Positions 1-59,432 of a stretch of 59,432 bases of DNA are shown here, in pieces. Under the pieces are notes generated by a model, which was not told where the DNA came from, searched no databases, and saw only the letters and a program-made list of their open reading frames with translations. The position numbers and the translations under genes were made by a program. Source of the DNA: Kineosporia mesophila (GTDB lineage: Bacteria > Actinomycetota > Actinomycetes > Actinomycetales > Kineosporiaceae); NCBI RefSeq assembly GCF_021129235.1, contig NZ_JAJOMA010000035.1:1-59432 (forward strand). Direction: 5' to 3'. Position 1 is the stretch's first letter. Each line of letters begins with the position of its first letter.

Positions 1-927
1 GTGGAGAACGGCGTCCGGGGGCCAGGCCTGGGCTCCGTGGACGGCGCCCAGCACGGCCCCGGCCATGGCGGCGACCGTGTCGGTGTCCCCGCCGAGCCCG
101 GCCGCCAGGCAGAGGGTCGGGTAGGGATCGTGGTCGAGTGCCACCAGGGCCAGGGCGGCGACGACGGATTCCTGCGAGGCGACCGAGGTGCCCACCACAT
201 CGCGAATGGTCCGAAGCTGTTCTGGCGGGGTGAGTTCGGGCAGGAGCCCCCTGATCCAGCGCAGCCGGGCGGCGATGTCGGCGCCGGCGATCCAGTGCCC
301 GCGCCGGGCGCCGATCTCGGCGGCGGCGCAGGCACGGTCAAGAGCCTCGCTACGAGGTGATCCGTCGAGGCCGGCGCTGACCGCGGCGGCGACCGCGGCG
401 GCCCCGGCCACACCCAGTCCGGTGTCATGGGTGAGACGGCACGCGTCGTGCACGGCATCGACGAAGACGTCCAGATTCTGGTGCCGGAAGGCGATCCCCA
501 CCGGCGCGATCCGCATCGCGGCGCCGTTCGTGGTGCCGCCGGAACCGGCCTCCTCGACCGGCACTCCGTCGAGGATGCGCTGGACCGCCATCTTGGTGCT
601 CGGGCCGAGCAGGTCGAGCGATCCCTTGGCCGCCATCCGTCGTTCCCATTCCAGGAGGGCGTGGGCGAAAAGGCCGGGGTCGATCCGGCCCTGGCCCCGG
701 ATGAGCAGTTCGGCCACCAGGACCGCTTGCTCGGTGTCATCGGTGATGCTGCCCGCGGACATGCCGGCGGCGATGCGTTGTCGGGGCCCGGCATCGATCA
801 GGCCGCTGATGACGCCGTAGTCCTCGGCGATCGCGGCCGGTGACATGGACTGGGTGGGCATGCCCAGGGCGTCGCCGAGGGCCAGGCCGGTCAGGGAGGC
901 GATCGCGTGCTCGGCCAGGGCGGTCAC
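1..927 (-). CDS. ADP-ribosylglycohydrolase family protein, 3' end cut by window edge
   Basis: About 309 codons are visible and the C-terminus lies beyond the left edge. The family (DraG/ARH type) hydrolyses ADP-ribosyl bonds on proteins or small molecules using two metal ions. Landmarks in order are LGDALGMP (residues 17-24), the first metal site ITDDTE (61-66), GGTTNGAAMR near 130, CRLTHDT near 160 and the second metal site GGDTDTVAAM near 280. All expected acidic ligands are present, so the enzyme looks active. The GTG start overlaps the stop of the upstream GntR gene by 4 bp (GTGA), so the two are translationally coupled. That suggests the regulator controls its own operon and the hydrolase. 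The substrate cannot be told from sequence. Confidence 0.88.
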   Translation of the reverse strand, partial: MTALAEHAIASLTGLALGDALGMPTQSMSPAAIAEDYGVISGLIDAGPRQRIAAGMSAGSITDDTEQAVLVAELLIRGQGRIDPGLFAHALLEWERRMAAKGSLDLLGPSTKMAVQRILDGVPVEEAGSGGTTNGAAMRIAPVGIAFRHQNLDVFVDAVHDACRLTHDTGLGVAGAAAVAAAVSAGLDGSPRSEALDRACAAAEIGARRGHWIAGADIAARLRWIRGLLPELTPPEQLRTIRDVVGTSVASQESVVAALALVALDHDPYPTLCLAAGLGGDTDTVAAMAGAVLGAVHGAQAWPPDAVLH

Positions 928-1637
928 TGCGCCCCACCGAAGCGCATGTGAAGACGGAATCGTTCGGGAGCCAGGAGACTTTCGACGTTCTCGACGAAGT
1001 CGCCGGTCGCGGTGTGGGACACGCGCCGCGAATGCAGGAAGGGTGTGCCGGGCGGCCGTCCCAGCCGTTCCGCGTCTGCGGTGTCGAGCGGCACAACGTC
1101 CACCCACTGCTCGGCCCGGGCCGGCACGAGCCCGGCGCCGTCCAGGGTGGCGGTGATCGAGTCGTCGACCAGGCCGTCGGTCAGCACCCGGCGGAGGGCT
1201 CCAGTGAGGGGGACACGACTGCGTTCCAGGGAGATCGCGACGTCGTCGGCCAGCCGCATCCGGTCGATGGCGACGAAGGCGGTGACGGCAGAGCCGATCT
1301 CGGCGGCCAGCACCTCGTCAACGACGGTGGCGATGCGCAGCACACGGGTACGGACCTCGACGCCGACGGCGTCGATGGATCGTGCCCACCCCGAGCGGGG
1401 ATCCAGAACCGCGCCGTCGAAGGTGACGACGGAACCGATGCCGCCGCGGGTGTCGATGTAGTCCTGGTCGGCCAGTTCGGCCAGGGCCGCGCGCACGGTG
1501 CCGCGACTGACGGCGAAGCGCTGCGCGAGTTCGTGCTCGCCGGGCAGGCGCTCGCCGGGCGCATGCCGGCCGGCGGTGATTTCCGCACGCAAGGTTTCGG
1601 CCACGAGGTGGCGCTTCGTTGAGCTGGGCACGTCCAT
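924..1637 (-). CDS. GntR-family transcriptional regulator (HutC/UTRA type)
   Basis: The 237-residue protein has an N-terminal winged helix-turn-helix with the GntR signature (ERLPGEHELAQRFAVSRGTV, about residues 29-48), followed by a C-terminal UTRA effector-binding domain. UTRA domains usually sense sugars, amino acids or nucleotide derivatives and release the repressor from DNA. I chose the ATG at 1637 because it directly precedes the conserved start of the domain. An upstream in-frame start at 1664 would run through the operator-like palindrome and lacks similarity. The gene is first in an operon with the ADP-ribosylglycohydrolase. A palindrome just upstream of the start suggests autoregulation. 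Confidence 0.88.
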   Translation of the reverse strand: MDVPSSTKRHLVAETLRAEITAGRHAPGERLPGEHELAQRFAVSRGTVRAALAELADQDYIDTRGGIGSVVTFDGAVLDPRSGWARSIDAVGVEVRTRVLRIATVVDEVLAAEIGSAVTAFVAIDRMRLADDVAISLERSRVPLTGALRRVLTDGLVDDSITATLDGAGLVPARAEQWVDVVPLDTADAERLGRPPGTPFLHSRRVSHTATGDFVENVESLLAPERFRLHMRFGGAQ

Positions 1638-1661
1638 GACAGTACATGTACATAACCTGTC
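1638..1661 (-). promoter_or_regulatory. Palindromic operator candidate for the GntR regulator
   Basis: GTACATGTAC (1642-1651) is a perfect 10-bp palindrome lying immediately before the GntR start codon. It sits inside a wider GACAG...CTGTC inverted arrangement (1638-1642 and 1657-1661). Position and symmetry fit autorepression. No Shine-Dalgarno sequence is evident between it and the ATG, so the transcript may be leaderless. Confidence 0.45.
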
Positions 1662-1938
1662 CACTCAAGGTCTGGTCGCAACCCACACCGAGACCAGCGT
1701 GGAGGGGTCTCGTCGGTGCCGCCGGTCGGTGTCGGGTCAGGGTCAGGGCCAGGCAGGGCAGGCCCGGGAGGGACGAACCGTCAGTGAGCCGGGGCGGTTG
1801 GCCGGAAGGTGCCGCAGTCAGGAACGGCCTGCTGAATCCACGACGCGGAACGTGTTGCGGAACCGGTCATCAGGAGCAGGCATCCAGACATGTCGAACCA
1901 CAGTTTTCAGATTTCACGGAACGAGGGGCGCAGAACAC

Positions 1939-1983
1939 CGCTCCGGCCCTGCTTCCGAAGGCTTCGGAAGCAGGGCCGGAGCG
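1939..1983 (-). terminator. Perfect 22-bp hairpin after the zinc dehydrogenase
   Basis: Two exact inverted arms (1939-1960 and 1962-1983) meet almost without a loop, beginning 9 bp after the dehydrogenase stop codon. No T-tract follows on either strand, as is common for actinobacterial hairpin terminators. The remaining stretch up to the GntR promoter (1665-1938) shows no convincing gene. Confidence 0.75.
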
Positions 1984-1992
1984 AAGGGAGAG

Positions 1993-3135
<1,143 letters not shown>

Positions 3136-3598
3136 GTGATTCATCCCTTTCGAACGGGCCGGCCGGTGCCGGTGGTGTACCGGGTGCCACGGACGTCCCC
3201 GCGAGAACTGATTCCCCTTGTCTGGACGAATCTGTTCCGGTGGCTGCCATCCCACTCGGCCGGCCAGGTCGTAACCCTCTCCATGTATATCCGCTGCCGG
3301 TCGGCGCGCAATCGGGGGTGGGTATCCCGGCACACCCACCGATGGAGAGGGATCGGGTCGCCGTGGACGCAGGCGGCCGGACGTGCCCGCAGCCGGTCTC
3401 TCTTTCTGCTCTGCCTCGATGTTCCGGGAGGGTCGACCCCGACAACCCGCCATACTTCTGCACACCGACCAGACCGTTGTTCGCGGTGCGCCGGCCGCTT
3501 GGGTGAGCGAATTTCCTGCGCACAGAACCGTATCGAACCGAGCTGAATCGTCTGATCAGTGCTCCGGACCCTCCTGCGAACATCCATCCGGCAAGGGT
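3136..3598. other. Intergenic region upstream of the zinc dehydrogenase
   Basis: This 463-bp stretch lies between the response-regulator stop and the dehydrogenase start. Open frames exist on both strands, but their translations are rich in Arg, Pro and Cys without domain-like sequence, so I treat it as non-coding. It should hold the dehydrogenase promoter. I find no clear operator or terminator. Confidence 0.5.
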
Positions 3599-4261
3599 TC
3601 ACCCCGCCCAGGTGTACTGATGCTCCGGCCGCCCCGCGGCCCCGTAACGCAGGGAGACCGTGGCCTGCCCCTCCTGGGTCAGGGCGGCCAGGTAGCGCTG
3701 CGCCGTCGCCCGCGAAATGCCCAGGGCATCAGCCACACTCGCGGCCGTGATGGCCGGGCGCCCGGCGCGCAGCTGCTCGACGACGAGGCGGGCCGTCACC
3801 GGGGACTGGCCCTTGGGGGCGGGGGCCTGGTCGGCCTGGCGCAGGGCCAGGAAGGCCCGGTCCACGGCGGCCTGGCCAAGGGGGTCGCCGGTGTCGGGCA
3901 GGAGCTGCCGGAAGCGCGCGTAGGCGCCCAGGCGATGCTGCAACTGAGTGCCCGCGAACGGCTTGACCAGGTAGTTCAGGGCTCCGGCCGACAGCGCGGC
4001 GCGCACGGTTGCCACCGCGGAGTCGGCCGTGACCATGATGACGTCACAGGTCAGGGCCCGGGCGACCTCGGTGCCGGGACGGTCGGGCAGGTAGTTGTCG
4101 ACCAGCGCCAGGTCGGGATGGTGGCGCTGGGCCTGCTCGATCGCGTCGGCGCCGGTGAACGCGGTGCCCACCACCGAGAACCCCTCGACCTCCTCGACGA
4201 AACGCGCGTGCAGGGCGGCCACGCGAAAATCGTCCTCGACGATGAGCACGGTGTGGGTCAT
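3599..4261 (-). CDS. Response regulator, CitB/DcuR type
   Basis: A 220-residue two-component regulator. The receiver domain has the acidic pocket E9-D10-D11, the phosphoacceptor D55 in LALVDNYLPD and K100 in YLVKPF, so it should be phosphorylatable. The C-terminal part carries a helix-turn-helix (VADALGISRATAQRYLAAL, about residues 165-183) typical of regulators partnered with CitA/DcuS kinases. Its ATG overlaps the kinase stop codon (ATGA), so the pair is translationally coupled. The divergent ABC-importer operon is the obvious candidate target. Confidence 0.9.
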   Translation of the reverse strand: MTHTVLIVEDDFRVAALHARFVEEVEGFSVVGTAFTGADAIEQAQRHHPDLALVDNYLPDRPGTEVARALTCDVIMVTADSAVATVRAALSAGALNYLVKPFAGTQLQHRLGAYARFRQLLPDTGDPLGQAAVDRAFLALRQADQAPAPKGQSPVTARLVVEQLRAGRPAITAASVADALGISRATAQRYLAALTQEGQATVSLRYGAAGRPEHQYTWAG

Positions 4262-5934
4262 CGGGTTTCTCCAGAATGATGGACGAGGTGGCCGGGTGCG
4301 GTCGCATCGGTCACCGCAGGACGCAGCACGCCCGGCATGCGGGCGACGAAGACGGTCGGGTCGCTCACGCCACCCGGGTGGGTCAGGTCCACGCTCCCGC
4401 CGAAGGACTCGGCCGTGCGACGGGCATTGGGCAGCCCCAGGCCCCGTTCCGGGCCACGGGTGGAGAAGCCCTCCTGGAAGATGCTGCGGCGCATGGTCTC
4501 CGGCACACCGTCGCCCGAGTCCGCCACGCTGATCAGCAGGTCCTCCCCGTCCACGAGCAGATCGACCTCGACCCGGGCCGGACGGTGCCGGGTCTGCCGG
4601 GCCCGCCGTGCGGCCTCGACCGCATTGTTGACCAGATTGCCGAGCACGGTGATCACCTCGACCGGCGCCGTGAGTTTGCGGGGCACATAACTGGTCTCGC
4701 TCAGCACCAGGGCGACACCGGTCTCGCTGGCCTCGGCGGTCTTGCCGGCCAGGAACGCCCGGATGCTGGCCGGGGCGATCATCTCCTCGGTCATCCCCAC
4801 TGCCACCCCCGGCCCCTCGGCAAGTGCGTCCAGGTACTCCAGCGCATCCGCCGGCCCGGCGGTGTGCAGCAGGCCGCGCACGGTGTGCATCCGGTTGGCG
4901 AACTCGTGGCGCTGGGCGCGCAGGGCCTGTGTCATCAGCCGGACCCCCTCCAGTTCGCTGGTCAGGTTCTCCATCTCGGTCCGGTCCACCATCGTCACCA
5001 CCGATCCCAGGGTGCGGCCGTCATGGTGCACGTCGCGGCGGGTGACGACCAGGGCACGGTCGTCCAGCGTGGCCACGTCCCGGCCGGGTGCCGCCGCGGT
5101 CATCGCCCGCCGCACCGCCAGCGGCAGGTCACTGTCCTCCAGGCGCTCGCCGATCCGCACGCGGGAGCCCAGCAGGCGCTGCGCCTCGGCGTTGAGCATG
5201 GTCACCGTGCCCTCGACGTCGATGGCGGTCACCGCGTCCGAGACCCCGAACAGCACGGCCTCGCGCTCGCGCACCAGTTCGGCCAGGTCGGCCGGTTCCA
5301 GGCCGAAGATACGGCGTTTCAGCAACCGGGTGAGCAGCAGGTTGCCGCCGATCCCGGCCAGCAGGCCGAGGCCGAGCAGCAGGATGCTGTCGCGCAGCAG
5401 GCGTTGCAGGGCCCGGGTGATCTCCTGGGCGTCGAACCCCACACTGACCTCGCCGACGATCGTCCCGTCGCCCGCCCGCAGGGGCACCTTGCCGCGGGCC
5501 GACAGGCCCAGGGTGCCGCGTTCGATGTTGGTCACGTGGTGTCCGCGCAGGGCGGCGTCGGGGCTGGTGCTGACCCGGTGGCCGATCTCGGCCGGGTTCG
5601 GGTGCGCCAGGCGGATCCCGTCGCGGTCGGTGACCACGACGAACAGCGCCCCGGTGGCCCGCTGGGCCTGCCGGGCGCGCTCCTGCACGGCCGGCTGGCG
5701 CCGGGCGAGGACGTCGTCCGCGAGTGAGGGTTCGGTGGCGAAGGTCTCCGCCACGAACAGCGCCCGGTCGGTGAACCGCTGGCGCAGCGTGTGATTCACC
5801 TGCCAGGCCGCCACGGTGAAGCCCAGCCCGGTGACGACCACCAGAAGGAGCACCTGCAGCAGGAGCAGCTGCCGGGTGAAGGGCAGCCGGGCGGGCCGTG
5901 GCGTGCGGGGGCCAAGCTGCTTCGTCGCAACCAT
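4258..5934 (-). CDS. Sensor histidine kinase, CitA/DcuS type
   Basis: A 558-residue membrane kinase. Transmembrane segment 1 is at about residues 23-44, followed by an extracytoplasmic sensor domain of about 130 residues and segment 2 at about 178-198. A cytoplasmic PAS domain follows (about 210-310), then the histidine box QRHEFANRMH near 340. The ATPase N-box NLVNNAVEAA is near 430-440, with ADSGDGVPE and GLGLPNARR after it. The HEFxNRxH form of the box is typical of kinases sensing C4-dicarboxylates or citrate. The ATG at 5934 is chosen because GGTGA lies just upstream and the first membrane helix follows. Longer upstream frames would extend into the divergent operon's promoter. The ligand is unknown. 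Confidence 0.9.
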   Translation of the reverse strand: MVATKQLGPRTPRPARLPFTRQLLLLQVLLLVVVTGLGFTVAAWQVNHTLRQRFTDRALFVAETFATEPSLADDVLARRQPAVQERARQAQRATGALFVVVTDRDGIRLAHPNPAEIGHRVSTSPDAALRGHHVTNIERGTLGLSARGKVPLRAGDGTIVGEVSVGFDAQEITRALQRLLRDSILLLGLGLLAGIGGNLLLTRLLKRRIFGLEPADLAELVREREAVLFGVSDAVTAIDVEGTVTMLNAEAQRLLGSRVRIGERLEDSDLPLAVRRAMTAAAPGRDVATLDDRALVVTRRDVHHDGRTLGSVVTMVDRTEMENLTSELEGVRLMTQALRAQRHEFANRMHTVRGLLHTAGPADALEYLDALAEGPGVAVGMTEEMIAPASIRAFLAGKTAEASETGVALVLSETSYVPRKLTAPVEVITVLGNLVNNAVEAARRARQTRHRPARVEVDLLVDGEDLLISVADSGDGVPETMRRSIFQEGFSTRGPERGLGLPNARRTAESFGGSVDLTHPGGVSDPTVFVARMPGVLRPAVTDATAPGHLVHHSGETR

Positions 5935-5961
5935 CGGGTCACCGTAGACGCGGAGCATCGG

Positions 5962-5979
5962 TGCGCACAATGCGCACAA
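5962..5979. promoter_or_regulatory. Tandem 9-bp repeat in the divergent promoter
   Basis: TGCGCACAA occurs twice head-to-tail with no spacer, between the kinase start (5934) and the ABC ATPase start (6086). A related GTTGCGC lies at 5994-6000. Direct repeats in a regulator-target intergenic region are the usual form of response-regulator sites. I infer, without proof, that the CitB-type regulator binds here. Confidence 0.45.
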
Positions 5980-6085
5980 CCCGATCAAAGAGGGTTGCGC
6001 GGGTAAGGGCCGCAACGCAGACGCCAGGGCCGGCCGGTACCTAACGTGCCGGGAAACGTCACCGATCCTCGAAGGCGAGATCCCG

Positions 6086-6886
6086 ATGACTCCACTGGTG
6101 CAGTTACGGCAGGCCACGAAACGTTTCCCGAACGGCCGCGGCGGCCTGCACACCGCGATCCGTGACGTGGACCTCGACATCGGCGCGGGCGAGTTCGTCG
6201 CCGTCGTGGGCCCTACCGGATGCGGCAAATCCACGACTCTCTCGCTGATTTCGGGCCTGCAGCCGCCCTCGGCGGGCACGGTCACGGTCGGCGGCGATCA
6301 GGTCCAGGGCATCCCCGGCGGTGTCGGGTACATGTTCCAGTCCGACGCCATGCTGCCCTGGCGCAGTGTGCTGGCGAACGTGGCCGCGGGTCCCGTCTGG
6401 CGGGGCCTGGGCAAGGACGAGGCCCGGCGCCGGGCCCGGGACTGGATCGCCCGCGTCGGCCTGGACGGCTTCGAGAACTACTACATGCACCAGCTGTCCG
6501 GCGGTATGCGCAAGCGGGTGGCGCTGGCCCAGACCCTGGTCAACGAGCCCAGCATTCTGCTGATGGACGAGCCGTTCTCGGCGCTCGACGTGCAGACCCG
6601 GGCCCTGATGCAGCAGGAGCTGCTGCGGCTGTGGGCCGGTTCGGGGGCGGCGGTCGTGTTCGTCACCCACGATCTGGAGGAGGCCATCGTGCTGGCCGAC
6701 CGGGTGGTGGTGATGACGGCCTCACCGGCCCGGGTGAAGGCCACCTTCGACGTGCGCCTGACCCGCCCGCGCGAGGTCGAGGACCTGCGCACCACCACCG
6801 GGTTCATCGAGATCTACCGGGAGATCTGGTCGTCGCTGTCGGCCGAGGTCGACATCGCGCGGAAGGGGCAGACCCGTGCCGCTTGA
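6086..6886 (+). CDS. ABC transporter ATP-binding protein, nitrate/sulfonate/taurine type
   Basis: A 266-residue ATPase with Walker A GPTGCGKST (residues 42-50) and the Q-loop FQSDAMLPWRSV near 91. The latter is a hallmark of SsuB/TauB/NrtD-like subunits. It also has the signature LSGGMRKRVALAQ near 137, Walker B ILLMDEPFSAL near 157 and the switch VTHD near 193. All catalytic elements are intact. It powers the importer encoded with the two following genes and overlaps the permease gene by 11 bp. The promoter faces the two-component system. Substrates of this subfamily include nitrate, alkanesulfonates, taurine, bicarbonate and thiamin precursors. Sequence alone does not choose among them. Confidence 0.92.
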   Translation: MTPLVQLRQATKRFPNGRGGLHTAIRDVDLDIGAGEFVAVVGPTGCGKSTTLSLISGLQPPSAGTVTVGGDQVQGIPGGVGYMFQSDAMLPWRSVLANVAAGPVWRGLGKDEARRRARDWIARVGLDGFENYYMHQLSGGMRKRVALAQTLVNEPSILLMDEPFSALDVQTRALMQQELLRLWAGSGAAVVFVTHDLEEAIVLADRVVVMTASPARVKATFDVRLTRPREVEDLRTTTGFIEIYREIWSSLSAEVDIARKGQTRAA

Positions 6887-7751
6887 GACCGCCACCCCCG
6901 TGCCCGCCGCGGCCGCCGGTGAGCACGACGACCTGGCCGCCGTCCGCGCGGCCCGCCGCCGGCACCGTGCCACCGTCTGGGGTCTGCGGGTGCTCGTGCT
7001 GATCGTGGTGTTCGGCAGCTGGGAACTGCTGTCCACGTACTACATCGACCCGTTCTACTACTCCAAGCCCTCCCTGATCGCGCAGCGCCTGGGGGAGTGG
7101 TTCACCGACGGCACCTCCAAGGGCTCGATCTGGGTCAACCTCAGTGCCACGCTCCAGGAGGCCATCTACGGCTTCGCGCTCGGTTCGGTGCTCGGCGTGG
7201 TGCTGGGCATCTTGTTCGGCCGGGCCCGGCTGCTGGCCGAGGTGCTCTCCCCGTTCATCCAGGCCCTCAACGCCGTGCCCCGCATCGTGCTGGCCGCGTT
7301 GTTCATCATCTGGTTCGGCCTGGGCATGGAGTCGAAGATCGCCACCGCCCTGGTGCTGGTCTTCTTCCCGGTGTTCTTCAACGCCTTCCAGGGCGCCCGC
7401 GAGGTCGACCGCACCTTCGTCGACAACGCCCGCATCCTCGGCGCGAGCCGCTTCCAGGTGCTCACCTCGATCGTCGTGCCCAGCGCGACCAGCTGGATCC
7501 TGGCGTCCCTGCACACCGCCTTCGGGTTCGCCCTGATCGGCGCGATCGTCGGTGAGTACGCCGGTGCCGACAAGGGCATCGGCCTGCTGATCTCCACCGC
7601 CCAGGGAACGTTCGACGCCGCCGGCATCTACGCGGGCATGATCCTGTCCACCGCCCTGGCCCTGCTCGCCGAGGTGATCCTCGGCGCCCTGGAACGGCGG
7701 CTGCTGCGCTGGCGCCCACCCAGCCAGTCCGCCGGCGCCATCGGTATCTGA
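6876..7751 (+). CDS. ABC transporter permease, nitrate/sulfonate/taurine type
   Basis: A 291-residue inner-membrane permease of the binding-protein-dependent family. After a charged cytoplasmic N-terminus, the first membrane helix lies at about residues 32-52 (LRVLVLIVVFGSWELL), with five more helices following. The ATPase-contacting EAA-like loop is visible as GASRFQVLTSIVVPSA near residue 189. It starts 11 bp inside the ATPase gene and is followed after 50 bp by the binding protein. It therefore forms the channel of the same importer, presumably as a homodimer because no second permease gene is present. Confidence 0.92.
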   Translation: MPLETATPVPAAAAGEHDDLAAVRAARRRHRATVWGLRVLVLIVVFGSWELLSTYYIDPFYYSKPSLIAQRLGEWFTDGTSKGSIWVNLSATLQEAIYGFALGSVLGVVLGILFGRARLLAEVLSPFIQALNAVPRIVLAALFIIWFGLGMESKIATALVLVFFPVFFNAFQGAREVDRTFVDNARILGASRFQVLTSIVVPSATSWILASLHTAFGFALIGAIVGEYAGADKGIGLLISTAQGTFDAAGIYAGMILSTALALLAEVILGALERRLLRWRPPSQSAGAIGI

Positions 7752-7801
7752 TCCACCACCGTGCGAATGACGCGTCCACCATTGGACCCGAGAACCCGAG
7801 G

Positions 7802-8848
7802 ATGACGATGAAGACCACGCAACGACGCGCGGTGACGGCGGCCGCTGTGATCGCGCTCGGCCTGACCGTGAGCGCCTGCCAGACCCAGTCCAAGGCCGCC
7901 TCGGGCAACCCGGCCGAGGTCTCGATCATGGTCGGCGGGCTCGACAAGGTGATCTATCTGCCGGCCGAACTGACCGAGCGCCTCGGCTATTTCAAGGACC
8001 AGGGCCTGACCGTCAAGCTGCAGAGCCAGCCCTCGGGCGCGAACGCCGAGACCGCCTTGGTGGCGGGGCAGGTGGACGGGGTGGTCGGGTTCTACGACCA
8101 CACGATCGATCTGCAGACCAAGGGCAAGTGCATCCGTTCGGTGGTGCAGTTCGCGAACGTTCCCGGGGAGGTCGAGATCGTCGGGAAGGACGCGGGAATC
8201 ACCGGCGCGAAGGACTTCGCGGGCAAGAAGCTCGGCATCACCAGCCCGGGTTCGTCCACCGACTTCCTCACCCAGTACCTGGCGGGCAAGGCCGGGGCGG
8301 CCACCGACGAATACACCACGGTGGCCGCCGGCGCGGGCGCCACGTTCATCGCGGCCCTGCAGAACGGCGGCATCGACGCCGGCATGACGACCGACCCGAC
8401 CGCTCAGCAGATCAAGGAAAAGGGCCTGGGAGACGTCCTTCTCGACATGCGCACCGAGGAGGGGACCCGCGCCGCGCTCGGCGGTCTGTATCCGGCCAGC
8501 TCGCTGTACATGGACTGCGACTACGTGGAGAAGAACCCGCAGACCGTGCAGAAACTGGCCAACGCCCTGGTGAAGACCCTGGCCTTCATCAACACCCACA
8601 GCGGGCAGGAGATCGCGCAGCAGATGCCGGGCGAGTACGCCTCCGGTTCCGGCGGGGCGGCCAGTTACGCCGCCGCGATCGACGCCAGCAAGGGCATGTT
8701 CACCGCGACCGGCGTGATGGACCCCGACGGCGCCCAGAACGTGCTCACCGTGCTCAGCCAGTTCAACCCCAACGTCAAGGGCAAGGCCGGCACGGTCGAC
8801 CTCGGCAAGACCTACACCACCGAGTTCGCGAGCAAGGCCACCGGCTGA
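7802..8848 (+). CDS. ABC transporter substrate-binding lipoprotein (NMT1/THI5-like)
   Basis: A 348-residue binding protein with a lipoprotein signal peptide ending in the lipobox LTVSAC (Cys near 26). The mature part begins VSIMVGGLDKVIYLPAELTERLGYFKDQGL, typical of the NMT1/SsuA-like family. These proteins carry nitrate, sulfonates or pyrimidine precursors. GAGATFIAALQNGGIDAG is the usual second-lobe motif. The start has GAGG just upstream, and an ATG two codons later is equally possible. The operon order ATPase, permease, binding protein is complete, so this is a full importer. Confidence 0.9.
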   Translation: MTMKTTQRRAVTAAAVIALGLTVSACQTQSKAASGNPAEVSIMVGGLDKVIYLPAELTERLGYFKDQGLTVKLQSQPSGANAETALVAGQVDGVVGFYDHTIDLQTKGKCIRSVVQFANVPGEVEIVGKDAGITGAKDFAGKKLGITSPGSSTDFLTQYLAGKAGAATDEYTTVAAGAGATFIAALQNGGIDAGMTTDPTAQQIKEKGLGDVLLDMRTEEGTRAALGGLYPASSLYMDCDYVEKNPQTVQKLANALVKTLAFINTHSGQEIAQQMPGEYASGSGGAASYAAAIDASKGMFTATGVMDPDGAQNVLTVLSQFNPNVKGKAGTVDLGKTYTTEFASKATG

Positions 8849-8981
8849 TCCGGGGGCATCGGGTGCAGCTGGGCGCCGGGCCGGTCGCGCGCGTATGGCG
8901 GCCGGTCACCGGCGTATGGTCTGCCCTCCCGATTGCTGCTCGAATGGGCCACGTCGTCACCGCACAGCGTTGGGAACCATT

Positions 8982-9767
8982 GTGAGCAAGGCAAATATCA
9001 ACATCATGCGGTTGCTGAACGGTCTCGTCGACCGGGTGCTCGACCCCGTTCAGGATCTGCCGTCGGGCGCGCGTGTCGTCCAGATCGCCTGCGGTACCGG
9101 GGGGCTCGGTCTGGCCCTGGCCGGTCGCCGCCCGGATCTGCAGATCACCGGGATCGACCTGGATGCCTCCGTTCTGGAGGAGGCGCGGGCCGAGGCCGCG
9201 GCGCAGGGACTGAAGATCGAATTCCTCCGGATGGACATGGCCGGGCTGGACCTTCCCGAAGCCGGGGCGGACGCGGTCATCTCCCGGATGGGGCTGCTGA
9301 CCCCCGGAACCGGCGACTTCGGTGCCTCGGCGCGGGAGGCGGCGCGCATCCTGCGGCCAGGTGGAGCGCTGAGCATGGTCACCTGGACCGACCTGGCCTC
9401 CAGCCCGTACACCGGGATCGGGCTCCCGCTGCTGAGGCGGGTGCTGCCGCCGGGAACCGTGCCCGACCTGGAGAAGCTCTTCGAGGACTCGGCCCGGCCG
9501 GGAGCGCTCGAAGGGTATCTCCAGGACGCCGGGCTGCGCGAGGTCGAGGGATCGTGGCTGCGGTGGGACACCGAGTACCCGGACTTCGAGGCCTGGTGGC
9601 AGTTCGGCGCCGGATTCGGGCCGCTGAAGGCTCTCTTCGGCCGGCTGGGCGCCGAAGGGCTGGCGACCGCGCGCCAGATGATGATCGACGACCTGAAGCA
9701 GTACCGCACGCCGTCCGGAAGCTACCGGATCCCGGCCCGGGCGAGGGTGATCACGGCCCGGCGCTGA
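8982..9767 (+). CDS. Class I SAM-dependent methyltransferase
   Basis: A 261-residue protein with a Rossmann-like methyltransferase fold. SAM motif I reads VVQIACGTGGLGLAL, the acidic ribose contact is GIDLDASVLEEA, and AVISRMGLL and REAARILRPGGALSMVTW follow as motifs II-III. This resembles UbiE/COQ5-like enzymes that methylate small molecules. The GTG at 8982 is preferred because GGGA precedes it. Upstream in-frame codons give an unlikely Cys/Arg-rich leader. Its 3' end overlaps the convergent AraC gene by 17 bp. The acceptor is unknown. Confidence 0.8.
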   Translation: MSKANINIMRLLNGLVDRVLDPVQDLPSGARVVQIACGTGGLGLALAGRRPDLQITGIDLDASVLEEARAEAAAQGLKIEFLRMDMAGLDLPEAGADAVISRMGLLTPGTGDFGASAREAARILRPGGALSMVTWTDLASSPYTGIGLPLLRRVLPPGTVPDLEKLFEDSARPGALEGYLQDAGLREVEGSWLRWDTEYPDFEAWWQFGAGFGPLKALFGRLGAEGLATARQMMIDDLKQYRTPSGSYRIPARARVITARR

Positions 9768-10644
9768 GCGCGGCCTCGGCCCGGAACCGTCCCGGAGCGA
9801 TCCCGTACTCCCGGCGGAAAGCGTTGCTGAGCGCGAACTCCGTGGAATAGCCCACCCGCCGCGCGATGGCGGACAACGGGGTATCGGTCTCCCGTAGCAG
9901 CCGGGCGGCGTCGGCGAGCCGCCGGCCGGTGAGGTAACGCTTGGGTGGCTGCCCGGTGACGGTGGTGAAGCGCTCGCTGAAGGCTGTTCTCGACAGGCCG
10001 GCGATGGCACTGAGGTCCGGCACCGTCCACGGGTGGTCCGGGGCCGCGTGGATGCGGCTCAGCACCCGGGCGATGGGCGCGTCGAGGGGATCGGGGTTCT
10101 CCTGCAGCCACTGCCGCAGCAGGTGGGTGAGCATGAGGTCGAGCAGGGCCGGGCGGGTCACCCCGGTCCCCGGCCCGGTCTCGGCCAGGTGCGCGCGCAT
10201 CAGGTCCAGCAGGGGACGAAGCTGCGGGTTGCGTGCGTGGTCGGGGGTGACGGCGATGACGTCGGGCAGGGACCGTAGCTGCGGGGACACCTGACCGTGG
10301 TCGAGCCAGTAGGCGCCGCAGAGGAATTCGACGTCGGCCGGGTCCGGCTGCGGGAGGTCTTCCTCCCGCACGGCCCGCGGCAGGCCGGTGAGGGCGGCCG
10401 GGGCGTGACTGAGCCCGTGCTCGGCCCCGGCCGGGGTGAAGACGACGTCACCGGTCTTCAGGTGGCGGGGAGGTCCGCCGCGGGTGACGAGCCAGGCCTC
10501 GCCGGCGGTCACCAGGTGAAATCCGCTGCCGGAGAAGGAAGGATAGCGCCAGCCCCAGGCGCCGGCCTGGCGCACCGAACAGGCCTGGGCGCGCCCGATC
10601 CGGATGCTGCTGAGGGTTTCGCTGAGCACGTCCACCCCGGACAA
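9751..10644 (-). CDS. AraC-family transcriptional regulator with cupin sensor domain
   Basis: A 297-residue regulator. The N-terminal half is a cupin of the type found in AraC proteins next to oxidoreductase genes (GDVVFTPAGAEHGLSH near residue 65). The C-terminal half holds two helix-turn-helix motifs (DLSAIAGLSRTAFSERF near 205 and ARRVGYSTEFALSNAFRREYG near 255). The longest frame begins with TTG. GTG codons three and five positions later are alternative starts. It follows directly after a decayed MarR/luciferase-monooxygenase relic, so it may have lost its original target gene. Confidence 0.85.
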   Translation of the reverse strand: MSGVDVLSETLSSIRIGRAQACSVRQAGAWGWRYPSFSGSGFHLVTAGEAWLVTRGGPPRHLKTGDVVFTPAGAEHGLSHAPAALTGLPRAVREEDLPQPDPADVEFLCGAYWLDHGQVSPQLRSLPDVIAVTPDHARNPQLRPLLDLMRAHLAETGPGTGVTRPALLDLMLTHLLRQWLQENPDPLDAPIARVLSRIHAAPDHPWTVPDLSAIAGLSRTAFSERFTTVTGQPPKRYLTGRRLADAARLLRETDTPLSAIARRVGYSTEFALSNAFRREYGIAPGRFRAEAALSAGP

Positions 10645-10645
10645 C

Positions 10646-11045
10646 CTACTCCGGCTCTTTCCCGGCGCCGGCGGGCGGGAGCACGATCGTGCGCAGCGCC
10701 CGGCGCCGGATCTGCGTGTGCTGCGGGCTGAGGCCGGACAACAGGGCCAGTTCGGCCTCGGCGTTCGCCTGCTGTCCGGCCTTCAGGGCGGCCCGGCCCG
10801 CGTCGGTCAGCTCCATGACATGGCGGCGCCGGTCGTGCGGTGCGGGTTGCGCGACACCAGGCCGATGGACGTGGTGGTGGCCGCAGCCAGCGCCACGGTG
10901 TCCGTCACGCCGGGGTAGGCCAGCTGTCCGACAGTCGCCAGGTCTGAGAACCCGGCCGCCTCCGCGGTGGCCGCCCAGGAGGGGATGACCTGGGCGCGTG
11001 CACGTCGCGTACCGGATGGGGAAGACCGATGTCGATCTTCGTGAT
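10646..11045 (-). pseudogene. Chimeric relic: luciferase-like monooxygenase N-terminus fused to MarR C-terminus
   Basis: Two partial proteins are joined here. From 11045 the frame reads KIDIGLPHPVRDV. After a frameshift it continues QVIPSWAATAEAAGFSDL...TDTVALAAATTTSIGLV, which matches the first 65 or so residues of F420/FMN luciferase-like monooxygenases. At GLVSRNPH it passes, after another one-base shift, into HDRRRHVMELTDAGRAAL...LSGLSPQH, the wing and last helices of a MarR regulator ending at 10646. The codon where the monooxygenase should start reads ATC. The missing start, two frameshifts and the mid-gene junction show a deletion fossil. Confidence 0.7.
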
Positions 11046-11073
11046 GACTTCCGTGATGGCGGGAAAAGACGGG

Positions 11074-11739
11074 TCAGGCAGCGGTTCCGTAGACCCGCCG
11101 GGCGTAGGAGCGGTATCGGCGCGTGGCCAGCGGCCTGACCAGCAACCAGAACAGCGGGGGGACCCCGGCCCGGATGATCTCGGTCATCTCCTCGTCGGCC
11201 TGGTCGAGCATCATGCCGATCACGGTCGGCGCCATGGTGAGAGGCAGTTTCGCGGCCGAGGCGGCCACCGATGCCTTCCACTCCCGGTCGGTCAGGTAGC
11301 GATCGATGAGGGAGAGGACCTGGCGTTCCTCCAGCGCCAGGTGCTCGGTCAGGAGCGGTCCCAGCCGATCGGCGCAGGCGGCGAGCTCTTCACGGGTGGC
11401 CGCGTCGGCGAACTGCCAGCCTCCGGCGAGGGAACGCAGGGTCTGGAGCTGCTGATCGAGAGCGGTGTGCTGGGCCTCCATCGTGCCGATCAGCGGCTGG
11501 ACCTCGTCCGGGCAGCGGTCGTGCAGCTTGGGCCAGACATGGTCGTCCTCGCTGCTGTGGTGGTGATGCAGCAGATCGGCCAGCAGGACGACGTGGCCGG
11601 AGACGATCGAGGCCCGCCGGGTGTCGCCGTCGGCCACGGACCGCACGAGGGCGGGCAGCGCGCCGAACTGGTGGCGGAACAGGTCGTGCGCGCCGATCAT
11701 GTCCCGGCTGTCGGCCATGGTCGCGTCAGGGGTGGGCAT
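11074..11739 (-). CDS. Hemerythrin HHE domain-containing protein
   Basis: A protein of about 221 residues. Its helical N-terminal domain has spaced iron-ligand candidates: H in IGAHDLFRHQF, the run LLHHHHSSEDDHVWPKL, EAQHTALD and TEHLALEERQVL. These fit the hemerythrin-like H-HxxxE-H-HxxxD pattern. Such proteins bind a di-iron centre and are linked to oxygen, nitric oxide or redox sensing. The C-terminal third has hydrophobic stretches (LPLTMAPTVIGMML and VPPLFWLLVRPLA) that may be membrane-associated. The start at 11739 is preferred over one ten codons earlier. A function in the neighbouring regulatory loci is not evident. Confidence 0.85.
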   Translation of the reverse strand: MPTPDATMADSRDMIGAHDLFRHQFGALPALVRSVADGDTRRASIVSGHVVLLADLLHHHHSSEDDHVWPKLHDRCPDEVQPLIGTMEAQHTALDQQLQTLRSLAGGWQFADAATREELAACADRLGPLLTEHLALEERQVLSLIDRYLTDREWKASVAASAAKLPLTMAPTVIGMMLDQADEEMTEIIRAGVPPLFWLLVRPLATRRYRSYARRVYGTAA

Positions 11740-11846
11740 GGATGGTTCCGTTCCTCGGTACAGGGGCACAACAGGGCTGTCCCGATGATCCGGGCCGTAC
11801 CTTTCACCGGCCTTTCACGGTCCCGACCGGCCGGTAATCTGCGGGG

Positions 11847-14525
11847 ATGTGGACGATCGGAGTGCTCGGTGTCACTCAACTCCGCCACGGCGATCACCCG
11901 GTGCAACCCACCGGTGCGGTGGCCCGGCGGTTCCTGGCCGCTCTCGTCGCGGCCGGTAGCCGGCCGGCGACGGACGAGGACCTGACAGAAGCGGTCTGGG
12001 GCCGGAACCGGCCGGAGCATCCGGCTTCGGCCTTGCAGGTGGCGGCGTCCCGGCTGCGGCGGGCGCTGGGCGAGGAGCACCGTCAGAGCCTGCGCCGCAC
12101 GGGCAGCGGGTATCAGCTCTGGTTGCCGGCCGGATCCACCGATGCCGACGTCTTCACGCAGATCGTGGGCCGGGCCCGGCAGTCCGCCGCGCAGGGACGG
12201 CCGGGGGAGGCGGTCGCAGCTTTTGCCGAGGCGTCGCGCCTGTGGCGGGGCGAGCCCTACGCCGACCTGACGGTGGGGGACGGGCTGCCGGTCGGTCTGC
12301 AGATCGAGAGGAGCCGGCTGGTCGCCCTGCGAGAGGCCACTGCCGAAGAGGCCGCTGCCGCGCTCCTCCAGGTCGGCGACGCCGCCGGGGCGGCCGGGGA
12401 GCTGGACGCCCTGACCCGTGCCGCGCCCTACCGGGAACATCGCTGGTCGCTGCTCATCCAGGCCCTGTACCAGGCCGGCCGGCAGGCCGACGCCCTGGAG
12501 GCCGCCCGGCGCGTGCGGACCCTGCTCGCCGAGGACCTGGGGGTCGACCCCGGACCGGAACTGCTGCACGTGGAGCAGCAGATCCGCCGCCAGGACCCAC
12601 GCCTGCGCGAGGTCCAGGCCATCCGGCCGGTCCGCCCTCGATCGAGGTTCCTGGGCCGGGACCGCGAACGCGCTCTGCTGGAGCAGCTGATCGCGGCCGA
12701 GCGGCTGACCACGATCGTCGGCCCGGCCGGTGTCGGCAAGACCCGGCTCGCCATCGAGGTGGCGGCCCAGCACGACCTGGCCTGGCTGGTGCGGCTGGCC
12801 GACGTCACCGAGAACCGTCACCTGCACGCCGCCGTCGCGACCGCGGTCGGCCTGCCGACCTCGACGCTCGACCACGACGCCTCGGTGCTGTCGGCGATGC
12901 GGGCCCACACCGGCCTGCTGCTGCTCGACAACTGCGAACACCTCACCGCGGTGCCCCGGTTCGTCGACCAGCTCCTCACCCTGGGGCCGGGCATCCGGGT
13001 ACTGGCCACCAGCCGCAAACCCCTCGGCGTGGACGGTGAGCGTACCCTCGTGCTGGATCCGCTGCGCCTGCCCGAGGCCGTGGCCCTGCTGGAAGACCGC
13101 ATCCGCGCCACCATCCCCGCCTGGCACCCCCAACCGGGCGACCAGGACACCCTGATCGCGCTCGCCACCGCGCTGGACGGGATCCCCCTGGCCATCGAGC
13201 TGGCGGCGGCGCAGGTCCGCGCGTTCAGCCTCAAAGACCTGAACCGGCTGCTCGACGACCACTTCTCGGTACTGGCCGCCGTACCGGACGGTTCGCTGAC
13301 ACCGCACCCGACGCTGCGGGAGGCGATCGCCTGGAGCATCGACCTGCTGACGCCCGCGCAGCGCACCTTGGTGCTGCGTCTGTGGCCGTACGAAGGCGGG
13401 TTCCCGCTCGAGGCGGCCGACGGCTCGCACGCCGTGCTGGCCGCACTGGTCGCCCAGTCGGTCGTCACGGCCGACACGACCGGCGAGGTGACGCGCTACC
13501 GCATGCTCGAGCCGATCCGGGCCCACTGCCGCTCGATCGACGCATCCCCCATGACCTCGCAGGCGGCCCAGGCGGTCTGGGCGCGCGAACTGGTCGAGCG
13601 CAACGGTGTCCACTCCGGGCCGGATGCCATGCGCGTCCTTACCCGCGAACTGCCCAACATTCGCGCGGCCCTCGCTCACGACCTGGTCGTGTCGCCACGT
13701 GACGCCGTGCGGACCGCTGGTCTTCTGGGGCCTTTCTGGTGGCGGTCGGGTCTTCTCAACGAAGGACGCACCATCCTCACGGCGGCGTTGGAGTCGGCTT
13801 CCGGTGTCCTGCCCGAGGACCGGCTCAGGGCCCTGGCGGCGCACGGGGGACTGGAGTACTACGCCGGTGACGGGGCGCGGGCCCGCGAACTGGTCGCGTC
13901 CGCCGTCGCCGGGGCCGACGGCTGCCGGGACACCCTCGCCTACGGCGAGGCCCGGCTGATCCAGTCCATGGCCGAGGTCCCCTCCGGTGACGCGACGCTG
14001 GCCCAGGAAGCGGCGAGGGACGCCGGGCGGCTGGGCCGCCTGACCGCAACACCCTGGCTCGAGGCCATGGGTGACCTGGTCGGCGTCGCCGCCGACGCGA
14101 TGACCGGCCGGTGCGATGTCGCCCGCCCGCTCCTGGGGGCCACGGCCGACGTCGCCCTCGAGGCCGGGGAACGCTGGAGCGCGGCGTTCGGCCGGATGCT
14201 GCTGGCCCAGGGGATGATGGAAGAAGAAGGATCGTCCGCGCAGGTGCTGGACCTGCTGCGGTGGTCCCTGCGAGAGTTCTGGGAGGCCGGGGACGTCTTC
14301 CATATTCTTGCCGTGTTGCAGAATTTTTCGGTCGTCCTGGCCGCGGCCGGGAACACCGGGCAGGCGACGGCCCTGCGTGACACCGTGCAGGAGCAGCGGC
14401 TGCGGCACAACATTCAGGTCCGCGGCACCTACGGCGGCGTCACCACACCCGACACCTGGTACACCGGCGCGGGGACGGACGGCGAGGCACTGTCGCTCGA
14501 GGGAGCCATTGCCCTGGTCGCCTGA
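11847..14525 (+). CDS. AfsR/SARP-type transcriptional regulator with BTAD, NB-ARC and TPR domains
   Basis: An 892-residue regulator. Residues 1-90 form an OmpR-like winged helix, about 95-235 the bacterial transcriptional activator domain (AAPYREHRWSLLIQALYQAGRQADALEA), then an NTPase. The NTPase has Walker A GPAGVGKTR near 292, Walker B LLLLDNCEH near 355 and ATSRKPLG near 390. The C-terminal half is TPR-like helices. Family members activate secondary-metabolism or stress genes. No biosynthetic cluster is adjacent, so its target is unclear. A large frame on the opposite strand (11697-14543) is a codon-bias shadow. A comparable AfsR-like gene at 39.4-42.7 kb is broken. Confidence 0.9.
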   Translation: MWTIGVLGVTQLRHGDHPVQPTGAVARRFLAALVAAGSRPATDEDLTEAVWGRNRPEHPASALQVAASRLRRALGEEHRQSLRRTGSGYQLWLPAGSTDADVFTQIVGRARQSAAQGRPGEAVAAFAEASRLWRGEPYADLTVGDGLPVGLQIERSRLVALREATAEEAAAALLQVGDAAGAAGELDALTRAAPYREHRWSLLIQALYQAGRQADALEAARRVRTLLAEDLGVDPGPELLHVEQQIRRQDPRLREVQAIRPVRPRSRFLGRDRERALLEQLIAAERLTTIVGPAGVGKTRLAIEVAAQHDLAWLVRLADVTENRHLHAAVATAVGLPTSTLDHDASVLSAMRAHTGLLLLDNCEHLTAVPRFVDQLLTLGPGIRVLATSRKPLGVDGERTLVLDPLRLPEAVALLEDRIRATIPAWHPQPGDQDTLIALATALDGIPLAIELAAAQVRAFSLKDLNRLLDDHFSVLAAVPDGSLTPHPTLREAIAWSIDLLTPAQRTLVLRLWPYEGGFPLEAADGSHAVLAALVAQSVVTADTTGEVTRYRMLEPIRAHCRSIDASPMTSQAAQAVWARELVERNGVHSGPDAMRVLTRELPNIRAALAHDLVVSPRDAVRTAGLLGPFWWRSGLLNEGRTILTAALESASGVLPEDRLRALAAHGGLEYYAGDGARARELVASAVAGADGCRDTLAYGEARLIQSMAEVPSGDATLAQEAARDAGRLGRLTATPWLEAMGDLVGVAADAMTGRCDVARPLLGATADVALEAGERWSAAFGRMLLAQGMMEEEGSSAQVLDLLRWSLREFWEAGDVFHILAVLQNFSVVLAAAGNTGQATALRDTVQEQRLRHNIQVRGTYGGVTTPDTWYTGAGTDGEALSLEGAIALVA

Positions 14526-14722
14526 AACCGTTACTACGGGCAAACCCTGGCCCCGTCGCGGGTCCCGCCGTCATCGCGAACGTCGTGGCGGCCACCGGCT
14601 TCGGGGCGCAGATCGCCTTGGCCGGGGTGGCCGAGCCCGACGCCATGATCCCGCTCGGGCTGGTCCCCGGCGCCGGCACCGCCGGCGGCGCGGCTGTCAG
14701 AGCGGTTCTGACGATGTCCTGA
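14526..14722 (+). other. Short open stretch, possible C-terminal relic
   Basis: Between the AfsR-like gene and the convergent MmyB-type regulator, one plus-strand frame reads AVIANVVAATGFGAQIALAG...EPDAMIPLGLVPGAG and stops at 14722. It is hydrophobic and protein-like but has no start codon or ribosome site and overlaps the end of the opposite gene. It may be the tail of a lost membrane protein, or chance. Confidence 0.2.
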
Positions 14723-15566
14723 CCGTACCGCCGGGGTGCTGCGGAATCGGCGGCGCGGCGGCCAGTGAGCTCAGCAGGGAGAGCTTCTCGGCGCTGTCGG
14801 TGTCGGGGTGAGGGTGGTAGACGACCAGCATCATTCCTTCCGTCCCGGTGACGGCCAGCTTCTCGCGGTCCACGTGCAGGTCACCGACCTGCGGGTGGTG
14901 CAGGGTGAGGGTCGCGCCCCGCCGGTCGGCGGTGTCGTGGCGGGCCCAGATCCGGCGGAAGGCCTCGCTGGACAGCGACAGTTCGCCCACGAGCTCGACG
15001 ACGCGGGGGTCGTCGACGTTCTCGCCCACGGAGGTGCGGAAGCCGGCGACCAGGGCCTTTCCCGCGCGTTCGGAGTTGGAGAACAGCGCCTGTTCGGCGG
15101 GGTCGAGAAAGAGGTCGCGCAGTCGGTTGCCGCCCGGGCGCAGTCGCGGCGAGATGGCGACGGCGAGCGGGTTGGACGCCAGCACGTCGAGGTAGCGGCC
15201 CTCGACGAAGGCCGGGAACGGCAGAGCGGTGACGAACCGGGCCAGACTGTCGGGCACGACCTCACGGCGGGGACGGCGCCGTCGGCGCCGGGGGGCCATG
15301 GCCGTGAGGCCGAGCAGATAGGTGTCGTCCTCCAGCAGCAGCACGCGGCCGATGGACTCCAGCACCTGCGCGGAGGGATTGCGGTCGCGGCCCTGCTCCA
15401 GGCGCAGGTAGTACTCGGCGCTGATGCCCGCCAGCAGGGCGACCTCCTCACGGCGCAGGCCGGGCACCCGGCGGGTGCCCATGACCGGAATGCCCGCCTG
15501 CTCGGGGGTGACCAGCTCGCGGCGGGCCCGTAGGTACTCCCCGAGCAGATTCGGTTGGTCGCTCAT
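14697..15566 (-). CDS. XRE-family regulator with MmyB-like ligand-binding domain
   Basis: A 289-residue protein. The N-terminal helix-turn-helix (VPGLRREEVALLAGISAEYY, about residues 34-53, then RLEQGRDRNPS) is the signature of MmyB-type actinobacterial regulators. The C-terminal domain (about 105-270), containing RRIWARHDTADRRG and HHPQVGDLHVDREKLAV, is thought to bind a fatty-acid-like ligand. Such regulators are usually divergent from the short-chain dehydrogenase they control. Here only a stub of such a gene remains on the other side (see 15708). Confidence 0.88.
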   Translation of the reverse strand: MSDQPNLLGEYLRARRELVTPEQAGIPVMGTRRVPGLRREEVALLAGISAEYYLRLEQGRDRNPSAQVLESIGRVLLLEDDTYLLGLTAMAPRRRRRRPRREVVPDSLARFVTALPFPAFVEGRYLDVLASNPLAVAISPRLRPGGNRLRDLFLDPAEQALFSNSERAGKALVAGFRTSVGENVDDPRVVELVGELSLSSEAFRRIWARHDTADRRGATLTLHHPQVGDLHVDREKLAVTGTEGMMLVVYHPHPDTDSAEKLSLLSSLAAAPPIPQHPGGTVRTSSEPL

Positions 15567-15707
15567 GCCTCCACGGTAGGCACGCGCGGCCCGATCAGCC
15601 TGTCCCTGCCACTACCAGTGTCGGCAGGGAATTGGGCCCCTCGCCGGGGCGACCTCAGGATCGACGCCGGGCCCGCCGCCCCGACCGACCCGAACGAGAA
15701 CCCCCTC

Positions 15708-15770
15708 ATGTCCCACCCCGGCGTCCTCGTCACCGGTGGCTCCGGTCGGAGGACGAACCACCACCGAAGG
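15708..15770 (+). pseudogene. 5' stub of a short-chain dehydrogenase gene
   Basis: Starting at the ATG 15708 the frame reads MSHPGVLVTGGSG, exactly the beginning of a Rossmann-fold NAD(P)-binding protein. It then breaks into Arg/His-rich nonsense. It stands divergent from the MmyB-type regulator, where the target dehydrogenase normally sits. I infer that a deletion removed the rest. Only about 13 codons support this, so chance cannot be excluded. Confidence 0.4.
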
Positions 15771-15834
15771 ATCTGCGGCCGCACCCGACCTGAGCGACTC
15801 ACCACGACTGCGAACCCGGTCGACCTGGTTCCGG

Positions 15835-16515
15835 TCAGGGTTGGCGGTACGTGCTCAGGTCGCAGGTGTGGATGGCCGAGGGGTCCATCACGGTATGCAG
15901 GTTGTACGCGGCGACGTCTTCGAACGTGCCGATGCTGAAAGCCGTGCTGGACCTTTTCAGGGTCCCTTTGGACGGACCGTTCGAGCCGATGCCCGCACGG
16001 TGCACCATCCATTCGATGTCACCGGCCTCGTGCGTCAGGTACTCCATGACGGATTCGTTGTCTTCGTGCTGTCCGATGAACGAGCGGGCCACGGTGCCTT
16101 TGATGATCCGGAACGGCAGCGAGAGTTTGCTGCCCGGAGGCTTACTCAGGCCGCCGGCCTGGTAGAGGAACCGACTCACGCCCGCCCGGCGCATGGCCGG
16201 CACCAGCTCGTGCACGAAGGCGGTATTGACCTTCTGCTGTTTCTGCATCTGGGCATCGCCCAGCATGCAGACCACGAAGTCGGTGTCCTGGAGCAGTTCG
16301 TCGAGGTTCGCAACGCCGGGTACGGCTCCCGGGTGCACGGCGAGATCCGGATGAGTGATCGCCAATTTTCCGGCGTTGCGAACCACGGCCCGGACCTTGT
16401 GGCCCTGTTTCAGGGCGAGCGCGGTGAAGTGCTGTCCGGTCTGGCCGGTGGCGCCGAACACCAGGAAGGTCTTCTGCTGGTTCATGGGCTGAGGCCTGTC
16501 GCTCGGAGTGGTCAT
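15835..16515 (-). CDS. NAD(P)H-binding atypical short-chain dehydrogenase
   Basis: A 226-residue Rossmann-fold protein. The nucleotide-binding motif FLVFGATGQTGQHFTALAL lies near residue 17. It is followed by VRAVVRNAGKL (the NADP-preferring Arg after strand 2), FVVCMLGD and FLYQAGG. This resembles the NAD(P)H-binding/NmrA-like atypical SDR group, which lacks the classic YxxxK and includes redox sensors and flavin-reductase-like proteins. The gene is divergent from a TetR gene with a strong palindrome between them, so it is the probable target of that repressor. A start ten codons later (MNQQKTF) is also possible. Confidence 0.82.
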   Translation of the reverse strand: MTTPSDRPQPMNQQKTFLVFGATGQTGQHFTALALKQGHKVRAVVRNAGKLAITHPDLAVHPGAVPGVANLDELLQDTDFVVCMLGDAQMQKQQKVNTAFVHELVPAMRRAGVSRFLYQAGGLSKPPGSKLSLPFRIIKGTVARSFIGQHEDNESVMEYLTHEAGDIEWMVHRAGIGSNGPSKGTLKRSSTAFSIGTFEDVAAYNLHTVMDPSAIHTCDLSTYRQP

Positions 16516-16591
16516 GCGGACACGGCCCAGGGGGTCGCCGTGTGAGAGTCGCCGTGTGAGAAGGGAGAGGACTGCGTTCCCGCTCGCCAGA

Positions 16592-16624
16592 CTAGGCAGT
16601 GTCTAGAATCTAGTCAATGCCTAG
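16592..16624. promoter_or_regulatory. 33-bp inverted-repeat operator between SDR and TetR genes
   Basis: The arms 16592-16607 and 16609-16624 match at 14 of 16 positions around a single central base (CTAGGCAGTGTCTAGA against its partner). The palindrome ends 20 bp before the TetR start and lies 77 bp from the divergent SDR start. It is an ideal position for a repressor controlling both. Confidence 0.65.
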
Positions 16625-16644
16625 GTCGTTGCTAGGATCGGTCC

Positions 16645-17244
16645 ATGGCGTCCAAGCCCTTGCACCACGGCAACCTGCGAGCAGTGCTGCTGGAGCAGGC
16701 TGAGGTGATGCTGCGCGAGAGCGGGGTCGACGGACTGTCTCTGCGGGAGCTGGCCCGACGGGCCGGGGTCAGCCACGGTGCGCCGCGAAGCCACTTCATC
16801 GATCGCCAGGCGCTGCTGGACGACCTCGCCGAACGGGGCTTCAACCGGCTCACCGAAAATCTCAGGGCCGCCCTGCGTGCGCCGGGTACGTTCAGGGAGC
16901 GAGCCCGGCTGGTGGGGCGGGCCTATGTGGATTTCGCCTTCGAGAACGCCGCACTGATGGACCTCATGTTCGCGGCGAAGCTGGAGGCGCCGTCCGGGCC
17001 GATCCACGATGCGGCGGTGCGTCTGTTTCAGGTTTTCGGCGAGGCGCTGGTCCAGGACGGCACTGGGCGTCGCGCCGCCGATGACGCGGAACGGTTCAAG
17101 CTCCTGTTCGTCGCGACGATGCAGGGCACCGCGACCCTTCTGGCGACACGGCGTATCGGCCGCATGCAGGCGGAGCAGGTCATCGACGACGCGATCGATG
17201 TTCTTCTGGCGTCGGAACTCGGTGGCCGCCTGCTGCCGGGGTGA
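16645..17244 (+). CDS. TetR/AcrR-family transcriptional regulator
   Basis: A 199-residue regulator. The N-terminal helix-turn-helix reads LSLRELARRAGVSHGAPRSHF (about residues 32-52), preceded by LHHGNLRAVLLEQAEVML. The C-terminal helical domain (MQGTATLLATRRIG near 157) matches the TetR group with a WHG-like ligand pocket. AGGATCGG precedes the ATG. It is divergent from the NAD(P)H-binding protein gene with a long palindrome between, so it probably represses that gene and itself. Confidence 0.88.
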   Translation: MASKPLHHGNLRAVLLEQAEVMLRESGVDGLSLRELARRAGVSHGAPRSHFIDRQALLDDLAERGFNRLTENLRAALRAPGTFRERARLVGRAYVDFAFENAALMDLMFAAKLEAPSGPIHDAAVRLFQVFGEALVQDGTGRRAADDAERFKLLFVATMQGTATLLATRRIGRMQAEQVIDDAIDVLLASELGGRLLPG

Positions 17245-17304
17245 GGGTGGGGTGGCTTCGCCCGGCGCGACGTCTGCCGAGAGGAAAAGCGCGAGCCGGG
17301 TCAG

Positions 17305-17949
17305 TCATCGAGACTGTGCGCCTGGATGTACCCCGGCTCCGTCGAGCGCGTTGTTCACCAGGGCGACGGCGAACGCCTCGTCCAGCGGGGCGTCCGGGAT
17401 CAGCAGCCGCTGGTAGCAGGCGCCCCAGAGCTGATCCACGAGAATGCCCAGGTCCAGGTCGTCGCGCAGTTGCCCGCGCTCGCGGGCGCGTTCCAGAGCC
17501 TGGCCGGCCAGTTCACGGCGCGGGATCGAGTAGTTGCGGGAAAAGGCTTCCGCCAGCGCCGGATCGGTCTGGGCGGCCCCGATCAGCTCGGCGATGATCG
17601 GGCCGCCGCCCTCCTGGGTCAGCAAGCGGACGAACGACGTGAGCTGGTGGGTCAGGTCGGCGCGGATGTCGCCGGTGTCGGGGAACTCCAGCACCTGCTG
17701 GCTGTGGGCGAAATAGGCCTCCGCGGCCAGGGAACCGGCCGAGGGCCACCACTTGTACAGCGTCATCTTGCTGGAACCGGCGGTCGCGGCGACGCGGTCG
17801 AAGGTCACTGCCTTGATGCCCTCACCGAACAGCAACTGGCCGGCGGCCTCGAGCACGCCGGCGCGGACCTCGGCGGCGGGACGGCGTCCGCGACCCCGGC
17901 GGACCCGCTCCGGGACTGCCGGAACGGGTCGCTCTTCGTGCTGCACCAT
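17305..17949 (-). CDS. TetR-family regulator, proposed master of the TGGAC-box regulon
   Basis: A 214-residue protein. The DNA-binding domain reads VTFDRVAATAGSSKMTLYKWW (about residues 48-68) and the C-terminal helices run from about 90 to 205. It is divergent from the aldo-keto reductase operon. Three copies of a TGGAC-N5-GTCC box lie in the shared promoter and two more before the dehydrogenase pair at 21.6 kb. This makes it the natural candidate to control all five oxidoreductase genes. The inducer is unknown but is plausibly an aldehyde or quinone-like substrate of these enzymes. Confidence 0.87.
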   Translation of the reverse strand: MVQHEERPVPAVPERVRRGRGRRPAAEVRAGVLEAAGQLLFGEGIKAVTFDRVAATAGSSKMTLYKWWPSAGSLAAEAYFAHSQQVLEFPDTGDIRADLTHQLTSFVRLLTQEGGGPIIAELIGAAQTDPALAEAFSRNYSIPRRELAGQALERARERGQLRDDLDLGILVDQLWGACYQRLLIPDAPLDEAFAVALVNNALDGAGVHPGAQSR

Positions 17950-17983
17950 GCTCCACCTTTTCCCGGGAATCGCCTGAGTTTAA

Positions 17984-17998
17984 TGGACAGATAGTCCT
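17984..17998. promoter_or_regulatory. TGGAC box 1 (TetR operator candidate)
   Basis: TGGAC-AGATA-GTCCT, 35 bp upstream of the TetR start. Its flank TAATGGACAG is identical to box 4 at 21.57 kb. Confidence 0.6.
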
Positions 17999-18020
17999 TA
18001 AGCAAGGGCAGCCGATGATG

Positions 18021-18035
18021 TGGACGGGGCGTCCT
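18021..18035. promoter_or_regulatory. TGGAC box 2 (TetR operator candidate)
   Basis: TGGAC-GGGGC-GTCCT, midway between boxes 1 and 3 in the divergent promoter. Its spacer is GC-rich, unlike the others, so it is the least certain of the five. Confidence 0.45.
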
Positions 18036-18051
18036 TTTCTGTGTTCTTATA

Positions 18052-18066
18052 TGGACCACTAGTCCA
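18052..18066. promoter_or_regulatory. TGGAC box 3 (TetR operator candidate)
   Basis: TGGAC-CACTA-GTCCA is the one perfect palindrome of the set, 22 bp before the aldo-keto reductase start. Its flank (CTTATATGGAC) resembles box 5 (CTTCATATGGAC). Confidence 0.65.
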
Positions 18067-18088
18067 TCTAAGTGGGAGAGGTGGTTCC

Positions 18089-18937
18089 ATGTCCTCGCAG
18101 AACCTTGAAGCCCTCCAGATCGCCCCCGGCCTGAGCCTGACCCGGATGGGCTTCGGGGCCATGCAACTGGCCGGCCCCAACGCCTTCGGGCCGCCCCGGG
18201 ACCGGACCGAGGCGCTCGCAGTCCTGCGGACCGCGGTCGACCTGGGCGTCACCCACATCGACACCAGCGATTTCTACGGCCCGGCCACGGTGAACGAACT
18301 CGTGGCCCAGGCGTTGCACCCCTACCCGGATCACCTGCACGTGGTCACGAAGGTCGGCCGGGTCCGCGATCGTTCGGGTAGCTGGATTCCCGCGTTGCGT
18401 CCGGCGGAGCTGCGCCAGGGCGTGGAGGACAATCTTCGCCGGCTGCGCCTGGACGTTCTCGATCTGGTGCACCTGCGGCTGGCCCACGGGTCACCGAACT
18501 CCTCGATCGAGGAGGCGTTCTCGGTGCTGGCCGACCTGCAGCAGGCCGGGCTGATCCGTCATCTGGGGCTGAGCGGGGCCTCCCGCCCGCAGGTGGAGCA
18601 GGCCCGCGCGATCGCCCCGGTCGTGACCGTGCAGAACCTGTTCAACATCGGCAACCGCGCGGACGGGGCACTCGTCGACTGGTGCGCTGCGAACGGCATC
18701 GCCTACACACCCTTCTATCCGCTGGGCGGATCACCGGCCGGCCACGGCTCGGCGGTCACTGCGGTGGCCCGGCGTCATCGGGTCGGTGCCCAGCAGATCG
18801 CGCTGGCCTGGTTGCTGCACCGCTCGTCGTCGATCCTGCTGATACCCGGCACATCCCGGGTCAGTCATCTGCGCCAGAACCTCGACGCCGCCCGGATCCA
18901 GCTCACGGAGCAGGACCGGGCCGACCTTTCTGTCTGA
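18089..18937 (+). CDS. Aldo/keto reductase
   Basis: A 282-residue (beta/alpha)8 oxidoreductase. The catalytic Asp and Tyr are seen in HIDTSDFYG near residue 65, Lys in VVTKVG near 91 and the His in DLVHLRL near 128. The NADPH-binding C-terminal motif is IPGTSRVSHLRQNLDA. The family reduces aldehydes and ketones with NADPH. The ATG at 18089 has GGAGAGG upstream; earlier in-frame codons run into TGGAC box 3. It is first in an operon with the aldehyde dehydrogenase (10 bp gap) and the sorbosone-dehydrogenase-like lipoprotein. Confidence 0.9.
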   Translation: MSSQNLEALQIAPGLSLTRMGFGAMQLAGPNAFGPPRDRTEALAVLRTAVDLGVTHIDTSDFYGPATVNELVAQALHPYPDHLHVVTKVGRVRDRSGSWIPALRPAELRQGVEDNLRRLRLDVLDLVHLRLAHGSPNSSIEEAFSVLADLQQAGLIRHLGLSGASRPQVEQARAIAPVVTVQNLFNIGNRADGALVDWCAANGIAYTPFYPLGGSPAGHGSAVTAVARRHRVGAQQIALAWLLHRSSSILLIPGTSRVSHLRQNLDAARIQLTEQDRADLSV

Positions 18938-18947
18938 AAACGCCTCC

Positions 18948-20450
18948 ATGGATTGGAAACCATCTGTGCTCCCGTCACCTACAGATCAGACCCATGAGGT
19001 CCCACCGGTCCGGCACTGGATCGGCGCCCAGTACGTCGGTGGCGGAGTGATACTCCCCAGCGTCGATCCCGCCACCGGCGCCACCATCGGCAGCTTTCAC
19101 GACGTGGAGGCCGAGCAGGTCGGGGCCGCTATCGTCGCGGCGAAGAACGCGTTCGAAACCTCCTCGTGGCCCGACAGTCCCATGCTCCGGTCGCAGGTGC
19201 TGAGTCACCTGGCGGACCGGTTCGAGGACCGGCGGGAGGAACTCGTCACCAGCCTCTGCCGGGAGAACGGCAAGCTGCAGGCCGAGGCCCTGCGCGAGAC
19301 CTCGTACATCGGGAGGGCCCTGCGGATGGCCGCCGGTCTGGCCATTCATCCTCGGGGGCGGGTCGCGGACGTGGCGCCGGGCGTGCAGTCGATGGCCATT
19401 CGCCAGCCGATCGGTGTGGTCGGGGTCATCACCCCCTGGAACTCCCCGTCCTACCTGAGTGTTCGCTCGATCGCCCCGGCCCTGGCCGCGGGATGCACCG
19501 TGGTGGTGAAGATGCCCGCCCAGGCCGCGCAGACCGCCGCCATCGTCATGGACCTCCTCGCGAGCGTGCCGGAACTGCCGGCCGGCGTGGTGAACATCCT
19601 GATCGAGACCGGTTCCGTCGCCGCCCGCCGACTGGTCGAAGCCCCGGACGTGAAGGCGATCAGCTACACCGGCAGCACCGCCACCGGACGGAACATCGCT
19701 CAGGCGGCGGCATCACAGCTGAAACGGGTCGGTCTCGAACTCGGCGGGAAGACACCTCACCTGATCTTCCCCGACGCCGACCTGGACGCGGCCATCCCGG
19801 TCGTCGTCAAGTCGTGCACCGTCTTCGCCGGGCAGTTCTGCATGACCGGCAGCCGGGTCCTGGTGCACGAAAGCATTGCGGACGAGGTGCGGACGCGTCT
19901 GGTCGCGGCTCTCGGGGCGGTGCGTCCGGGGCCGGCGGCCGACCCGGCCAGCGATATGGGACCCCTGATCGACCAGGCCGCCGTCCGGCGGGTGAACCGG
20001 ATGGTGGACGAGGCGGTCGAGGGCGGTGCCCGGGTGCTGCTGCGGGGAGGGCCCGGTGTCGAAGAACCCGGCTCGGCCGGTTCTTTCTACCGGCCCACCC
20101 TCCTGGAGGTGGACGACTCGGCCGTGCCGATCGTCCAGCAGGAAATTTTCGGTCCGGTCCAGGTGCTCCAGGTGTTCGCGACCGAGGACGAGGCCGTCGC
20201 CCTGGCGAACGACACGGAATTCGGCCTGAGCGCCAGTATCTGGACCCGGGACGTGGACCGGCCGGTGCGCCTGAGCCGGCGGCTGGAGGCCGGGCTGATC
20301 TCGGTCAACAGCTGGGCCAACCTGACCGTCGAGTTCGAGGAAGGCGGATGGAAGGCCAGCGGCACGGGGCGTCTGGGCGGTCTGGCCGGTCTGGACGACT
20401 TCCTGGAGTACAAGCAGATCACCCAGGACTTCGCGGGAGGTCGTCGATGA
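18948..20450 (+). CDS. NAD(P)-dependent aldehyde dehydrogenase
   Basis: A 500-residue member of the aldehyde dehydrogenase superfamily. Visible motifs are ITPWNSP near residue 162, the cofactor loop [10 protein letters not shown] near 240, the general base Glu in LELGGKTP near 264, the catalytic Cys in [11 protein letters not shown] near 298 and QEIFGPVQ near 398. All catalytic residues are intact. It oxidises an aldehyde to an acid. In this operon the aldehyde may come from the neighbouring reductase or the sugar-dehydrogenase-like lipoprotein. Its stop codon overlaps the next start (ATGA). Confidence 0.92.
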
Positions 20451-21553
20451 GGGCCTCCCGGTTTCTGCCCGGTGTGCTGGCCCTGCTCCTCCTGGGCGGA
20501 TGCACCGAAGCCTCAACCTCGTCCTCAATTTCCGCCCCGACCCCCCGGGCCGGCGCAACCCGGCTCGGGGAGGTCAGCGAGATCGTCACCGATCTGGACA
20601 TGCCCTGGGGGCTGGACTTCCTGCCCGACGGATCGGCGCTGGTCTCGGGGCGGGCCGACGGGAGGATCCAGCGGATCCCGGCCGGCGGCGGCACGCCCGA
20701 ACCGGTGGGGGCGGTGCCGGGTGTGGTCAAGAGCTCGGAGGGAGGGCTGCTGGGGATCGCGCTGTCCCCCGACTTCGCCTCTGACCGGCTGCTGTACGCG
20801 TACGTGTCGTCGACCCCCACGAACCGGGTGGTCGCGATGCGGGTGGGGGAGGACTACGCGTCCCTGGGACGTCCGCAGGTGATTCTGGACGGCATCGAGA
20901 CCGCCGATCGCCATCACGGTGGACGCATCCGGTTCGGCCCCGACGGGAATCTGTGGATCGGGACGGGGGATGCCTTCGAGCCGGAGAACGCCGCGGACGA
21001 CGACTCGCTCAACGGGAAGATCCTGCGGATCCGCCCCGACGGCTCCGTGCCCGCGGACAATCCCTCGAACTCGCCCGTCTACTCCAGCGGTCACCGCAAC
21101 GTCCAGGGCATCACCTTCGGACCGGACGGCACGGTCTATGCCTCCGAACTCGGCCACCGGACCTGGGACGAGGTGAATATCGTTCTCCCCGGCCGGGATT
21201 ACGGCTGGCCGGAGAGTGAGGGAACTCAGGGGGACGCGGGCGAGCCACCGCTGTTCGTGCTGCACCCCGACGATGCCTCGCCCTCCGGCATCGCCTACGC
21301 GCAAGGGTCTTTGTGGACGGGGGCCCTGGGTGGGCAGCGCCTGTGGCAATTGCCGGTGGACGGGGCGAAAGCCACCGCGGACCCGATCGAGCACCTGGTC
21401 GGCGAGTACGGGCGGATCCGGACGGTCGAGGTCGCCCCCGACGGGGCGCTCTGGCTGACCACGTCGAACACCGATGAAGCGACCTGGGGCGGTACTCCGC
21501 CGCGGGCGGGGGACGACCGCATCCTGCGGGTCGAACTGACGCCGGACGAGTGA
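20447..21553 (+). CDS. PQQ-dependent sugar (sorbosone/glucose) dehydrogenase-like lipoprotein
   Basis: A 368-residue exported protein. The signal peptide ends in the lipobox LLGGC (Cys19), so it is anchored outside the membrane. The mature part is a six-bladed beta-propeller of the soluble glucose/sorbosone dehydrogenase family: [48 protein letters not shown] and [19 protein letters not shown]. It retains the active-site His and Arg motifs. PQQ or another redox cofactor is expected but not proven. The start is fixed by the ATGA overlap with the aldehyde dehydrogenase and by GGGAGG upstream. It may oxidise a sugar or aldehyde on the cell surface. Confidence 0.88.
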
Positions 21554-21568
21554 CCCGTCCAGCAGTAA

Positions 21569-21583
21569 TGGACAGCAAGTCTT
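21569..21583. promoter_or_regulatory. TGGAC box 4 (TetR operator candidate)
   Basis: TGGAC-AGCAA-GTCTT in the promoter of the dehydrogenase pair at 21.6 kb. It shares the flank TAATGGACAG with box 1, 3.6 kb away. Confidence 0.55.
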
Positions 21584-21601
21584 TTTCGCAGTACCTTCAT
21601 A

Positions 21602-21616
21602 TGGACACCTGGTCTA
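21602..21616. promoter_or_regulatory. TGGAC box 5 (TetR operator candidate)
   Basis: TGGAC-ACCTG-GTCTA, 18 bp before the GTG start of the first SDR. It is centred 33 bp from box 4; boxes 2 and 3 are 31 bp apart. Confidence 0.55.
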
Positions 21617-21634
21617 TTTACTTGAGGAGCAACA

Positions 21635-22372
21635 GTGAGCGACACCAGCAGCCGCATCGCCATCGTGACCGGCGCCTCCGGCGGGATCGGCAAGGCCGTG
21701 GCCGAGCGCCTGGCCGCCGACGGCCTGTCCGTGCTCGTGCACTACAGCGGCAACGCCGCCACGGCGGCCGAGACCGTGGCCGCGATCACCGCGGCCGGTG
21801 GGAAGGCCACCGCGTTCGGCGGTGACGTGGCCGACGAGGACGCGATGGGCCGCCTGTTCCAGCACGCCATCGACACCTTCGGGGGTGTCGACGTGGTGGT
21901 GAACAGCGCCGGGATCATGCCGCTGGCCCCGGTCGTGGACACGGACCTGGACACCTTCGACCGGATCCAGCGCACCAACGTCCGCGGCACCTTCGTGGTC
22001 AGCCAGCTGGCCGCCCGCACCGTGCGCCCGGGCGGGGCCATCATCAACTTCTCCACCTCGATCATGAAGCTGCAGATGCCGACCTACGGCGCGTACGCCA
22101 TGTCGAAGGGCGCCGTCGAGGGCCTCACCCTGATCCTGGCCCGCGAGATGCGCGGCAAGGACATCACCGTCAACGCCGTGGCGCCCGGCCCGACGGCCAC
22201 ACCCCTGTTCTTCGAGGGCAAGCCGCAGGAGGTCATCGACCACATCGCCGGCCTGAACCCGATGCAGCGCCTGGGCACGCCGCAGGACATCGCCGAGGTG
22301 ACCGCGTTCCTGGCCGGCCCGGGGCGCTGGGTCAACGGGCAGGTGCTCTACACCAACGGCGGCGCGGCCTGA
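21635..22372 (+). CDS. Short-chain dehydrogenase/reductase
   Basis: A 245-residue classical SDR. It has the cofactor motif VTGASGGIGKAV (residues 10-21), NSAG near 89, the catalytic Ser in INFSTSIM near 137 and YAMSK near 152. The C-terminal INGG-type end reads VNGQVLYTNGGAA. It resembles 3-ketoacyl-ACP-reductase-like enzymes of uncertain substrate. GAGGAG lies seven bases before the GTG start. The gene is in a pair with the next SDR (30 bp gap) and has two TGGAC boxes in its promoter, placing it in the proposed TetR regulon. Confidence 0.9.
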   Translation: MSDTSSRIAIVTGASGGIGKAVAERLAADGLSVLVHYSGNAATAAETVAAITAAGGKATAFGGDVADEDAMGRLFQHAIDTFGGVDVVVNSAGIMPLAPVVDTDLDTFDRIQRTNVRGTFVVSQLAARTVRPGGAIINFSTSIMKLQMPTYGAYAMSKGAVEGLTLILAREMRGKDITVNAVAPGPTATPLFFEGKPQEVIDHIAGLNPMQRLGTPQDIAEVTAFLAGPGRWVNGQVLYTNGGAA

Positions 22373-22402
22373 ACCAGTTCTACGTCTTCTGAAAGGCATC
22401 TG

Positions 22403-23290
22403 ATGTCAGTTGTTCTCATCACCGGTTCCAGTACCGGTATCGGCAACCTCACCGCGAAGACCCTGGCCCGGGCCGGGCACACGGTCTTCGCCAGCATGCG
22501 CGGGATCGACGCGCGCAACGCCGACGTCACCGCGCAGTTCCATGAGCTGGCCGAGAAGGAAGGGCTCGACCTGCACGTGGTCGAGCTCGACGTCACCTCG
22601 CAGGCCTCGGCCGACGCCGCGGTGAAGGCCGTGGTCGACCGGGCCGGGCGCCTGGACGTGGTCGTGCAGAACGCCGGGCACCTGTACGTCGGGTACGTCG
22701 AGGCGTTCACCGACGAGGACCTGGCCCACCTCATCGACATCAACGCGATCGGTGCGCACCGGGTCAACCGGGCGGCCCTGCCGTACCTGCGGGAGCAGCG
22801 CTCGGGAACGCTGCTGTACGTCGGCAGCACGATCATCGTCACCACGCCGCCGTTCCTGGGCCCGTACGTGGCCTCCAAGGCCGCCTTCGACGCCCTGGCC
22901 GTCGTGACGTCGTACGAGGCGGCCCAGTTCGGCATCGAGACCAGCATCGTGATGCCCGGCGCCATCACCCAGGGCACCTCACACTTCCCGAACGCCTCCC
23001 GGGCCTCCGACGCCGAGGTGAGTGCCGCGTACGCGTTCCTCGACCCGCTGGTGGCCCGCAACGAGGAGGCCACCGCCAGTCTCATGCAGCCGGACGTCGA
23101 CCAGGACCCGCAGGTGGTCGCGGACGAGATCACCCGCGTGCTGGGTCTTCCCCGGGGGCGCAAGCCCTTTCGCAGCGTCGTCGACTTCACCGCGGCCGGG
23201 GTCGACCACGTGATGGCGTTCTCCGACCTGACCCGGGAGGCGTTCGTCACCCGCATGGGGTTCGGGGAGACCCTGCAGTTGCAGGACTGA
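22403..23290 (+). CDS. Short-chain dehydrogenase/reductase
   Basis: A 295-residue classical SDR of the longer type. TGSSTGIG lies at residues 7-14, QNAG near 91, STIIVT near 142 and the catalytic YVASKAA near 155. The extended C-terminus (about residues 185-295) resembles oxidoreductases acting on hydrophobic or polyketide-like carbonyls. It is co-transcribed with the preceding SDR. The downstream neighbour is convergent with a 36-bp gap and no evident hairpin. Confidence 0.9.
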   Translation: MSVVLITGSSTGIGNLTAKTLARAGHTVFASMRGIDARNADVTAQFHELAEKEGLDLHVVELDVTSQASADAAVKAVVDRAGRLDVVVQNAGHLYVGYVEAFTDEDLAHLIDINAIGAHRVNRAALPYLREQRSGTLLYVGSTIIVTTPPFLGPYVASKAAFDALAVVTSYEAAQFGIETSIVMPGAITQGTSHFPNASRASDAEVSAAYAFLDPLVARNEEATASLMQPDVDQDPQVVADEITRVLGLPRGRKPFRSVVDFTAAGVDHVMAFSDLTREAFVTRMGFGETLQLQD

Positions 23291-23326
23291 CCCGCACAGT
23301 GGGCGGCCTCCGGTCATCGGTACTCG

Positions 23327-24262
23327 CTAGAAGGAGATCCGGGTCAGTTCTTCCGAAACCTCCCAGACCCGTCGCGCCTCGTCCTCGTCGCGCAGGCGCG
23401 AGTAGAGCTTCTGCTCGACCGGAGGGCCGCTCAGCTGACCCGGACCGCTCGGTCCGTAGAAACGTCCACTGTTCGCATCTTTCGAGGTCGCCGCGTACAG
23501 CGCCGACAGGGCTGCGGACTCCACCGTTCCGGCCAGGACCCCACGGGCCGACAGGACCCGGATCAGTCGCACGCTCAGGGTGTCCTTTCCGCGGCCCAGT
23601 TCCGGGCGGGCCGCCAGCAGAGCGGTCGGAGCGATGCCCGGATGCGTGATGTTGCTGGTGACTCCCCAGCCGTGGGCGGCACTGCGCCGGGCCAGTTCCA
23701 GACCGAAGAGGCCGAAGGCGATCTTCGACTGACTGTAGGCGCGCTGGCCGTGGTACGAGCGGTCCCAGTTCAGGTCCGCCCAGTTGATCGCATGGCTGTT
23801 CGCCGTGACGCTCAGTTGCGAGGTGACGCGCGCGTTTCCGGCGCGCAGCACGGGCATCAGCTGCGCGACCAGGGCGAAGTGACCGAGATGGTTCGTGCCC
23901 CACTGCAGTTCGAAGCCGTCGGCGGTGAGCTGACGTTCGGGCGGGGTCATCACCCCGGCATTGTTGATCAGGAGGTGGATCGGCCGGCCCTCACGGTTCA
24001 GGGTTTCCCCCAGGGCCGCCACGGAGTCCAGTGAGGAAAGATCCAGTGAGCGCAGAGAGATCTCGGCCTGCGGCGCCTGCTGGCGGATCGTGACGGCGGC
24101 CGCCTCGCCCTTGCGGGGGTTGCGGACGGGCAGGATCAGGGCGGCACCGGCGGCGGCGAGCCGGGTGGCCAGGACCAGACCCATCCCGTCGCTGGCGCCG
24201 GTGACCACGGCGAGCTTGCCGGTGAGGTCGGGGACGGTGATGTCGGGCTGTGAGCGAGGCAT
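23327..24262 (-). CDS. Short-chain dehydrogenase, retinol-dehydrogenase-like
   Basis: A protein of about 311 residues. The cofactor site [10 protein letters not shown] lies near residue 18 with the NADP-favouring [10 protein letters not shown] after strand 2. NNAGVM is near 97, then the family's NHLGHF, and catalytic YSQSKIA near 177. The N-terminus IT(V)PDLTGK is typical of retinol-dehydrogenase/WW-domain-oxidoreductase-like bacterial SDRs. The ATG at 24262 is preferred to one 12 codons upstream. It is divergent from an MmyB-type regulator, the usual controller of such genes. Confidence 0.88.
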
Positions 24263-24347
24263 GGCTTCACTGTGACCGCCGGCCAGGACGCTTGCCACGG
24301 CCTACCGATCCGTGGATACGGGGGACGGGGCAGGGTAGAAACGAGGC

Positions 24348-25175
24348 ATGGTGATCGACCGAGCCGGCCTGGCGCAGTTCCTCCGGCACCGCCGTGCGTC
24401 CCTGCAGCCCGAGGACGTCGGTCTGCCCCGGGGCCGGCGGCGAAGGACCAGCGGGTTGCGGCGGGAAGAGGTGGCCACGCTGTGCCACATGTCCGCCGAC
24501 TACTACGCCCGTCTGGAACGTGAGCGCGGCCCGCAGCCGTCGCCGCAGATGATGGCCTCGATCGCTCAGGGGCTGCATCTGTCGCTGGAGGAACGCGACC
24601 ACCTGTTCCGCCTGGCCGGGCACAACCCGCCGGTGCGCGAGGGGAGCGGCGACCACATCAGCCCCGGCATGCTGCGGGTGCTGGACCGGCTCAGCGACAC
24701 CCCGGCCGAGATCGTCGGGGAACTGGGCGAGACGCTCCGCCAGACCGAGCTGGGCAAGGCCCTGACCGGTGACACCTCGCACCTGACCGGGCCCCGGCGG
24801 TACTTCCCCTACCGCTGGTTCACCGACTCGGCGGCCCGGCTGCGGTACGCCCCCGAGGACCACGCCTTCCTGTCGCGTCTCTACGCCTCGTACGCGCGTC
24901 AGGCCGTCACCCTGCGCGGTCCGGGGTCGAGAGCCGCGGAGCTGGCCGATCTGCTGCGGGCCGGGAGCGCGGAGTTCCGGACGCTGTGGGAGAAGCACGA
25001 GGTCGGGTTGCTGCCCCACGAGTCCAAGCAGTTCGTCCATCCCGAGCTCGGTGCCCTGCAGGTGAACTGCCAGACCCTCCTGGATCCGTACCGCTCGCAC
25101 TCGCTGCTGGTCTACACCGCTGCCCCGGGCAGCGAGAGTTACGAGAAGCTGCAACTGCTGTCGGCTTTCGCCTAG
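24348..25175 (+). CDS. XRE-family regulator with MmyB-like ligand-binding domain
   Basis: A 275-residue regulator of the same family as the one at 14.7-15.6 kb. The helix-turn-helix reads TSGLRREEVATLCHMSADYY (about residues 34-53) followed by RLERERGPQPS. The C-terminal domain (about 105-265), ending LLVYTAAPGSESYEKLQLLS, is the MmyB fold. Its divergent neighbour is an intact retinol-dehydrogenase-like SDR 85 bp away. That is the arrangement expected for a specific regulator-target pair. Confidence 0.88.
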   Translation: MVIDRAGLAQFLRHRRASLQPEDVGLPRGRRRRTSGLRREEVATLCHMSADYYARLERERGPQPSPQMMASIAQGLHLSLEERDHLFRLAGHNPPVREGSGDHISPGMLRVLDRLSDTPAEIVGELGETLRQTELGKALTGDTSHLTGPRRYFPYRWFTDSAARLRYAPEDHAFLSRLYASYARQAVTLRGPGSRAAELADLLRAGSAEFRTLWEKHEVGLLPHESKQFVHPELGALQVNCQTLLDPYRSHSLLVYTAAPGSESYEKLQLLSAFA

Positions 25176-25266
25176 GCGTGGGCCGGCCGCGGCCCGATAG
25201 CGGCCCGGCGGCGGCGTTGGGGCAGAATCGTTCGTGCCCGATCCGGCCCTTGCCCGAAGGAGAGTC

Positions 25267-25620
25267 ATGCCCACGGTACGGTCCGTGACCGATGCGACGT
25301 TCGTCGATCAGGTGCTGCTGGCCGATGGTCTGGTCCTGGTGGATTTCTGGGCGGCGTGGTGCAAGCCGTGCCGGGCGATGGCCCCGGTGGTCGAGCAGTT
25401 CGCGGCCGCGAACCGGAGCCGGATCACGGTGGTGAAGCTCAACGTGGACGAGAACCGGGAGACCTCCGAGACGTACGGAATCACGACGATCCCGACGCTG
25501 AGGGCGTTCCGGGGTGGGCGCGAGGTGGCGTCGATCGTGGGGGCACTGCCGCGCAAGGCCCTGGAGACCCGGCTGCGTGGGGTGCTCGGCCGGGGTGCTG
25601 CCCAGGGGCCTATCGACTGA
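25267..25620 (+). CDS. Thioredoxin-like protein with WCKPC active site
   Basis: A 117-residue cytoplasmic thioredoxin fold. The redox pair is C32 and C35 in WAAWCKPCRAMAP; the usual Gly before Pro is Lys. The cis-proline loop TTIPTLRAF and NVDENRETSETYGI follow. GAAGGAGAG precedes the ATG. The CKPC variant probably changes redox potential or partner choice relative to housekeeping CGPC thioredoxins. The 3' end overlaps the convergent membrane-protein gene by 11 bp. No partner reductase is nearby. Confidence 0.9.
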   Translation: MPTVRSVTDATFVDQVLLADGLVLVDFWAAWCKPCRAMAPVVEQFAAANRSRITVVKLNVDENRETSETYGITTIPTLRAFRGGREVASIVGALPRKALETRLRGVLGRGAAQGPID

Positions 25621-26944
25621 CCTGGTCGTGCGCGCGGGCGGCCCGCACGAAGATGAACCAGCACAGCCCCAGCCCGAAGGTCTGGGCGGCGACGAAGCCC
25701 CAGGCCGCTCCGGCGGCTCCGTGCCAGACGGCGCCGGCCGCGGAGAGGGCCAGCATCAACGGGGCCTGCACCAGGGTGACGCGCAGCATCTGGTCGGCGC
25801 GGGCGAGGGCCTTCAGCCCCAGGCTGGCGCCGATGACCAGGGACACGGCCAAGGTGACCAGGCCCATCGGCAGCAGGACCGGGTGGGCGGCCGACCACAG
25901 GCCCTTCAGCAGGGACTCGGCCACCGAGGAGGGCATCACCAGCAGGATCAGCAGACACAGGCCGGACCCGGCACCGGCCACGGCGCTGATGGCCAGGGCG
26001 TGCCGCAGGACGCCGGCGCCACCGTTGCCAGGTTCGATGGCTGGTTCGATGGCTGGTTCGGTGTGGCGAGAGGTGGTGAGTGCGGTGCGGGCCAGCAGGG
26101 GCAGGGCGAAGGCGGAGATCCCGGCCAGGAGAAGGTTCAGGGGGCCGAGCAGGTTCTGGGCGGCCCGGATCGCGGCCATCGCCTGGAGCCCCACGATGCC
26201 GGTGATCAGGTAACTGGCCAAAGTGGTGGCGCCCTGGTTGAAGGCGAAGTCCATCGCCATCTTCAGGTTGATGTCGCGGGTCTCCCGGTACCAGGCTCCC
26301 GCCCGGGACAGGGCCGGCATCACCCCGGTCTGCGCGATCCCGACCAGTGCCGCCACCAGGGCGGACAGTCCCCAGGTGGCCGTGATCAGGAAGATCGAGG
26401 CCGAATGCGGGGTGGTCAGGAGGACGGCGAGCAGCCCGAACTGCAGCAGGGTCCAGACGCCGTCGTTCAGGGCGGCGGCCCGGGGGCGGCCCTCGGCGAA
26501 GAAGACGTGCCGCCAGGTCTCCTGCAGCATCAACCCGGGCATCGAGAGGCCCAGTGCCAGCATGGCCATGCGCATGTCGCCGCTCATGAACAGGGACGCG
26601 GCGACGCACAGCAGCCCGCTGAGCAGACCGAAGGCCACGGCGGCGCCGGTTGCCCAGCTCACGGCGGTGTTCCGGGTTGCGGGGGCGGCGCCGGTGTAGC
26701 GCACGACGTACGGGTCGCCGATGGCGCTGCGTCCCAGGCCGATGAGGAACGAGAACGTCACCAGGGCCAGTCCGAACGACCCGAAGGCCTTCAGGCCCTC
26801 CGGGGTCTCGCTGTGCACGACGTTGGCGACCACAGCGGCCAGCGCGAAGTTGCTGAGGCTGGACAGGCCCTGATCACCGAACGTCCACAGCATGCGACTG
26901 CGGCCGGAGGAGGGTGGCTCGGCCGGGGTAGCAGCGTCGTTCAT
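25610..26944 (-). CDS. Polytopic membrane protein, polysaccharide-flippase/MATE-like
   Basis: A 444-residue integral membrane protein with about 12 hydrophobic helices and a short charged N-terminus. FGDQGLSSLSNFALAAVVANVV near the start, and the repeated helix pairs with polar loops, resemble the MOP superfamily (Wzx-like lipid-linked oligosaccharide flippases and MATE exporters). No polysaccharide gene is adjacent, so the cargo is unknown. A loop near residue 300 contains a duplicated EPAI encoded by a 12-bp tandem repeat. The gene stands alone, convergent with the thioredoxin. Confidence 0.7.
   Translation of the reverse strand: MNDAATPAEPPSSGRSRMLWTFGDQGLSSLSNFALAAVVANVVHSETPEGLKAFGSFGLALVTFSFLIGLGRSAIGDPYVVRYTGAAPATRNTAVSWATGAAVAFGLLSGLLCVAASLFMSGDMRMAMLALGLSMPGLMLQETWRHVFFAEGRPRAAALNDGVWTLLQFGLLAVLLTTPHSASIFLITATWGLSALVAALVGIAQTGVMPALSRAGAWYRETRDINLKMAMDFAFNQGATTLASYLITGIVGLQAMAAIRAAQNLLGPLNLLLAGISAFALPLLARTALTTSRHTEPAIEPAIEPGNGGAGVLRHALAISAVAGAGSGLCLLILLVMPSSVAESLLKGLWSAAHPVLLPMGLVTLAVSLVIGASLGLKALARADQMLRVTLVQAPLMLALSAAGAVWHGAAGAAWGFVAAQTFGLGLCWFIFVRAARAHDQVSR
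26031..26060. repeat. 12-bp tandem repeat within the flippase-like gene
   Basis: GGTTCGATGGCT occurs twice in tandem plus a half copy, adding EPAIEPAIEP to a cytoplasmic or periplasmic loop. It keeps frame, so length changes here would be tolerated. Confidence 0.7.
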
Positions 26945-27205
26945 CGGGTGTCCGTCCGGGTCGGGGCCCGGCCGATGGTGATCGAACGGTGTCTGGGGTG
27001 ATCGGGATGCGTCCTGGGCTCGGAGATCTTACACACGGCTGAATTTGGGACGGACGGCCGACGCGGATCGAGAATTTCTGATGCGGCCCGGCCACAGGTC
27101 TGATGTGCTGGTGGGTATGTGGACGAGGAATGCGTTCGTGATGGCCGTGCACCCGGTCTAGCGACGGCCCCGACCGGGGCGTCGCGGAACCGAAAGGTGC
27201 CCGTC

Positions 27206-27508
27206 ATGAGCAGAACAGACAAACATCGGCCGTACTGGGTCAGGCTTGCGGACGTCCCGCTGTGGACCAGCCGTCCGCACCATGATCACCGGTACGGGCC
27301 CTGCACCCTGCCCGGCGACGTGACGCCCGGCAGCGTCGAGGCCGTCCGCCGCGGTTGCTACTGGACCTACGGTCCGGGGCTGTACGGCGTGCGCCTGGAC
27401 AACGGTGGCGCGGAGTGGAATCGCTGGCGTACCGAGGCCAATCATCAGGATCGGCGCGAAGCCCGTCGCCGGCTGCGTCGCTACCGGGACGGTGTTTCGC
27501 GCGGTTGA
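27206..27508 (+). CDS. Small hypothetical protein, actinobacterial
   Basis: A 100-residue protein beginning MSRTDKHRPYWVRLADVP. It is rich in Arg, His, Tyr and Trp with Cys at CTLPGD and GCYWTYGPG, ending in a basic helix (RREARRRLRRYRDG). AAAGG lies nine bases before the ATG; earlier in-frame codons are not protein-like. Proteins starting MSRTDK are common in actinomycetes without known role. The gene is convergent with the MFS exporter and followed by a 12-bp-stem terminator. Confidence 0.65.
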   Translation: MSRTDKHRPYWVRLADVPLWTSRPHHDHRYGPCTLPGDVTPGSVEAVRRGCYWTYGPGLYGVRLDNGGAEWNRWRTEANHQDRREARRRLRRYRDGVSRG

Positions 27509-27516
27509 CGGTGGGT

Positions 27517-27553
27517 GTCCGGCGTCCGCCGCCACTGGCGACGGACGCCGGAC
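27517..27553. terminator. Bidirectional hairpin between convergent genes
   Basis: Perfect 12-bp arms (27517-27528, 27542-27553) around a 13-base loop, 8 bp after the small-protein stop and 21 bp before the MFS stop. It can serve both strands. Confidence 0.7.
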
Positions 27554-27574
27554 GTCGTCAGAACCCGGTCCGGG

Positions 27575-29050
27575 TCAGTGTATGGCGCTCATCGTCGGCT
27601 GCTGGTCCCCGGCCGCGGCCCGGTCGCCCGGGGACACCTTGATCAGGGCCAGGGCGATGACCGAGGCCACCGCGCTGATGCCGGCGGCCCACCAGAAGAC
27701 TCCGACGTAGCCGTCGATCACGGCCTGGGCCGGGTTGGTCGACGGGTCACTGGTGAAGGCGTCGGCCACGAAGTCGGCGAACATGGTGGACAGGAAGGCG
27801 ATGCCGATCGATCCGCCGAGTTGCTGGGCGGTGTTCAGCGCGGCGGAGGCCACGCCGGTGTCCTGGGGGGCGATGCCCTGGGTGCCGGTGGCGAACGTGG
27901 TCGGGTACAGGATGCCTGCGCCCAGTCCGGCCACGATCAGGGCCGGGAGCACTCCGTCGGCGTAGCCGGAGGTGGTGTCGAGCTGGGCCAGGAGCACGGA
28001 GCCCCCCGCGACGAGGAACAGGCCCACGGGGATGAGGATGCGCGGGGTGATGCGGGGCAGCAGCATCGTGGCGGTGAGTCCGGACATGATGAAGATCGTG
28101 ATGTTCAGGGGCATGAAGGCCACGCCGGTCTTCATGGGCGAGTACTGCAGGTTCTGCTGCAGGTAGAAGGTCAGGAACAGGAACACACCGAACATCGTCA
28201 CGCTGAGCACGGCCAGACCCAGGAAGGCGCCGGCCCGCACCCGGTGGGTCAGCACCCGCAGGGGCAGCAGGGGGTGGGTGCCCCGGCTCTCGATCACGGC
28301 GAACGCCGCCACCAGGATCACACCGGCGATCAGGCAGGCCAGTGTCACCGCGGAGGTCCAGCCGTCCTGCTCGGCGCGGGAGACGCCGTAGACGATGAGG
28401 AACAGGCCCAGCGAAATGGTCAGCGCGCCGGGCACATCCAGCTTGGCTCGGGTGGCCGGGCGCTCGTCACGGTCGATCATGCGGGCCCCGAGTGCGGCGG
28501 GCAGGGCGAAGACGAGGTTGACCAGCAGGCACCAGCGCCACGACAGCAGGTCGGTGAGGGCTCCGCCCAGGAGCAGGCCGAGTCCGGCGCCGATACCGGC
28601 GATGGCGCTGAACACCCCGAAGGCCTTGCCGCGTTCGGCCGGGTCGGTGAACGTGGTGGCCACGATGGCCAGGGCGGCGGGTGCCAGCAGCGCGCCGAAC
28701 ATTCCCTGCAGGACCCGGGCGATCACGAGGAGCTCGAAGCTGTTGGCCAGGCCTCCGATCGCGGAGGCGGCGGCGAATCCGAGCAGGCCGACGACGAAGG
28801 CCAGGCGTCGTCCGAAGACGTCGCCCAGGCGCCCGCCGAGCAGGAGCAGCGCGCCGAAAGCGATGGCGTAGGCGCTGATCACCCACTGCCGCACATCGTC
28901 GCCGAAGCCCAGGTCGGTCTGGGCCGAGGGCAGGGCGATGTTGACGATGGTGGCGTCGAGCACGACCATCAGCTGGGCCACGCCGACGACGCCGAGCACC
29001 AGCCAGCGGCGGGGATTGGCGGTGGAGTGACTGTTTTCGGGCAAGGGCAC
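27575..29050 (-). CDS. MFS drug exporter, DHA2 (EmrB/QacA) family
   Basis: A 491-residue transporter with 14 predicted membrane helices. Family motifs are LDATIVNIALPSAQTDLG in helix 1 (motif D1), GGRLGDVFGRR (motif A, near residue 73), RVLQGMFGALLAPAALA (motif B) and GPxxGG-like GLGLLLGGALTD (motif C). It uses the proton gradient to export hydrophobic drugs or metabolites. The GTG start has GGAGGAGG upstream. No linked regulator faces it directly; the MarR at 30 kb is separated by MntP. Confidence 0.92.
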   Translation of the reverse strand: MPLPENSHSTANPRRWLVLGVVGVAQLMVVLDATIVNIALPSAQTDLGFGDDVRQWVISAYAIAFGALLLLGGRLGDVFGRRLAFVVGLLGFAAASAIGGLANSFELLVIARVLQGMFGALLAPAALAIVATTFTDPAERGKAFGVFSAIAGIGAGLGLLLGGALTDLLSWRWCLLVNLVFALPAALGARMIDRDERPATRAKLDVPGALTISLGLFLIVYGVSRAEQDGWTSAVTLACLIAGVILVAAFAVIESRGTHPLLPLRVLTHRVRAGAFLGLAVLSVTMFGVFLFLTFYLQQNLQYSPMKTGVAFMPLNITIFIMSGLTATMLLPRITPRILIPVGLFLVAGGSVLLAQLDTTSGYADGVLPALIVAGLGAGILYPTTFATGTQGIAPQDTGVASAALNTAQQLGGSIGIAFLSTMFADFVADAFTSDPSTNPAQAVIDGYVGVFWWAAGISAVASVIALALIKVSPGDRAAAGDQQPTMSAIH

Positions 29051-29258
29051 GTGCCCTCCTCCTTGGCAGATGTCTCCCCCGGAAGGGAGATCTCGTCAGT
29101 GGTGGAGGTCGCGCCCGAGCCCCGGCGTGTGAATGACCCTACATTTCCGGCGAGCCGAAGATTCTCGGACAAGGCAGGACCGGAAGCGCAGTGGAACGGG
29201 GAGGAATCTAGGAGACGATGTTCCGAGGAGTCAAGCGATGCTTCAAAAGGATTGTCCC

Positions 29259-29277
29259 AGGGAGATACTCGCTCCCT
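29259..29277 (-). terminator. Short hairpin after mntP
   Basis: AGGGAG-ATACTCG-CTCCCT, 2 bp after the mntP stop. The 6-bp stem is modest. The rest of 29051-29258 holds the MFS promoter region with no recognised operator. Confidence 0.4.
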
Positions 29278-29279
29278 CC

Positions 29280-29843
29280 TCAGAAGACGCCGAGATGGGT
29301 GAGGAGGATCCGGGTTCCGATGACGATCAGGATGACACCGCCGGCGATCTCCGCGGGGCGGCCGATGCGTCCTCCGGCCTGCCGGCCGATGATGACGCCG
29401 ATCAGGGTGAGGGCCGTCGTGATGGCCCCGATGAGGGCCACCGCGGGCAGGATGGACACGCTGAGGAAGGCGAAGCTGATGCCGACGGCCAGGGCGTCGA
29501 TGCTCGTGGCCACGGAGAGCACCAGGAGTTCGCGGAGCCCGATGCTGTCGGAGGTGTCTTCGTCCTCGTCGGGGGAGAGGGCCTCGCGGATCATTTTCAC
29601 GCCGATGAGGCCCAGCAGGCCGAACGCGATCCAGTGGTCGATCCCGGTGATGTAGCTGCTGAAGCTGCGCGCCAGGAGCCAGCCGGCCAGGGGCATCAAC
29701 GCCTGGAACAGCCCGAAGCCGATCGCGAGACCCCCGGCGTCGCGAACGGTCAGGTGCTTCAGGTGCAGGCCCTTGGCGACGGCGACGGCGAACGCATCGG
29801 CAGATACGCCCACCGCGATGATCAGGAGCGTGAGGAACGACAT
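29280..29843 (-). CDS. mntP: Manganese efflux pump MntP
   Basis: A 187-residue inner-membrane protein with six helices in two inverted three-helix repeats. Each repeat carries its conserved acidic motif: SADAFAVAVAKG in helix 1 and SIDALAVGISFAF in helix 4, the Asp residues needed for Mn2+ export. DHWIAFGLLGLIGVKM is also typical. It lowers toxic manganese. I looked in the 115-bp leader for a yybP-ykoY Mn riboswitch and could not confirm one. The upstream gene is a MarR regulator ending with its own terminator. Confidence 0.93.
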   Translation of the reverse strand: MSFLTLLIIAVGVSADAFAVAVAKGLHLKHLTVRDAGGLAIGFGLFQALMPLAGWLLARSFSSYITGIDHWIAFGLLGLIGVKMIREALSPDEDEDTSDSIGLRELLVLSVATSIDALAVGISFAFLSVSILPAVALIGAITTALTLIGVIIGRQAGGRIGRPAEIAGGVILIVIGTRILLTHLGVF

Positions 29844-29925
29844 GGCGGGTGGGGAGCCTTTCGGGTGTACGGGAGCCGAGGTGTCAGGGATGCATCGGCA
29901 CCATCGGCCCCACAGTTTCGCCCAT

Positions 29926-29948
29926 CCGGGCGCTCACGGTGCGCCCGG
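29926..29948 (-). terminator. Hairpin after the MarR gene
   Basis: CCGGGCGC-TCACGGT-GCGCCCGG, a perfect 8-bp stem 10 bp past the MarR stop. It separates the MarR transcript from mntP. Confidence 0.6.
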
Positions 29949-29958
29949 TCCCCTCCGG

Positions 29959-30405
29959 TCAGGGTTGCGGCCGGTCTTGATCGGAGGCCAGCCGCAGCAG
30001 GATCTCGTTCAGCGTTGCTGTCTCGGTGGCGCTGAGGCCCAGCCGATCGGGCTGGTTGGCGGCGTGGACCAGCGGCCACACCACCGACATCAGGTCATGA
30101 CCGGCGGTGGTCAGGGTGAGGGGGTTACGGCGTCCCTTGGAGCGCCCCTCCGATCGGCTGATCAGACCGCGGTGCACCAGGCCGTCCAGGACGCCGCTGA
30201 TCGATTGCGGCCGCACCAGTACTTCGCGGGCCAGCTGGGCCTGGGTCATCGGGGTGCCGGTGCTCAGATGGGTCAGCACCCCGAACTGAACCGGGGAGAG
30301 CCCGTGTTCGGCGAACAACTGCGTCAGTTCACGCTGGGCCCGGTGCGCGGCCCGGATCAGCGACCACGTGACCAGAGCGTCGATGTCGTGCGTTGTCAAC
30401 TTCAC
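29959..30405 (-). CDS. MarR-family transcriptional regulator
   Basis: A 148-residue regulator. The winged helix spans about residues 50-105 (TQAQLAREVLVRPQSISGVLDGLVHRGLI, then a basic wing RSEGRSKGRRNPLTLT). It is flanked by N- and C-terminal dimerisation helices. The start is GTG at 30405, with a GGAGG-containing stretch at a rather long spacing. It is divergent from an NmrA-like gene 72 bp away with an inverted repeat between, so the NmrA-like protein is its likely target. Confidence 0.88.
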   Translation of the reverse strand: MKLTTHDIDALVTWSLIRAAHRAQRELTQLFAEHGLSPVQFGVLTHLSTGTPMTQAQLAREVLVRPQSISGVLDGLVHRGLISRSEGRSKGRRNPLTLTTAGHDLMSVVWPLVHAANQPDRLGLSATETATLNEILLRLASDQDRPQP

Positions 30406-30438
30406 GGTCGACTTGCCACCTCCTTCGTCAGAGCTCAG

Positions 30439-30453
30439 CCTGTCACCAACAGG
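30439..30453. promoter_or_regulatory. Inverted repeat between MarR and NmrA-like genes
   Basis: CCTGT-CACCA-ACAGG, located centrally in the 72-bp divergent region. It is a candidate MarR operator. Confidence 0.45.
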
Positions 30454-30477
30454 TTCCTGCTACTGAAGGAGGTCGGC

Positions 30478-31419
30478 GTGTGCGCATCTGAATCCCCTGA
30501 CCCGTCATCGCGTGACCGGGGCGGTCGCTCCGGTCCGGTCCTGGTCATCGGGGCCACCGGTGACATCGGCCGGGTGCTCGTCGAGGAGCTGCTGGGCGAC
30601 GGGACGTCGTTCCGGGTCATGAGCCGGCGCCCCGAACAGGTACGCGCCTTCGCCGAGCGTGGTATCGATGCGGTCCTAGCCAGTTTTGAGGACGCTGACA
30701 GCTTGCGGGTGGCCCTGCGGGACTGCGATCAGGTGTTCTTGAACGCGCCCGTCGGAGTGCAGCAGTACCAGCAGATGCGCCTGGCCGTCGACGCCGCCGT
30801 CGAGTCCGGTGTGCGGCACGTCGTGAAGGTCTCCGCCTCCGATGCCAATCCCCGCTCGGCCATTCCCTGGGCGCGCAACCACGCTCTGGCCGATGAGTAT
30901 CTCCGGGGCAGTGGTCTGGCCTGGACCGTTCTGAAAGCCTCTGCCTTCACTCAGAATCTGCTCACGGAAGCATCGGCCATCCGTCGCGGGTGGCTGCCCC
31001 AGACCAGTGGTCACGGAGCGACCGCCTGGGTCGATGTGGCCGACATCGCCGCGGTCGCCGCCCGCGTGCTGGCTGATCGGGAGCTGCGGGGCGCAGCTGG
31101 TGAGCACGGCCGCACCTACCTGCTCACGGGTGACCGACCCCTGTCCTACCCGGAGGTCGCCGAGATTCTGAGCACCGCGCTCGGGCACCGGGTGCGGTAC
31201 GTCCACCTACCCGCGCCGGCCTTCTACGGGGCACTGCGTGCGAGCGGCCTGCCCGCCTGGCAGGCCCGGGGGCTGGTGCATCAATTCGTGGACGTGGTGC
31301 GGCGTGGACAGGATGGCGGGCGACTCTGCAGCCGCGACATTCCCGATCTGCTGGGGCGGCCCGCCATCACGATCGCCGACTTCGCGGCGAGGCATCGCGC
31401 CGAACTCAGCGCCGCGTGA
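30478..31419 (+). CDS. NmrA-like NAD(P)-binding oxidoreductase
   Basis: A 313-residue atypical SDR. After a short polar leader the Rossmann motif VLVIGATGDIGRVLVEELL lies near residue 21. It is followed by FRVMSRRPEQVRAFAERG, VFLNAPV and the conserved HVVKVSASDA. It matches the NmrA/NAD(P)H:quinone-oxidoreductase-like group, which senses NAD(P) or reduces quinones. The GTG start is fixed by a full AAGGAGG five bases upstream; a long upstream extension of the frame is spurious. The gene is divergent from the MarR gene. A duplicated copy of its last codons lies downstream. Confidence 0.86.
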   Translation: MCASESPDPSSRDRGGRSGPVLVIGATGDIGRVLVEELLGDGTSFRVMSRRPEQVRAFAERGIDAVLASFEDADSLRVALRDCDQVFLNAPVGVQQYQQMRLAVDAAVESGVRHVVKVSASDANPRSAIPWARNHALADEYLRGSGLAWTVLKASAFTQNLLTEASAIRRGWLPQTSGHGATAWVDVADIAAVAARVLADRELRGAAGEHGRTYLLTGDRPLSYPEVAEILSTALGHRVRYVHLPAPAFYGALRASGLPAWQARGLVHQFVDVVRRGQDGGRLCSRDIPDLLGRPAITIADFAARHRAELSAA

Positions 31420-31451
31420 ACGGTGAGGCCGAGGCTCGGCTCCCCGGCCCG

Positions 31452-31494
31452 CTGGGGCGCTCCGCCGTCACGATCGCCTTCTTCGCGATGTAGC
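31452..31494 (+). pseudogene. Duplicated 3' fragment of the NmrA-like gene
   Basis: This stretch repeats 31351-31393 with most bases conserved (CTGGGGCG..CCGCC.TCACGATCGCC..CTTCGCG), 101 bp downstream. It reads LGRSAVTIAFFAM then stop, against LGRPAITIADFAARH in the intact gene. It is probably the leftover tail of a lost tandem paralogue. Confidence 0.5.
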
Positions 31495-31549
31495 CGAGCG
31501 CCCCCGGGTGCGGCGGTTCGGCCGCCGGCAGCCGTCCCGATCCGCTGGC

Positions 31550-32269
31550 TCAGTTCCCTCCGAGGGCGGCGAAGATCTTCGCGTAGCGTTCCTTCGGGTC
31601 GAGGGTGAGCCCGGACTTCACGAACTTCGCCCAGTCGTCGGCCAGTACCTCCTGCGCGCCCGACTCGATCGCATCCAGGCCGGCACCCGCGAGGTCGGCC
31701 GGGTGGATCTTCGGCGCGTCCAGGCCCTTGCTCATGTCGGTGTCGACCAGTCCCATGTGCACGCCGACGACGTGGGTGCCCTGTGCCGCGAGCTCGAGGC
31801 GGGTGCTGTCGGTCAGCATCCACGCCGCTGCCTTCGACGCCGCGTAGGCACCTCCGTTGGGAACGGAGAACCAGGACAGGGCGGAGACGACGTTGAGAAT
31901 GGCGCCGCCCCCGTTGGCCCCCAGGATCGGGGCGAAGGCCCTGGTCAGCAGGAGTGTGCCGTAGAAGTTGGTGTCCATCTCCCGACGGATGCCCGCCTCG
32001 TCCCCCGTGATCAGCGACGTGCCCGTGGAGATCCCGGCGTTGTTGATCAGGACCTGCACGTCACCCGCGACGCGGGCGGCGGCCTCGATCTGGCCGCGAT
32101 CGGTGATGTCGAGGGCGATCGGCTCGACGCCGTCGGTCTTGAGCGAGCTCACGTCACGGGCGGCGGCGTAGATCTTGGCGGCCCCGCGTTCCTTGAGCAG
32201 GTGGACGAACTCGGCACCGATGCCCCGGTTCGCACCGGTGACGAGGACGACTGCGTCTTTCAGCTCCAC
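31550..32269 (-). CDS. Short-chain dehydrogenase/reductase
   Basis: A 239-residue classical SDR. VTGANRGIG lies at residues 10-18, LDITD after strand 3, NNAGIS near 77, VVSALSWFSV near 127 with the catalytic Ser, and YAASKAA near 145. The GTG start is preceded by GGGATC at good spacing. The gene is divergent from a TetR gene with inverted half-sites between, the common arrangement for a TetR-regulated SDR. The substrate is unknown. Confidence 0.9.
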   Translation of the reverse strand: MELKDAVVLVTGANRGIGAEFVHLLKERGAAKIYAAARDVSSLKTDGVEPIALDITDRGQIEAAARVAGDVQVLINNAGISTGTSLITGDEAGIRREMDTNFYGTLLLTRAFAPILGANGGGAILNVVSALSWFSVPNGGAYAASKAAAWMLTDSTRLELAAQGTHVVGVHMGLVDTDMSKGLDAPKIHPADLAGAGLDAIESGAQEVLADDWAKFVKSGLTLDPKERYAKIFAALGGN

Positions 32270-32283
32270 GACGATCCCATTCT

Positions 32284-32337
32284 GTAGCGATCACTATTGA
32301 TGTCGCGGACGCTATCACATTCCATAGTGGTAACTAC
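32284..32337. promoter_or_regulatory. Inverted half-sites between SDR and TetR genes
   Basis: GTAGCGATCACTAT (32284-32297) and the reverse complement of 32324-32337 (GTAGTTACCACTAT) agree at 11 of 14 bases. The core is CACTAT/ATAGTG. The two halves lie between the divergent starts, 26 bp apart, and are a plausible TetR target. Confidence 0.5.
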
Positions 32338-32351
32338 GTTATGATGGCGGC

Positions 32352-32936
32352 ATGGCCGGCCGACCACGGAGCTTCGATCGCGACGCAGCCCTCGCCGCTG
32401 CCGTCGAGCAGTTCTGGCGCGAGGGGTACGAGGCGACGTCCATCGCGACGCTCACCTCGGCCATGGGCGTGTCGCCCCCGAGCCTCTACGCCGCCTTCGG
32501 CGACAAGAACCGCCTCTTCGAAGAGGCCTCGGCCGCCTACTTCCGGCTCACGTGCGAAGGGCTCGACCGGGCGGCGGAACTGCCGACGGCACGCGAGGCG
32601 ATCGTGCGCATGCTCGACGACACCGCCCACGCCCACACCCGAGCGGCAACACCCCCCGGCTGCCTGATGCTGACCGAGCCCCGGCTCACCGCCCAGCGTG
32701 AGGAGCTCCACCAGCGGCTCCTGGACCGGCTGGATCGTGGGGTGAAGGACGGCGACGTGCCGCCCGGCGCCCGCACCGACCGCCTCGCCTCGTTCCTCGT
32801 GGCGGTCCTGCGGGGCATGTCCGGCTGCGCCCGTGACGGTGGCACCCTCGAAGACCTCCAGGAGATCGCCGAGACCGCAATGGCAGCGTTTCCGGCGCAG
32901 CCCGAAAAGGCTGTACGGAGGCCGACTTCACCCTGA
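32352..32936 (+). CDS. TetR/AcrR-family transcriptional regulator
   Basis: A 194-residue protein. The N-terminus AGRPRSFDRDAALAAAVEQF leads into the helix-turn-helix TSIATLTSAMGVSPPSLYAAF (about residues 29-49) and FGDKNRLFEEA. The C-terminal part (PPGCLMLTEPRL near 100) matches the TetR_C group seen in YxaF/LmrA-like repressors. No clear Shine-Dalgarno precedes the ATG, so the transcript may be leaderless. It probably represses itself and the divergent SDR. Confidence 0.88.
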   Translation: MAGRPRSFDRDAALAAAVEQFWREGYEATSIATLTSAMGVSPPSLYAAFGDKNRLFEEASAAYFRLTCEGLDRAAELPTAREAIVRMLDDTAHAHTRAATPPGCLMLTEPRLTAQREELHQRLLDRLDRGVKDGDVPPGARTDRLASFLVAVLRGMSGCARDGGTLEDLQEIAETAMAAFPAQPEKAVRRPTSP

Positions 32937-32968
32937 AGTGAGGTTGCCGCGCCGCGACATCGGCTCGA

Positions 32969-33472
32969 TCACCAGCCCCAGCTGCCGGCTCCGCCCTTGA
33001 ACGGGCCCACCACGTCATCGGTGATCCAGCCGCCGTAGAAGCCTCCCTCCTGCGGGCGCACCCGCTCCCCGTCCACCGTGCACTCCAAGTGGGCCGGATA
33101 ACCGGTCAGCGCGCCCGCCAGGTCCGCGAACCGGGCCGTCGGGGTCTCGTACGACCACATGGCCGCGGGCAGCTCCCCGTCCGCGGTGACGACGTCCCAG
33201 TAGGTGGCCGCACCTTTCCACTCGCACAGCGTCGATGTCGCCCGTGAGCGTCGAAGCACTCCGGGGGCGATGTCATCGCGAGGGATGTACCAGGTCGGCG
33301 GATGCGACGTCTCCAGCACCCGCCAGGCTCGGTCGGTCTCGGCGATCAGGGTGTCACCGAGCCGGACCGTCACCCGCTTCGTACTGGACACCAGCGCCGG
33401 TGGGCGCGGGTAGTCCCAGACCGACTCCTGCCCGGGGTCGATCGGATCGGGGGTCACGGGTCGACGGCTCAT
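32969..33472 (-). CDS. DUF427 domain-containing protein
   Basis: A protein of about 167 residues. The DUF427 domain covers most of it: SVWDYPRPP, VRLGDTLIAETDRAWRVLETSHPPTWY, LCEWKGAATYWDV and WSYETPT are its typical conserved segments. The family has a compact beta fold and no established biochemical role. A TTG four codons upstream with a better spaced GAGG is an alternative start. The gene stands alone between TetR and YbaK genes. Confidence 0.85.
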   Translation of the reverse strand: MSRRPVTPDPIDPGQESVWDYPRPPALVSSTKRVTVRLGDTLIAETDRAWRVLETSHPPTWYIPRDDIAPGVLRRSRATSTLCEWKGAATYWDVVTADGELPAAMWSYETPTARFADLAGALTGYPAHLECTVDGERVRPQEGGFYGGWITDDVVGPFKGGAGSWGW

Positions 33473-33554
33473 GCCTCGATTCAAGCCCCGACCTCGCAGA
33501 AGCGCGAGTGTGCTTGCCTGATCGTCGATGGCCGGCCCGGGCGCCCGCCGGCTG

Positions 33555-34043
33555 TCAGTCGGCAGCGACTTTCAGCACCGATCCACGGGTGAGCGAAACC
33601 AGTTCGTCGAAGGTCAGGGGAACAACGGTGTGGGGCGTGCCGCCTGCTGTCCAGATCGTCTCGTAATCGTTCAGCGCCTCGTCGATGACGGTCCTCACCG
33701 GGGACGGATGGCCGATGGGCGCGACACCACCGATCGCCTGTCCGGTGATCGCTCGAACCTGCTTGGCCGAAGCCATTTCGATGCTCGACGCGGACAGCTG
33801 AGTCGCCAGGAAGTCCGTGTCCACCCGGTGCCGGCCGCTGGTCATGACCAGTACCGGCTCGCCGTCGGACAGGAAGAGCAGGCTGCTGCCGATGGCTCCG
33901 ACCTCGCAGTCGAGAGCTGCGGCCGCCTCGGCCGCGGTGCGCGCGGAGTCCGGCAGTTCGCGCACAGTGGCGCCCAGGCCGGCGTCGGCGATCGCGCGCT
34001 GCACGATCTGGCTCCGCCCGGGCAGGGCGTTGGGGTCACTCAT
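33555..34043 (-). CDS. YbaK/EbsC-family aminoacyl-tRNA deacylase-like protein
   Basis: A 162-residue single-domain protein of the YbaK/ProX editing family. Characteristic pieces are TAAEAAAALDCEVGAIGSSLLF near residue 36, the Lys-containing SAKQVRAITGQAIGGVAPIGH near 92 and GGTPHTVVPLTFDELVSLT. Relatives hydrolyse mischarged Cys-, Ala- or Pro-tRNA. GGAG precedes the ATG. The first 8 bp overlap the upstream XRE-cupin gene, so the two form a coupled operon. Confidence 0.88.
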   Translation of the reverse strand: MSDPNALPGRSQIVQRAIADAGLGATVRELPDSARTAAEAAAALDCEVGAIGSSLLFLSDGEPVLVMTSGRHRVDTDFLATQLSASSIEMASAKQVRAITGQAIGGVAPIGHPSPVRTVIDEALNDYETIWTAGGTPHTVVPLTFDELVSLTRGSVLKVAAD

Positions 34044-34653
34044 GGTGGTCTCCTGTCGTTTCCGGTGTGAGGGGATAGCGCATCACCAGGACGGTGGTGC
34101 TGTGGTGGGCCAGCCCTTCGTAGACGTGGTCCTGGTCGCCGGGGAAGGTGTGGCTCTGCCCGCTGGTGAGATGGGCCGGATCGTCAGTGGGCCCGACCGC
34201 GACCTCTCCGCTGACGACGGTGATGCTCTCGATCACGCCCGCTGTGTGGCCGGGGGACTGCCTGCGCCCCTGGCCGACCGTCATCCGGTAGACCTCGACG
34301 AGTTCGGCCGGTTCGGTCCATCGCCCGATGAGCTCGGCGTCGATGTTCTGCCCGTGGGCCTGTGGTCCAGGCGGCCGGCCCGGCCCGAGGTCGCCGCTGG
34401 TCGCCACGAGGAGATCGCCCAACGGCACGGACAGCGCCGTGGTGATCGCGAACAGCGTGTCCAGGGTGGGGTTTCGCTGGCCGCGTTCGAGTTCGGAGAG
34501 CGTCCCCTTCCCGAGGCGGGTGGCCGCGGCGAGTGCGGTCAGCGACAGGCCGCGCTGGGTGCGCAGGTCTTTGATGCGGTCTCCGACCGATGCGGAGAGG
34601 TCGGGGAAGGAGGTGGGTTCGGCTCCTGGGGGGCGGGGCTGACGGGGTGGCAT
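34036..34653 (-). CDS. XRE-family regulator with C-terminal cupin
   Basis: A 205-residue regulator. The Cro/C1 helix-turn-helix (LSLTALAAATRLGKGTLSELE, about residues 36-56, then RGQRNPTLDTL) is followed by a cupin small-molecule domain (about 120-195, GVIESITVVSGEVAVGP). It is first in an operon with the YbaK-like gene. Two abutting palindromes just upstream of its start are the probable autoregulatory site. Confidence 0.9.
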   Translation of the reverse strand: MPPRQPRPPGAEPTSFPDLSASVGDRIKDLRTQRGLSLTALAAATRLGKGTLSELERGQRNPTLDTLFAITTALSVPLGDLLVATSGDLGPGRPPGPQAHGQNIDAELIGRWTEPAELVEVYRMTVGQGRRQSPGHTAGVIESITVVSGEVAVGPTDDPAHLTSGQSHTFPGDQDHVYEGLAHHSTTVLVMRYPLTPETTGDHHE

Positions 34654-34667
34654 GAAGACACCCTAGC

Positions 34668-34699
34668 GTTCTATGAACAGAACGTTCCATAGATAGAAC
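34668..34699. promoter_or_regulatory. Tandem palindromic operator upstream of the XRE-cupin gene
   Basis: Two 16-bp units abut exactly: GTTCT-ATGAAC-AGAAC (34668-34683) and GTTCC-ATAGAT-AGAAC (34684-34699). They begin 15 bp before the XRE-cupin start. Adjacent copies suggest cooperative binding of two dimers. Confidence 0.65.
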
Positions 34700-34863
34700 G
34701 AGGGAGTTGCCGTGCCCGTGGGTCGTCTGCACCACATCCCCATGCCGACATCCTCCGCTCGCAGTCGCGGTGGATCATGCGATCATGCACAGGAGAATCC
34801 TGTGGAGCCGCGAGCTTCTCGGCCTCCGACGTACGTGGGACAGCTGAAGATCCGGGGGTGGAG

Positions 34864-35739
34864 ATGTCTGACACCACACGGGCAGCGAAGGCCGCGCTCG
34901 CGGTCACCGAATCGCTCGCCCTGCCGGCCCATGACGCGATCGTCATTCAAGATTCGAACAGACTGACACTGCGGCTGGCTCCCTGCGACACTCTCGCCCG
35001 CGTCGCCCCACCGGGCCATGAGGCCGCCTCGTTCGAGGTCGAGCTCACTCAACGGCTCACCGAGGTCGGATGCCCGGTGGGCGCCTTGGAGCCGCGGGCG
35101 GACGCGCGCGTGTACACGCACGACGGCTTCGCGGTGACGCTGTGGACCTACTACGAGCCCGTCGCACATCACGTCTCGCCGGCCGACTACGCCGAGACCT
35201 TGGAACATCTGCACGCCGGCATGCGCGAGGTGGATGTGCCGAGCCCGCGATTCATCGATCGGATAGCGGAGGCGGAAGAAGTCGTCGTCAACCCGAAGCT
35301 CTCGCCAGGCCTCGCCGACACGGACCGTTCCTTCCTGGGCGGCCGGCTTGCCGGCCTGTCGCAAGCGATCAAGAAACGAGGTGCCGCAGAGCAGATGCTG
35401 CACGGCGAGCCTCATCCAGGCAATGTGCTCGGCACGCAGAACGGCCTGCTGTTCATCGACCTGGAAACAACCTGTCGCGGACCCGTCGAATTCGACCTCG
35501 CCCACGTCCCGCAGGCAGTCTGCGAGCACTACCCGAACATCGACCAAGAACTGCTGGACGACTGCCGACCACTCGTCCTGGCGATGGTCGCCGCCTGGCG
35601 CTGGAAGCGCGGCGACCGGTTCCCGAACGGGAGATTCTTCGGAGAAGAGCTTTTGCGCGCACTACGCAACGGCCCACCCTGGCCGACACTCGACATTGTC
35701 AACGCAGGTGTGGGACTGTCCGAAAACCAGCCGAACTGA
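34864..35739 (+). CDS. Aminoglycoside phosphotransferase-family protein
   Basis: A 291-residue kinase-like protein. The catalytic loop reads MLHGEPHPGNVLG near residue 178 and the metal-binding segment LLFIDLETTCRGPVEFDLAH near 195, with Asp-Leu-Glu replacing the usual Asp-Phe-Asp. The N-terminal lobe is divergent. Members phosphorylate small molecules (antibiotics, choline, homoserine and others), so resistance should not be assumed. A G-rich site precedes the ATG at 34864. It is separated by 180 bp from the XRE operator on the opposite strand. Confidence 0.8.
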   Translation: MSDTTRAAKAALAVTESLALPAHDAIVIQDSNRLTLRLAPCDTLARVAPPGHEAASFEVELTQRLTEVGCPVGALEPRADARVYTHDGFAVTLWTYYEPVAHHVSPADYAETLEHLHAGMREVDVPSPRFIDRIAEAEEVVVNPKLSPGLADTDRSFLGGRLAGLSQAIKKRGAAEQMLHGEPHPGNVLGTQNGLLFIDLETTCRGPVEFDLAHVPQAVCEHYPNIDQELLDDCRPLVLAMVAAWRWKRGDRFPNGRFFGEELLRALRNGPPWPTLDIVNAGVGLSENQPN

Positions 35740-36162
35740 AAACGCTTCAGAGCATCGCCACTCCGTTCGTGAAGCCCGGACGAACGCCCGCGGACTCTTC
35801 GAGTGAGTGGACGATGCGGTCGCGCTCGTGGCCGACATCGACCCGGCGTTCGCCGTCTCCCTCGACCACCTGCGCCCCTTGGAACTCAGGTCGACCGGCC
35901 GACGAGCAGCCCGGGTTACGGACCTATGGCAGTACGCGCCCGGGTGATGATGGCGTCCGAGTACGGGCGATGCGAAAGTTCCAGCCAACGCACGCCAGCG
36001 GTGGTGGAAGCCCTGGGGTGGGTCAACCGGTGGTGGCCCAGCCGAACCCGTCGCGCGGAAACCCCGTCGCCGACCACACCTCGCGAGCAGGACTTGATCG
36101 GCAGGAGAACGGCTTACGACGCGGACGCAGGCGCCGGCCAGGAGGAGCGCCTACCCGTCGGA
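35740..36162. other. Convergent intergenic region with possible gene fragments
   Basis: Two weak coding traces occur in 423 bp. At 35807-35947 a GTG-initiated frame encodes 46 protein-like residues (VDDAVALVADIDPAFAVSLD...). At about 35990-36060 one frame reads VVEALGWVNRWWPSRTRR, reminiscent of the WVVERxxGWxNRxRR segment around the last catalytic Glu of IS5-family transposases. Neither has an intact gene. I see no terminator. Confidence 0.25.
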
Positions 36163-36750
36163 TCAGGCAGCGCCTTCCACCGGGGGAGTCGCTGTCCGCG
36201 GGACGTGCGAAGAGAGGACGGTCTCCGCACTGGTGCCGACGGCGCTGGAGGCGTCGCTGAGCCAGGTGGCCCCGAGGGCGTGCAGGCCCTGCAGCAGTTC
36301 CTGGCTGGTGCGAGGGCGGGGGGCGTTGCGGTCGGGGAGGGGTTCCTGGCCGCTCAGCACGATCTCGGGAGCGGTCTGGGAGGTGATGGTGGCCAGCATC
36401 TTCACCGGCAGGTCACGGGTGGCGGGGTCGGCGCGCACATGAATCAGGAAATCGAACCCGTTCATGTCGCGGGTCCGCAGATCGAGGAGGATCATGACCG
36501 GCTGTAGTGGAGGCTCGTCTTCCTGCCCGTGCAGCAACTGCAGGGCCCGGAGGCCGTCCTGGGCCACCACCACATCACAACGAGGTGCCGGGCTCAGGGC
36601 GCACGCGGCCTGCGCGCCGTTCCTGACGCCTGAGTCGTAGGGGCTGTCGCTCACCAGAAGAATGACCGGGAGATGTTCTCGATCTACAGGATGGTGCACT
36701 GTGCATCCTTCTCGGTCCGCGTCCGTGGTGATCCGTGCATTCCCGGCCAA
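36163..36750 (-). CDS. Receiver-domain protein with degenerate active site
   Basis: Up to 195 residues, with a single CheY-like domain at about 28-150 and no output domain. The phosphorylation site is present (MILLDLRTRDMNGFDFL near 88, and RADPATRDLP as in Rcp1-like receivers). However, the acidic pocket reads VSDSP rather than E-D, and the conserved Lys-Pro near the end is not recognisable. It may be a pseudo-receiver or decaying. The longest start is TTG at 36750; GTG at 36699 (VHHPVDREHL) is equally likely. No kinase is adjacent. Confidence 0.65.
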   Translation of the reverse strand: MAGNARITTDADREGCTVHHPVDREHLPVILLVSDSPYDSGVRNGAQAACALSPAPRCDVVVAQDGLRALQLLHGQEDEPPLQPVMILLDLRTRDMNGFDFLIHVRADPATRDLPVKMLATITSQTAPEIVLSGQEPLPDRNAPRPRTSQELLQGLHALGATWLSDASSAVGTSAETVLSSHVPRTATPPVEGAA

Positions 36751-37822
36751 AGTCTCGTCAGCGTTCGCTATCGGTCGGGAGTCATTCCAGCACCAGCTGT
36801 TTTGTCATACGGCAATGTCTTTCGGGCCCGGATTCCGGGTACCGGCACAGGTCCCGGAATCGGAGACCTGACGCCGGGTGCAGCTACTGGGCCTGTGGCA
36901 TTACTGTCACAGATTCGGTGCGGACTGCACGCCCAGATGCCGTGGCGCGGTCATGCCGGTCAGGACGATCAAGGAACCGCAGCACCCCTGTGCCCGGACC
37001 GGAAAGATCGTGGCCCCCTCCTGGACCGGATGAGCCGGGTCCCGGCACATCCGGCCGGGACGGGCTGGTCGGCTCCCGCGGATGCGGTCAAGGCCCGGCC
37101 ACGACCCTCGACTGCAAGGTACGGGTCGAGGGCCGGGGGCGACTGGCCACCGGCACATCGCGCCAGAAGCGCTGCAGGGCATCACCCGAGGTCGGTCAGG
37201 CCGGGCTCCGCGTCGATCCGCGACGTCAGAGCCAGCATCGTCTGTTCCGCACGCCCGACCAGAGCTGTCGCTTCCCCCGGCCGGTGCGGCCGGACAAGGC
37301 GCGGGCGAGTCGGGGCAGGAGCTCACGGCCCTGGATGCCGACCTGATGTCGCCCACCGGCGGCGACCCGTGCGTGTTCGGACGGGGAGAGCCGTACCGCG
37401 GAAAGCGCAATGCTCACGATGCGCCCGCTCAGGTGCTCGCCGGCCCGCAGGACCACGGCGTGACCGGAGGACGACTCTGTAGTCACACCCAGCCTTTTCT
37501 CTTGCGAGCTGACGTTCGGGCGGTTCGACGTCTGGGCCGGCGATCTTGTTCTGGCCCGGAATCATCACCCGGTTTGCCTCCTCACCAGGGACTTTCGTAT
37601 GGCACCATCACCGCAGTCGGCCCGGATGATCAATGACTGTCTGATCGCCGTAGTCAGGTGGGTGGCCGTCTGGTGCTGGCGCTCCACCTGGGCGGGAGTG
37701 GTGCTGAAGCGGTACCCGATCGTGCGGAATCGGCCAGGGAAGGTCGTACTCGCCTGGACCATCCAGGGCGGCTGAGGTAGCTACGTCCATGGCCCTGATC
37801 AGCCCGCCTGAGGAGCACCGAG
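36751..37822. other. One-kilobase region without a convincing gene
   Basis: No frame here shows a clear domain. Possible traces are: a GTG-initiated 86-codon minus frame at 37226-37486 (VTTESSSGHAVVLRAG...); a minus fragment near 37090-37190 reading GDALQRFWRDVPVASR, resembling the C-terminus of acyl-CoA-dehydrogenase-like monooxygenases; and a 58-codon plus frame at 37599-37775 with Trp-rich hydrophobic sequence. GC at third positions is lower than in neighbouring genes. I read it as decayed sequence. Confidence 0.35.
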
Positions 37823-38818
37823 ATGACCCACCCGACATGGTTCGTCGAGCCGGCGGAGGACCCGGTGCTGCTGAGGACGCTGGAGGCTGCGGGACTGCCT
37901 ACGACGGGGCGGTTTCATCTCAAGGCTGGTTGGGTGAGTCGCGCGTGGGTCGGTGATGAGTACGTCGTACGGCTGAACACCGACCGACGGCACCGCGACG
38001 CTTATCGTCACGAAGCTGCTGTGGTCGGCCTGCTGGCCGGCGCACAGGTCCCGCACGCCCGGCTCCTCGCCCACGACGACGGCCCCGACGGGCCCTGGTG
38101 CATCTCCGAACGTCTGCCCGGTCAGACCCTCCACGAAGCGTGGCCGGCGGCGGACCCGGCCACGCGTCAGGCGATGATCGAGAGTCTCGGCTCAGCGTTG
38201 CGCGCCCTTCACCGCATCCGGGTCCCGGCCGGCCTGCTGCCGCCCTGGCTGGCCGGCGCGCTCGGTGGCGAGCCGTGGCCTGCATTCCACCCGCCCGTCG
38301 TGAGTGCAACGCTGCAGCAGGTCGAGGCTGCCCGGCGACAGCCCGATCACGACTCGCGCCTGCTCGTGGATGTTGCCGGGTGGATCCAGGAGCGGCTGGC
38401 GTTGTTCGCCGCTGACGAACCCGTCCTGGTTCATGGGGATCTCCATGGATCCAATGTGATCGTCGACCGGGGACGTGTCTCCGGGATCATCGACTTCGCG
38501 GAGGCGTTGGCTCAGCCGGCTGATGCCGAGCTCGACACGTTCCTGCGCTGGTGTGCGAGAGCGCGAGAGTACCCACCCACACCTCACGCAGCAGGGCTCG
38601 ACGAGACGACCCTCGCAGACCTGCCCGGGTGGTTGCACAGTGCGTATCCGGAGCTGTTCGAGCGCGAGCATCTGCGCGAGCGGTTGAACTTCTACGACTT
38701 GTACGTCGAGCTCGCGATCTACGCCCACCATCCGCAGCCCGAGACGCGCGAGGCGGCCGGCAACCGCATCACCGGTCTTCTGTCCGGTCGTAACCATCTG
38801 GATGGGATGACCTGGTAG
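37823..38818 (+). CDS. Aminoglycoside phosphotransferase-family protein
   Basis: A 331-residue kinase-like protein with canonical motifs. These are the nucleotide lobe YVVRLNTDRRHRDAYRHEAAVV, the Brenner motif VHGDLHGSNVIVDRG near residue 205 and the metal-binding IIDFAEAL near 224. Unlike the related gene at 34.9 kb, all catalytic residues are standard. It could phosphorylate a drug, sugar or other hydroxyl-bearing metabolite. GAGGAG lies upstream of the ATG. It is flanked on both sides by decayed DNA. Confidence 0.88.
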   Translation: MTHPTWFVEPAEDPVLLRTLEAAGLPTTGRFHLKAGWVSRAWVGDEYVVRLNTDRRHRDAYRHEAAVVGLLAGAQVPHARLLAHDDGPDGPWCISERLPGQTLHEAWPAADPATRQAMIESLGSALRALHRIRVPAGLLPPWLAGALGGEPWPAFHPPVVSATLQQVEAARRQPDHDSRLLVDVAGWIQERLALFAADEPVLVHGDLHGSNVIVDRGRVSGIIDFAEALAQPADAELDTFLRWCARAREYPPTPHAAGLDETTLADLPGWLHSAYPELFEREHLRERLNFYDLYVELAIYAHHPQPETREAAGNRITGLLSGRNHLDGMTW

Positions 38819-38835
38819 GTCGTACATCGTTTCGC

Positions 38836-39213
38836 CTACATGACCTGGCCAGAAAACGCCGTTCGGGAAGAACGTGGACCGCAGTATGGCCCCTGCGTCC
38901 GGGTGATGTTCCCGATGTACGCGCCCTCGTCGTAACCGGGCTCGGCATTCACCGCCGTGACCCCAGCAGACAGCGTCCAGGGATCGTCAATATGTTACCC
39001 AGTGCCTCCATTGGCGACGTCGGTGCCGGTCAGGTAACCGTCGAAGGACGCCGCGAACGCCGGCACCGCCGGGTTAGGCCGGGGCATCCTACGTTCGGGC
39101 AGCCCTCGCAGGATTCGGGCCAGATCGTCGTGCAATGGGTAAGGAAACTGCTCACGAAACAGCTCCCAGTCTGCTTCTTGGATATCGGCCCCGACGCCGG
39201 AAACAAGGGACTC
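38836..39213 (-). pseudogene. Decayed gene of unknown function
   Basis: A minus-strand frame reads ADIQEADWELFREQFPYPLH...LARILRGLPERRMPRPNP, reaches an in-frame TAA at 38995, and continues in the same frame IDDPWTLSAGVTAVNAEPGY...YIGNITRTQG to a TAG at 38836. It has no start codon. Just upstream, 39302-39402 reads LAFQAEPRCLEEQIIEVLLA in a protein-like way. I infer the remains of one or two genes. The family is not recognised. Confidence 0.4.
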
Positions 39214-39402
39214 TCAGATTCCCCGAAATCGTGGAGGCATGCGCTGGGAGGAGTAAGCCCTTCCAGCCTCCTGAGCCACAGGTGGTCAGTACGTCAAGTG
39301 CTCTCCGTCCTCGTCGCCGGCGTCATGAGCAAGTAACACCTCGATGATCTGTTCTTCAAGGCAGCGCGGCTCGGCCTGAAAAGCCAGGGCTGATGTGGCC
39401 CA

Positions 39403-42400
39403 TCACGTCCGTGCCGTTGTCACGGTGGCCACCCCTGGGGGCACATCGATGGCGCCGTTGATCGTCATCGCCAGCGCCTGGCAGCGCCGCAGCGAGGGCA
39501 GGCCGTCCGTGCGCCGGGCCAGCTCGGTGGCCACGGCCAGCTGTGCCAGGGCCGCGGTGGTCTCGCCCAGCAGATGATGCAGCCGGGCCACGGCCAGGGC
39601 GACGGGGCCCACGAGGCCGACGTGGCCAATCGTCGCGATGCAGTGGGCGATCGGGGTCAGCCGGGAGATCAGGTCGCGGGCGTGGTGTTCGGCGCCGATG
39701 TCGGCGACCAGGTGGGCCAGCATCGTGAGCTTGCCGTAGGTGGTCCAGACGGCCGGTTGCCGGGCCGCGAGTTCGAGGCCGATCAGCCGGTCGGCCTCCG
39801 CGATCCGCCCGGTCGCCACGCACAGGGCGACGCGGGCCCAGGGGCCGCTGGTCCGGTCGACCTCGCGCAGCGGCACCGGGGTGCGGAAACCGTCGCGGTC
39901 CCAGCGCAGCCCGATCAGCGCGATGTCGTACACCCCGCTGCTGTAGAGCTCGGTCTCGCGGTGCAGTTCGTAGGCGTGCTCGAAGATGGCGGCGGCCGCG
40001 TCCAGATCTCCGTGCCACTGCGCCATCGCGCCTTCGGCCCAGCGCAGCTAGGTACGGGCCACCGGCAGACGCAGCAGGTCGCAACCGCCCACGCCGAGGC
40101 GCCGGTGTTCCTCGGCTGCGTCCACGTCGCCCAGGGTCATCTCCACCCAGGACAGCATGTTGTGGCTGAGTACCTCGTCGATCCGGGCCTGGGCGTGCGG
40201 CACCTGGCCCAGCCGCAGCAACAGGTCCCGCACCTCCTCGACCCGGGTGATCACGCCGCAGAAGACCACGGCCCGGGCCAGCAGGGCGTCGGCGAGCGCG
40301 TCGTTGTCCCCTGATGCCTCGGCGCAGGCGATGGCCCGGGCGCTGAGGTCTTCCCGTCGTGACTCGTCCGGGTCGTAGCAGCTGCCCACCGCCATCGCCG
40401 CCAGGACCCGGGCCTGGGCCGAGGGGTCGGCCCTGACCAGTGGCTCGACCGAAGCCAGGCGGGTGATCAGCGGACCGGGGTCGGAGGTGTAGCCGACCCA
40501 TGGCCAGCCGCCGGCGGTGCGCAGCAGGCCACCGGCCAGCCGGCCCAGTGAGCGGACGCGACCCTCTCGGCCGGCCACCAGCAGTGCTTCGTCCACCACG
40601 TCCAGCACCTGCTGATCGCGCCCGGCCCGGGCCAGCGCCTCGACCTGCGCCTCGACCAGGTGATCGCGTGCGTCGTCGGAACCTGGGTGGATCGGCAACC
40701 GGGCGAAGACCTGCCGGGCCGCGCCCCACCAGTGCGAGGCGGAGTCTGAGTCCCAGCGGGTCTCGGCGTCCAGGGCCGCGGCCCGGCAGGCCTCGTACAC
40801 CGGCGCCGGCGGCAGGAAGGGCAGGGCCGCCACCAGGTGCCCGGCCCGCCGAGACCGATGGTCCGGAGCGTCGGTGAGGGCGTCGGCCACGCGGGCGTGC
40901 AGTTGCTGGCGGCGCACGGGCGGGATGCCGAGCAGGACTTCCTCCCGCAGCAGTCCGTGGGCGAAGACGTAGTTCCCGGTGGACGGCGAGACGATGATCA
41001 TGCCTGCGTCGAGCGCCGTGTCCAGGGCATCGGCCAGGCGGTCGACAGGTTCGTGCGTCACCGCGCCCAGGAGGTCCACGTCGATCTGGTCGCCCATGAT
41101 CGCGGCGTGCCGCAGGAGGTTCAGGACGGTCGGATCGGTGGTCGACAGCCGACGGTTCAGGACTGCGCGCACCCCGGCGGGTACCTGCCCCGCCGCCCGG
41201 TCGGAGGCCGGCAGGCGAGCGTATTCACTGACGAAAAACGGGTTTCCGCCGGTCCGTTCGGTCAGCAGGCGCGCCTGTTCAGGTGTTAGGTCTTCACCGC
41301 TGACGTGTTCGACGAGTGCGGCGACCTGCTCCGGGGTCAGGGCGGGGAGCGCTAGTTGCCGGGCTCCGGCCCGGCGGCCCGTCGCGGCCAGCAGCCGCTG
41401 CACGTCGGGTCGGAACTGGCCGTCCCGGGCGGTCAGGATGACGGCGAAGCCGTTCAGGCCTGCCGTTGTCGTCAGGTTGGTCAGGAACCGCAGGGATGCC
41501 GAGTCGGCCCATTGGACGTCGTCGACCACGATCAGCAGCGGCTGTGTCCTGCTGAGTTCGTTCAGCTCGGTCTGGACCCGGTCGGCAATGGCGAATCGGG
41601 CCGCATCGGCCTCCAGGTCGCGGGGCCGGGCAAAAATCGCGTCGACGTCCGCCCCGAGGGATCGCAGCAGTGCACGCACCGGCCACCAGGGAGGCAGACC
41701 CTCGTCCTCCGGGCAGCTCATCCGAACGGTCTGGACCCCGGCCGCCCGCGCCTGCGTCATCGCTTCCTCGGCCAGCCGGCTCTTCCCGATCCCGGCGGGG
41801 CCGGACAACAGCAGCCAGGCCGATCCGCCGGCGAGGGTCGCTTCCAGTGCCTCGTCCAGAGCCAGCAGCTCGTGCGTGCGCCCGACGAAGCCGTCACGAA
41901 ACGTGGTCAACTCTTGCGGATTTGGCCATTCCTGCAGGTCGGCGTCCTGGCGAAGGATAGCCGCCTGTACATCTCGCAGGGCCGGGCCCGGTTCCAGTCC
42001 CAGTTCCTCGTCCAGTACTCCGGCGAACGTGCGGTAGGCCGCGAGGGCCTCACCGCTGCGGCCGGCACGGTGCAGCACGAGCATGCGCAGCCGACAGGCG
42101 CGCTCGCTCAGGGGTGCTGCCCCGGCCAGGGCTCCGGCCTGGGTCAGCGCCTCGGCGATCCGGTTGGCGCCGAGCAGGGCGGTGATCAAGTGCTCGGTGC
42201 ATTCGTTCCGCCGCTCCCGTAGGGCCGCTGCCTCGGTCTGCACCCAGTGTTCGTCGGTGAACTCCCCGAACGGCTCGCCCCGCCACCAGGCCAGCGCCTG
42301 CTGAGCCGCCGCGATCCCGGCTCGCCAGTCTCGGAGCCGGATCGCTTCGCGCGCCGCGTCGGTGCCGGCCAGGAAGTGATGCGTGTCGATCTGCTGATCC

Positions 42401-42696
42401 GGCACGGTGAGCACGTATCCCTGGGCGCTGCGGGTAATGGGGGACGCCTCACTGGCCTCAGTGCGTAGGGCCCGGCGCAGTTTTGAGATGTATGCCTGGA
42501 TGGTGGCCACCGCGGTGGACGGCGGGTCTTCCCCCCACAACAGGTGCGCGAGCCGATCGATGGACACCACCCGGCCGGCCTCGAGCAGCAGAACGGTCAG
42601 CACCAGGCGCTGCTTCGGCCCACCGAGATCGACCGGCCGGCCGTCGTGCGCCACCTCCACCGGGCCCAGGACACGGTAGGGAAGGGAGTGCTGCAT
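39403..42696 (-). pseudogene. AfsR/SARP-type regulator interrupted by one in-frame TAG
   Basis: From the ATG at 42696 the frame runs 882 codons to TAG at 40050-40048. It then continues in the same frame (LRWAEGAMAQWHGDLDAAAA) for another 215 codons to the true stop at 39403. Full length would be 1097 residues. Domains are: winged helix (1-95), BTAD (100-245), AAA ATPase with GPAGIGKSRL near 294 and LLIVVDDVQWADS, then TPR-like repeats. The context VART-TAG-LRWAEGA suggests a CAG (Gln) changed to TAG by one C-to-T transition. The truncated product keeps the DNA-binding and ATPase domains and may still work. ATG at 40026 could allow reinitiation. Confidence 0.8.
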
Positions 42697-42771
42697 CCGG
42701 CCATCACATCATATCGGCCGAACGGCTACTGAAATCTTGCAAGCCGCCTGCAAGGGGTCCGGCCCACAGTG

Positions 42772-43224
42772 ATGCCCATGGCCGAGTCGAGCACCGCACC
42801 CGCGTCGGAAATCGCCGACAATCTCCAGACCATCGAGGGCTTCCGGGCCGGACGGGACGGGCTGGGCGGGTTCTTCCCGCGTTCGGCCCTGCTGTTGCTG
42901 ACCACCACGGGCGCCAGGTCCGGGCAGGAACGCACCTGGCCGGTCGTCCGATTCGTGATCGACGGACGACTGAGCGTCGTGGGGTCGGCGGCTGGACGGG
43001 ATCAGCATCCGGCCTGGTACCACAACCTTTTGGTGAACCCTCAGGTCGTGGTGGAGCAGTGGGTGGACGACGTGTACGAGTCGTTCTCGGCCGTCGCCAC
43101 GGTTGCCGCCCCGCAAGAGCGGGACGCGCTGTGGGCCGAGGTCATCCGGCAGAACCCGAACTTCGCCGGTTACCCGGCGATGACGACGCGCACGCTGCCG
43201 ATCGTCTTTTTGAACCGTCTCTGA
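42772..43224 (+). CDS. Nitroreductase/deazaflavin (F420)-dependent oxidoreductase family protein
   Basis: A 150-residue split beta-barrel protein of the Ddn-like group. Typical pieces are LLLLTTTGARSGQERTWPVV near residue 40, FVIDGRLSVVGSAAGRDQHPAWYHNLLVNPQVVVEQ and the C-terminal FAGYPAMTTRTLPIVFLNR. Relatives use F420H2 to reduce or activate small molecules. ATG 42772 or 42778 may be the start. It is divergent from the broken AfsR-like gene (75 bp) and co-directional with the next two genes (23 bp gap), forming an oxidative three-gene set. Confidence 0.88.
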   Translation: MPMAESSTAPASEIADNLQTIEGFRAGRDGLGGFFPRSALLLLTTTGARSGQERTWPVVRFVIDGRLSVVGSAAGRDQHPAWYHNLLVNPQVVVEQWVDDVYESFSAVATVAAPQERDALWAEVIRQNPNFAGYPAMTTRTLPIVFLNRL

Positions 43225-43247
43225 TCCAGCCGAGGAAGGCTCCTTTG

Positions 43248-44642
43248 ATGACCACCGACCTAGCCCAGCTGGCCGCCGCCGTCAGCGGCCCGGTGCTGCT
43301 GCCGGGCGGCGAGGACTTCGCCGCCGAATGCGCCACTTACAACCTGATGAGCCCGCTGGAACCGGCGATCGCCGTCGGCGTGACCAGCCCGCGAGACATT
43401 CAGGAGGCGGTCCGGTTCGCCGCCCGGCACCACCTCCCCGTGGCAGTCCGGGGAGCCGCGCACTGCGTGGCCCGGCCCGCGGACGGAGCCTTGCTGATCA
43501 GCCTCCGCCGTCTGTCCCGGGTGCAGATCGATCCCGCCCGGGCCACGGCCCGGATCGAGGGGGCGGCCACCTGGGACGACGTCGTGCGGGCGGCGGCACC
43601 GCACGGGCTGGCCCCGATGGCCGGGTCCAGCCCGACCGTGAGCGCGATCGGCTACCTGCTCGGTGGTGGCCAGAGCCCACTGTTCGGGCGGGTTCACGGT
43701 TACGCATCCGACCACGTCACCCAGCTGACCGTGATCACCGCGGACGGCGAACTGCGGGACGTGACGGCCACGAACAACCCTGACCTGTTCTTCGCTTTGC
43801 GCGGCGGCAAGGGAAATTTCGGGGTGGTGTCCTCCGTCGAGGTCGGGCTGGTCCGGCAGGAGCGCGTCTACGCGGGCGGTCTCTACTTCGCCGGTGAGCA
43901 GATGGCCGAGGTCCTTCAGGCCTGGAGCGCATGGGTCGGCGACCTCCCGGAGGAGATGTCCTCGTCCGTCGCCATTCAGCGGTTGCCCCCGGCTCCGGAA
44001 CTTCCGCCGCCCCTGCAGGGCGCCTTCGTCCTGCACCTGCGGGTCTCGTACCTGGGAGACGCCGAGACGGCCGAGAAACTGCTGGCCCCGATGCGCGCCG
44101 CCGCCCCCATCATCTTCGAAACCCTGCGCGACATGCCGATGACCGCATTCGCCACCATCCACGCCGACCCACCGCAGCCCATCCCCTATGTCGATCGCAG
44201 CACCGGCCTGAAGACCCTGCCCACCGCGGCCGTCGAAGCGCTCACCGGCATACTCGGACCGGAGTCGGAATCTCCGCTCGTCCACGTCGAGATCCGCTCT
44301 CTGGGTGGAGCCCTGGACCGGGCACCGCAAGCGCCCGATGCCGTATCGACCCGCGGACTTGCTTTCCAGCTGTTCGCTTTCGGGGTCGGAGGCCCGGACC
44401 GGGCCGACATCCTCCGCGGCGCACTGGACGACCTGATCCGCAGCCTAGAGCCATGGGCCGACTCCCGGTCGCTGCCCAACTTCTTGTCACCCGATGAGGC
44501 CGGAACCCCGGAGCAGGTGCAGGCGCTCTACGGGAATGACCTCTACGCCAGGCTTTCCGCCGTCAAGGCTCGGTACGACCCGGCGAACCTGTTCCGGATC
44601 AACCACAACGTGGCCCCGGCAGTGGACCCTGATCATGGATGA
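43248..44642 (+). CDS. FAD-linked oxidoreductase, berberine-bridge-enzyme-like
   Basis: A 464-residue PCMH-type flavoprotein. The FAD-binding region reads VAVRGAAHCVARPADG near residue 66, with the His that normally tethers FAD. GSSPTVSAIGYLLGGGQSPLFGR follows near 125, where the second, cysteinyl tether of bicovalent family members is absent (Ala or Gly instead). The BBE C-terminal segment reads YGNDLYARLSAVKARYDPANLFRINHN. Members oxidise sugars, alkaloids or polyketides with O2. GAGGAAGG precedes the ATG. Its stop overlaps the next gene by 8 bp. Confidence 0.9.
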   Translation: MTTDLAQLAAAVSGPVLLPGGEDFAAECATYNLMSPLEPAIAVGVTSPRDIQEAVRFAARHHLPVAVRGAAHCVARPADGALLISLRRLSRVQIDPARATARIEGAATWDDVVRAAAPHGLAPMAGSSPTVSAIGYLLGGGQSPLFGRVHGYASDHVTQLTVITADGELRDVTATNNPDLFFALRGGKGNFGVVSSVEVGLVRQERVYAGGLYFAGEQMAEVLQAWSAWVGDLPEEMSSSVAIQRLPPAPELPPPLQGAFVLHLRVSYLGDAETAEKLLAPMRAAAPIIFETLRDMPMTAFATIHADPPQPIPYVDRSTGLKTLPTAAVEALTGILGPESESPLVHVEIRSLGGALDRAPQAPDAVSTRGLAFQLFAFGVGGPDRADILRGALDDLIRSLEPWADSRSLPNFLSPDEAGTPEQVQALYGNDLYARLSAVKARYDPANLFRINHNVAPAVDPDHG

Positions 44643-45372
44643 CCGGCAGACGTTTCGCGAAGCGGCCTCCCGGCAAGGCCTGCCCGTCGCGGCCGTCGAC
44701 TGGTGGGTGCAGCTGGCCCGCCCACGGTTGGAACTGATCCGCGAGGCAGAAGGACCGGCCGTCGGGCGATTCGGCGGCAGTCCGACGCTGCCCGAAGACA
44801 TCGCCTGGCCGAGCGGAATGACCCACCTGGCCAGCATCGACCTGTCAGCGATTCCGGCCGGGAGCCACGACCTGAACCTCCCGCAGGACGGGCACCTGAT
44901 CTTCTTCTCCCAGGAAGACATCACTCCCGAAGAGTGCGCGGTCCTCCACGTTCCGTCAGGCGTGCTGACCGAGGAGCGCGAGGGTGAGGACGTTCTCGAT
45001 TCCTTCCCGCTGTACAGCCGCACCGGCTGGGCGTTGCCGGAGGAGCGCTCGCAGTCGGCCCTTGAGCTGGGTGAGCCGGATGTCGATCTTGACGAGGAAG
45101 CGGTCCGCGCGGCCATGCGTGAGGTGCCGGCCCGCGAAGACGTGGTGGTAGCCATCGGTGGGTACGGGGACGAGGCCAGCAGCGGGGTCGGTTCGCCGGT
45201 GGAGAACCCCGGCGAAGAGGTTCTGCTCGTGCAGACGTTCCTGCCCAGGGACCTGGTCGGGGACAGATTCGGCGGGAGCGACGTGTGCATCCTGTCGTTC
45301 CTCATCACTCCCGACGATCTGGCCGGCCGGTCCTTCGACAAGACGTGGCTGTTCTCCGATTTCTTGGGATGA
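44635..45372 (+). CDS. YwqG-like DUF1963 protein
   Basis: A 245-residue cytoplasmic protein. The DUF1963 core is recognisable: RFGGSPTLPEDIAWPSG near residue 42, LASIDLSAIP, LPQDGHLIFFSQ and the C-terminal GGSDVCILSFLITPDDL. The family has no firm function. The ATG at 44635 lies inside the end of the flavoenzyme gene (8-bp overlap), which argues for coupled expression with the oxidoreductases. Earlier in-frame codons encode Arg-rich nonsense. Confidence 0.85.
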   Translation: MDDRQTFREAASRQGLPVAAVDWWVQLARPRLELIREAEGPAVGRFGGSPTLPEDIAWPSGMTHLASIDLSAIPAGSHDLNLPQDGHLIFFSQEDITPEECAVLHVPSGVLTEEREGEDVLDSFPLYSRTGWALPEERSQSALELGEPDVDLDEEAVRAAMREVPAREDVVVAIGGYGDEASSGVGSPVENPGEEVLLVQTFLPRDLVGDRFGGSDVCILSFLITPDDLAGRSFDKTWLFSDFLG

Positions 45373-45775
45373 GGGCACCGGGTCACGCGAGGAATCGAGT
45401 AGAACGGCTGATCCCCGGTGACGGTGAACCGGTCTGGCGGTAGGCCTGCTGGTCGTTCTCGGCCGGAGCACGGAGGGGAGTTCACCGGCGCCGTGACAGC
45501 AGCTGCCCGCGCCCGGCACGACCTGCGGCGGTCGATGGGCAATACCGGAGTTGACCAATGGTTCAACACGCCCGGCTGCCGCCCACGACGACTGCCCGGA
45601 CGGCTCCCGGTACATCTCCGAACGCCATCTCCACGGGCGACCGCGTCGCGCGGGGGATGGCAGGGGAGTGTCGGAAGGGCGACACGCTGCTGGGCCGAGG
45701 GTGCCTGACCGGGCTGTGATCCTCTTGACACCGGGTCCGCTGAACCAGTGGGCGCCCGAGGGCCGTTTACAGGAG
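45373..45775. other. Promoter region upstream of the acetolactate-synthase-like gene
   Basis: This 403-bp stretch has no supported gene. GTTGACCAATGGTTCAAC (45550-45567) is an imperfect palindrome and TTGACA occurs at 45725, but no matching -10 box is clear. Confidence 0.35.
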
Positions 45776-47332
45776 GTGAACGGCGCTCAGGCACTTCTGC
45801 GGACTCTGATCGACAACGACGTCCGGGTGTGTTTCGCCAATCCCGGAACCTCAGAGATGCACCTGGTCGCGGCCCTGGACTCGTTCCCGGCCATGCGCGC
45901 GGTGCTGTGCCTCTTCGAGGGCGTGGCCACCGGCGCGGCCGACGGGTACGGCCGGATGAACGACTCCCCGGCCGCCACCCTGCTGCACCTCGGTCCGGGT
46001 CTGGGCAACGGGCTGGCCAACCTGCACAACGCCCGCCGGGCCGGCACCGCCGTGCTGAACATCGTCGGCGATCACGCCGCCAGTCATCAGAGTCTGGACT
46101 CGCCCCTGCAGTCGGACATCGCATCGGTGGCCGGCACCGTGTCCTCCTGGGTGGGCCGACCGACCCGGGTGAGCGAGCTGGGGCCGGCCGTGGTCCAGGC
46201 GCTTGAGGTGGGCGGGGTGACGACGCTGATCGTCCCCGCGGACGTGTCCTGGTCCGACGGCGCCGAACCGGCCGGACGGGCGCCGGCCGCACCCATCAGG
46301 CCACCGAACGGCCGTGACCTGAGCGAGCTCCCGGCTGGCGGGGAGCCGGCGGCCTGGATCCTGGACGGCTCGGCGCTGACCGAGGCGGGCCTGCGCGCCG
46401 CCGACCGGATCGCCCAGGTCACCGGTGCGCGGATGTTCTGCCCCACCTGGCCGGCCCGGCAGCGGCGCGGAGTGGGAGTTCCCACCGTGACGCCACTCAG
46501 CTACCGGGCCGAGGGCGTCCGTGAACAGTTCGCCGGCATCCAGCACCTGGTTCTGGTCGGGGCCCGGCCTCCGGTGACCTCCTTCGCCTACCCGGGCCAG
46601 GAGGGGCGCCTGACGCCGTCCGGCGTGCGGGAGCACCACCTCGAGGGCGGCGCTGCCGCTCTGACCGCCCTGGCCGACCGCATCGCTCCCGGCGTCGAGC
46701 CCCGGGTGAGCCCGGCCCTGCCCGCCGATGCCCCGAGCGGGCCCCTGGACGCGGACAACTGGGCTCTCGTGGTCAGCGCCCTCCTGCCCGAGGACGCGAT
46801 CGTCGTCGACGAGGCCATCACGTCCGGAATGACGGTCAGCGCGCGGGCTTTCGGTGGTGCCCCGGCCCACGACGTGCTCGGTCTGGTCGGGCTGGCCATC
46901 GGGCAGGGCCTGCCGCTGGCCGCCGGTGCCGCCATCGCCCGGCCGGACCGTCCGGTGGTCTGCCTGGAGGCGGACGGAAGCGCGATGTACACCCTCTCCG
47001 CCCTGTGGACCCATGCGCGGGAAAACCTGGACATCACCACGATCATCCTCAACAACCGCGCCTACGCCATCCTGCGCGCCGAACTGACGCGGGTCGGGGC
47101 CGACGCGGCCGGGCCCAGTACTGCGTCCATGATGAACCTCGACGGCCCCGACCTGGACTTCGTCTCCCTCAGCGAGGGCATGGGCGTACCGGCTACCCGG
47201 GCCACGACCGTGGCGGAACTGGCCGCCCAGTTCAAGGCCGCGACGGCGAGCCCCGGCCCTCACCTGATCGAGGCAATCCTGACCGGTGAACACGTCCAGG
47301 ACGTCCAGACGCCGATCGAGCCTCTTGCCTGA
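45776..47332 (+). CDS. Thiamine-diphosphate enzyme, acetolactate-synthase large-subunit-like
   Basis: A 518-residue ThDP-dependent enzyme. The N-terminal domain has CFANPGTSEMH near residue 22 and the cofactor-activating Glu in LFEGVATGAADGYGR near 50. The C-terminal domain has the Mg/ThDP motif LEADGSAMYTLSALW...NNRAY near 400. It resembles the acetolactate-synthase/benzoylformate-decarboxylase-like group that starts MNGAQAL. No small subunit or branched-chain biosynthesis gene is nearby, so a decarboxylase or carboligase role is as likely. GTG 45776 is chosen by family alignment; the AGGAG before it is too close, so initiation may be unusual. Confidence 0.85.
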   Translation: MNGAQALLRTLIDNDVRVCFANPGTSEMHLVAALDSFPAMRAVLCLFEGVATGAADGYGRMNDSPAATLLHLGPGLGNGLANLHNARRAGTAVLNIVGDHAASHQSLDSPLQSDIASVAGTVSSWVGRPTRVSELGPAVVQALEVGGVTTLIVPADVSWSDGAEPAGRAPAAPIRPPNGRDLSELPAGGEPAAWILDGSALTEAGLRAADRIAQVTGARMFCPTWPARQRRGVGVPTVTPLSYRAEGVREQFAGIQHLVLVGARPPVTSFAYPGQEGRLTPSGVREHHLEGGAAALTALADRIAPGVEPRVSPALPADAPSGPLDADNWALVVSALLPEDAIVVDEAITSGMTVSARAFGGAPAHDVLGLVGLAIGQGLPLAAGAAIARPDRPVVCLEADGSAMYTLSALWTHARENLDITTIILNNRAYAILRAELTRVGADAAGPSTASMMNLDGPDLDFVSLSEGMGVPATRATTVAELAAQFKAATASPGPHLIEAILTGEHVQDVQTPIEPLA

Positions 47333-47699
47333 CGAGGGGAGAGATGCAGCCGGCGCCGCCGCAGCTGCCGGTCTGGGGATCGATGACCGAGACGTTTCCC
47401 TCTCGCCGGAAGGGCCGGTCCCAGCGCAGGGCGTTCAGCGTTCCCCGGGGCGCTTGCGCGTGTATCACCCGCACGGGGTGCACTATCCCGCCGATGCGTA
47501 GTTCCGTGTTCTTGACCGGACAGGCCCGGATCAGCTGGTGCGGGGAGATGACGGCGAACGTGCTCGTGACGGGTGATCGCTGTCCTGTACTACGTCACGG
47601 GCACGATGTTCGGGCAGCTGGGGTCATGTGAGCTCTCACGACGTCCAGCGCCCGACCCGGCGGAACGGTGGTGTTTCGCCGGGTCGGGTGGGGCACGGG
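47333..47699. other. Intergenic region between convergent genes
   Basis: A minus frame (about 47380-47483, VRVIHAQAPRGTLNALRWDR) and a plus frame are both open, but neither has a start with a ribosome site or a recognisable domain. Apart from the terminator at 47651-47688 I see nothing certain. Confidence 0.4.
47651..47688. terminator. 12-bp-stem hairpin terminator
   Basis: CCCGACCCGGCG and its exact complement 47677-47688 enclose a 14-base loop. It lies 12 bp after the stop of the PadR-linked membrane protein and can also stop plus-strand transcription. Confidence 0.7.
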
Positions 47700-48536
47700 C
47701 TATCTGGGCGTCGTTGATGAGCGCGGACTGACGTTGCCCGCCGATCGCAGGAGGAATGCGAGGCCGACCACGGCGAGGCCCATCGCGGGATGCAGGAGGG
47801 ACTGGCTCACGCTGGAGGTTCCCAGGGTGAAGTACGTGACGGTCCAATAGCCGGCCAGCACGAAACAGACGGGAACGGCCGCCAGAGCGAACCTGACCTC
47901 ACAGGCAGCGACGAGAAGGGTTGTCGCCAGGGTTATTCCGATGGCGATCCCGAACAGCGGAAACGGCAGGAGCATGGCGGCCCCGAGCATCAAGGGAACG
48001 AGCATCCATCCCCAGGACACCGTGGGGGCCGGTCGTCTCCGCAGGGCCAACCACGCCAGGCCGGCGACGGCCGGCGTGTCGAGCCAGATCAGCAGAATGA
48101 TCGGGGAGGCGGTGGCGAGGAGCAGCGGGTACGAGAACGGAGCGAGCAGGAGAGCCGCACCTGGGTGGCCTCGGAGCAGGAGGGCGAACTTCGACAGTGA
48201 CAGCAGCGTCGCCAGCGGAAACGTCCAAGGTGGCAACCCCGCACCCAGCATCACCGGATCCAGTGCGATGGCGATGCTGCTCATCAGGCTGACACCTAGC
48301 AGCAGGAGAGCAGCCAGACAGGCTGCGGAGTCGAAGGTGGCCGCACGGGGACGCGACCGATCTTCCAGTCGGCGTTGATGAAAGCCGCCCAGCAGCAGTC
48401 CCGTGACCTCGCGGGGGAGGACGCGCCCCTGACTGGAGAATGCCAGGGTGGCGAGCAGTTCGTTGCCGTGAGCGGCCGCCCAGGCTCGGGGGTACGCGCG
48501 CAGGAGTGCCGGGTAGATCCGGTCGGCGGCGCTCAT
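47700..48536 (-). CDS. Hypothetical polytopic membrane protein in PadR operon
   Basis: A 278-residue protein with a soluble N-terminus of about 65 residues (IYPALLRAYPRAWAAAHGNELL) and about seven hydrophobic helices after it. The N-terminal motif is common in actinobacterial membrane proteins encoded beside PadR regulators. Its start overlaps the PadR stop (ATGA), so it is the regulator's cognate partner. Function is unknown; export or envelope stress is a guess from context. Confidence 0.75.
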   Translation of the reverse strand: MSAADRIYPALLRAYPRAWAAAHGNELLATLAFSSQGRVLPREVTGLLLGGFHQRRLEDRSRPRAATFDSAACLAALLLLGVSLMSSIAIALDPVMLGAGLPPWTFPLATLLSLSKFALLLRGHPGAALLLAPFSYPLLLATASPIILLIWLDTPAVAGLAWLALRRRPAPTVSWGWMLVPLMLGAAMLLPFPLFGIAIGITLATTLLVAACEVRFALAAVPVCFVLAGYWTVTYFTLGTSSVSQSLLHPAMGLAVVGLAFLLRSAGNVSPRSSTTPR

Positions 48537-48865
48537 GCCGGCGACACCCGGACGATGCTGGTGCGGGCCATGACGACTCGCGCAGCCGCCTCCAGGCGTT
48601 CGGCTTCCGCAGTGACGGCAGTCAGCCCGGTGGGCGTCAGCGAGTATGCGCGTCGGGGTCGGCCCTCGACGACCTCTTCCGCACCGGGCAGCAGGAGACC
48701 GTCAGCGGTCAGCCGTTCCAGCGCGCCGTAGAGGGTGCCGGTGGACAGGCGCACGCGTCCGTCGGAAAGTTCGAGGACCTGTTTGAGGATCGCGTAGCCG
48801 TGCAGAGGGCCGTCGATCAGGGCAGCCAGGACGAAATAGCTTGGTTCCCGCAGCGGTCTCGACAT
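48533..48865 (-). CDS. PadR-family transcriptional regulator
   Basis: A 110-residue winged-helix protein: YFVLAALIDGPLHGYAILKQV, then RLSTGTLYGALERLTADGLL and the wing RPRRAYSLTPTG, with a C-terminal dimerisation helix. This is the compact PadR type. The ATG at 48865 begins MSRPLREPSYF, as in homologues; upstream codons are spurious. It is co-transcribed with the membrane protein and likely represses its own operon. Confidence 0.9.
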   Translation of the reverse strand: MSRPLREPSYFVLAALIDGPLHGYAILKQVLELSDGRVRLSTGTLYGALERLTADGLLLPGAEEVVEGRPRRAYSLTPTGLTAVTAEAERLEAAARVVMARTSIVRVSPA

Positions 48866-48869
48866 GCCC

Positions 48870-48897
48870 CGACTATATGTCGCTTTACGACGTGTCG
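48870..48897. promoter_or_regulatory. CGAC/GTCG inverted repeats before the PadR gene
   Basis: CGAC-TATAT-GTCG (48870-48882) and CGAC-GT-GTCG (48888-48897) lie just upstream of the PadR start, with a further ATATAT nearby. They are candidate PadR autoregulatory sites. Confidence 0.4.
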
Positions 48898-49221
48898 GCA
48901 ACCGATATATGGGGACGTCGGTGTCAGGAGCCGGAAAGCTCTCCGTGCTTGCTCGCTGATCTCCCTCGCAGGGACGGTGGGGGCCCGCCCCCCGCTGAGG
49001 GGGAGGGCCACCGGAGGTGTGCCGATGTTCAGCACTTCTCGGCGACAGCGTCCTCACCAGGGAAACGGAACCCCCACCACATCATGGCTACATCAGGCCG
49101 TACCAGCAGGGGCGAAACGCGCCCTGAGCGAATCTGTCCGGCCGGGCCCGAGCCGCAGAAGCACGGAAACAAGGTTCGGCCCGGCGGGCGGGTCCGCAAC
49201 GGTGGGCCCAAGGCCGTCAGG
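48898..49221. other. Intergenic region between ABC operon end and PadR promoter
   Basis: No gene is supported. A near-perfect hairpin (arms 49141-49154 and 49173-49185, GCCGGGCC core) begins 37 bp after the permease stop and is the probable terminator of the sugar-importer operon. Confidence 0.5.
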
Positions 49222-50235
49222 TCAGCGACTTTCGGCGCCCCCACGCCTCAGCAACAGCATGTTGATCAGCACGGCCCCCACGATCAACCCACCCCGCACC
49301 ACATCCTGCACGTACGAGTTCACGCCCAGAATCACCAGTCCGTTACCGATCACGGTAATGAACAGAACCCCTAGCAGCGTCCCCAGCAAGGAACCCCGGC
49401 CACCCGACAGCGAGGTCCCACCCACCACGACAGCCGCGATGACCGAGAACTCAAGTCCCACAGCCGCACTACTGCTCCCGGACGCCAGCCGAGCGGCGAA
49501 GACAACACCGAGCAGCGCCGCCGACAGTCCGCTGACGGCGAAAATGAGGATCCGCACCCGTGAAACGTTGATGCCGGTCAGCATGGCCGCCCGGGCATTG
49601 CCGCCGACAGCGAAGACAGAACGGCCGAAGGTGGTGCGGCGGGAGATGAAGGCGAAGATCACGAACAGGACGAGCATGAGGATGGCGGCGGTGGGGACCT
49701 GTCCGATCTTGCCGCCCAGGGTGTCCAGGAAGGAGTTGGTCTCGATCGGGACCGGCAGGGAGTTGGTCATGAACTGGGCGAGCCCCCGCAGCGCGCTGTA
49801 CAGGCCCAGGGTGACGATGAAGGAAGGGACGCCGAAGCGGGCGCGTACCCAGCCGCCGAGGGCGCCTACGAGCATCCCTCCGACCAGGGTCAGCACGATG
49901 GCCAGCCACAGCGGCAGGCTCCAGCGGCCGTCCAGCTCGGCCAGGATGACGCTCCAGAACGCCACTGCCGAACCGACACTCAGATCAATTTCGCCGGCCA
50001 CGATGACCAGGGTTCCGGCCCAGGCGACGATGCCGACCAGGGCCGCGTCGCCCAGGATCGCCCACATGTTCGCGGTGGTGGCGAAATTCTCGGCAGTGAA
50101 GCTGAGCACGATGATCAGCAGGATCAGCGCGGCGGCCAGGCCGGCCTCGTTCAATTGCTGGGTACTCAGGTGCACGCCACCCGAAAAGCGGGAGCGACGG
50201 CTGGGCGGGGACTGGGTCTGTACTGCACTCACCAT
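49222..50235 (-). CDS. Sugar ABC transporter permease, RbsC-like
   Basis: A 337-residue permease of the ribose/xylose/galactose class with 8-10 membrane helices. Family segments are VAGEIDLSVGSAVAFWSVI near residue 85, RARFGVPSFIVTLG near 130, FAVGGNARAAMLTGINVSRVR near 225 and VVGGTSLSGGRGSLLGTLLG near 285. The start is ATG 50235 or the next codon GTG, which has better spacing to AAGGAG. It is third in the operon, 13 bp after the ATPase gene. Confidence 0.92.
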   Translation of the reverse strand: MVSAVQTQSPPSRRSRFSGGVHLSTQQLNEAGLAAALILLIIVLSFTAENFATTANMWAILGDAALVGIVAWAGTLVIVAGEIDLSVGSAVAFWSVILAELDGRWSLPLWLAIVLTLVGGMLVGALGGWVRARFGVPSFIVTLGLYSALRGLAQFMTNSLPVPIETNSFLDTLGGKIGQVPTAAILMLVLFVIFAFISRRTTFGRSVFAVGGNARAAMLTGINVSRVRILIFAVSGLSAALLGVVFAARLASGSSSAAVGLEFSVIAAVVVGGTSLSGGRGSLLGTLLGVLFITVIGNGLVILGVNSYVQDVVRGGLIVGAVLINMLLLRRGGAESR

Positions 50236-50248
50236 GACTCCTTGAAGA

Positions 50249-51757
50249 TCAGTGCTCGGCAATGGCCGCGAGCAGAAGCGTTTCGGTCTCGATGGCCGGG
50301 GCCGCCTGCTCGGCCACGATCCGGCCACCGGCCAGCACGACCGCCCGATCGCACACCAGGTTCAGCTCGTCCATCTCGCTGGAGACGAACACCACGGCCG
50401 TGCCGGCGGCGGCCAGTTCCCGCAGCAGCTCGTAGATCTGGGCTTTGGCCTGGACATCGACGCCGCGGGTGGGTTCGTCCAGCAGCAACAACCGGCTGCC
50501 GGCGTGCAGCCAGCGCCCGATCACGATTTTCTGCTGGTTGCCGCCACTGAGATGACCGATGGGGGTGCGCGGGTCGCGGGTGCGCACGGACATGCTGGCG
50601 ATCGCCCTCTGAGCCGCGATCAGCAGCTGCTGGGGTTTGATCACTCCGAAGCGGGAGACCTTGCCCCAGTCGGTCAGGACCAGGTTCTCGTCCACGCCGA
50701 GTTCGGGGATGATGCCGTCGTTCTTGCGGTCCTCGGGGGTGATGCCCACACCAAGCTTCTTGGCGTGGGTGAAACCCTTTCCGTCGATGCGCTTGCCCTC
50801 GAACTCCACCGTGCCGGAGTCTGGTTCGCGAAGCCCCGCCATGACCTGCAGCAGCTCGGTGCGGCCCGAGCCCAGGACTCCGGCCAGGCCCAGCACCTCC
50901 CCGGCGCGCACCTCGAAGGTGACCCCGGCCAGCTTGGGGGCCACGGCGACCTCGCGCACGGTCATCAGGACCGGCCCGGCCTCGCGGCGCCCGGCCGCCT
51001 CGCTCACGGCGGGGGTCTCGGCGCCGCTCTCACCGACCATCATGGCCACCACCTGGCGGGAGGTCAGATTGGCCATCGGGAGGGTGTCGATCACGCGGCC
51101 GTCGCGCATCACCGTGGCGGTGTCGGCGATACGGCGGATCTCGGCCAGGCGGTGGCTGACGTAGACGACCGCCACGCCGCTGGAGCGGATGGTCTCCACG
51201 ACGGTCAGCACCCGGTCCACTTCGGCTGCGGCCAGGGAGCTGGTGGGCTCGTCCAGGATCAGCAGGGTGGGGTCGTTGGCCAGGGCCCGGGCGATCTCGA
51301 CCATCTGCTGGTCGGCGATGCTCAGCTCGCCGACCAGGCGGCGCGGGTGCAGGTCCAGTCCCAGGCGGTGCAGCGCCGCCTGGGACTCGTCCTCCATCCG
51401 CCGCTGGTCGATCTGCCCGTTGCGCTTGGGCCAGGCGCCCATGAACAGGTTCTCGGCCAGCGTCATCTCCGGGATCAGGGTGAGTTCCTGATAAACGGTC
51501 ATCACCCCCAGCCGCTGGGCGAGCTGGACGTCCGGGCCCTGCAGGCGGGTGCCGCCCAGGGTGACGCTGCCCTCGTCCGGGGCTTCGACCCCGGCCAGCA
51601 GCCGGATCACCGTGGACTTACCGGCCCCGTTCTTGCCCAGCAGTGCCCGGACCTCACCGCGGGCGATGGACAGATCGACTCCCGACAGCGCCTGCACGGC
51701 GCCGTACTGCTTGCTCGCCCCGCTGATCGTGGCGATCGCCGTACCCGGCTCGGTCAT
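50249..51757 (-). CDS. Sugar ABC transporter double ATPase, RbsA-like
   Basis: A 502-residue protein made of two ATPase modules. The first has Walker A GKNGAGKST (41-49), signature LSIADQQMVEIARAL near 148 and LLILDEPTSSL. The second has the family's degenerate P-loop GVLGSGRTELL near 291, but an intact signature LSGGNQQKIVIGRWL near 408 and LLLLDEPTRGVD. Such fused ATPases drive import of monosaccharides (ribose, xylose, galactose) or polyols. It lies between binding-protein and permease genes. Confidence 0.93.
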   Translation of the reverse strand: MTEPGTAIATISGASKQYGAVQALSGVDLSIARGEVRALLGKNGAGKSTVIRLLAGVEAPDEGSVTLGGTRLQGPDVQLAQRLGVMTVYQELTLIPEMTLAENLFMGAWPKRNGQIDQRRMEDESQAALHRLGLDLHPRRLVGELSIADQQMVEIARALANDPTLLILDEPTSSLAAAEVDRVLTVVETIRSSGVAVVYVSHRLAEIRRIADTATVMRDGRVIDTLPMANLTSRQVVAMMVGESGAETPAVSEAAGRREAGPVLMTVREVAVAPKLAGVTFEVRAGEVLGLAGVLGSGRTELLQVMAGLREPDSGTVEFEGKRIDGKGFTHAKKLGVGITPEDRKNDGIIPELGVDENLVLTDWGKVSRFGVIKPQQLLIAAQRAIASMSVRTRDPRTPIGHLSGGNQQKIVIGRWLHAGSRLLLLDEPTRGVDVQAKAQIYELLRELAAAGTAVVFVSSEMDELNLVCDRAVVLAGGRIVAEQAAPAIETETLLLAAIAEH

Positions 51758-51819
51758 GACTACTCCGTCTTCCGCGGTCGAGCTGGTCTGATCGTCGAAA
51801 AGGCTCTCTGCAGGCAGTC

Positions 51820-52830
51820 TTACGGGATGCCGTCGGCGTGAGCGGTCAGCCAGTCGGCCGCTGTCCGGGGCGAGTACAGGTCGACCTGTACCGGCACGAC
51901 GACCTCGGCCGGCTTCTTGCCCTCCACCGCGTCCAGGGCGGCCTTGACCGCGGCCTTGCCCATGGTCTGCCCGCCGATGTCGACCTGGGCCTTCAGCACC
52001 GAGCCGTCCTTCAGGGCGTTGGCGATGTCCGTGGTCATGTCGCCACCGAAAACCACCGTCTTGCCCACGCGGTCGGCGTTCTGGACCGCCTTGATCGCGC
52101 CCACGGTGGCGTCGCCGTACTCACCCATGAAGCCGTCCAGGTCCGGGTGGGCGGTGAGGATGTTCTGCGCCGCGGTCAGCGAAGCCGACGCGTCGCCGCC
52201 CTTCTGGTTGGCCACGATCGTGTAGGCGGGCAGTTTTTCCTTCATCGCCTTGTCGAAACCGGCGCGGCGCTGCACGCAGACCTCCAGGAACTCGCAGTCG
52301 ACCACGCCGATCCTGGGTGCGTCGATCTTTGCGCTCTGGAAGTACTCGGCCGCGGCCGTGCCCAGCTGGTAGCCGAACTCCTCGGGGTCGCCGAGGGTGT
52401 ACGCGGTCACGTACTTGCCCAGGTCCGGCTCGGTGATGCAGGTGTTGTAACAGATCACCGGGATGTCGGCCTGAGAGGCCGCGCGGATGGCCGGGACCGA
52501 GGCGGTGGCGCTGGAGGCGGACAGCATGATGGCATCGACCTGCTGGGCCACCAGGTTCGTCATGAACGTCGACTCTTTGCTGGCGTCGTCCTGGGCGTTG
52601 GTCTCCACGACCTTGATGTTGGTGCCGGCCTCGGCTGCACCGTCGTCGATGCCCTTCTTGACCCCACCGTAGAAACCCTGGGTGTCCAGGTAGATCACAC
52701 CGAGCTTGACGCTGTCGCCGCCCGAGCCGCCGGCGCCGGATTCCGAGTCGCTGCCGCAGGCCGCCAAGCTCGCCGCGAGAGCTAAGCAAGCTCCTAGTAC
52801 GGCAGCAGATCTCCATTGAAATGCGGGCAC
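51820..52830 (-). CDS. Sugar ABC transporter substrate-binding lipoprotein, RbsB-like
   Basis: A 336-residue periplasmic-binding-protein fold. The signal peptide ends in the lipobox SLAAC (Cys25) followed by a Gly/Ser linker. The mature domain starts KLGVIYLDTQGFYGGVKKGIDDGAAEAG and shows MLSASSATASVPAIRAASQADIPVI and GEYGDATVGAIKAV, typical of pentose/hexose-binding proteins. An extra Cys-containing stretch (CYNTCITEPD, DCEFLEVC) is unusual and might form disulfides. GTG 52830 is fixed by GGAGG five bases upstream. First gene of the importer operon. Confidence 0.92.
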   Translation of the reverse strand: MPAFQWRSAAVLGACLALAASLAACGSDSESGAGGSGGDSVKLGVIYLDTQGFYGGVKKGIDDGAAEAGTNIKVVETNAQDDASKESTFMTNLVAQQVDAIMLSASSATASVPAIRAASQADIPVICYNTCITEPDLGKYVTAYTLGDPEEFGYQLGTAAAEYFQSAKIDAPRIGVVDCEFLEVCVQRRAGFDKAMKEKLPAYTIVANQKGGDASASLTAAQNILTAHPDLDGFMGEYGDATVGAIKAVQNADRVGKTVVFGGDMTTDIANALKDGSVLKAQVDIGGQTMGKAAVKAALDAVEGKKPAEVVVPVQVDLYSPRTAADWLTAHADGIP

Positions 52831-52914
52831 TTCGACCTCCTGGGCTGGTACGTCCGCGTCGTCGCGGTCACGTCGTCGTGCGGCCAGGCTGTCAGGCCCG
52901 CAAGGGACACCCCT

Positions 52915-52954
52915 ATGGCAGCAACGACTATGCACATGGAGAAATCCACGATGC
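52915..52954. promoter_or_regulatory. Shared 40-bp element, copy B (upstream of sugar importer)
   Basis: Read on the minus strand (toward the importer), this element has 32 of 40 bases in common with copy A at 53865-53904. The core is CTCCATGTG-N3-AGTCGTTG (with A fixed in the middle of N3). It begins 84 bp upstream of the binding-protein start and just beyond the araC stop. I propose it is the AraC-binding site of the importer promoter. Confidence 0.6.
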
Positions 52955-52977
52955 CGGCCGGAACCGGGGGCGAAAGA

Positions 52978-53868
52978 TCACCCCTTGGCGCGGGCCCGAT
53001 GCTCCGAGGGTGTCATCCCGTGCACGGACCGGAACTGCCGGGAGAAGTACAGCGGGTCGCCGTATCCGACATTCCGGGCGATGACCGATACGGGGATCTC
53101 GGTCGTGTCCAGCAGCTGACGGCTTTTCATCATCCGCAGACGAGTCTGGTATTCGTGTGGGCCGCAGCCGACCGCCTTTCGGAAGATTGCGGACAGATGG
53201 GATGGTGAAAGGCCGGCATGTTCGGCCAGTTCGGCCACGCTGACCTTCTGGGTGAAGCGTTGCTGCAGGTACTCCATGGTCAGCTGAACGGCGTCCGGGC
53301 GGCCCGGGGACAGGCCCGAAGCCGCCGTGGACAGCAACGCCAGCAGGTGCCAGCCGGCCCCGGCCGCCAGTTGCAGCGTGGCCATCGAGTCGTCGCGTTC
53401 CATCCCGCGCAACGCCTCCTCCACCAGGGCGACGGCCCGCGGCAGATCGGTCACCGTGACCACCGGGTTCTGGGCGCTGGCGCCGTTGGCCTCGACCAGC
53501 GCGCCCACGTCGTCCCCCCGCAGATGCATCCACCAGACGGTCCAGGGGGAGTCCTCGGCCGATCCGTAGCGGTGCGGCGTTCCGGCCGGGATGACCAGGG
53601 CGTGGCCGGGGTGCACGGCGTGGGAGCCGCCGGGCAGTTCGCACCAGCCGTAGCCGTCCACGCACAGGATGAGGATGGTCTCGGCGCAACCGGTGGGGCG
53701 GGTACGCAGGTGATCGGCCGCGGAAGGGAAGTACCCGCAATCGGTCACCAGCAGCCGGGAGGTGACGGGCTGCTCCAGGGCGCTGACCACCCGCGGGCGG
53801 GGCAGCACGCTGATCCGCTCGCCGGGAAAGCCGGACCTGAGAGCCACCACCGAACTGTAGCCAGGCAT
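52978..53868 (-). CDS. AraC-family regulator of the sugar locus
   Basis: A 296-residue regulator. The N-terminal cupin-like arm binds the effector (PGHALVIPAGTPHRYGS near residue 80). The C-terminal domain has the two helix-turn-helix units AELAEHAGLSPSHLSAIFRK near 212 and IARNVGYGDPLYFSRQFRSV near 260. This layout is shared with sugar-responsive activators such as RhaS, XylR and MsmR. ATG 53868 is fixed by GGAGG eight bases upstream. It sits between the importer operon and the divergent catabolic operon. A copy of a 40-bp element lies on each side of it. Confidence 0.9.
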   Translation of the reverse strand: MPGYSSVVALRSGFPGERISVLPRPRVVSALEQPVTSRLLVTDCGYFPSAADHLRTRPTGCAETILILCVDGYGWCELPGGSHAVHPGHALVIPAGTPHRYGSAEDSPWTVWWMHLRGDDVGALVEANGASAQNPVVTVTDLPRAVALVEEALRGMERDDSMATLQLAAGAGWHLLALLSTAASGLSPGRPDAVQLTMEYLQQRFTQKVSVAELAEHAGLSPSHLSAIFRKAVGCGPHEYQTRLRMMKSRQLLDTTEIPVSVIARNVGYGDPLYFSRQFRSVHGMTPSEHRARAKG

Positions 53869-53904
53869 CGCGGTTTCCTCCATGTGAACAGTCGTTGGGG
53901 GCAT
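53865..53904. promoter_or_regulatory. Shared 40-bp element, copy A (upstream of DUF5107 operon)
   Basis: On the plus strand it reads GCATCG...CTCCATGTGAACAGTCG..., ends 35 bp before the DUF5107-TPR start and overlaps the araC ribosome site and start codon. The matching copy B, in the same orientation relative to its own target, precedes the importer operon. Position suggests co-regulation of both operons, with AraC repressing itself. Confidence 0.6.
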
Positions 53905-53939
53905 GGGTCGGGGCCGCCGGTGTTCATAGCCTCGCTGTC

Positions 53940-56900
53940 ATGCCGTCCTCACCCAGCAACGCCTCCCGGCTGGTGCTTCCCGACATTCCCGCAGAGCTGG
54001 CATCGGTGCCGGTGGCGGCCTGGCGGGAGCCGGTCGACATCGACACCTACGAGCCGATGCCGCCGGACCGCTACCCGATGTTCCTGGAAAACAGGGTGTA
54101 TCAGGGTTCTTCGGGCAAGGTCTACCCGATGCCCTTCTACGACCGGATCGAGCGCGAGAAGCATCCGCGCCGCTGGGACGCCGTGCACCTGGAGAACCGC
54201 TGGATCCGGCTGACGATCCTGCCGGAGCTCGGTGGGCGCATCCACGTCGGCTACGACAAGAGCGCGGGCTACGATTTCTTCTACCGCAACAACGTCATCA
54301 AGCCGGCGCTGGTCGGGCTGGCCGGCCCCTGGATCTCGGGTGGGGTGGAATTCAACTGGCCGCAGCACCACCGGCCCGCCACCTATCTGCCGGTGGGCGT
54401 GGAGATCGAGACGCACGCCGACGGCGCGGTGACCGTATGGTGTTCCGATCATGACCCTTTCCACCGGCTCAAGGGCATGCACGGCATCACCCTGCACCCG
54501 GATCGGGCCGTCGTGGAGGTGCGGGTGCGGCTGCACAACCGCACCGAGGACGTGCGGACGTTCCTGTGGTGGGCCAACGTCGCCGCCCGGGTGAACGACG
54601 ACTACCAGTCGTTCTTCCCCGAGGACGCGCACGTCGTGGCCGACCATGCGCGCCGGGCCACCACGACTTTCCCTCGTGCCACCGAGCCCTACTACGGCAT
54701 CGACTATCCGGCGCGGGTGAGCCCCGAGAATCCTGACGCGGACGGGATCGACTGGTATCGCAACATCCCGGTGCCCACGTCGTACATGTGCCTGGACAGC
54801 AAGGGTGACTTCTTCGGTGGCTACGACCATGGCGCGCAGGCCGGGTTCGTGCACTGGGCCGACCACCGCATCGCTCCGGGCAAGAAGCAGTGGACCTGGG
54901 GCAACGAGAAGTTCGGCTGGGCCTGGGACCGCAACCTGACCGACGGCGACGGCCCCTACGTCGAGTTGATGGCCGGGGTCTACACCGACAACCAGCCCGA
55001 CTTCTCCTTCCTGGCCCCCGGCGAGACCAAGACCTTCAGCCAGTACTGGTACCCGATCCAGGGCATCGGACCGGTACATCAGGCCACCACCGAGGTCGCG
55101 GTGCACCTGGAGGTGCCCGGTCCGGACACCGTCAGTTTCGCCATCGCGTCCACCCAGGTCCGCGACGGGGTGCGCATCTCGCTACTGGACCCGGACGGTC
55201 GGGTTCTGCACGCCACCCAGGCTGACCTGGCTCCGGAAAAGCCCTTCACCGCTGATGTTCCGCTGAACCGATCACTGAACCGGCACGAGCTGACCATCCT
55301 GATCGAGGACGACGCACAGGAGCTCCTACGGTGGTCTCCCACCGATCCGAGGATCGGGACGTCCACCCGATCAGCCGCTTTCGAACCGGAAGCGCCCGGT
55401 GATCTGGACACGGTCGAGGAGCTGTACCTGACCGGGCTGCACCTGGCCCAGTACCGGCACGCCACCCGCTCGCCCGAGGTGTACTGGCAGGAGGCCCTGC
55501 GCCGGGACCCCGGGGATTCCCGGAGCGCGACCGCGCTGGCGGCCCGGGCCTATGAGCGCGCCGAGTACGAGGTGGCCGAAGAGCTGTTGCTGGGCGCCGT
55601 CACCCGGCTCAGCCTGCTCAACTCCAACCCCGCCGACGGCGAGGCGCACTACCGGCTGGGTCTGACCCGGCAACGGACCGGCCGGACGGCCGAGGCCTAC
55701 GACCACCTGGCCAAGGCGGCCTGGAACCAGGCCTGGCGGGCGCCGGCGCAACTGGCGATGGCCCGCCTGGACGCCCAGGACGCCCACTGGACCCGAGCGC
55801 TGTCCTTGCTCGACGACGTCCTCAAGCTCGACACCGACCTGCTGGCCGCTCGCGACCTGCGGGTGCTGGTTCTACGACGGCTCGGGCGGGACGCGGAGGC
55901 CGAGGCCCAGTTGCGTGCCACCCTGGCTCTGGACCCGCTGGACTGGTGGGCCCGGGATCTCGCCACCCACGCAGCCCTGGACTGCGACGCCCGCACCCAT
56001 CTGGACGTGGCCACCGAGTACGCCTCGGCCGGTTTCCTGGACGAGGCCCTGCGCGTGCTGGAGGCCGCCGTCGAGGCCGCCGGCCGCGAGCCCTGGACCG
56101 GCATCCTGCCGCTGGCGCACTATCACCGGGCCCAGGTACTGGACCGGCTCGAGCGGGGCGGCGAGGCCGCTGCGGCCCGACGAGAGGCGGCCGCGGCTGA
56201 CCAGGCCTACTGCTTCCCCCACAGCCTGGAGGACGAAAGCGCCTTGCGGGCGGCGCTGGTTGCGGGGCCGGACGGGCGAGCGGCTGCCCTGTACGGGAAC
56301 TGGCTCTATGATCGCCGCCGTTACGCTGAGGCGATCGCGCACTGGGGCCAGGCCGTTCGGGCCCATCCCGACGACGCTGTCAGCTGGCGCAATCTGGCCA
56401 TCGCCAACCACAACGTCCTCCATGACGCAGCCGGCGCCGTGGGGTGCTTCGAGAAGGCCCTTGCGGCGGCCCCGGACGACGGACGGCTGCGTTTCGAACG
56501 TGACCAGCTGGCCAAGCGCACCGGCGAGTCGCCTGCGGCCCGGCTGGAGCGTCTGGACGAACGCCGGGACCTGGTGCGTCAGCGGGACGACCTGACGATC
56601 GAGTGGGTGGGGCTGCTGGTGAACGCCGGACTGGCTGAACAGGGCGTCCAGGAGATGAGGGGACGGGACTTCCAGCCCTGGGAGGGGGGTGAGGGGCAGA
56701 CACTGGGCGTCTGGGAACGGGCGCATCTGCTGCTGGCTCGCCAGGCTCAGGTTCCGGCCGAGGCCGAACGGTTCCTGCGGGCGGCCCTGGACCCGCCGCA
56801 GAACCTGGGGGAGGGGCCGCATCTGCTGGCCAACCGCTCTGATCTGCTGCTCGCGCTCGGCGATGCCCTCGCCGCGCAGGACCGCAAGGACGAGGCCAGG

Positions 56901-57323
56901 ACGGCCTGGCAGGAGGCGGCGACGTTCGCCGGGGACTTCCAGGAGATGAGCACCCAGCCCTACAGCGAGAAGACCTACTTCTCGGTGCTGGCGTGGCGGC
57001 GGCTGGGCCGGACCGACCGGGCGGATGAGCTTTTGGACGGGCTGCGCGCCTATGCGCGCCAACTCGCCTCAACGGCGGCGACGATCGACTACTTCGCCAC
57101 CTCCTTGCCCACCCTGTTGCTTTTCCACGACGACCTTCAGGCCCGGCGCGCCACGACCGCCCGGTTCCTGGACGCCCAGGCCGCCGCCGCGGCCGGTGCC
57201 CGCGACGAGGCCGTGAGCCAGTTGCGGTTGGTCCTGGAACGCGACTCGAACCACGCGTCCGCCATTGATCTCTTGCAGGATCTGACCGCCCCTTCGACCA
57301 TCGACAGCCAGGAGTCACGATGA
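53940..57323 (+). CDS. Large DUF5107 and tetratricopeptide-repeat protein
   Basis: A 1127-residue cytoplasmic protein without signal peptide. The N-terminal third (about residues 25-380) is a DUF5107 domain with sequence such as VHLENRWIRLTILPELGGRIH, FFYRNNVIKPALVGLAGPW, GGVEFNWPQHHRP and GHDxGAQ-like GGYDHGAQAGFVHW. This fold is related to galactose-mutarotase/aldose-epimerase-like proteins. A beta linker follows (about 385-490), then an array of TPR helices (about 500-1110). I expect a sugar-binding or sugar-processing N-domain with a protein-interaction tail. The catalytic role is not established. First gene of the catabolic operon, ATGA-coupled to the next. Confidence 0.82.
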   Translation: MPSSPSNASRLVLPDIPAELASVPVAAWREPVDIDTYEPMPPDRYPMFLENRVYQGSSGKVYPMPFYDRIEREKHPRRWDAVHLENRWIRLTILPELGGRIHVGYDKSAGYDFFYRNNVIKPALVGLAGPWISGGVEFNWPQHHRPATYLPVGVEIETHADGAVTVWCSDHDPFHRLKGMHGITLHPDRAVVEVRVRLHNRTEDVRTFLWWANVAARVNDDYQSFFPEDAHVVADHARRATTTFPRATEPYYGIDYPARVSPENPDADGIDWYRNIPVPTSYMCLDSKGDFFGGYDHGAQAGFVHWADHRIAPGKKQWTWGNEKFGWAWDRNLTDGDGPYVELMAGVYTDNQPDFSFLAPGETKTFSQYWYPIQGIGPVHQATTEVAVHLEVPGPDTVSFAIASTQVRDGVRISLLDPDGRVLHATQADLAPEKPFTADVPLNRSLNRHELTILIEDDAQELLRWSPTDPRIGTSTRSAAFEPEAPGDLDTVEELYLTGLHLAQYRHATRSPEVYWQEALRRDPGDSRSATALAARAYERAEYEVAEELLLGAVTRLSLLNSNPADGEAHYRLGLTRQRTGRTAEAYDHLAKAAWNQAWRAPAQLAMARLDAQDAHWTRALSLLDDVLKLDTDLLAARDLRVLVLRRLGRDAEAEAQLRATLALDPLDWWARDLATHAALDCDARTHLDVATEYASAGFLDEALRVLEAAVEAAGREPWTGILPLAHYHRAQVLDRLERGGEAAAARREAAAADQAYCFPHSLEDESALRAALVAGPDGRAAALYGNWLYDRRRYAEAIAHWGQAVRAHPDDAVSWRNLAIANHNVLHDAAGAVGCFEKALAAAPDDGRLRFERDQLAKRTGESPAARLERLDERRDLVRQRDDLTIEWVGLLVNAGLAEQGVQEMRGRDFQPWEGGEGQTLGVWERAHLLLARQAQVPAEAERFLRAALDPPQNLGEGPHLLANRSDLLLALGDALAAQDRKDEARTAWQEAATFAGDFQEMSTQPYSEKTYFSVLAWRRLGRTDRADELLDGLRAYARQLASTAATIDYFATSLPTLLLFHDDLQARRATTARFLDAQAAAAAGARDEAVSQLRLVLERDSNHASAIDLLQDLTAPSTIDSQESR

Positions 57324-58408
57324 GCGCCAGCCCCACCACGACGACGATGTCGGGTGTCTTCCTGCCCGGAGACTCCACCGCCGTGCTGCGCGAGTACGAC
57401 CTTCCGCAGCCGGGACCGGGTCAGGTTCTGCTGAAGGTGGGCGCCTCCGGCATCTGCGGCAGCGACATCGGCTACATCTACCGCGGTTACAAGACCCACA
57501 AGGGTCTGGACGGGGCTCCCGCCTATCACGGTGTGATCGCCGGCCACGAGCCGGCCGGCACGGTCGTCGCCACCGGCCCCGGGGTTCACCGGGTCGGCCC
57601 CGGTGACCGGGTGATCGTCTATCACATCGTCGGCTGCGGGGAATGCCGCAACTGCCGCTCGGGATACTTCATCAGCTGCAGCGACGAGGAGCGCCGCAAG
57701 TCCTACGGCTGGCAGCGCGACGGTGGGCACGCGCCCTACCTGATCGCCGAGGAGTCGACCTGCATTCCTCTGCCGCAGGAACTCTCGTTCGTGGACGGAA
57801 GCCTGATCGCCTGTGGGTTCGGAACCGCCTACGAAGGACTGATCCGCACGGCTGTCAACGGTTCTGACACCCTGCTGGTGGCCGGTCTCGGACCGGTCGG
57901 CCTGGCCGCGGCGATGATCGCCCGCTGCTTCGGCGTGCGCCGGGTCATCGGTGTGGAGCGCACCCCGGGCCGGATCGATTTCGTGCGCGGTACCGGCCTG
58001 GTCGACGACATCGTCCTGGCCGACGACAACGCGGTGCAGAATATTCTGGAACTTACCGGGGGAGAGGGATGTTCGGTCGCGGTTGACGCCTCCGGCTCGG
58101 CCCCGGGCCGGTCGGTCGTCGTTGACGCGGTCGCCGAATGGGGTCGGGTGTCACTGCTGGGTGAGGGCGGGCGGCTGGAGACCGAGGTCTCGGACTCGCT
58201 GCTGCACAAGCAGGTCACCATCCATGCCTCCTGGGTGACCTCGCTGCAGGGTATGCAGGACCTGACCGGCCTGCTGGCGCGCAGCGGCGTCCACCCCGAA
58301 CTGGTGGTCAGTCACCGGATGCCGCTGGAAGAGGCGGATGCGGCGTACCGGCTGGCCGCGGCCGGCGCCGAGGGCAAGGTTGTGCTCGTCCCGGGAGAAT
58401 TTGCATGA
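57320..58408 (+). CDS. Zinc-dependent sugar/polyol dehydrogenase
   Basis: A 362-residue medium-chain dehydrogenase. The catalytic zinc ligands are C46 (SGICGSD) and H76-E77 (GHEPAG). The structural zinc is held by C106, C109, C112 and C120 (CGECRNC...C). NAD(P) binds at GLGPVGLAAAMIAR near 186. Relatives include sorbitol, threonine and galactitol dehydrogenases, so oxidation of a polyol or sugar hydroxyl to a ketone is likely. It overlaps both neighbours by 4 bp (ATGA twice), showing tight stoichiometric coupling with the DUF5107-TPR and DUF4380-like proteins. Confidence 0.92.
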   Translation: MSASPTTTTMSGVFLPGDSTAVLREYDLPQPGPGQVLLKVGASGICGSDIGYIYRGYKTHKGLDGAPAYHGVIAGHEPAGTVVATGPGVHRVGPGDRVIVYHIVGCGECRNCRSGYFISCSDEERRKSYGWQRDGGHAPYLIAEESTCIPLPQELSFVDGSLIACGFGTAYEGLIRTAVNGSDTLLVAGLGPVGLAAAMIARCFGVRRVIGVERTPGRIDFVRGTGLVDDIVLADDNAVQNILELTGGEGCSVAVDASGSAPGRSVVVDAVAEWGRVSLLGEGGRLETEVSDSLLHKQVTIHASWVTSLQGMQDLTGLLARSGVHPELVVSHRMPLEEADAAYRLAAAGAEGKVVLVPGEFA

Positions 58409-59370
58409 GTTGCACCGTGAGCCAGGAGGTGCGCGGCGACCTCGACGTGCTCATCGTCGCCAACGACACCCTGGAACTGGCCTTCCTGCCCCAGATCGGA
58501 GGGCGGCTGATCTCCCTGCAGATGCTCGGAGCCGAACTGCTCTGGCACAACCCGGCTCTACTCGCGGACGACTTCACCCCCCGCCGTCCATACGCCTCCT
58601 GGCCGCCCACGGACGGGACCATGGGGAGCTGGGCCAACGTCGGGGGGAGCAAGACCTGGCCCGCCCCCCAGGGCTGGTCCGGGCCGCACGAGTGGCCCGG
58701 ACCCCCGGACGAGGTCCTGGACGCCGGCACCTACACCGTCCAGGCAGACCTTGATCCCGACGGTTCCGCCCGCGTCACCCTGATCAGCGCCGACGACCCC
58801 CGCACCGGCATCCGCATCGAGCGTCGTTTCGTGCTGCCCGCCAACGGCCCAGACTTCACCCAGACCTCCACGTTCGTCAACCATTCGCACCAGAGAGTGA
58901 ACTGGTCGGTCTGGGAGATCACCCAGGTCGACACCACCCCTCGACCCGGGGCCACCGGAACCGGGCGCTTCCTGGTCGACGTGGACGGGAACGACACGCC
59001 TGTAATTCTTTTCGAGGTCCTGGGCGCTGCGAAACACACCCTGCGGCCCGGAGTCGTCGAGATCCCGGTGCAGGAGACCGTGGGAAAGCTCGGCTTCACC
59101 CAGGCCACCGGCCGCCTGACCTACATCCGCACCGACGGCCTGCAACTCACCCAGACCATCACCCGTGAGCCCGGTCAGCTCTACCCCGACGGCGGCTGCC
59201 CCGTCGAGCTGTGGTTGCAGTACCCGGTCGCCGAGCCCATCGAGAGCCTGGGCGGCTTACGACCGGATGCGCACCTGGCGGAGATGGAGGTGCTGTCTCC
59301 GCTGTACGGGATCGAGCCCGGAGACCGGGCCGAGCTGATGGTGGAATGGCGGGTCGAGCACTCAGGGTGA
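58405..59370 (+). CDS. DUF4380-like, mutarotase-fold protein
   Basis: A 321-residue soluble protein. The N-terminal half (LELAFLPQIGGRLISLQMLGAELLWHNP) and the pattern of Trp/Pro-rich loops (GSKTWPAPQGWSGPHEWPGPP) match DUF4380. This domain has the beta-supersandwich look of aldose-1-epimerases. QTSTFVNHSHQRVNWSVWEITQV and GQLYPDGGCPVELWLQYP are further recognisable pieces. No classical epimerase His/Glu pair can be assigned with confidence. Last visible gene of the operon, ATGA-coupled to the dehydrogenase. A mutarotase or 3-keto-sugar-processing role is a hypothesis from context. Confidence 0.75.
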   Translation: MSCTVSQEVRGDLDVLIVANDTLELAFLPQIGGRLISLQMLGAELLWHNPALLADDFTPRRPYASWPPTDGTMGSWANVGGSKTWPAPQGWSGPHEWPGPPDEVLDAGTYTVQADLDPDGSARVTLISADDPRTGIRIERRFVLPANGPDFTQTSTFVNHSHQRVNWSVWEITQVDTTPRPGATGTGRFLVDVDGNDTPVILFEVLGAAKHTLRPGVVEIPVQETVGKLGFTQATGRLTYIRTDGLQLTQTITREPGQLYPDGGCPVELWLQYPVAEPIESLGGLRPDAHLAEMEVLSPLYGIEPGDRAELMVEWRVEHSG

Positions 59371-59432
59371 TGCTCGGCCCGGCGGGCCGGCCTCCTGGGG
59401 GTTGGTCGGCCCCGGGCACCCCCGGCCCGGGG

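Follow-up and report, generated by a model that had tools for sequence, protein, structure and literature searches.

An actinobacterial form of the Escherichia coli yph locus that may handle a galactose-family sugar

The yphBCDEFG genes are annotated as 'putative' even in the best-studied bacterium, E. coli, and no characterised function for yph was found in the literature searched. Published work lists YphH with the transcription factors whose function is unknown (PMC9308461), includes YphB in an alignment (PMC5902678) and, in a uropathogenic strain, tests a mutant of yphF (PMC11032443). YphF protein is reported to be raised on levoglucosan versus fructose in engineered E. coli (PMC8753852), which fits general derepression equally well. 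Literature searches gave one paper for DUF5107 and none for DUF4380, and one on TPR, mutarotase and galactan found nothing. The original prediction for the locus described here had treated its gene set as otherwise unknown. No characterised pathway with the same set appeared in the literature searched; the set itself is that of E. coli yphBCDEFG, with substitutes for two of the parts.

The window, meaning the whole stretch of DNA that was analysed, is an entire contig of 59,432 bases, and the host genome is in 61 contigs and 97% complete. The CUT2 importer, the AraC regulator and the divergent three-gene trio were all found as predicted, and the idea of a sugar-related system of linked genes is supported. 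The features are as follows.

49222..50328, minus strand: CUT2 ABC permease, YphD-type (PF02653; 58.9% identity to E. coli YphD over 316 aa)
50249..51757, minus strand: CUT2 double ATP-binding subunit, YphE-type (PF00005 in two stretches; 47.8% identity)
51820..52935, minus strand: sugar-binding protein (SBP), YphF-type (PF13407; 49.5% identity over 295 aa)
52978..53904, minus strand: AraC-family regulator, where E. coli has YphH (PF12833, PF02311)
53905..53939, no strand: short divergent gap between the AraC ATG at 53904 and the YphG-type ATG at 53940 (from the sequence)
53940..57323, plus strand: DUF5107-TPR protein, full-length YphG counterpart (PF17128; 37.0% identity over 1082 aa)
57320..58408, plus strand: Zn-dependent MDR dehydrogenase, YphC-type (PF08240, PF00107; 49.3% identity)
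58405..59370, plus strand: DUF4380 protein, where E. coli has YphB (PF14315; predicted mutarotase fold)

ATGA overlaps are present at both junctions of the trio (DUF5107-TPR/MDR and MDR/DUF4380), and both promoters would sit in, or overlap, the divergent gap. The DUF5107-TPR frame opens with a TTG at 53895, and the ATG at 53940 gives 1127 aa; no hydrophobic start was seen in this protein. The true start of the permease probably lies inside its frame. The SBP frame opens with a GTG at 52935, the real start probably being closer to the hydrophobic stretch, and a lipobox-like LAAC, read by eye, makes the SBP a probable lipoprotein. No tRNA and no Rfam family at gathering score was found in the window. 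The contig ends 62 bases past the DUF4380 stop, and the operon may go on beyond it with further genes. Therefore, the original observation that kinase, aldolase and glycosidase genes are missing holds for the visible locus, but not as a general claim.

The E. coli K-12 locus yphBCDEFG-yphH (b2544-b2550) shares five genes with the window, the importer trio, the MDR and the DUF5107-TPR protein, which align along most of their length with 37-59% identity. It differs in having the aldose 1-epimerase YphB where the window has DUF4380, and the NagC-like/ROK regulator YphH where the window has AraC, the presumed switch of the locus; it is also a single run of genes, whereas the window holds two divergent units. 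The locus is almost certainly the soil actinobacterial form of yph. Its importer had been called ribose-type. The ribose models of NCBIfam all scored far under their cut-offs (RbsB 66.2/337 bits, RbsC 194.6/398, RbsA 400.2/745), so that the label is valid for the complete importer as a CUT2 class only, and ribose importer identity was rejected.

In the tree, which has several long branches, the MDR groups with YphC (clade support 100/99), and Tdh, GatD, LgoD, RspB, YdjJ and YcjQ fall outside. Twelve aligned sequences are invariant at C46/H76/E77, C106/C109/C112/C120 and G189/G191/G194, which we take to be the catalytic zinc ligands, the structural zinc ligands and the GxGxxG motif. The inositol enzyme IolM and the threonine enzyme Tdh were both rejected on NCBIfam scores far under the cut-offs; the score on scyllo-inosose 3-dehydrogenase IolM (NF041097) was 155.9 against 450 bits. 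Sorbitol and xylitol dehydrogenases are among the PDB matches, and some YphC relatives adjoin polyol genes: YphC-like MDRs of 48-56% identity lie beside a xylulokinase-like kinase (L127), a mannitol dehydrogenase (L130) and aldo/keto reductases (L128, L133). These matches would suit a route in which an imported polyol such as galactitol is oxidised by the MDR, with DUF4380/YphB and YphG acting on the resulting aldose or ketose. However, none of those four loci has the YphDEF-type importer, DUF4380 or YphG, a sugar kinase is absent from the visible locus and from E. coli yph, and the galactosidase-type neighbours of YphG described below would be unexpected for a polyol. We therefore regard a polyol substrate as unlikely.

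Mutarotase-like folds had been proposed for DUF5107 and DUF4380, and Foldseek on AlphaFold2 models agrees. The DUF5107-TPR protein scores 184.9 bits on PF17128 (gathering cut-off 24.4), and its good model comprises a mutarotase-fold domain and a TPR solenoid; the DUF5107 half matches B. subtilis GalM (3mwx) with a TMt of 0.62 at rank 21, after 5cd6 and TPR proteins. The DUF4380 protein only just exceeds the cut-off of PF14315 (33.5 versus 29.4 bits). Its model, built from 4 sequences only with a mean pLDDT of 82.9, matches YeaD at rank 1 (TM 0.64/0.69) and YphB in fold alone (3nre, rank 9). By sequence, it gave no blastp match to YphB at E 1e-3 and an hhalign probability of 0.7%. YphG and DUF4380 might just interconvert sugar anomers, with the TPR part as an oligomerisation device, and the common fold in the models is in keeping with this; so are ten oxidative galactose loci without YphG (see below), where perhaps no alpha anomer is needed. 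Yet an aldose 1-epimerase already stands beside YphG in E. coli and Klebsiella, the DUF5107 and DUF4380 profiles do not align to YphB/GalM (hhalign probability <1%), and the TPR half carries 23 invariant residues, leaving a plain set of mutarotases quite unlikely. The His/His/Glu/Arg set, presumably the catalytic residues of an aldose 1-epimerase, is kept in the YphB sequence set, but the two DUF profiles do not align there.

DUF5107-TPR proteins are widespread, with 592 confirmed matches, the best 80 of which span many phyla. These 80 and three plasmid records gave 83 YphG loci, with a usable YphG frame in 82 (not L091); unannotated loci were mapped by a greedy longest-ORF script, which may include antisense false genes. 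A GH2, GH35, GH36 or GH59 gene lies within 3.5 kb of YphG in 37 of the 82 loci and is missing there in the other 45; a sugar transporter is as close in 35. Of the members tested, the one from the GH2 cluster had its best score on an exo-beta-1,4-galactosidase, below the cut-off (916/1500), and one from the GH35 cluster gave a weak score on exo-beta-glucosaminidase (85/1500 bits). Neither GH2 nor GH35 consists of galactosidases alone. The Pfam content of 83 picked neighbours (249 listed) was mixed, including 5 ABC permeases, 4 GFO/IDH/MocA oxidoreductases, 3 GH30, and 2 each of GH3, SSF, sulfatase and others. Leloir or galactonate genes beside YphG were rare (84 loci: galT+galK in one, galM-like in two, dgoD-like in three).

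The DUF5107-TPR protein had been suggested to scaffold the pathway. In most of the 82 loci it stands without MDR and DUF4380, and scaffolding was rejected as its main reading for this reason; the Klebsiella locus likewise has it without MDR. Invariant residues occur in both halves of YphG-type proteins, and the TPR solenoid bears an invariant EGGEG motif. Because the modelled mutarotase fold and TPR solenoid both carry invariant residues, the protein appears closer to an enzyme in two parts than to a scaffold. A sensory role was also considered, with YphG sensing the sugar and working with the neighbouring AraC regulator: TPR domains frequently bind proteins, and 49 of the 82 loci have an AraC gene no more than 3.5 kb away. 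But a NagC-like/ROK regulator takes the place of AraC in E. coli and Klebsiella, and invariant charged and aromatic residues seem about as dense as in an enzyme, making a sensor very unlikely. In a quick tree of 40 sequences chosen by us, MDR-linked YphGs do not form one clade (5 changes, AU p 0.00011); hence the YphG-MDR association was gained, or lost, repeatedly.

We then compared loci by their MDR. A search irrespective of neighbours covered 394 genomes of the class, with orthologs in 19 at 1e-75 (the window's own among them), and 349 from a single related family, with orthologs in 11 at 1e-110. This gave 28 distinct loci besides the window; two of them (L172, L175) are on the same contigs as loci of the YphG search (L026, L035). 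Gene content was assigned by tblastn with thresholds of our own. The full seven-gene set, AraC, YphG, importer, MDR and DUF4380, recurs in 10 of the 28, confirming that the cluster is conserved elsewhere. Another ten, all without DUF5107-TPR, combine importer, MDR and DUF4380 with De Ley-Doudoroff galactose genes, and 8 fit neither pattern. YphG and galactonate dehydratase co-occur in none of the 28. The locus is nonetheless sparse, since only 2 (DUF4380) and 8 (DUF5107) of 296 sampled phylum genomes, own included, have matches; the DUF4380 protein had no match among plasmid sequences.

In the ten De Ley-Doudoroff-type loci, with genes outside L125/L126 named by similarity to L125, L126 and E. 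coli DgoA, we found galactonate dehydratase and an SDR in 10/10, a DgoA-like aldolase and an SGL lactonase in 9/10, and a KDGal kinase in 8/10. All ten genomes exceed the galactonate dehydratase cut-off of 311 bits, one of the dehydratases scoring 578.9. Such loci, joining the module to lactonase, dehydratase, kinase and aldolase genes, suggest aldose oxidation: the MDR would be a sugar 1-dehydrogenase converting galactose or an analogue to the lactone, DUF4380/YphB would give the right anomer, and the rest of a non-phosphorylative route would be encoded elsewhere. The aldose epimerase residues retained in YphB point the same way, as does a more distant Neorhizobium MDR relative (42%) accompanied by fucU, an SGL-like gene, a mandelate-racemase-type gene and an SDR. 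Galactonate dehydratase also exceeds the cut-off in two of 11 YphG-type genomes, perhaps three (G900 is just below, at 305.4). On the other hand, the SDR already in the ten loci could be the galactose dehydrogenase, and 9 of the 11 YphG-type genomes, including the window's, have no galactonate dehydratase above the cut-off. In the window's genome, at 97% completeness, the best score was 142.4, so that neither locus nor genome has such an enzyme above the cut-off, which argues against De Ley-Doudoroff membership. Aldose oxidation thus seems improbable here. GalK exceeds its cut-off in 21/21 genomes, including 11/11 YphG-type; being so common, its presence is weak evidence. Two MDR loci (L128, L129) have both GalK and GalT within the 20 kb examined.

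Judging from gene content and neighbourhoods, the substrate is probably of the galactose family. It is plausible, at slightly less than an even chance, that such a sugar, or a small galactoside, is taken up and converted by the products of the locus to D-galactose, which would then feed the endogenous Leloir pathway. In this galactose proposal, the YphDEF-type ABC importer, established in class, would bring in its presumed ligand. The YphC-type Zn-MDR, conserved at its zinc-ligand positions, would oxidise one hydroxyl with a nicotinamide cofactor. The DUF4380 protein, of predicted mutarotase fold and a neighbour of the MDR in loci of two types, may handle the MDR product or its anomer, and the conserved YphG-type protein would finish the conversion to a usable hexose with residues of both its mutarotase-fold and TPR halves. 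Galactokinase, whose gene lies elsewhere in the genome, would take over. An oxidative route via a keto intermediate, as first suggested, is possible; the order and nature of the MDR, DUF4380 and YphG steps as given are doubtful. Slightly more doubtful is a broader idea, in which YphG founds an undescribed class of carbohydrate-active enzymes with an active site formed jointly by the mutarotase-fold domain and the TPR solenoid, and MDR and DUF4380 form a redox module that frees or rearranges galactose via a keto intermediate, together making a galactoside route without a classical glycosidase. The galactose-related pointer from relatives makes the function of the widespread DUF5107-TPR protein testable. 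With importer, MDR and DUF4380 continued by either YphG or a galactose pathway, the list of substrates is short and can be tried in E. coli K-12.

Among other known systems, the YcjQ/YcjR/YcjS guloside pathway of E. coli uses sugar dehydrogenases with a keto intermediate, as in the original prediction. YcjQ is annotated as D-guloside 3-dehydrogenase and called a D-glucoside dehydrogenase in one report (PMC11543891). Its similarity to the window MDR is marginal (E 0.005) and its partner epimerase YcjR has no counterpart in the window locus, and YcjQ-like guloside chemistry was rejected on homology. The nearest solved structure to the window's YphG-type protein, BDI_1685 of Parabacteroides distasonis (PDB 5cd6), likewise joins DUF5107 to TPR, but has 580 aa, a far shorter TPR part and an entry title without a function. 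The Klebsiella pneumoniae yphG locus, which adjoins glyA (large plasmid record L095), likewise combines DUF5107-TPR with a sugar transporter and an aldose 1-epimerase; it has an MFS sugar porter, a ROK regulator and no MDR, in contrast to the ABC importer, AraC and MDR of the window. The De Ley-Doudoroff-type loci (L117-L126) lack DUF5107-TPR and carry galactonate dehydratase and SDR, mostly with lactonase, KDGal kinase and aldolase, yet share the importer, MDR and DUF4380 module with the window at 37-67% identity.

The locus at 49222-59370 is filled by seven genes. An ORF and domain check bore out the coordinates and domain calls of the original prediction for all seven:

within 49222-59370, minus strand: CUT2 permease, double ATPase, sugar-binding protein (SBP) and AraC regulator
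within 49222-59370, plus strand: DUF5107-TPR protein (hereafter YphG, after its E. coli relative), zinc dehydrogenase (MDR) and DUF4380 protein

Two ATGA overlaps join the YphG, MDR and DUF4380 genes. The contig ends 62 bases past DUF4380, so the operon may be truncated; in the greedy ORF maps of three related loci (L030, L178, and L179), the ORF downstream of DUF4380 lies on the opposite strand. Judged by 17-residue hydropathy alone, a strongly hydrophobic start is present in the SBP and absent from YphG, MDR, and DUF4380. Among the NCBIfam matches listed for the seven proteins (the best 25 for the ATPase and AraC), no model exceeded its cut-off. A plus-strand TPP-dependent enzyme (45551-47332; PF02775, PF02776) lies just ahead of the locus, and a minus-strand membrane-like protein with no Pfam match (47700-48536) adjoins a PadR-type regulator (48533-49057, minus). 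The window also encodes a sensor histidine kinase with a single cache domain 3 (4258-6285, minus), an NMT1/THI5-like binding protein (7802-8848), and an aldehyde dehydrogenase (18948-20450).

The MDR alone was used as query, so that loci were not selected by their expected neighbours. It matched 19 of 394 genomes of the class at 1e-75, its own included, and 11 of 349 genomes of one related family at 1e-110. Besides the window, 28 distinct loci were fetched with their flanks and typed by tblastn. Ten of them (type A) all carry AraC, YphG, SBP, ATPase, permease, MDR, and DUF4380, in three gene orders, the window representing a fourth; an eleventh, in Agromyces albus (L030), was reached through the YphG search. 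Another ten (type B) share the importer, MDR, and DUF4380 with type A, and also contain an SDR (10/10), galactonate dehydratase (10/10), SGL lactonase (9/10), KDGal kinase (8/10), and DgoA-like aldolase (9/10). These De Ley-Doudoroff type loci thus hold both MDR and SDR, one dehydrogenase being without an obvious role. YphG and galactonate dehydratase were found together in none of the 28 loci by tblastn typing. The remaining eight belong to neither type: L116 has the importer and MDR only, L128 and L129 carry GalK and GalT in the fetched stretch, and L127 and L130-L133 (L132 on a 6.7-kb contig) hold none of the sought partners, save an SDR in one. In L127 (8175-11956) and L130 (6890-11749), the YphC-like MDR has another Zn-MDR as its neighbour, together with a xylulokinase-like kinase in the former and a mannitol dehydrogenase in the latter; these stretches represent a polyol variant. 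A Neorhizobium plasmid locus (L096:5291-14157) combines a YphC-like MDR with a CUT2 importer, fucU, an SGL-like gene, a mandelate-racemase type enzyme, and an SDR, and may encode an oxidative route for a deoxysugar or a pentose. A YphG relative occurs in three of six genomes searched from the window's genus, its own included. In a 296-genome spread sample of the phylum, DUF5107 was found in eight genomes and the window's DUF4380 in two, own included in both; with so few carriers, the locus is sparse.

YphG relatives extend far beyond the MDR-linked cluster. A scan of named genomes gave at least 592 confirmed matches, and the best 80 of the 592 are spread over Actinomycetota, Acidobacteriota, Verrucomicrobiota, Planctomycetota, Pseudomonadota, and other groups. 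Neighbours were counted at 82 loci with a usable YphG ORF, drawn from these best 80 and from plasmid records. Within 3.5 kb of YphG lie AraC at 49 loci, GH2, GH35, GH36, or GH59 at 37, and a sugar transporter (sugar-porter MFS, CUT2, or CUT1) at 35, many of these genes beginning a few bases from YphG. Another recurring neighbour (cluster c15, L069:13381-14769 and relatives) was seen at five loci; its 462-aa representative had no match in Pfam or NCBIfam. As in E. coli, YphG of Klebsiella adjoins glyA; around it are a ROK regulator, a sugar-porter MFS, and an aldose 1-epimerase, but the MDR and ABC importer are absent, which makes the MDR an optional partner. A tree of 40 YphGs requires five changes to account for the MDR-linked members and rejects placing them in a single clade (AU p 0.00011). 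The pairing thus appears to have been made or lost several times, which favours function over mere descent, though the same pattern could also result if neighbours were repeatedly transferred or lost.

YphG had been proposed to scaffold the pathway. Its AlphaFold2 model (mean pLDDT 91.7, pTM 0.90) retrieved 5cd6 first in Foldseek, with many TPR proteins, and the DUF5107 half matched B. subtilis GalM at rank 21 (TMt 0.62). Of 87 invariant columns in 76 aligned sequences, 64 lie within residues 1-400 and the remaining 23 after that point, including H522, Y530, R832, E868, R897, D899, R924, E930-G934 (EGGEG), E973, and D1065 (numbered from TTG 53895). Such invariant residues would be superfluous in a plain scaffold; the alignment instead suggests a two-part enzyme, with active residues presumably from both halves. 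DUF4380 is modelled as a mutarotase (mean pLDDT 82.9, built on 4 sequences), nearest to YeaD and GalM, with YphB (3nre) ninth in Foldseek. The DUF4380 and DUF5107 profiles are alike over 129 columns (hhalign probability 92.9), and neither aligned with YphB/GalM in profile comparison. YphB retains the residues expected for catalysis.

On balance, and with moderate confidence, we take the substrate to belong to the galactose family. Three lines point there: galactosidase-type genes near YphG, the De Ley-Doudoroff genes of the type B loci, and the presence of GalK/GalT close to two of the MDR orthologs. Against it, GalK, although over cut-off in 21/21 genomes, is common anyway, both GH2 and GH35 have mixed membership, few of 84 loci have genes of a galactose pathway close to YphG, and polyol genes stand beside some MDR relatives. 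The analysis establishes the importer class, the conserved zinc-ligand positions, the predicted folds, the gene pairing, and the conservation, from which the ligand, the reactions, and their order are inferred. Types A and B have a front module in common but part ways after it, so the MDR and DUF4380 step would most simply precede galactose; YphG in type A would occupy the position that an entire galactose pathway has in type B. The MDR may instead be the galactose dehydrogenase itself, particularly in type B. Galactonate dehydratase is over cut-off in all ten type B genomes and in only two of 11 type A genomes (the window's not among them; a third, G900, scored just short). The product therefore probably exits by a route other than galactonate in the majority of type A genomes, the Leloir pathway being at hand.

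The gene set is not a new one. A PF17128 search of control genomes matched E. coli and led to yphBCDEFG-yphH, five genes of which encode proteins identical to those of the window at 58.9% (permease/YphD), 47.8% (ATPase/YphE), 49.5% (SBP/YphF), 49.3% (MDR/YphC), and 37.0% over 1082 residues (YphG). Direct comparison of DUF4380 with YphB and of AraC with YphH did not reach E 1e-3. The window MDR and YphC fall within one clade (support 100/99) that excludes six further E. coli MDRs, several of them on long branches. No functional study of yph was found in the literature searched. The window locus, real and conserved but sparse, is thus yph in an actinobacterial form in which two parts have been replaced, and the substrate hypothesis is open to testing in E. 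coli K-12.
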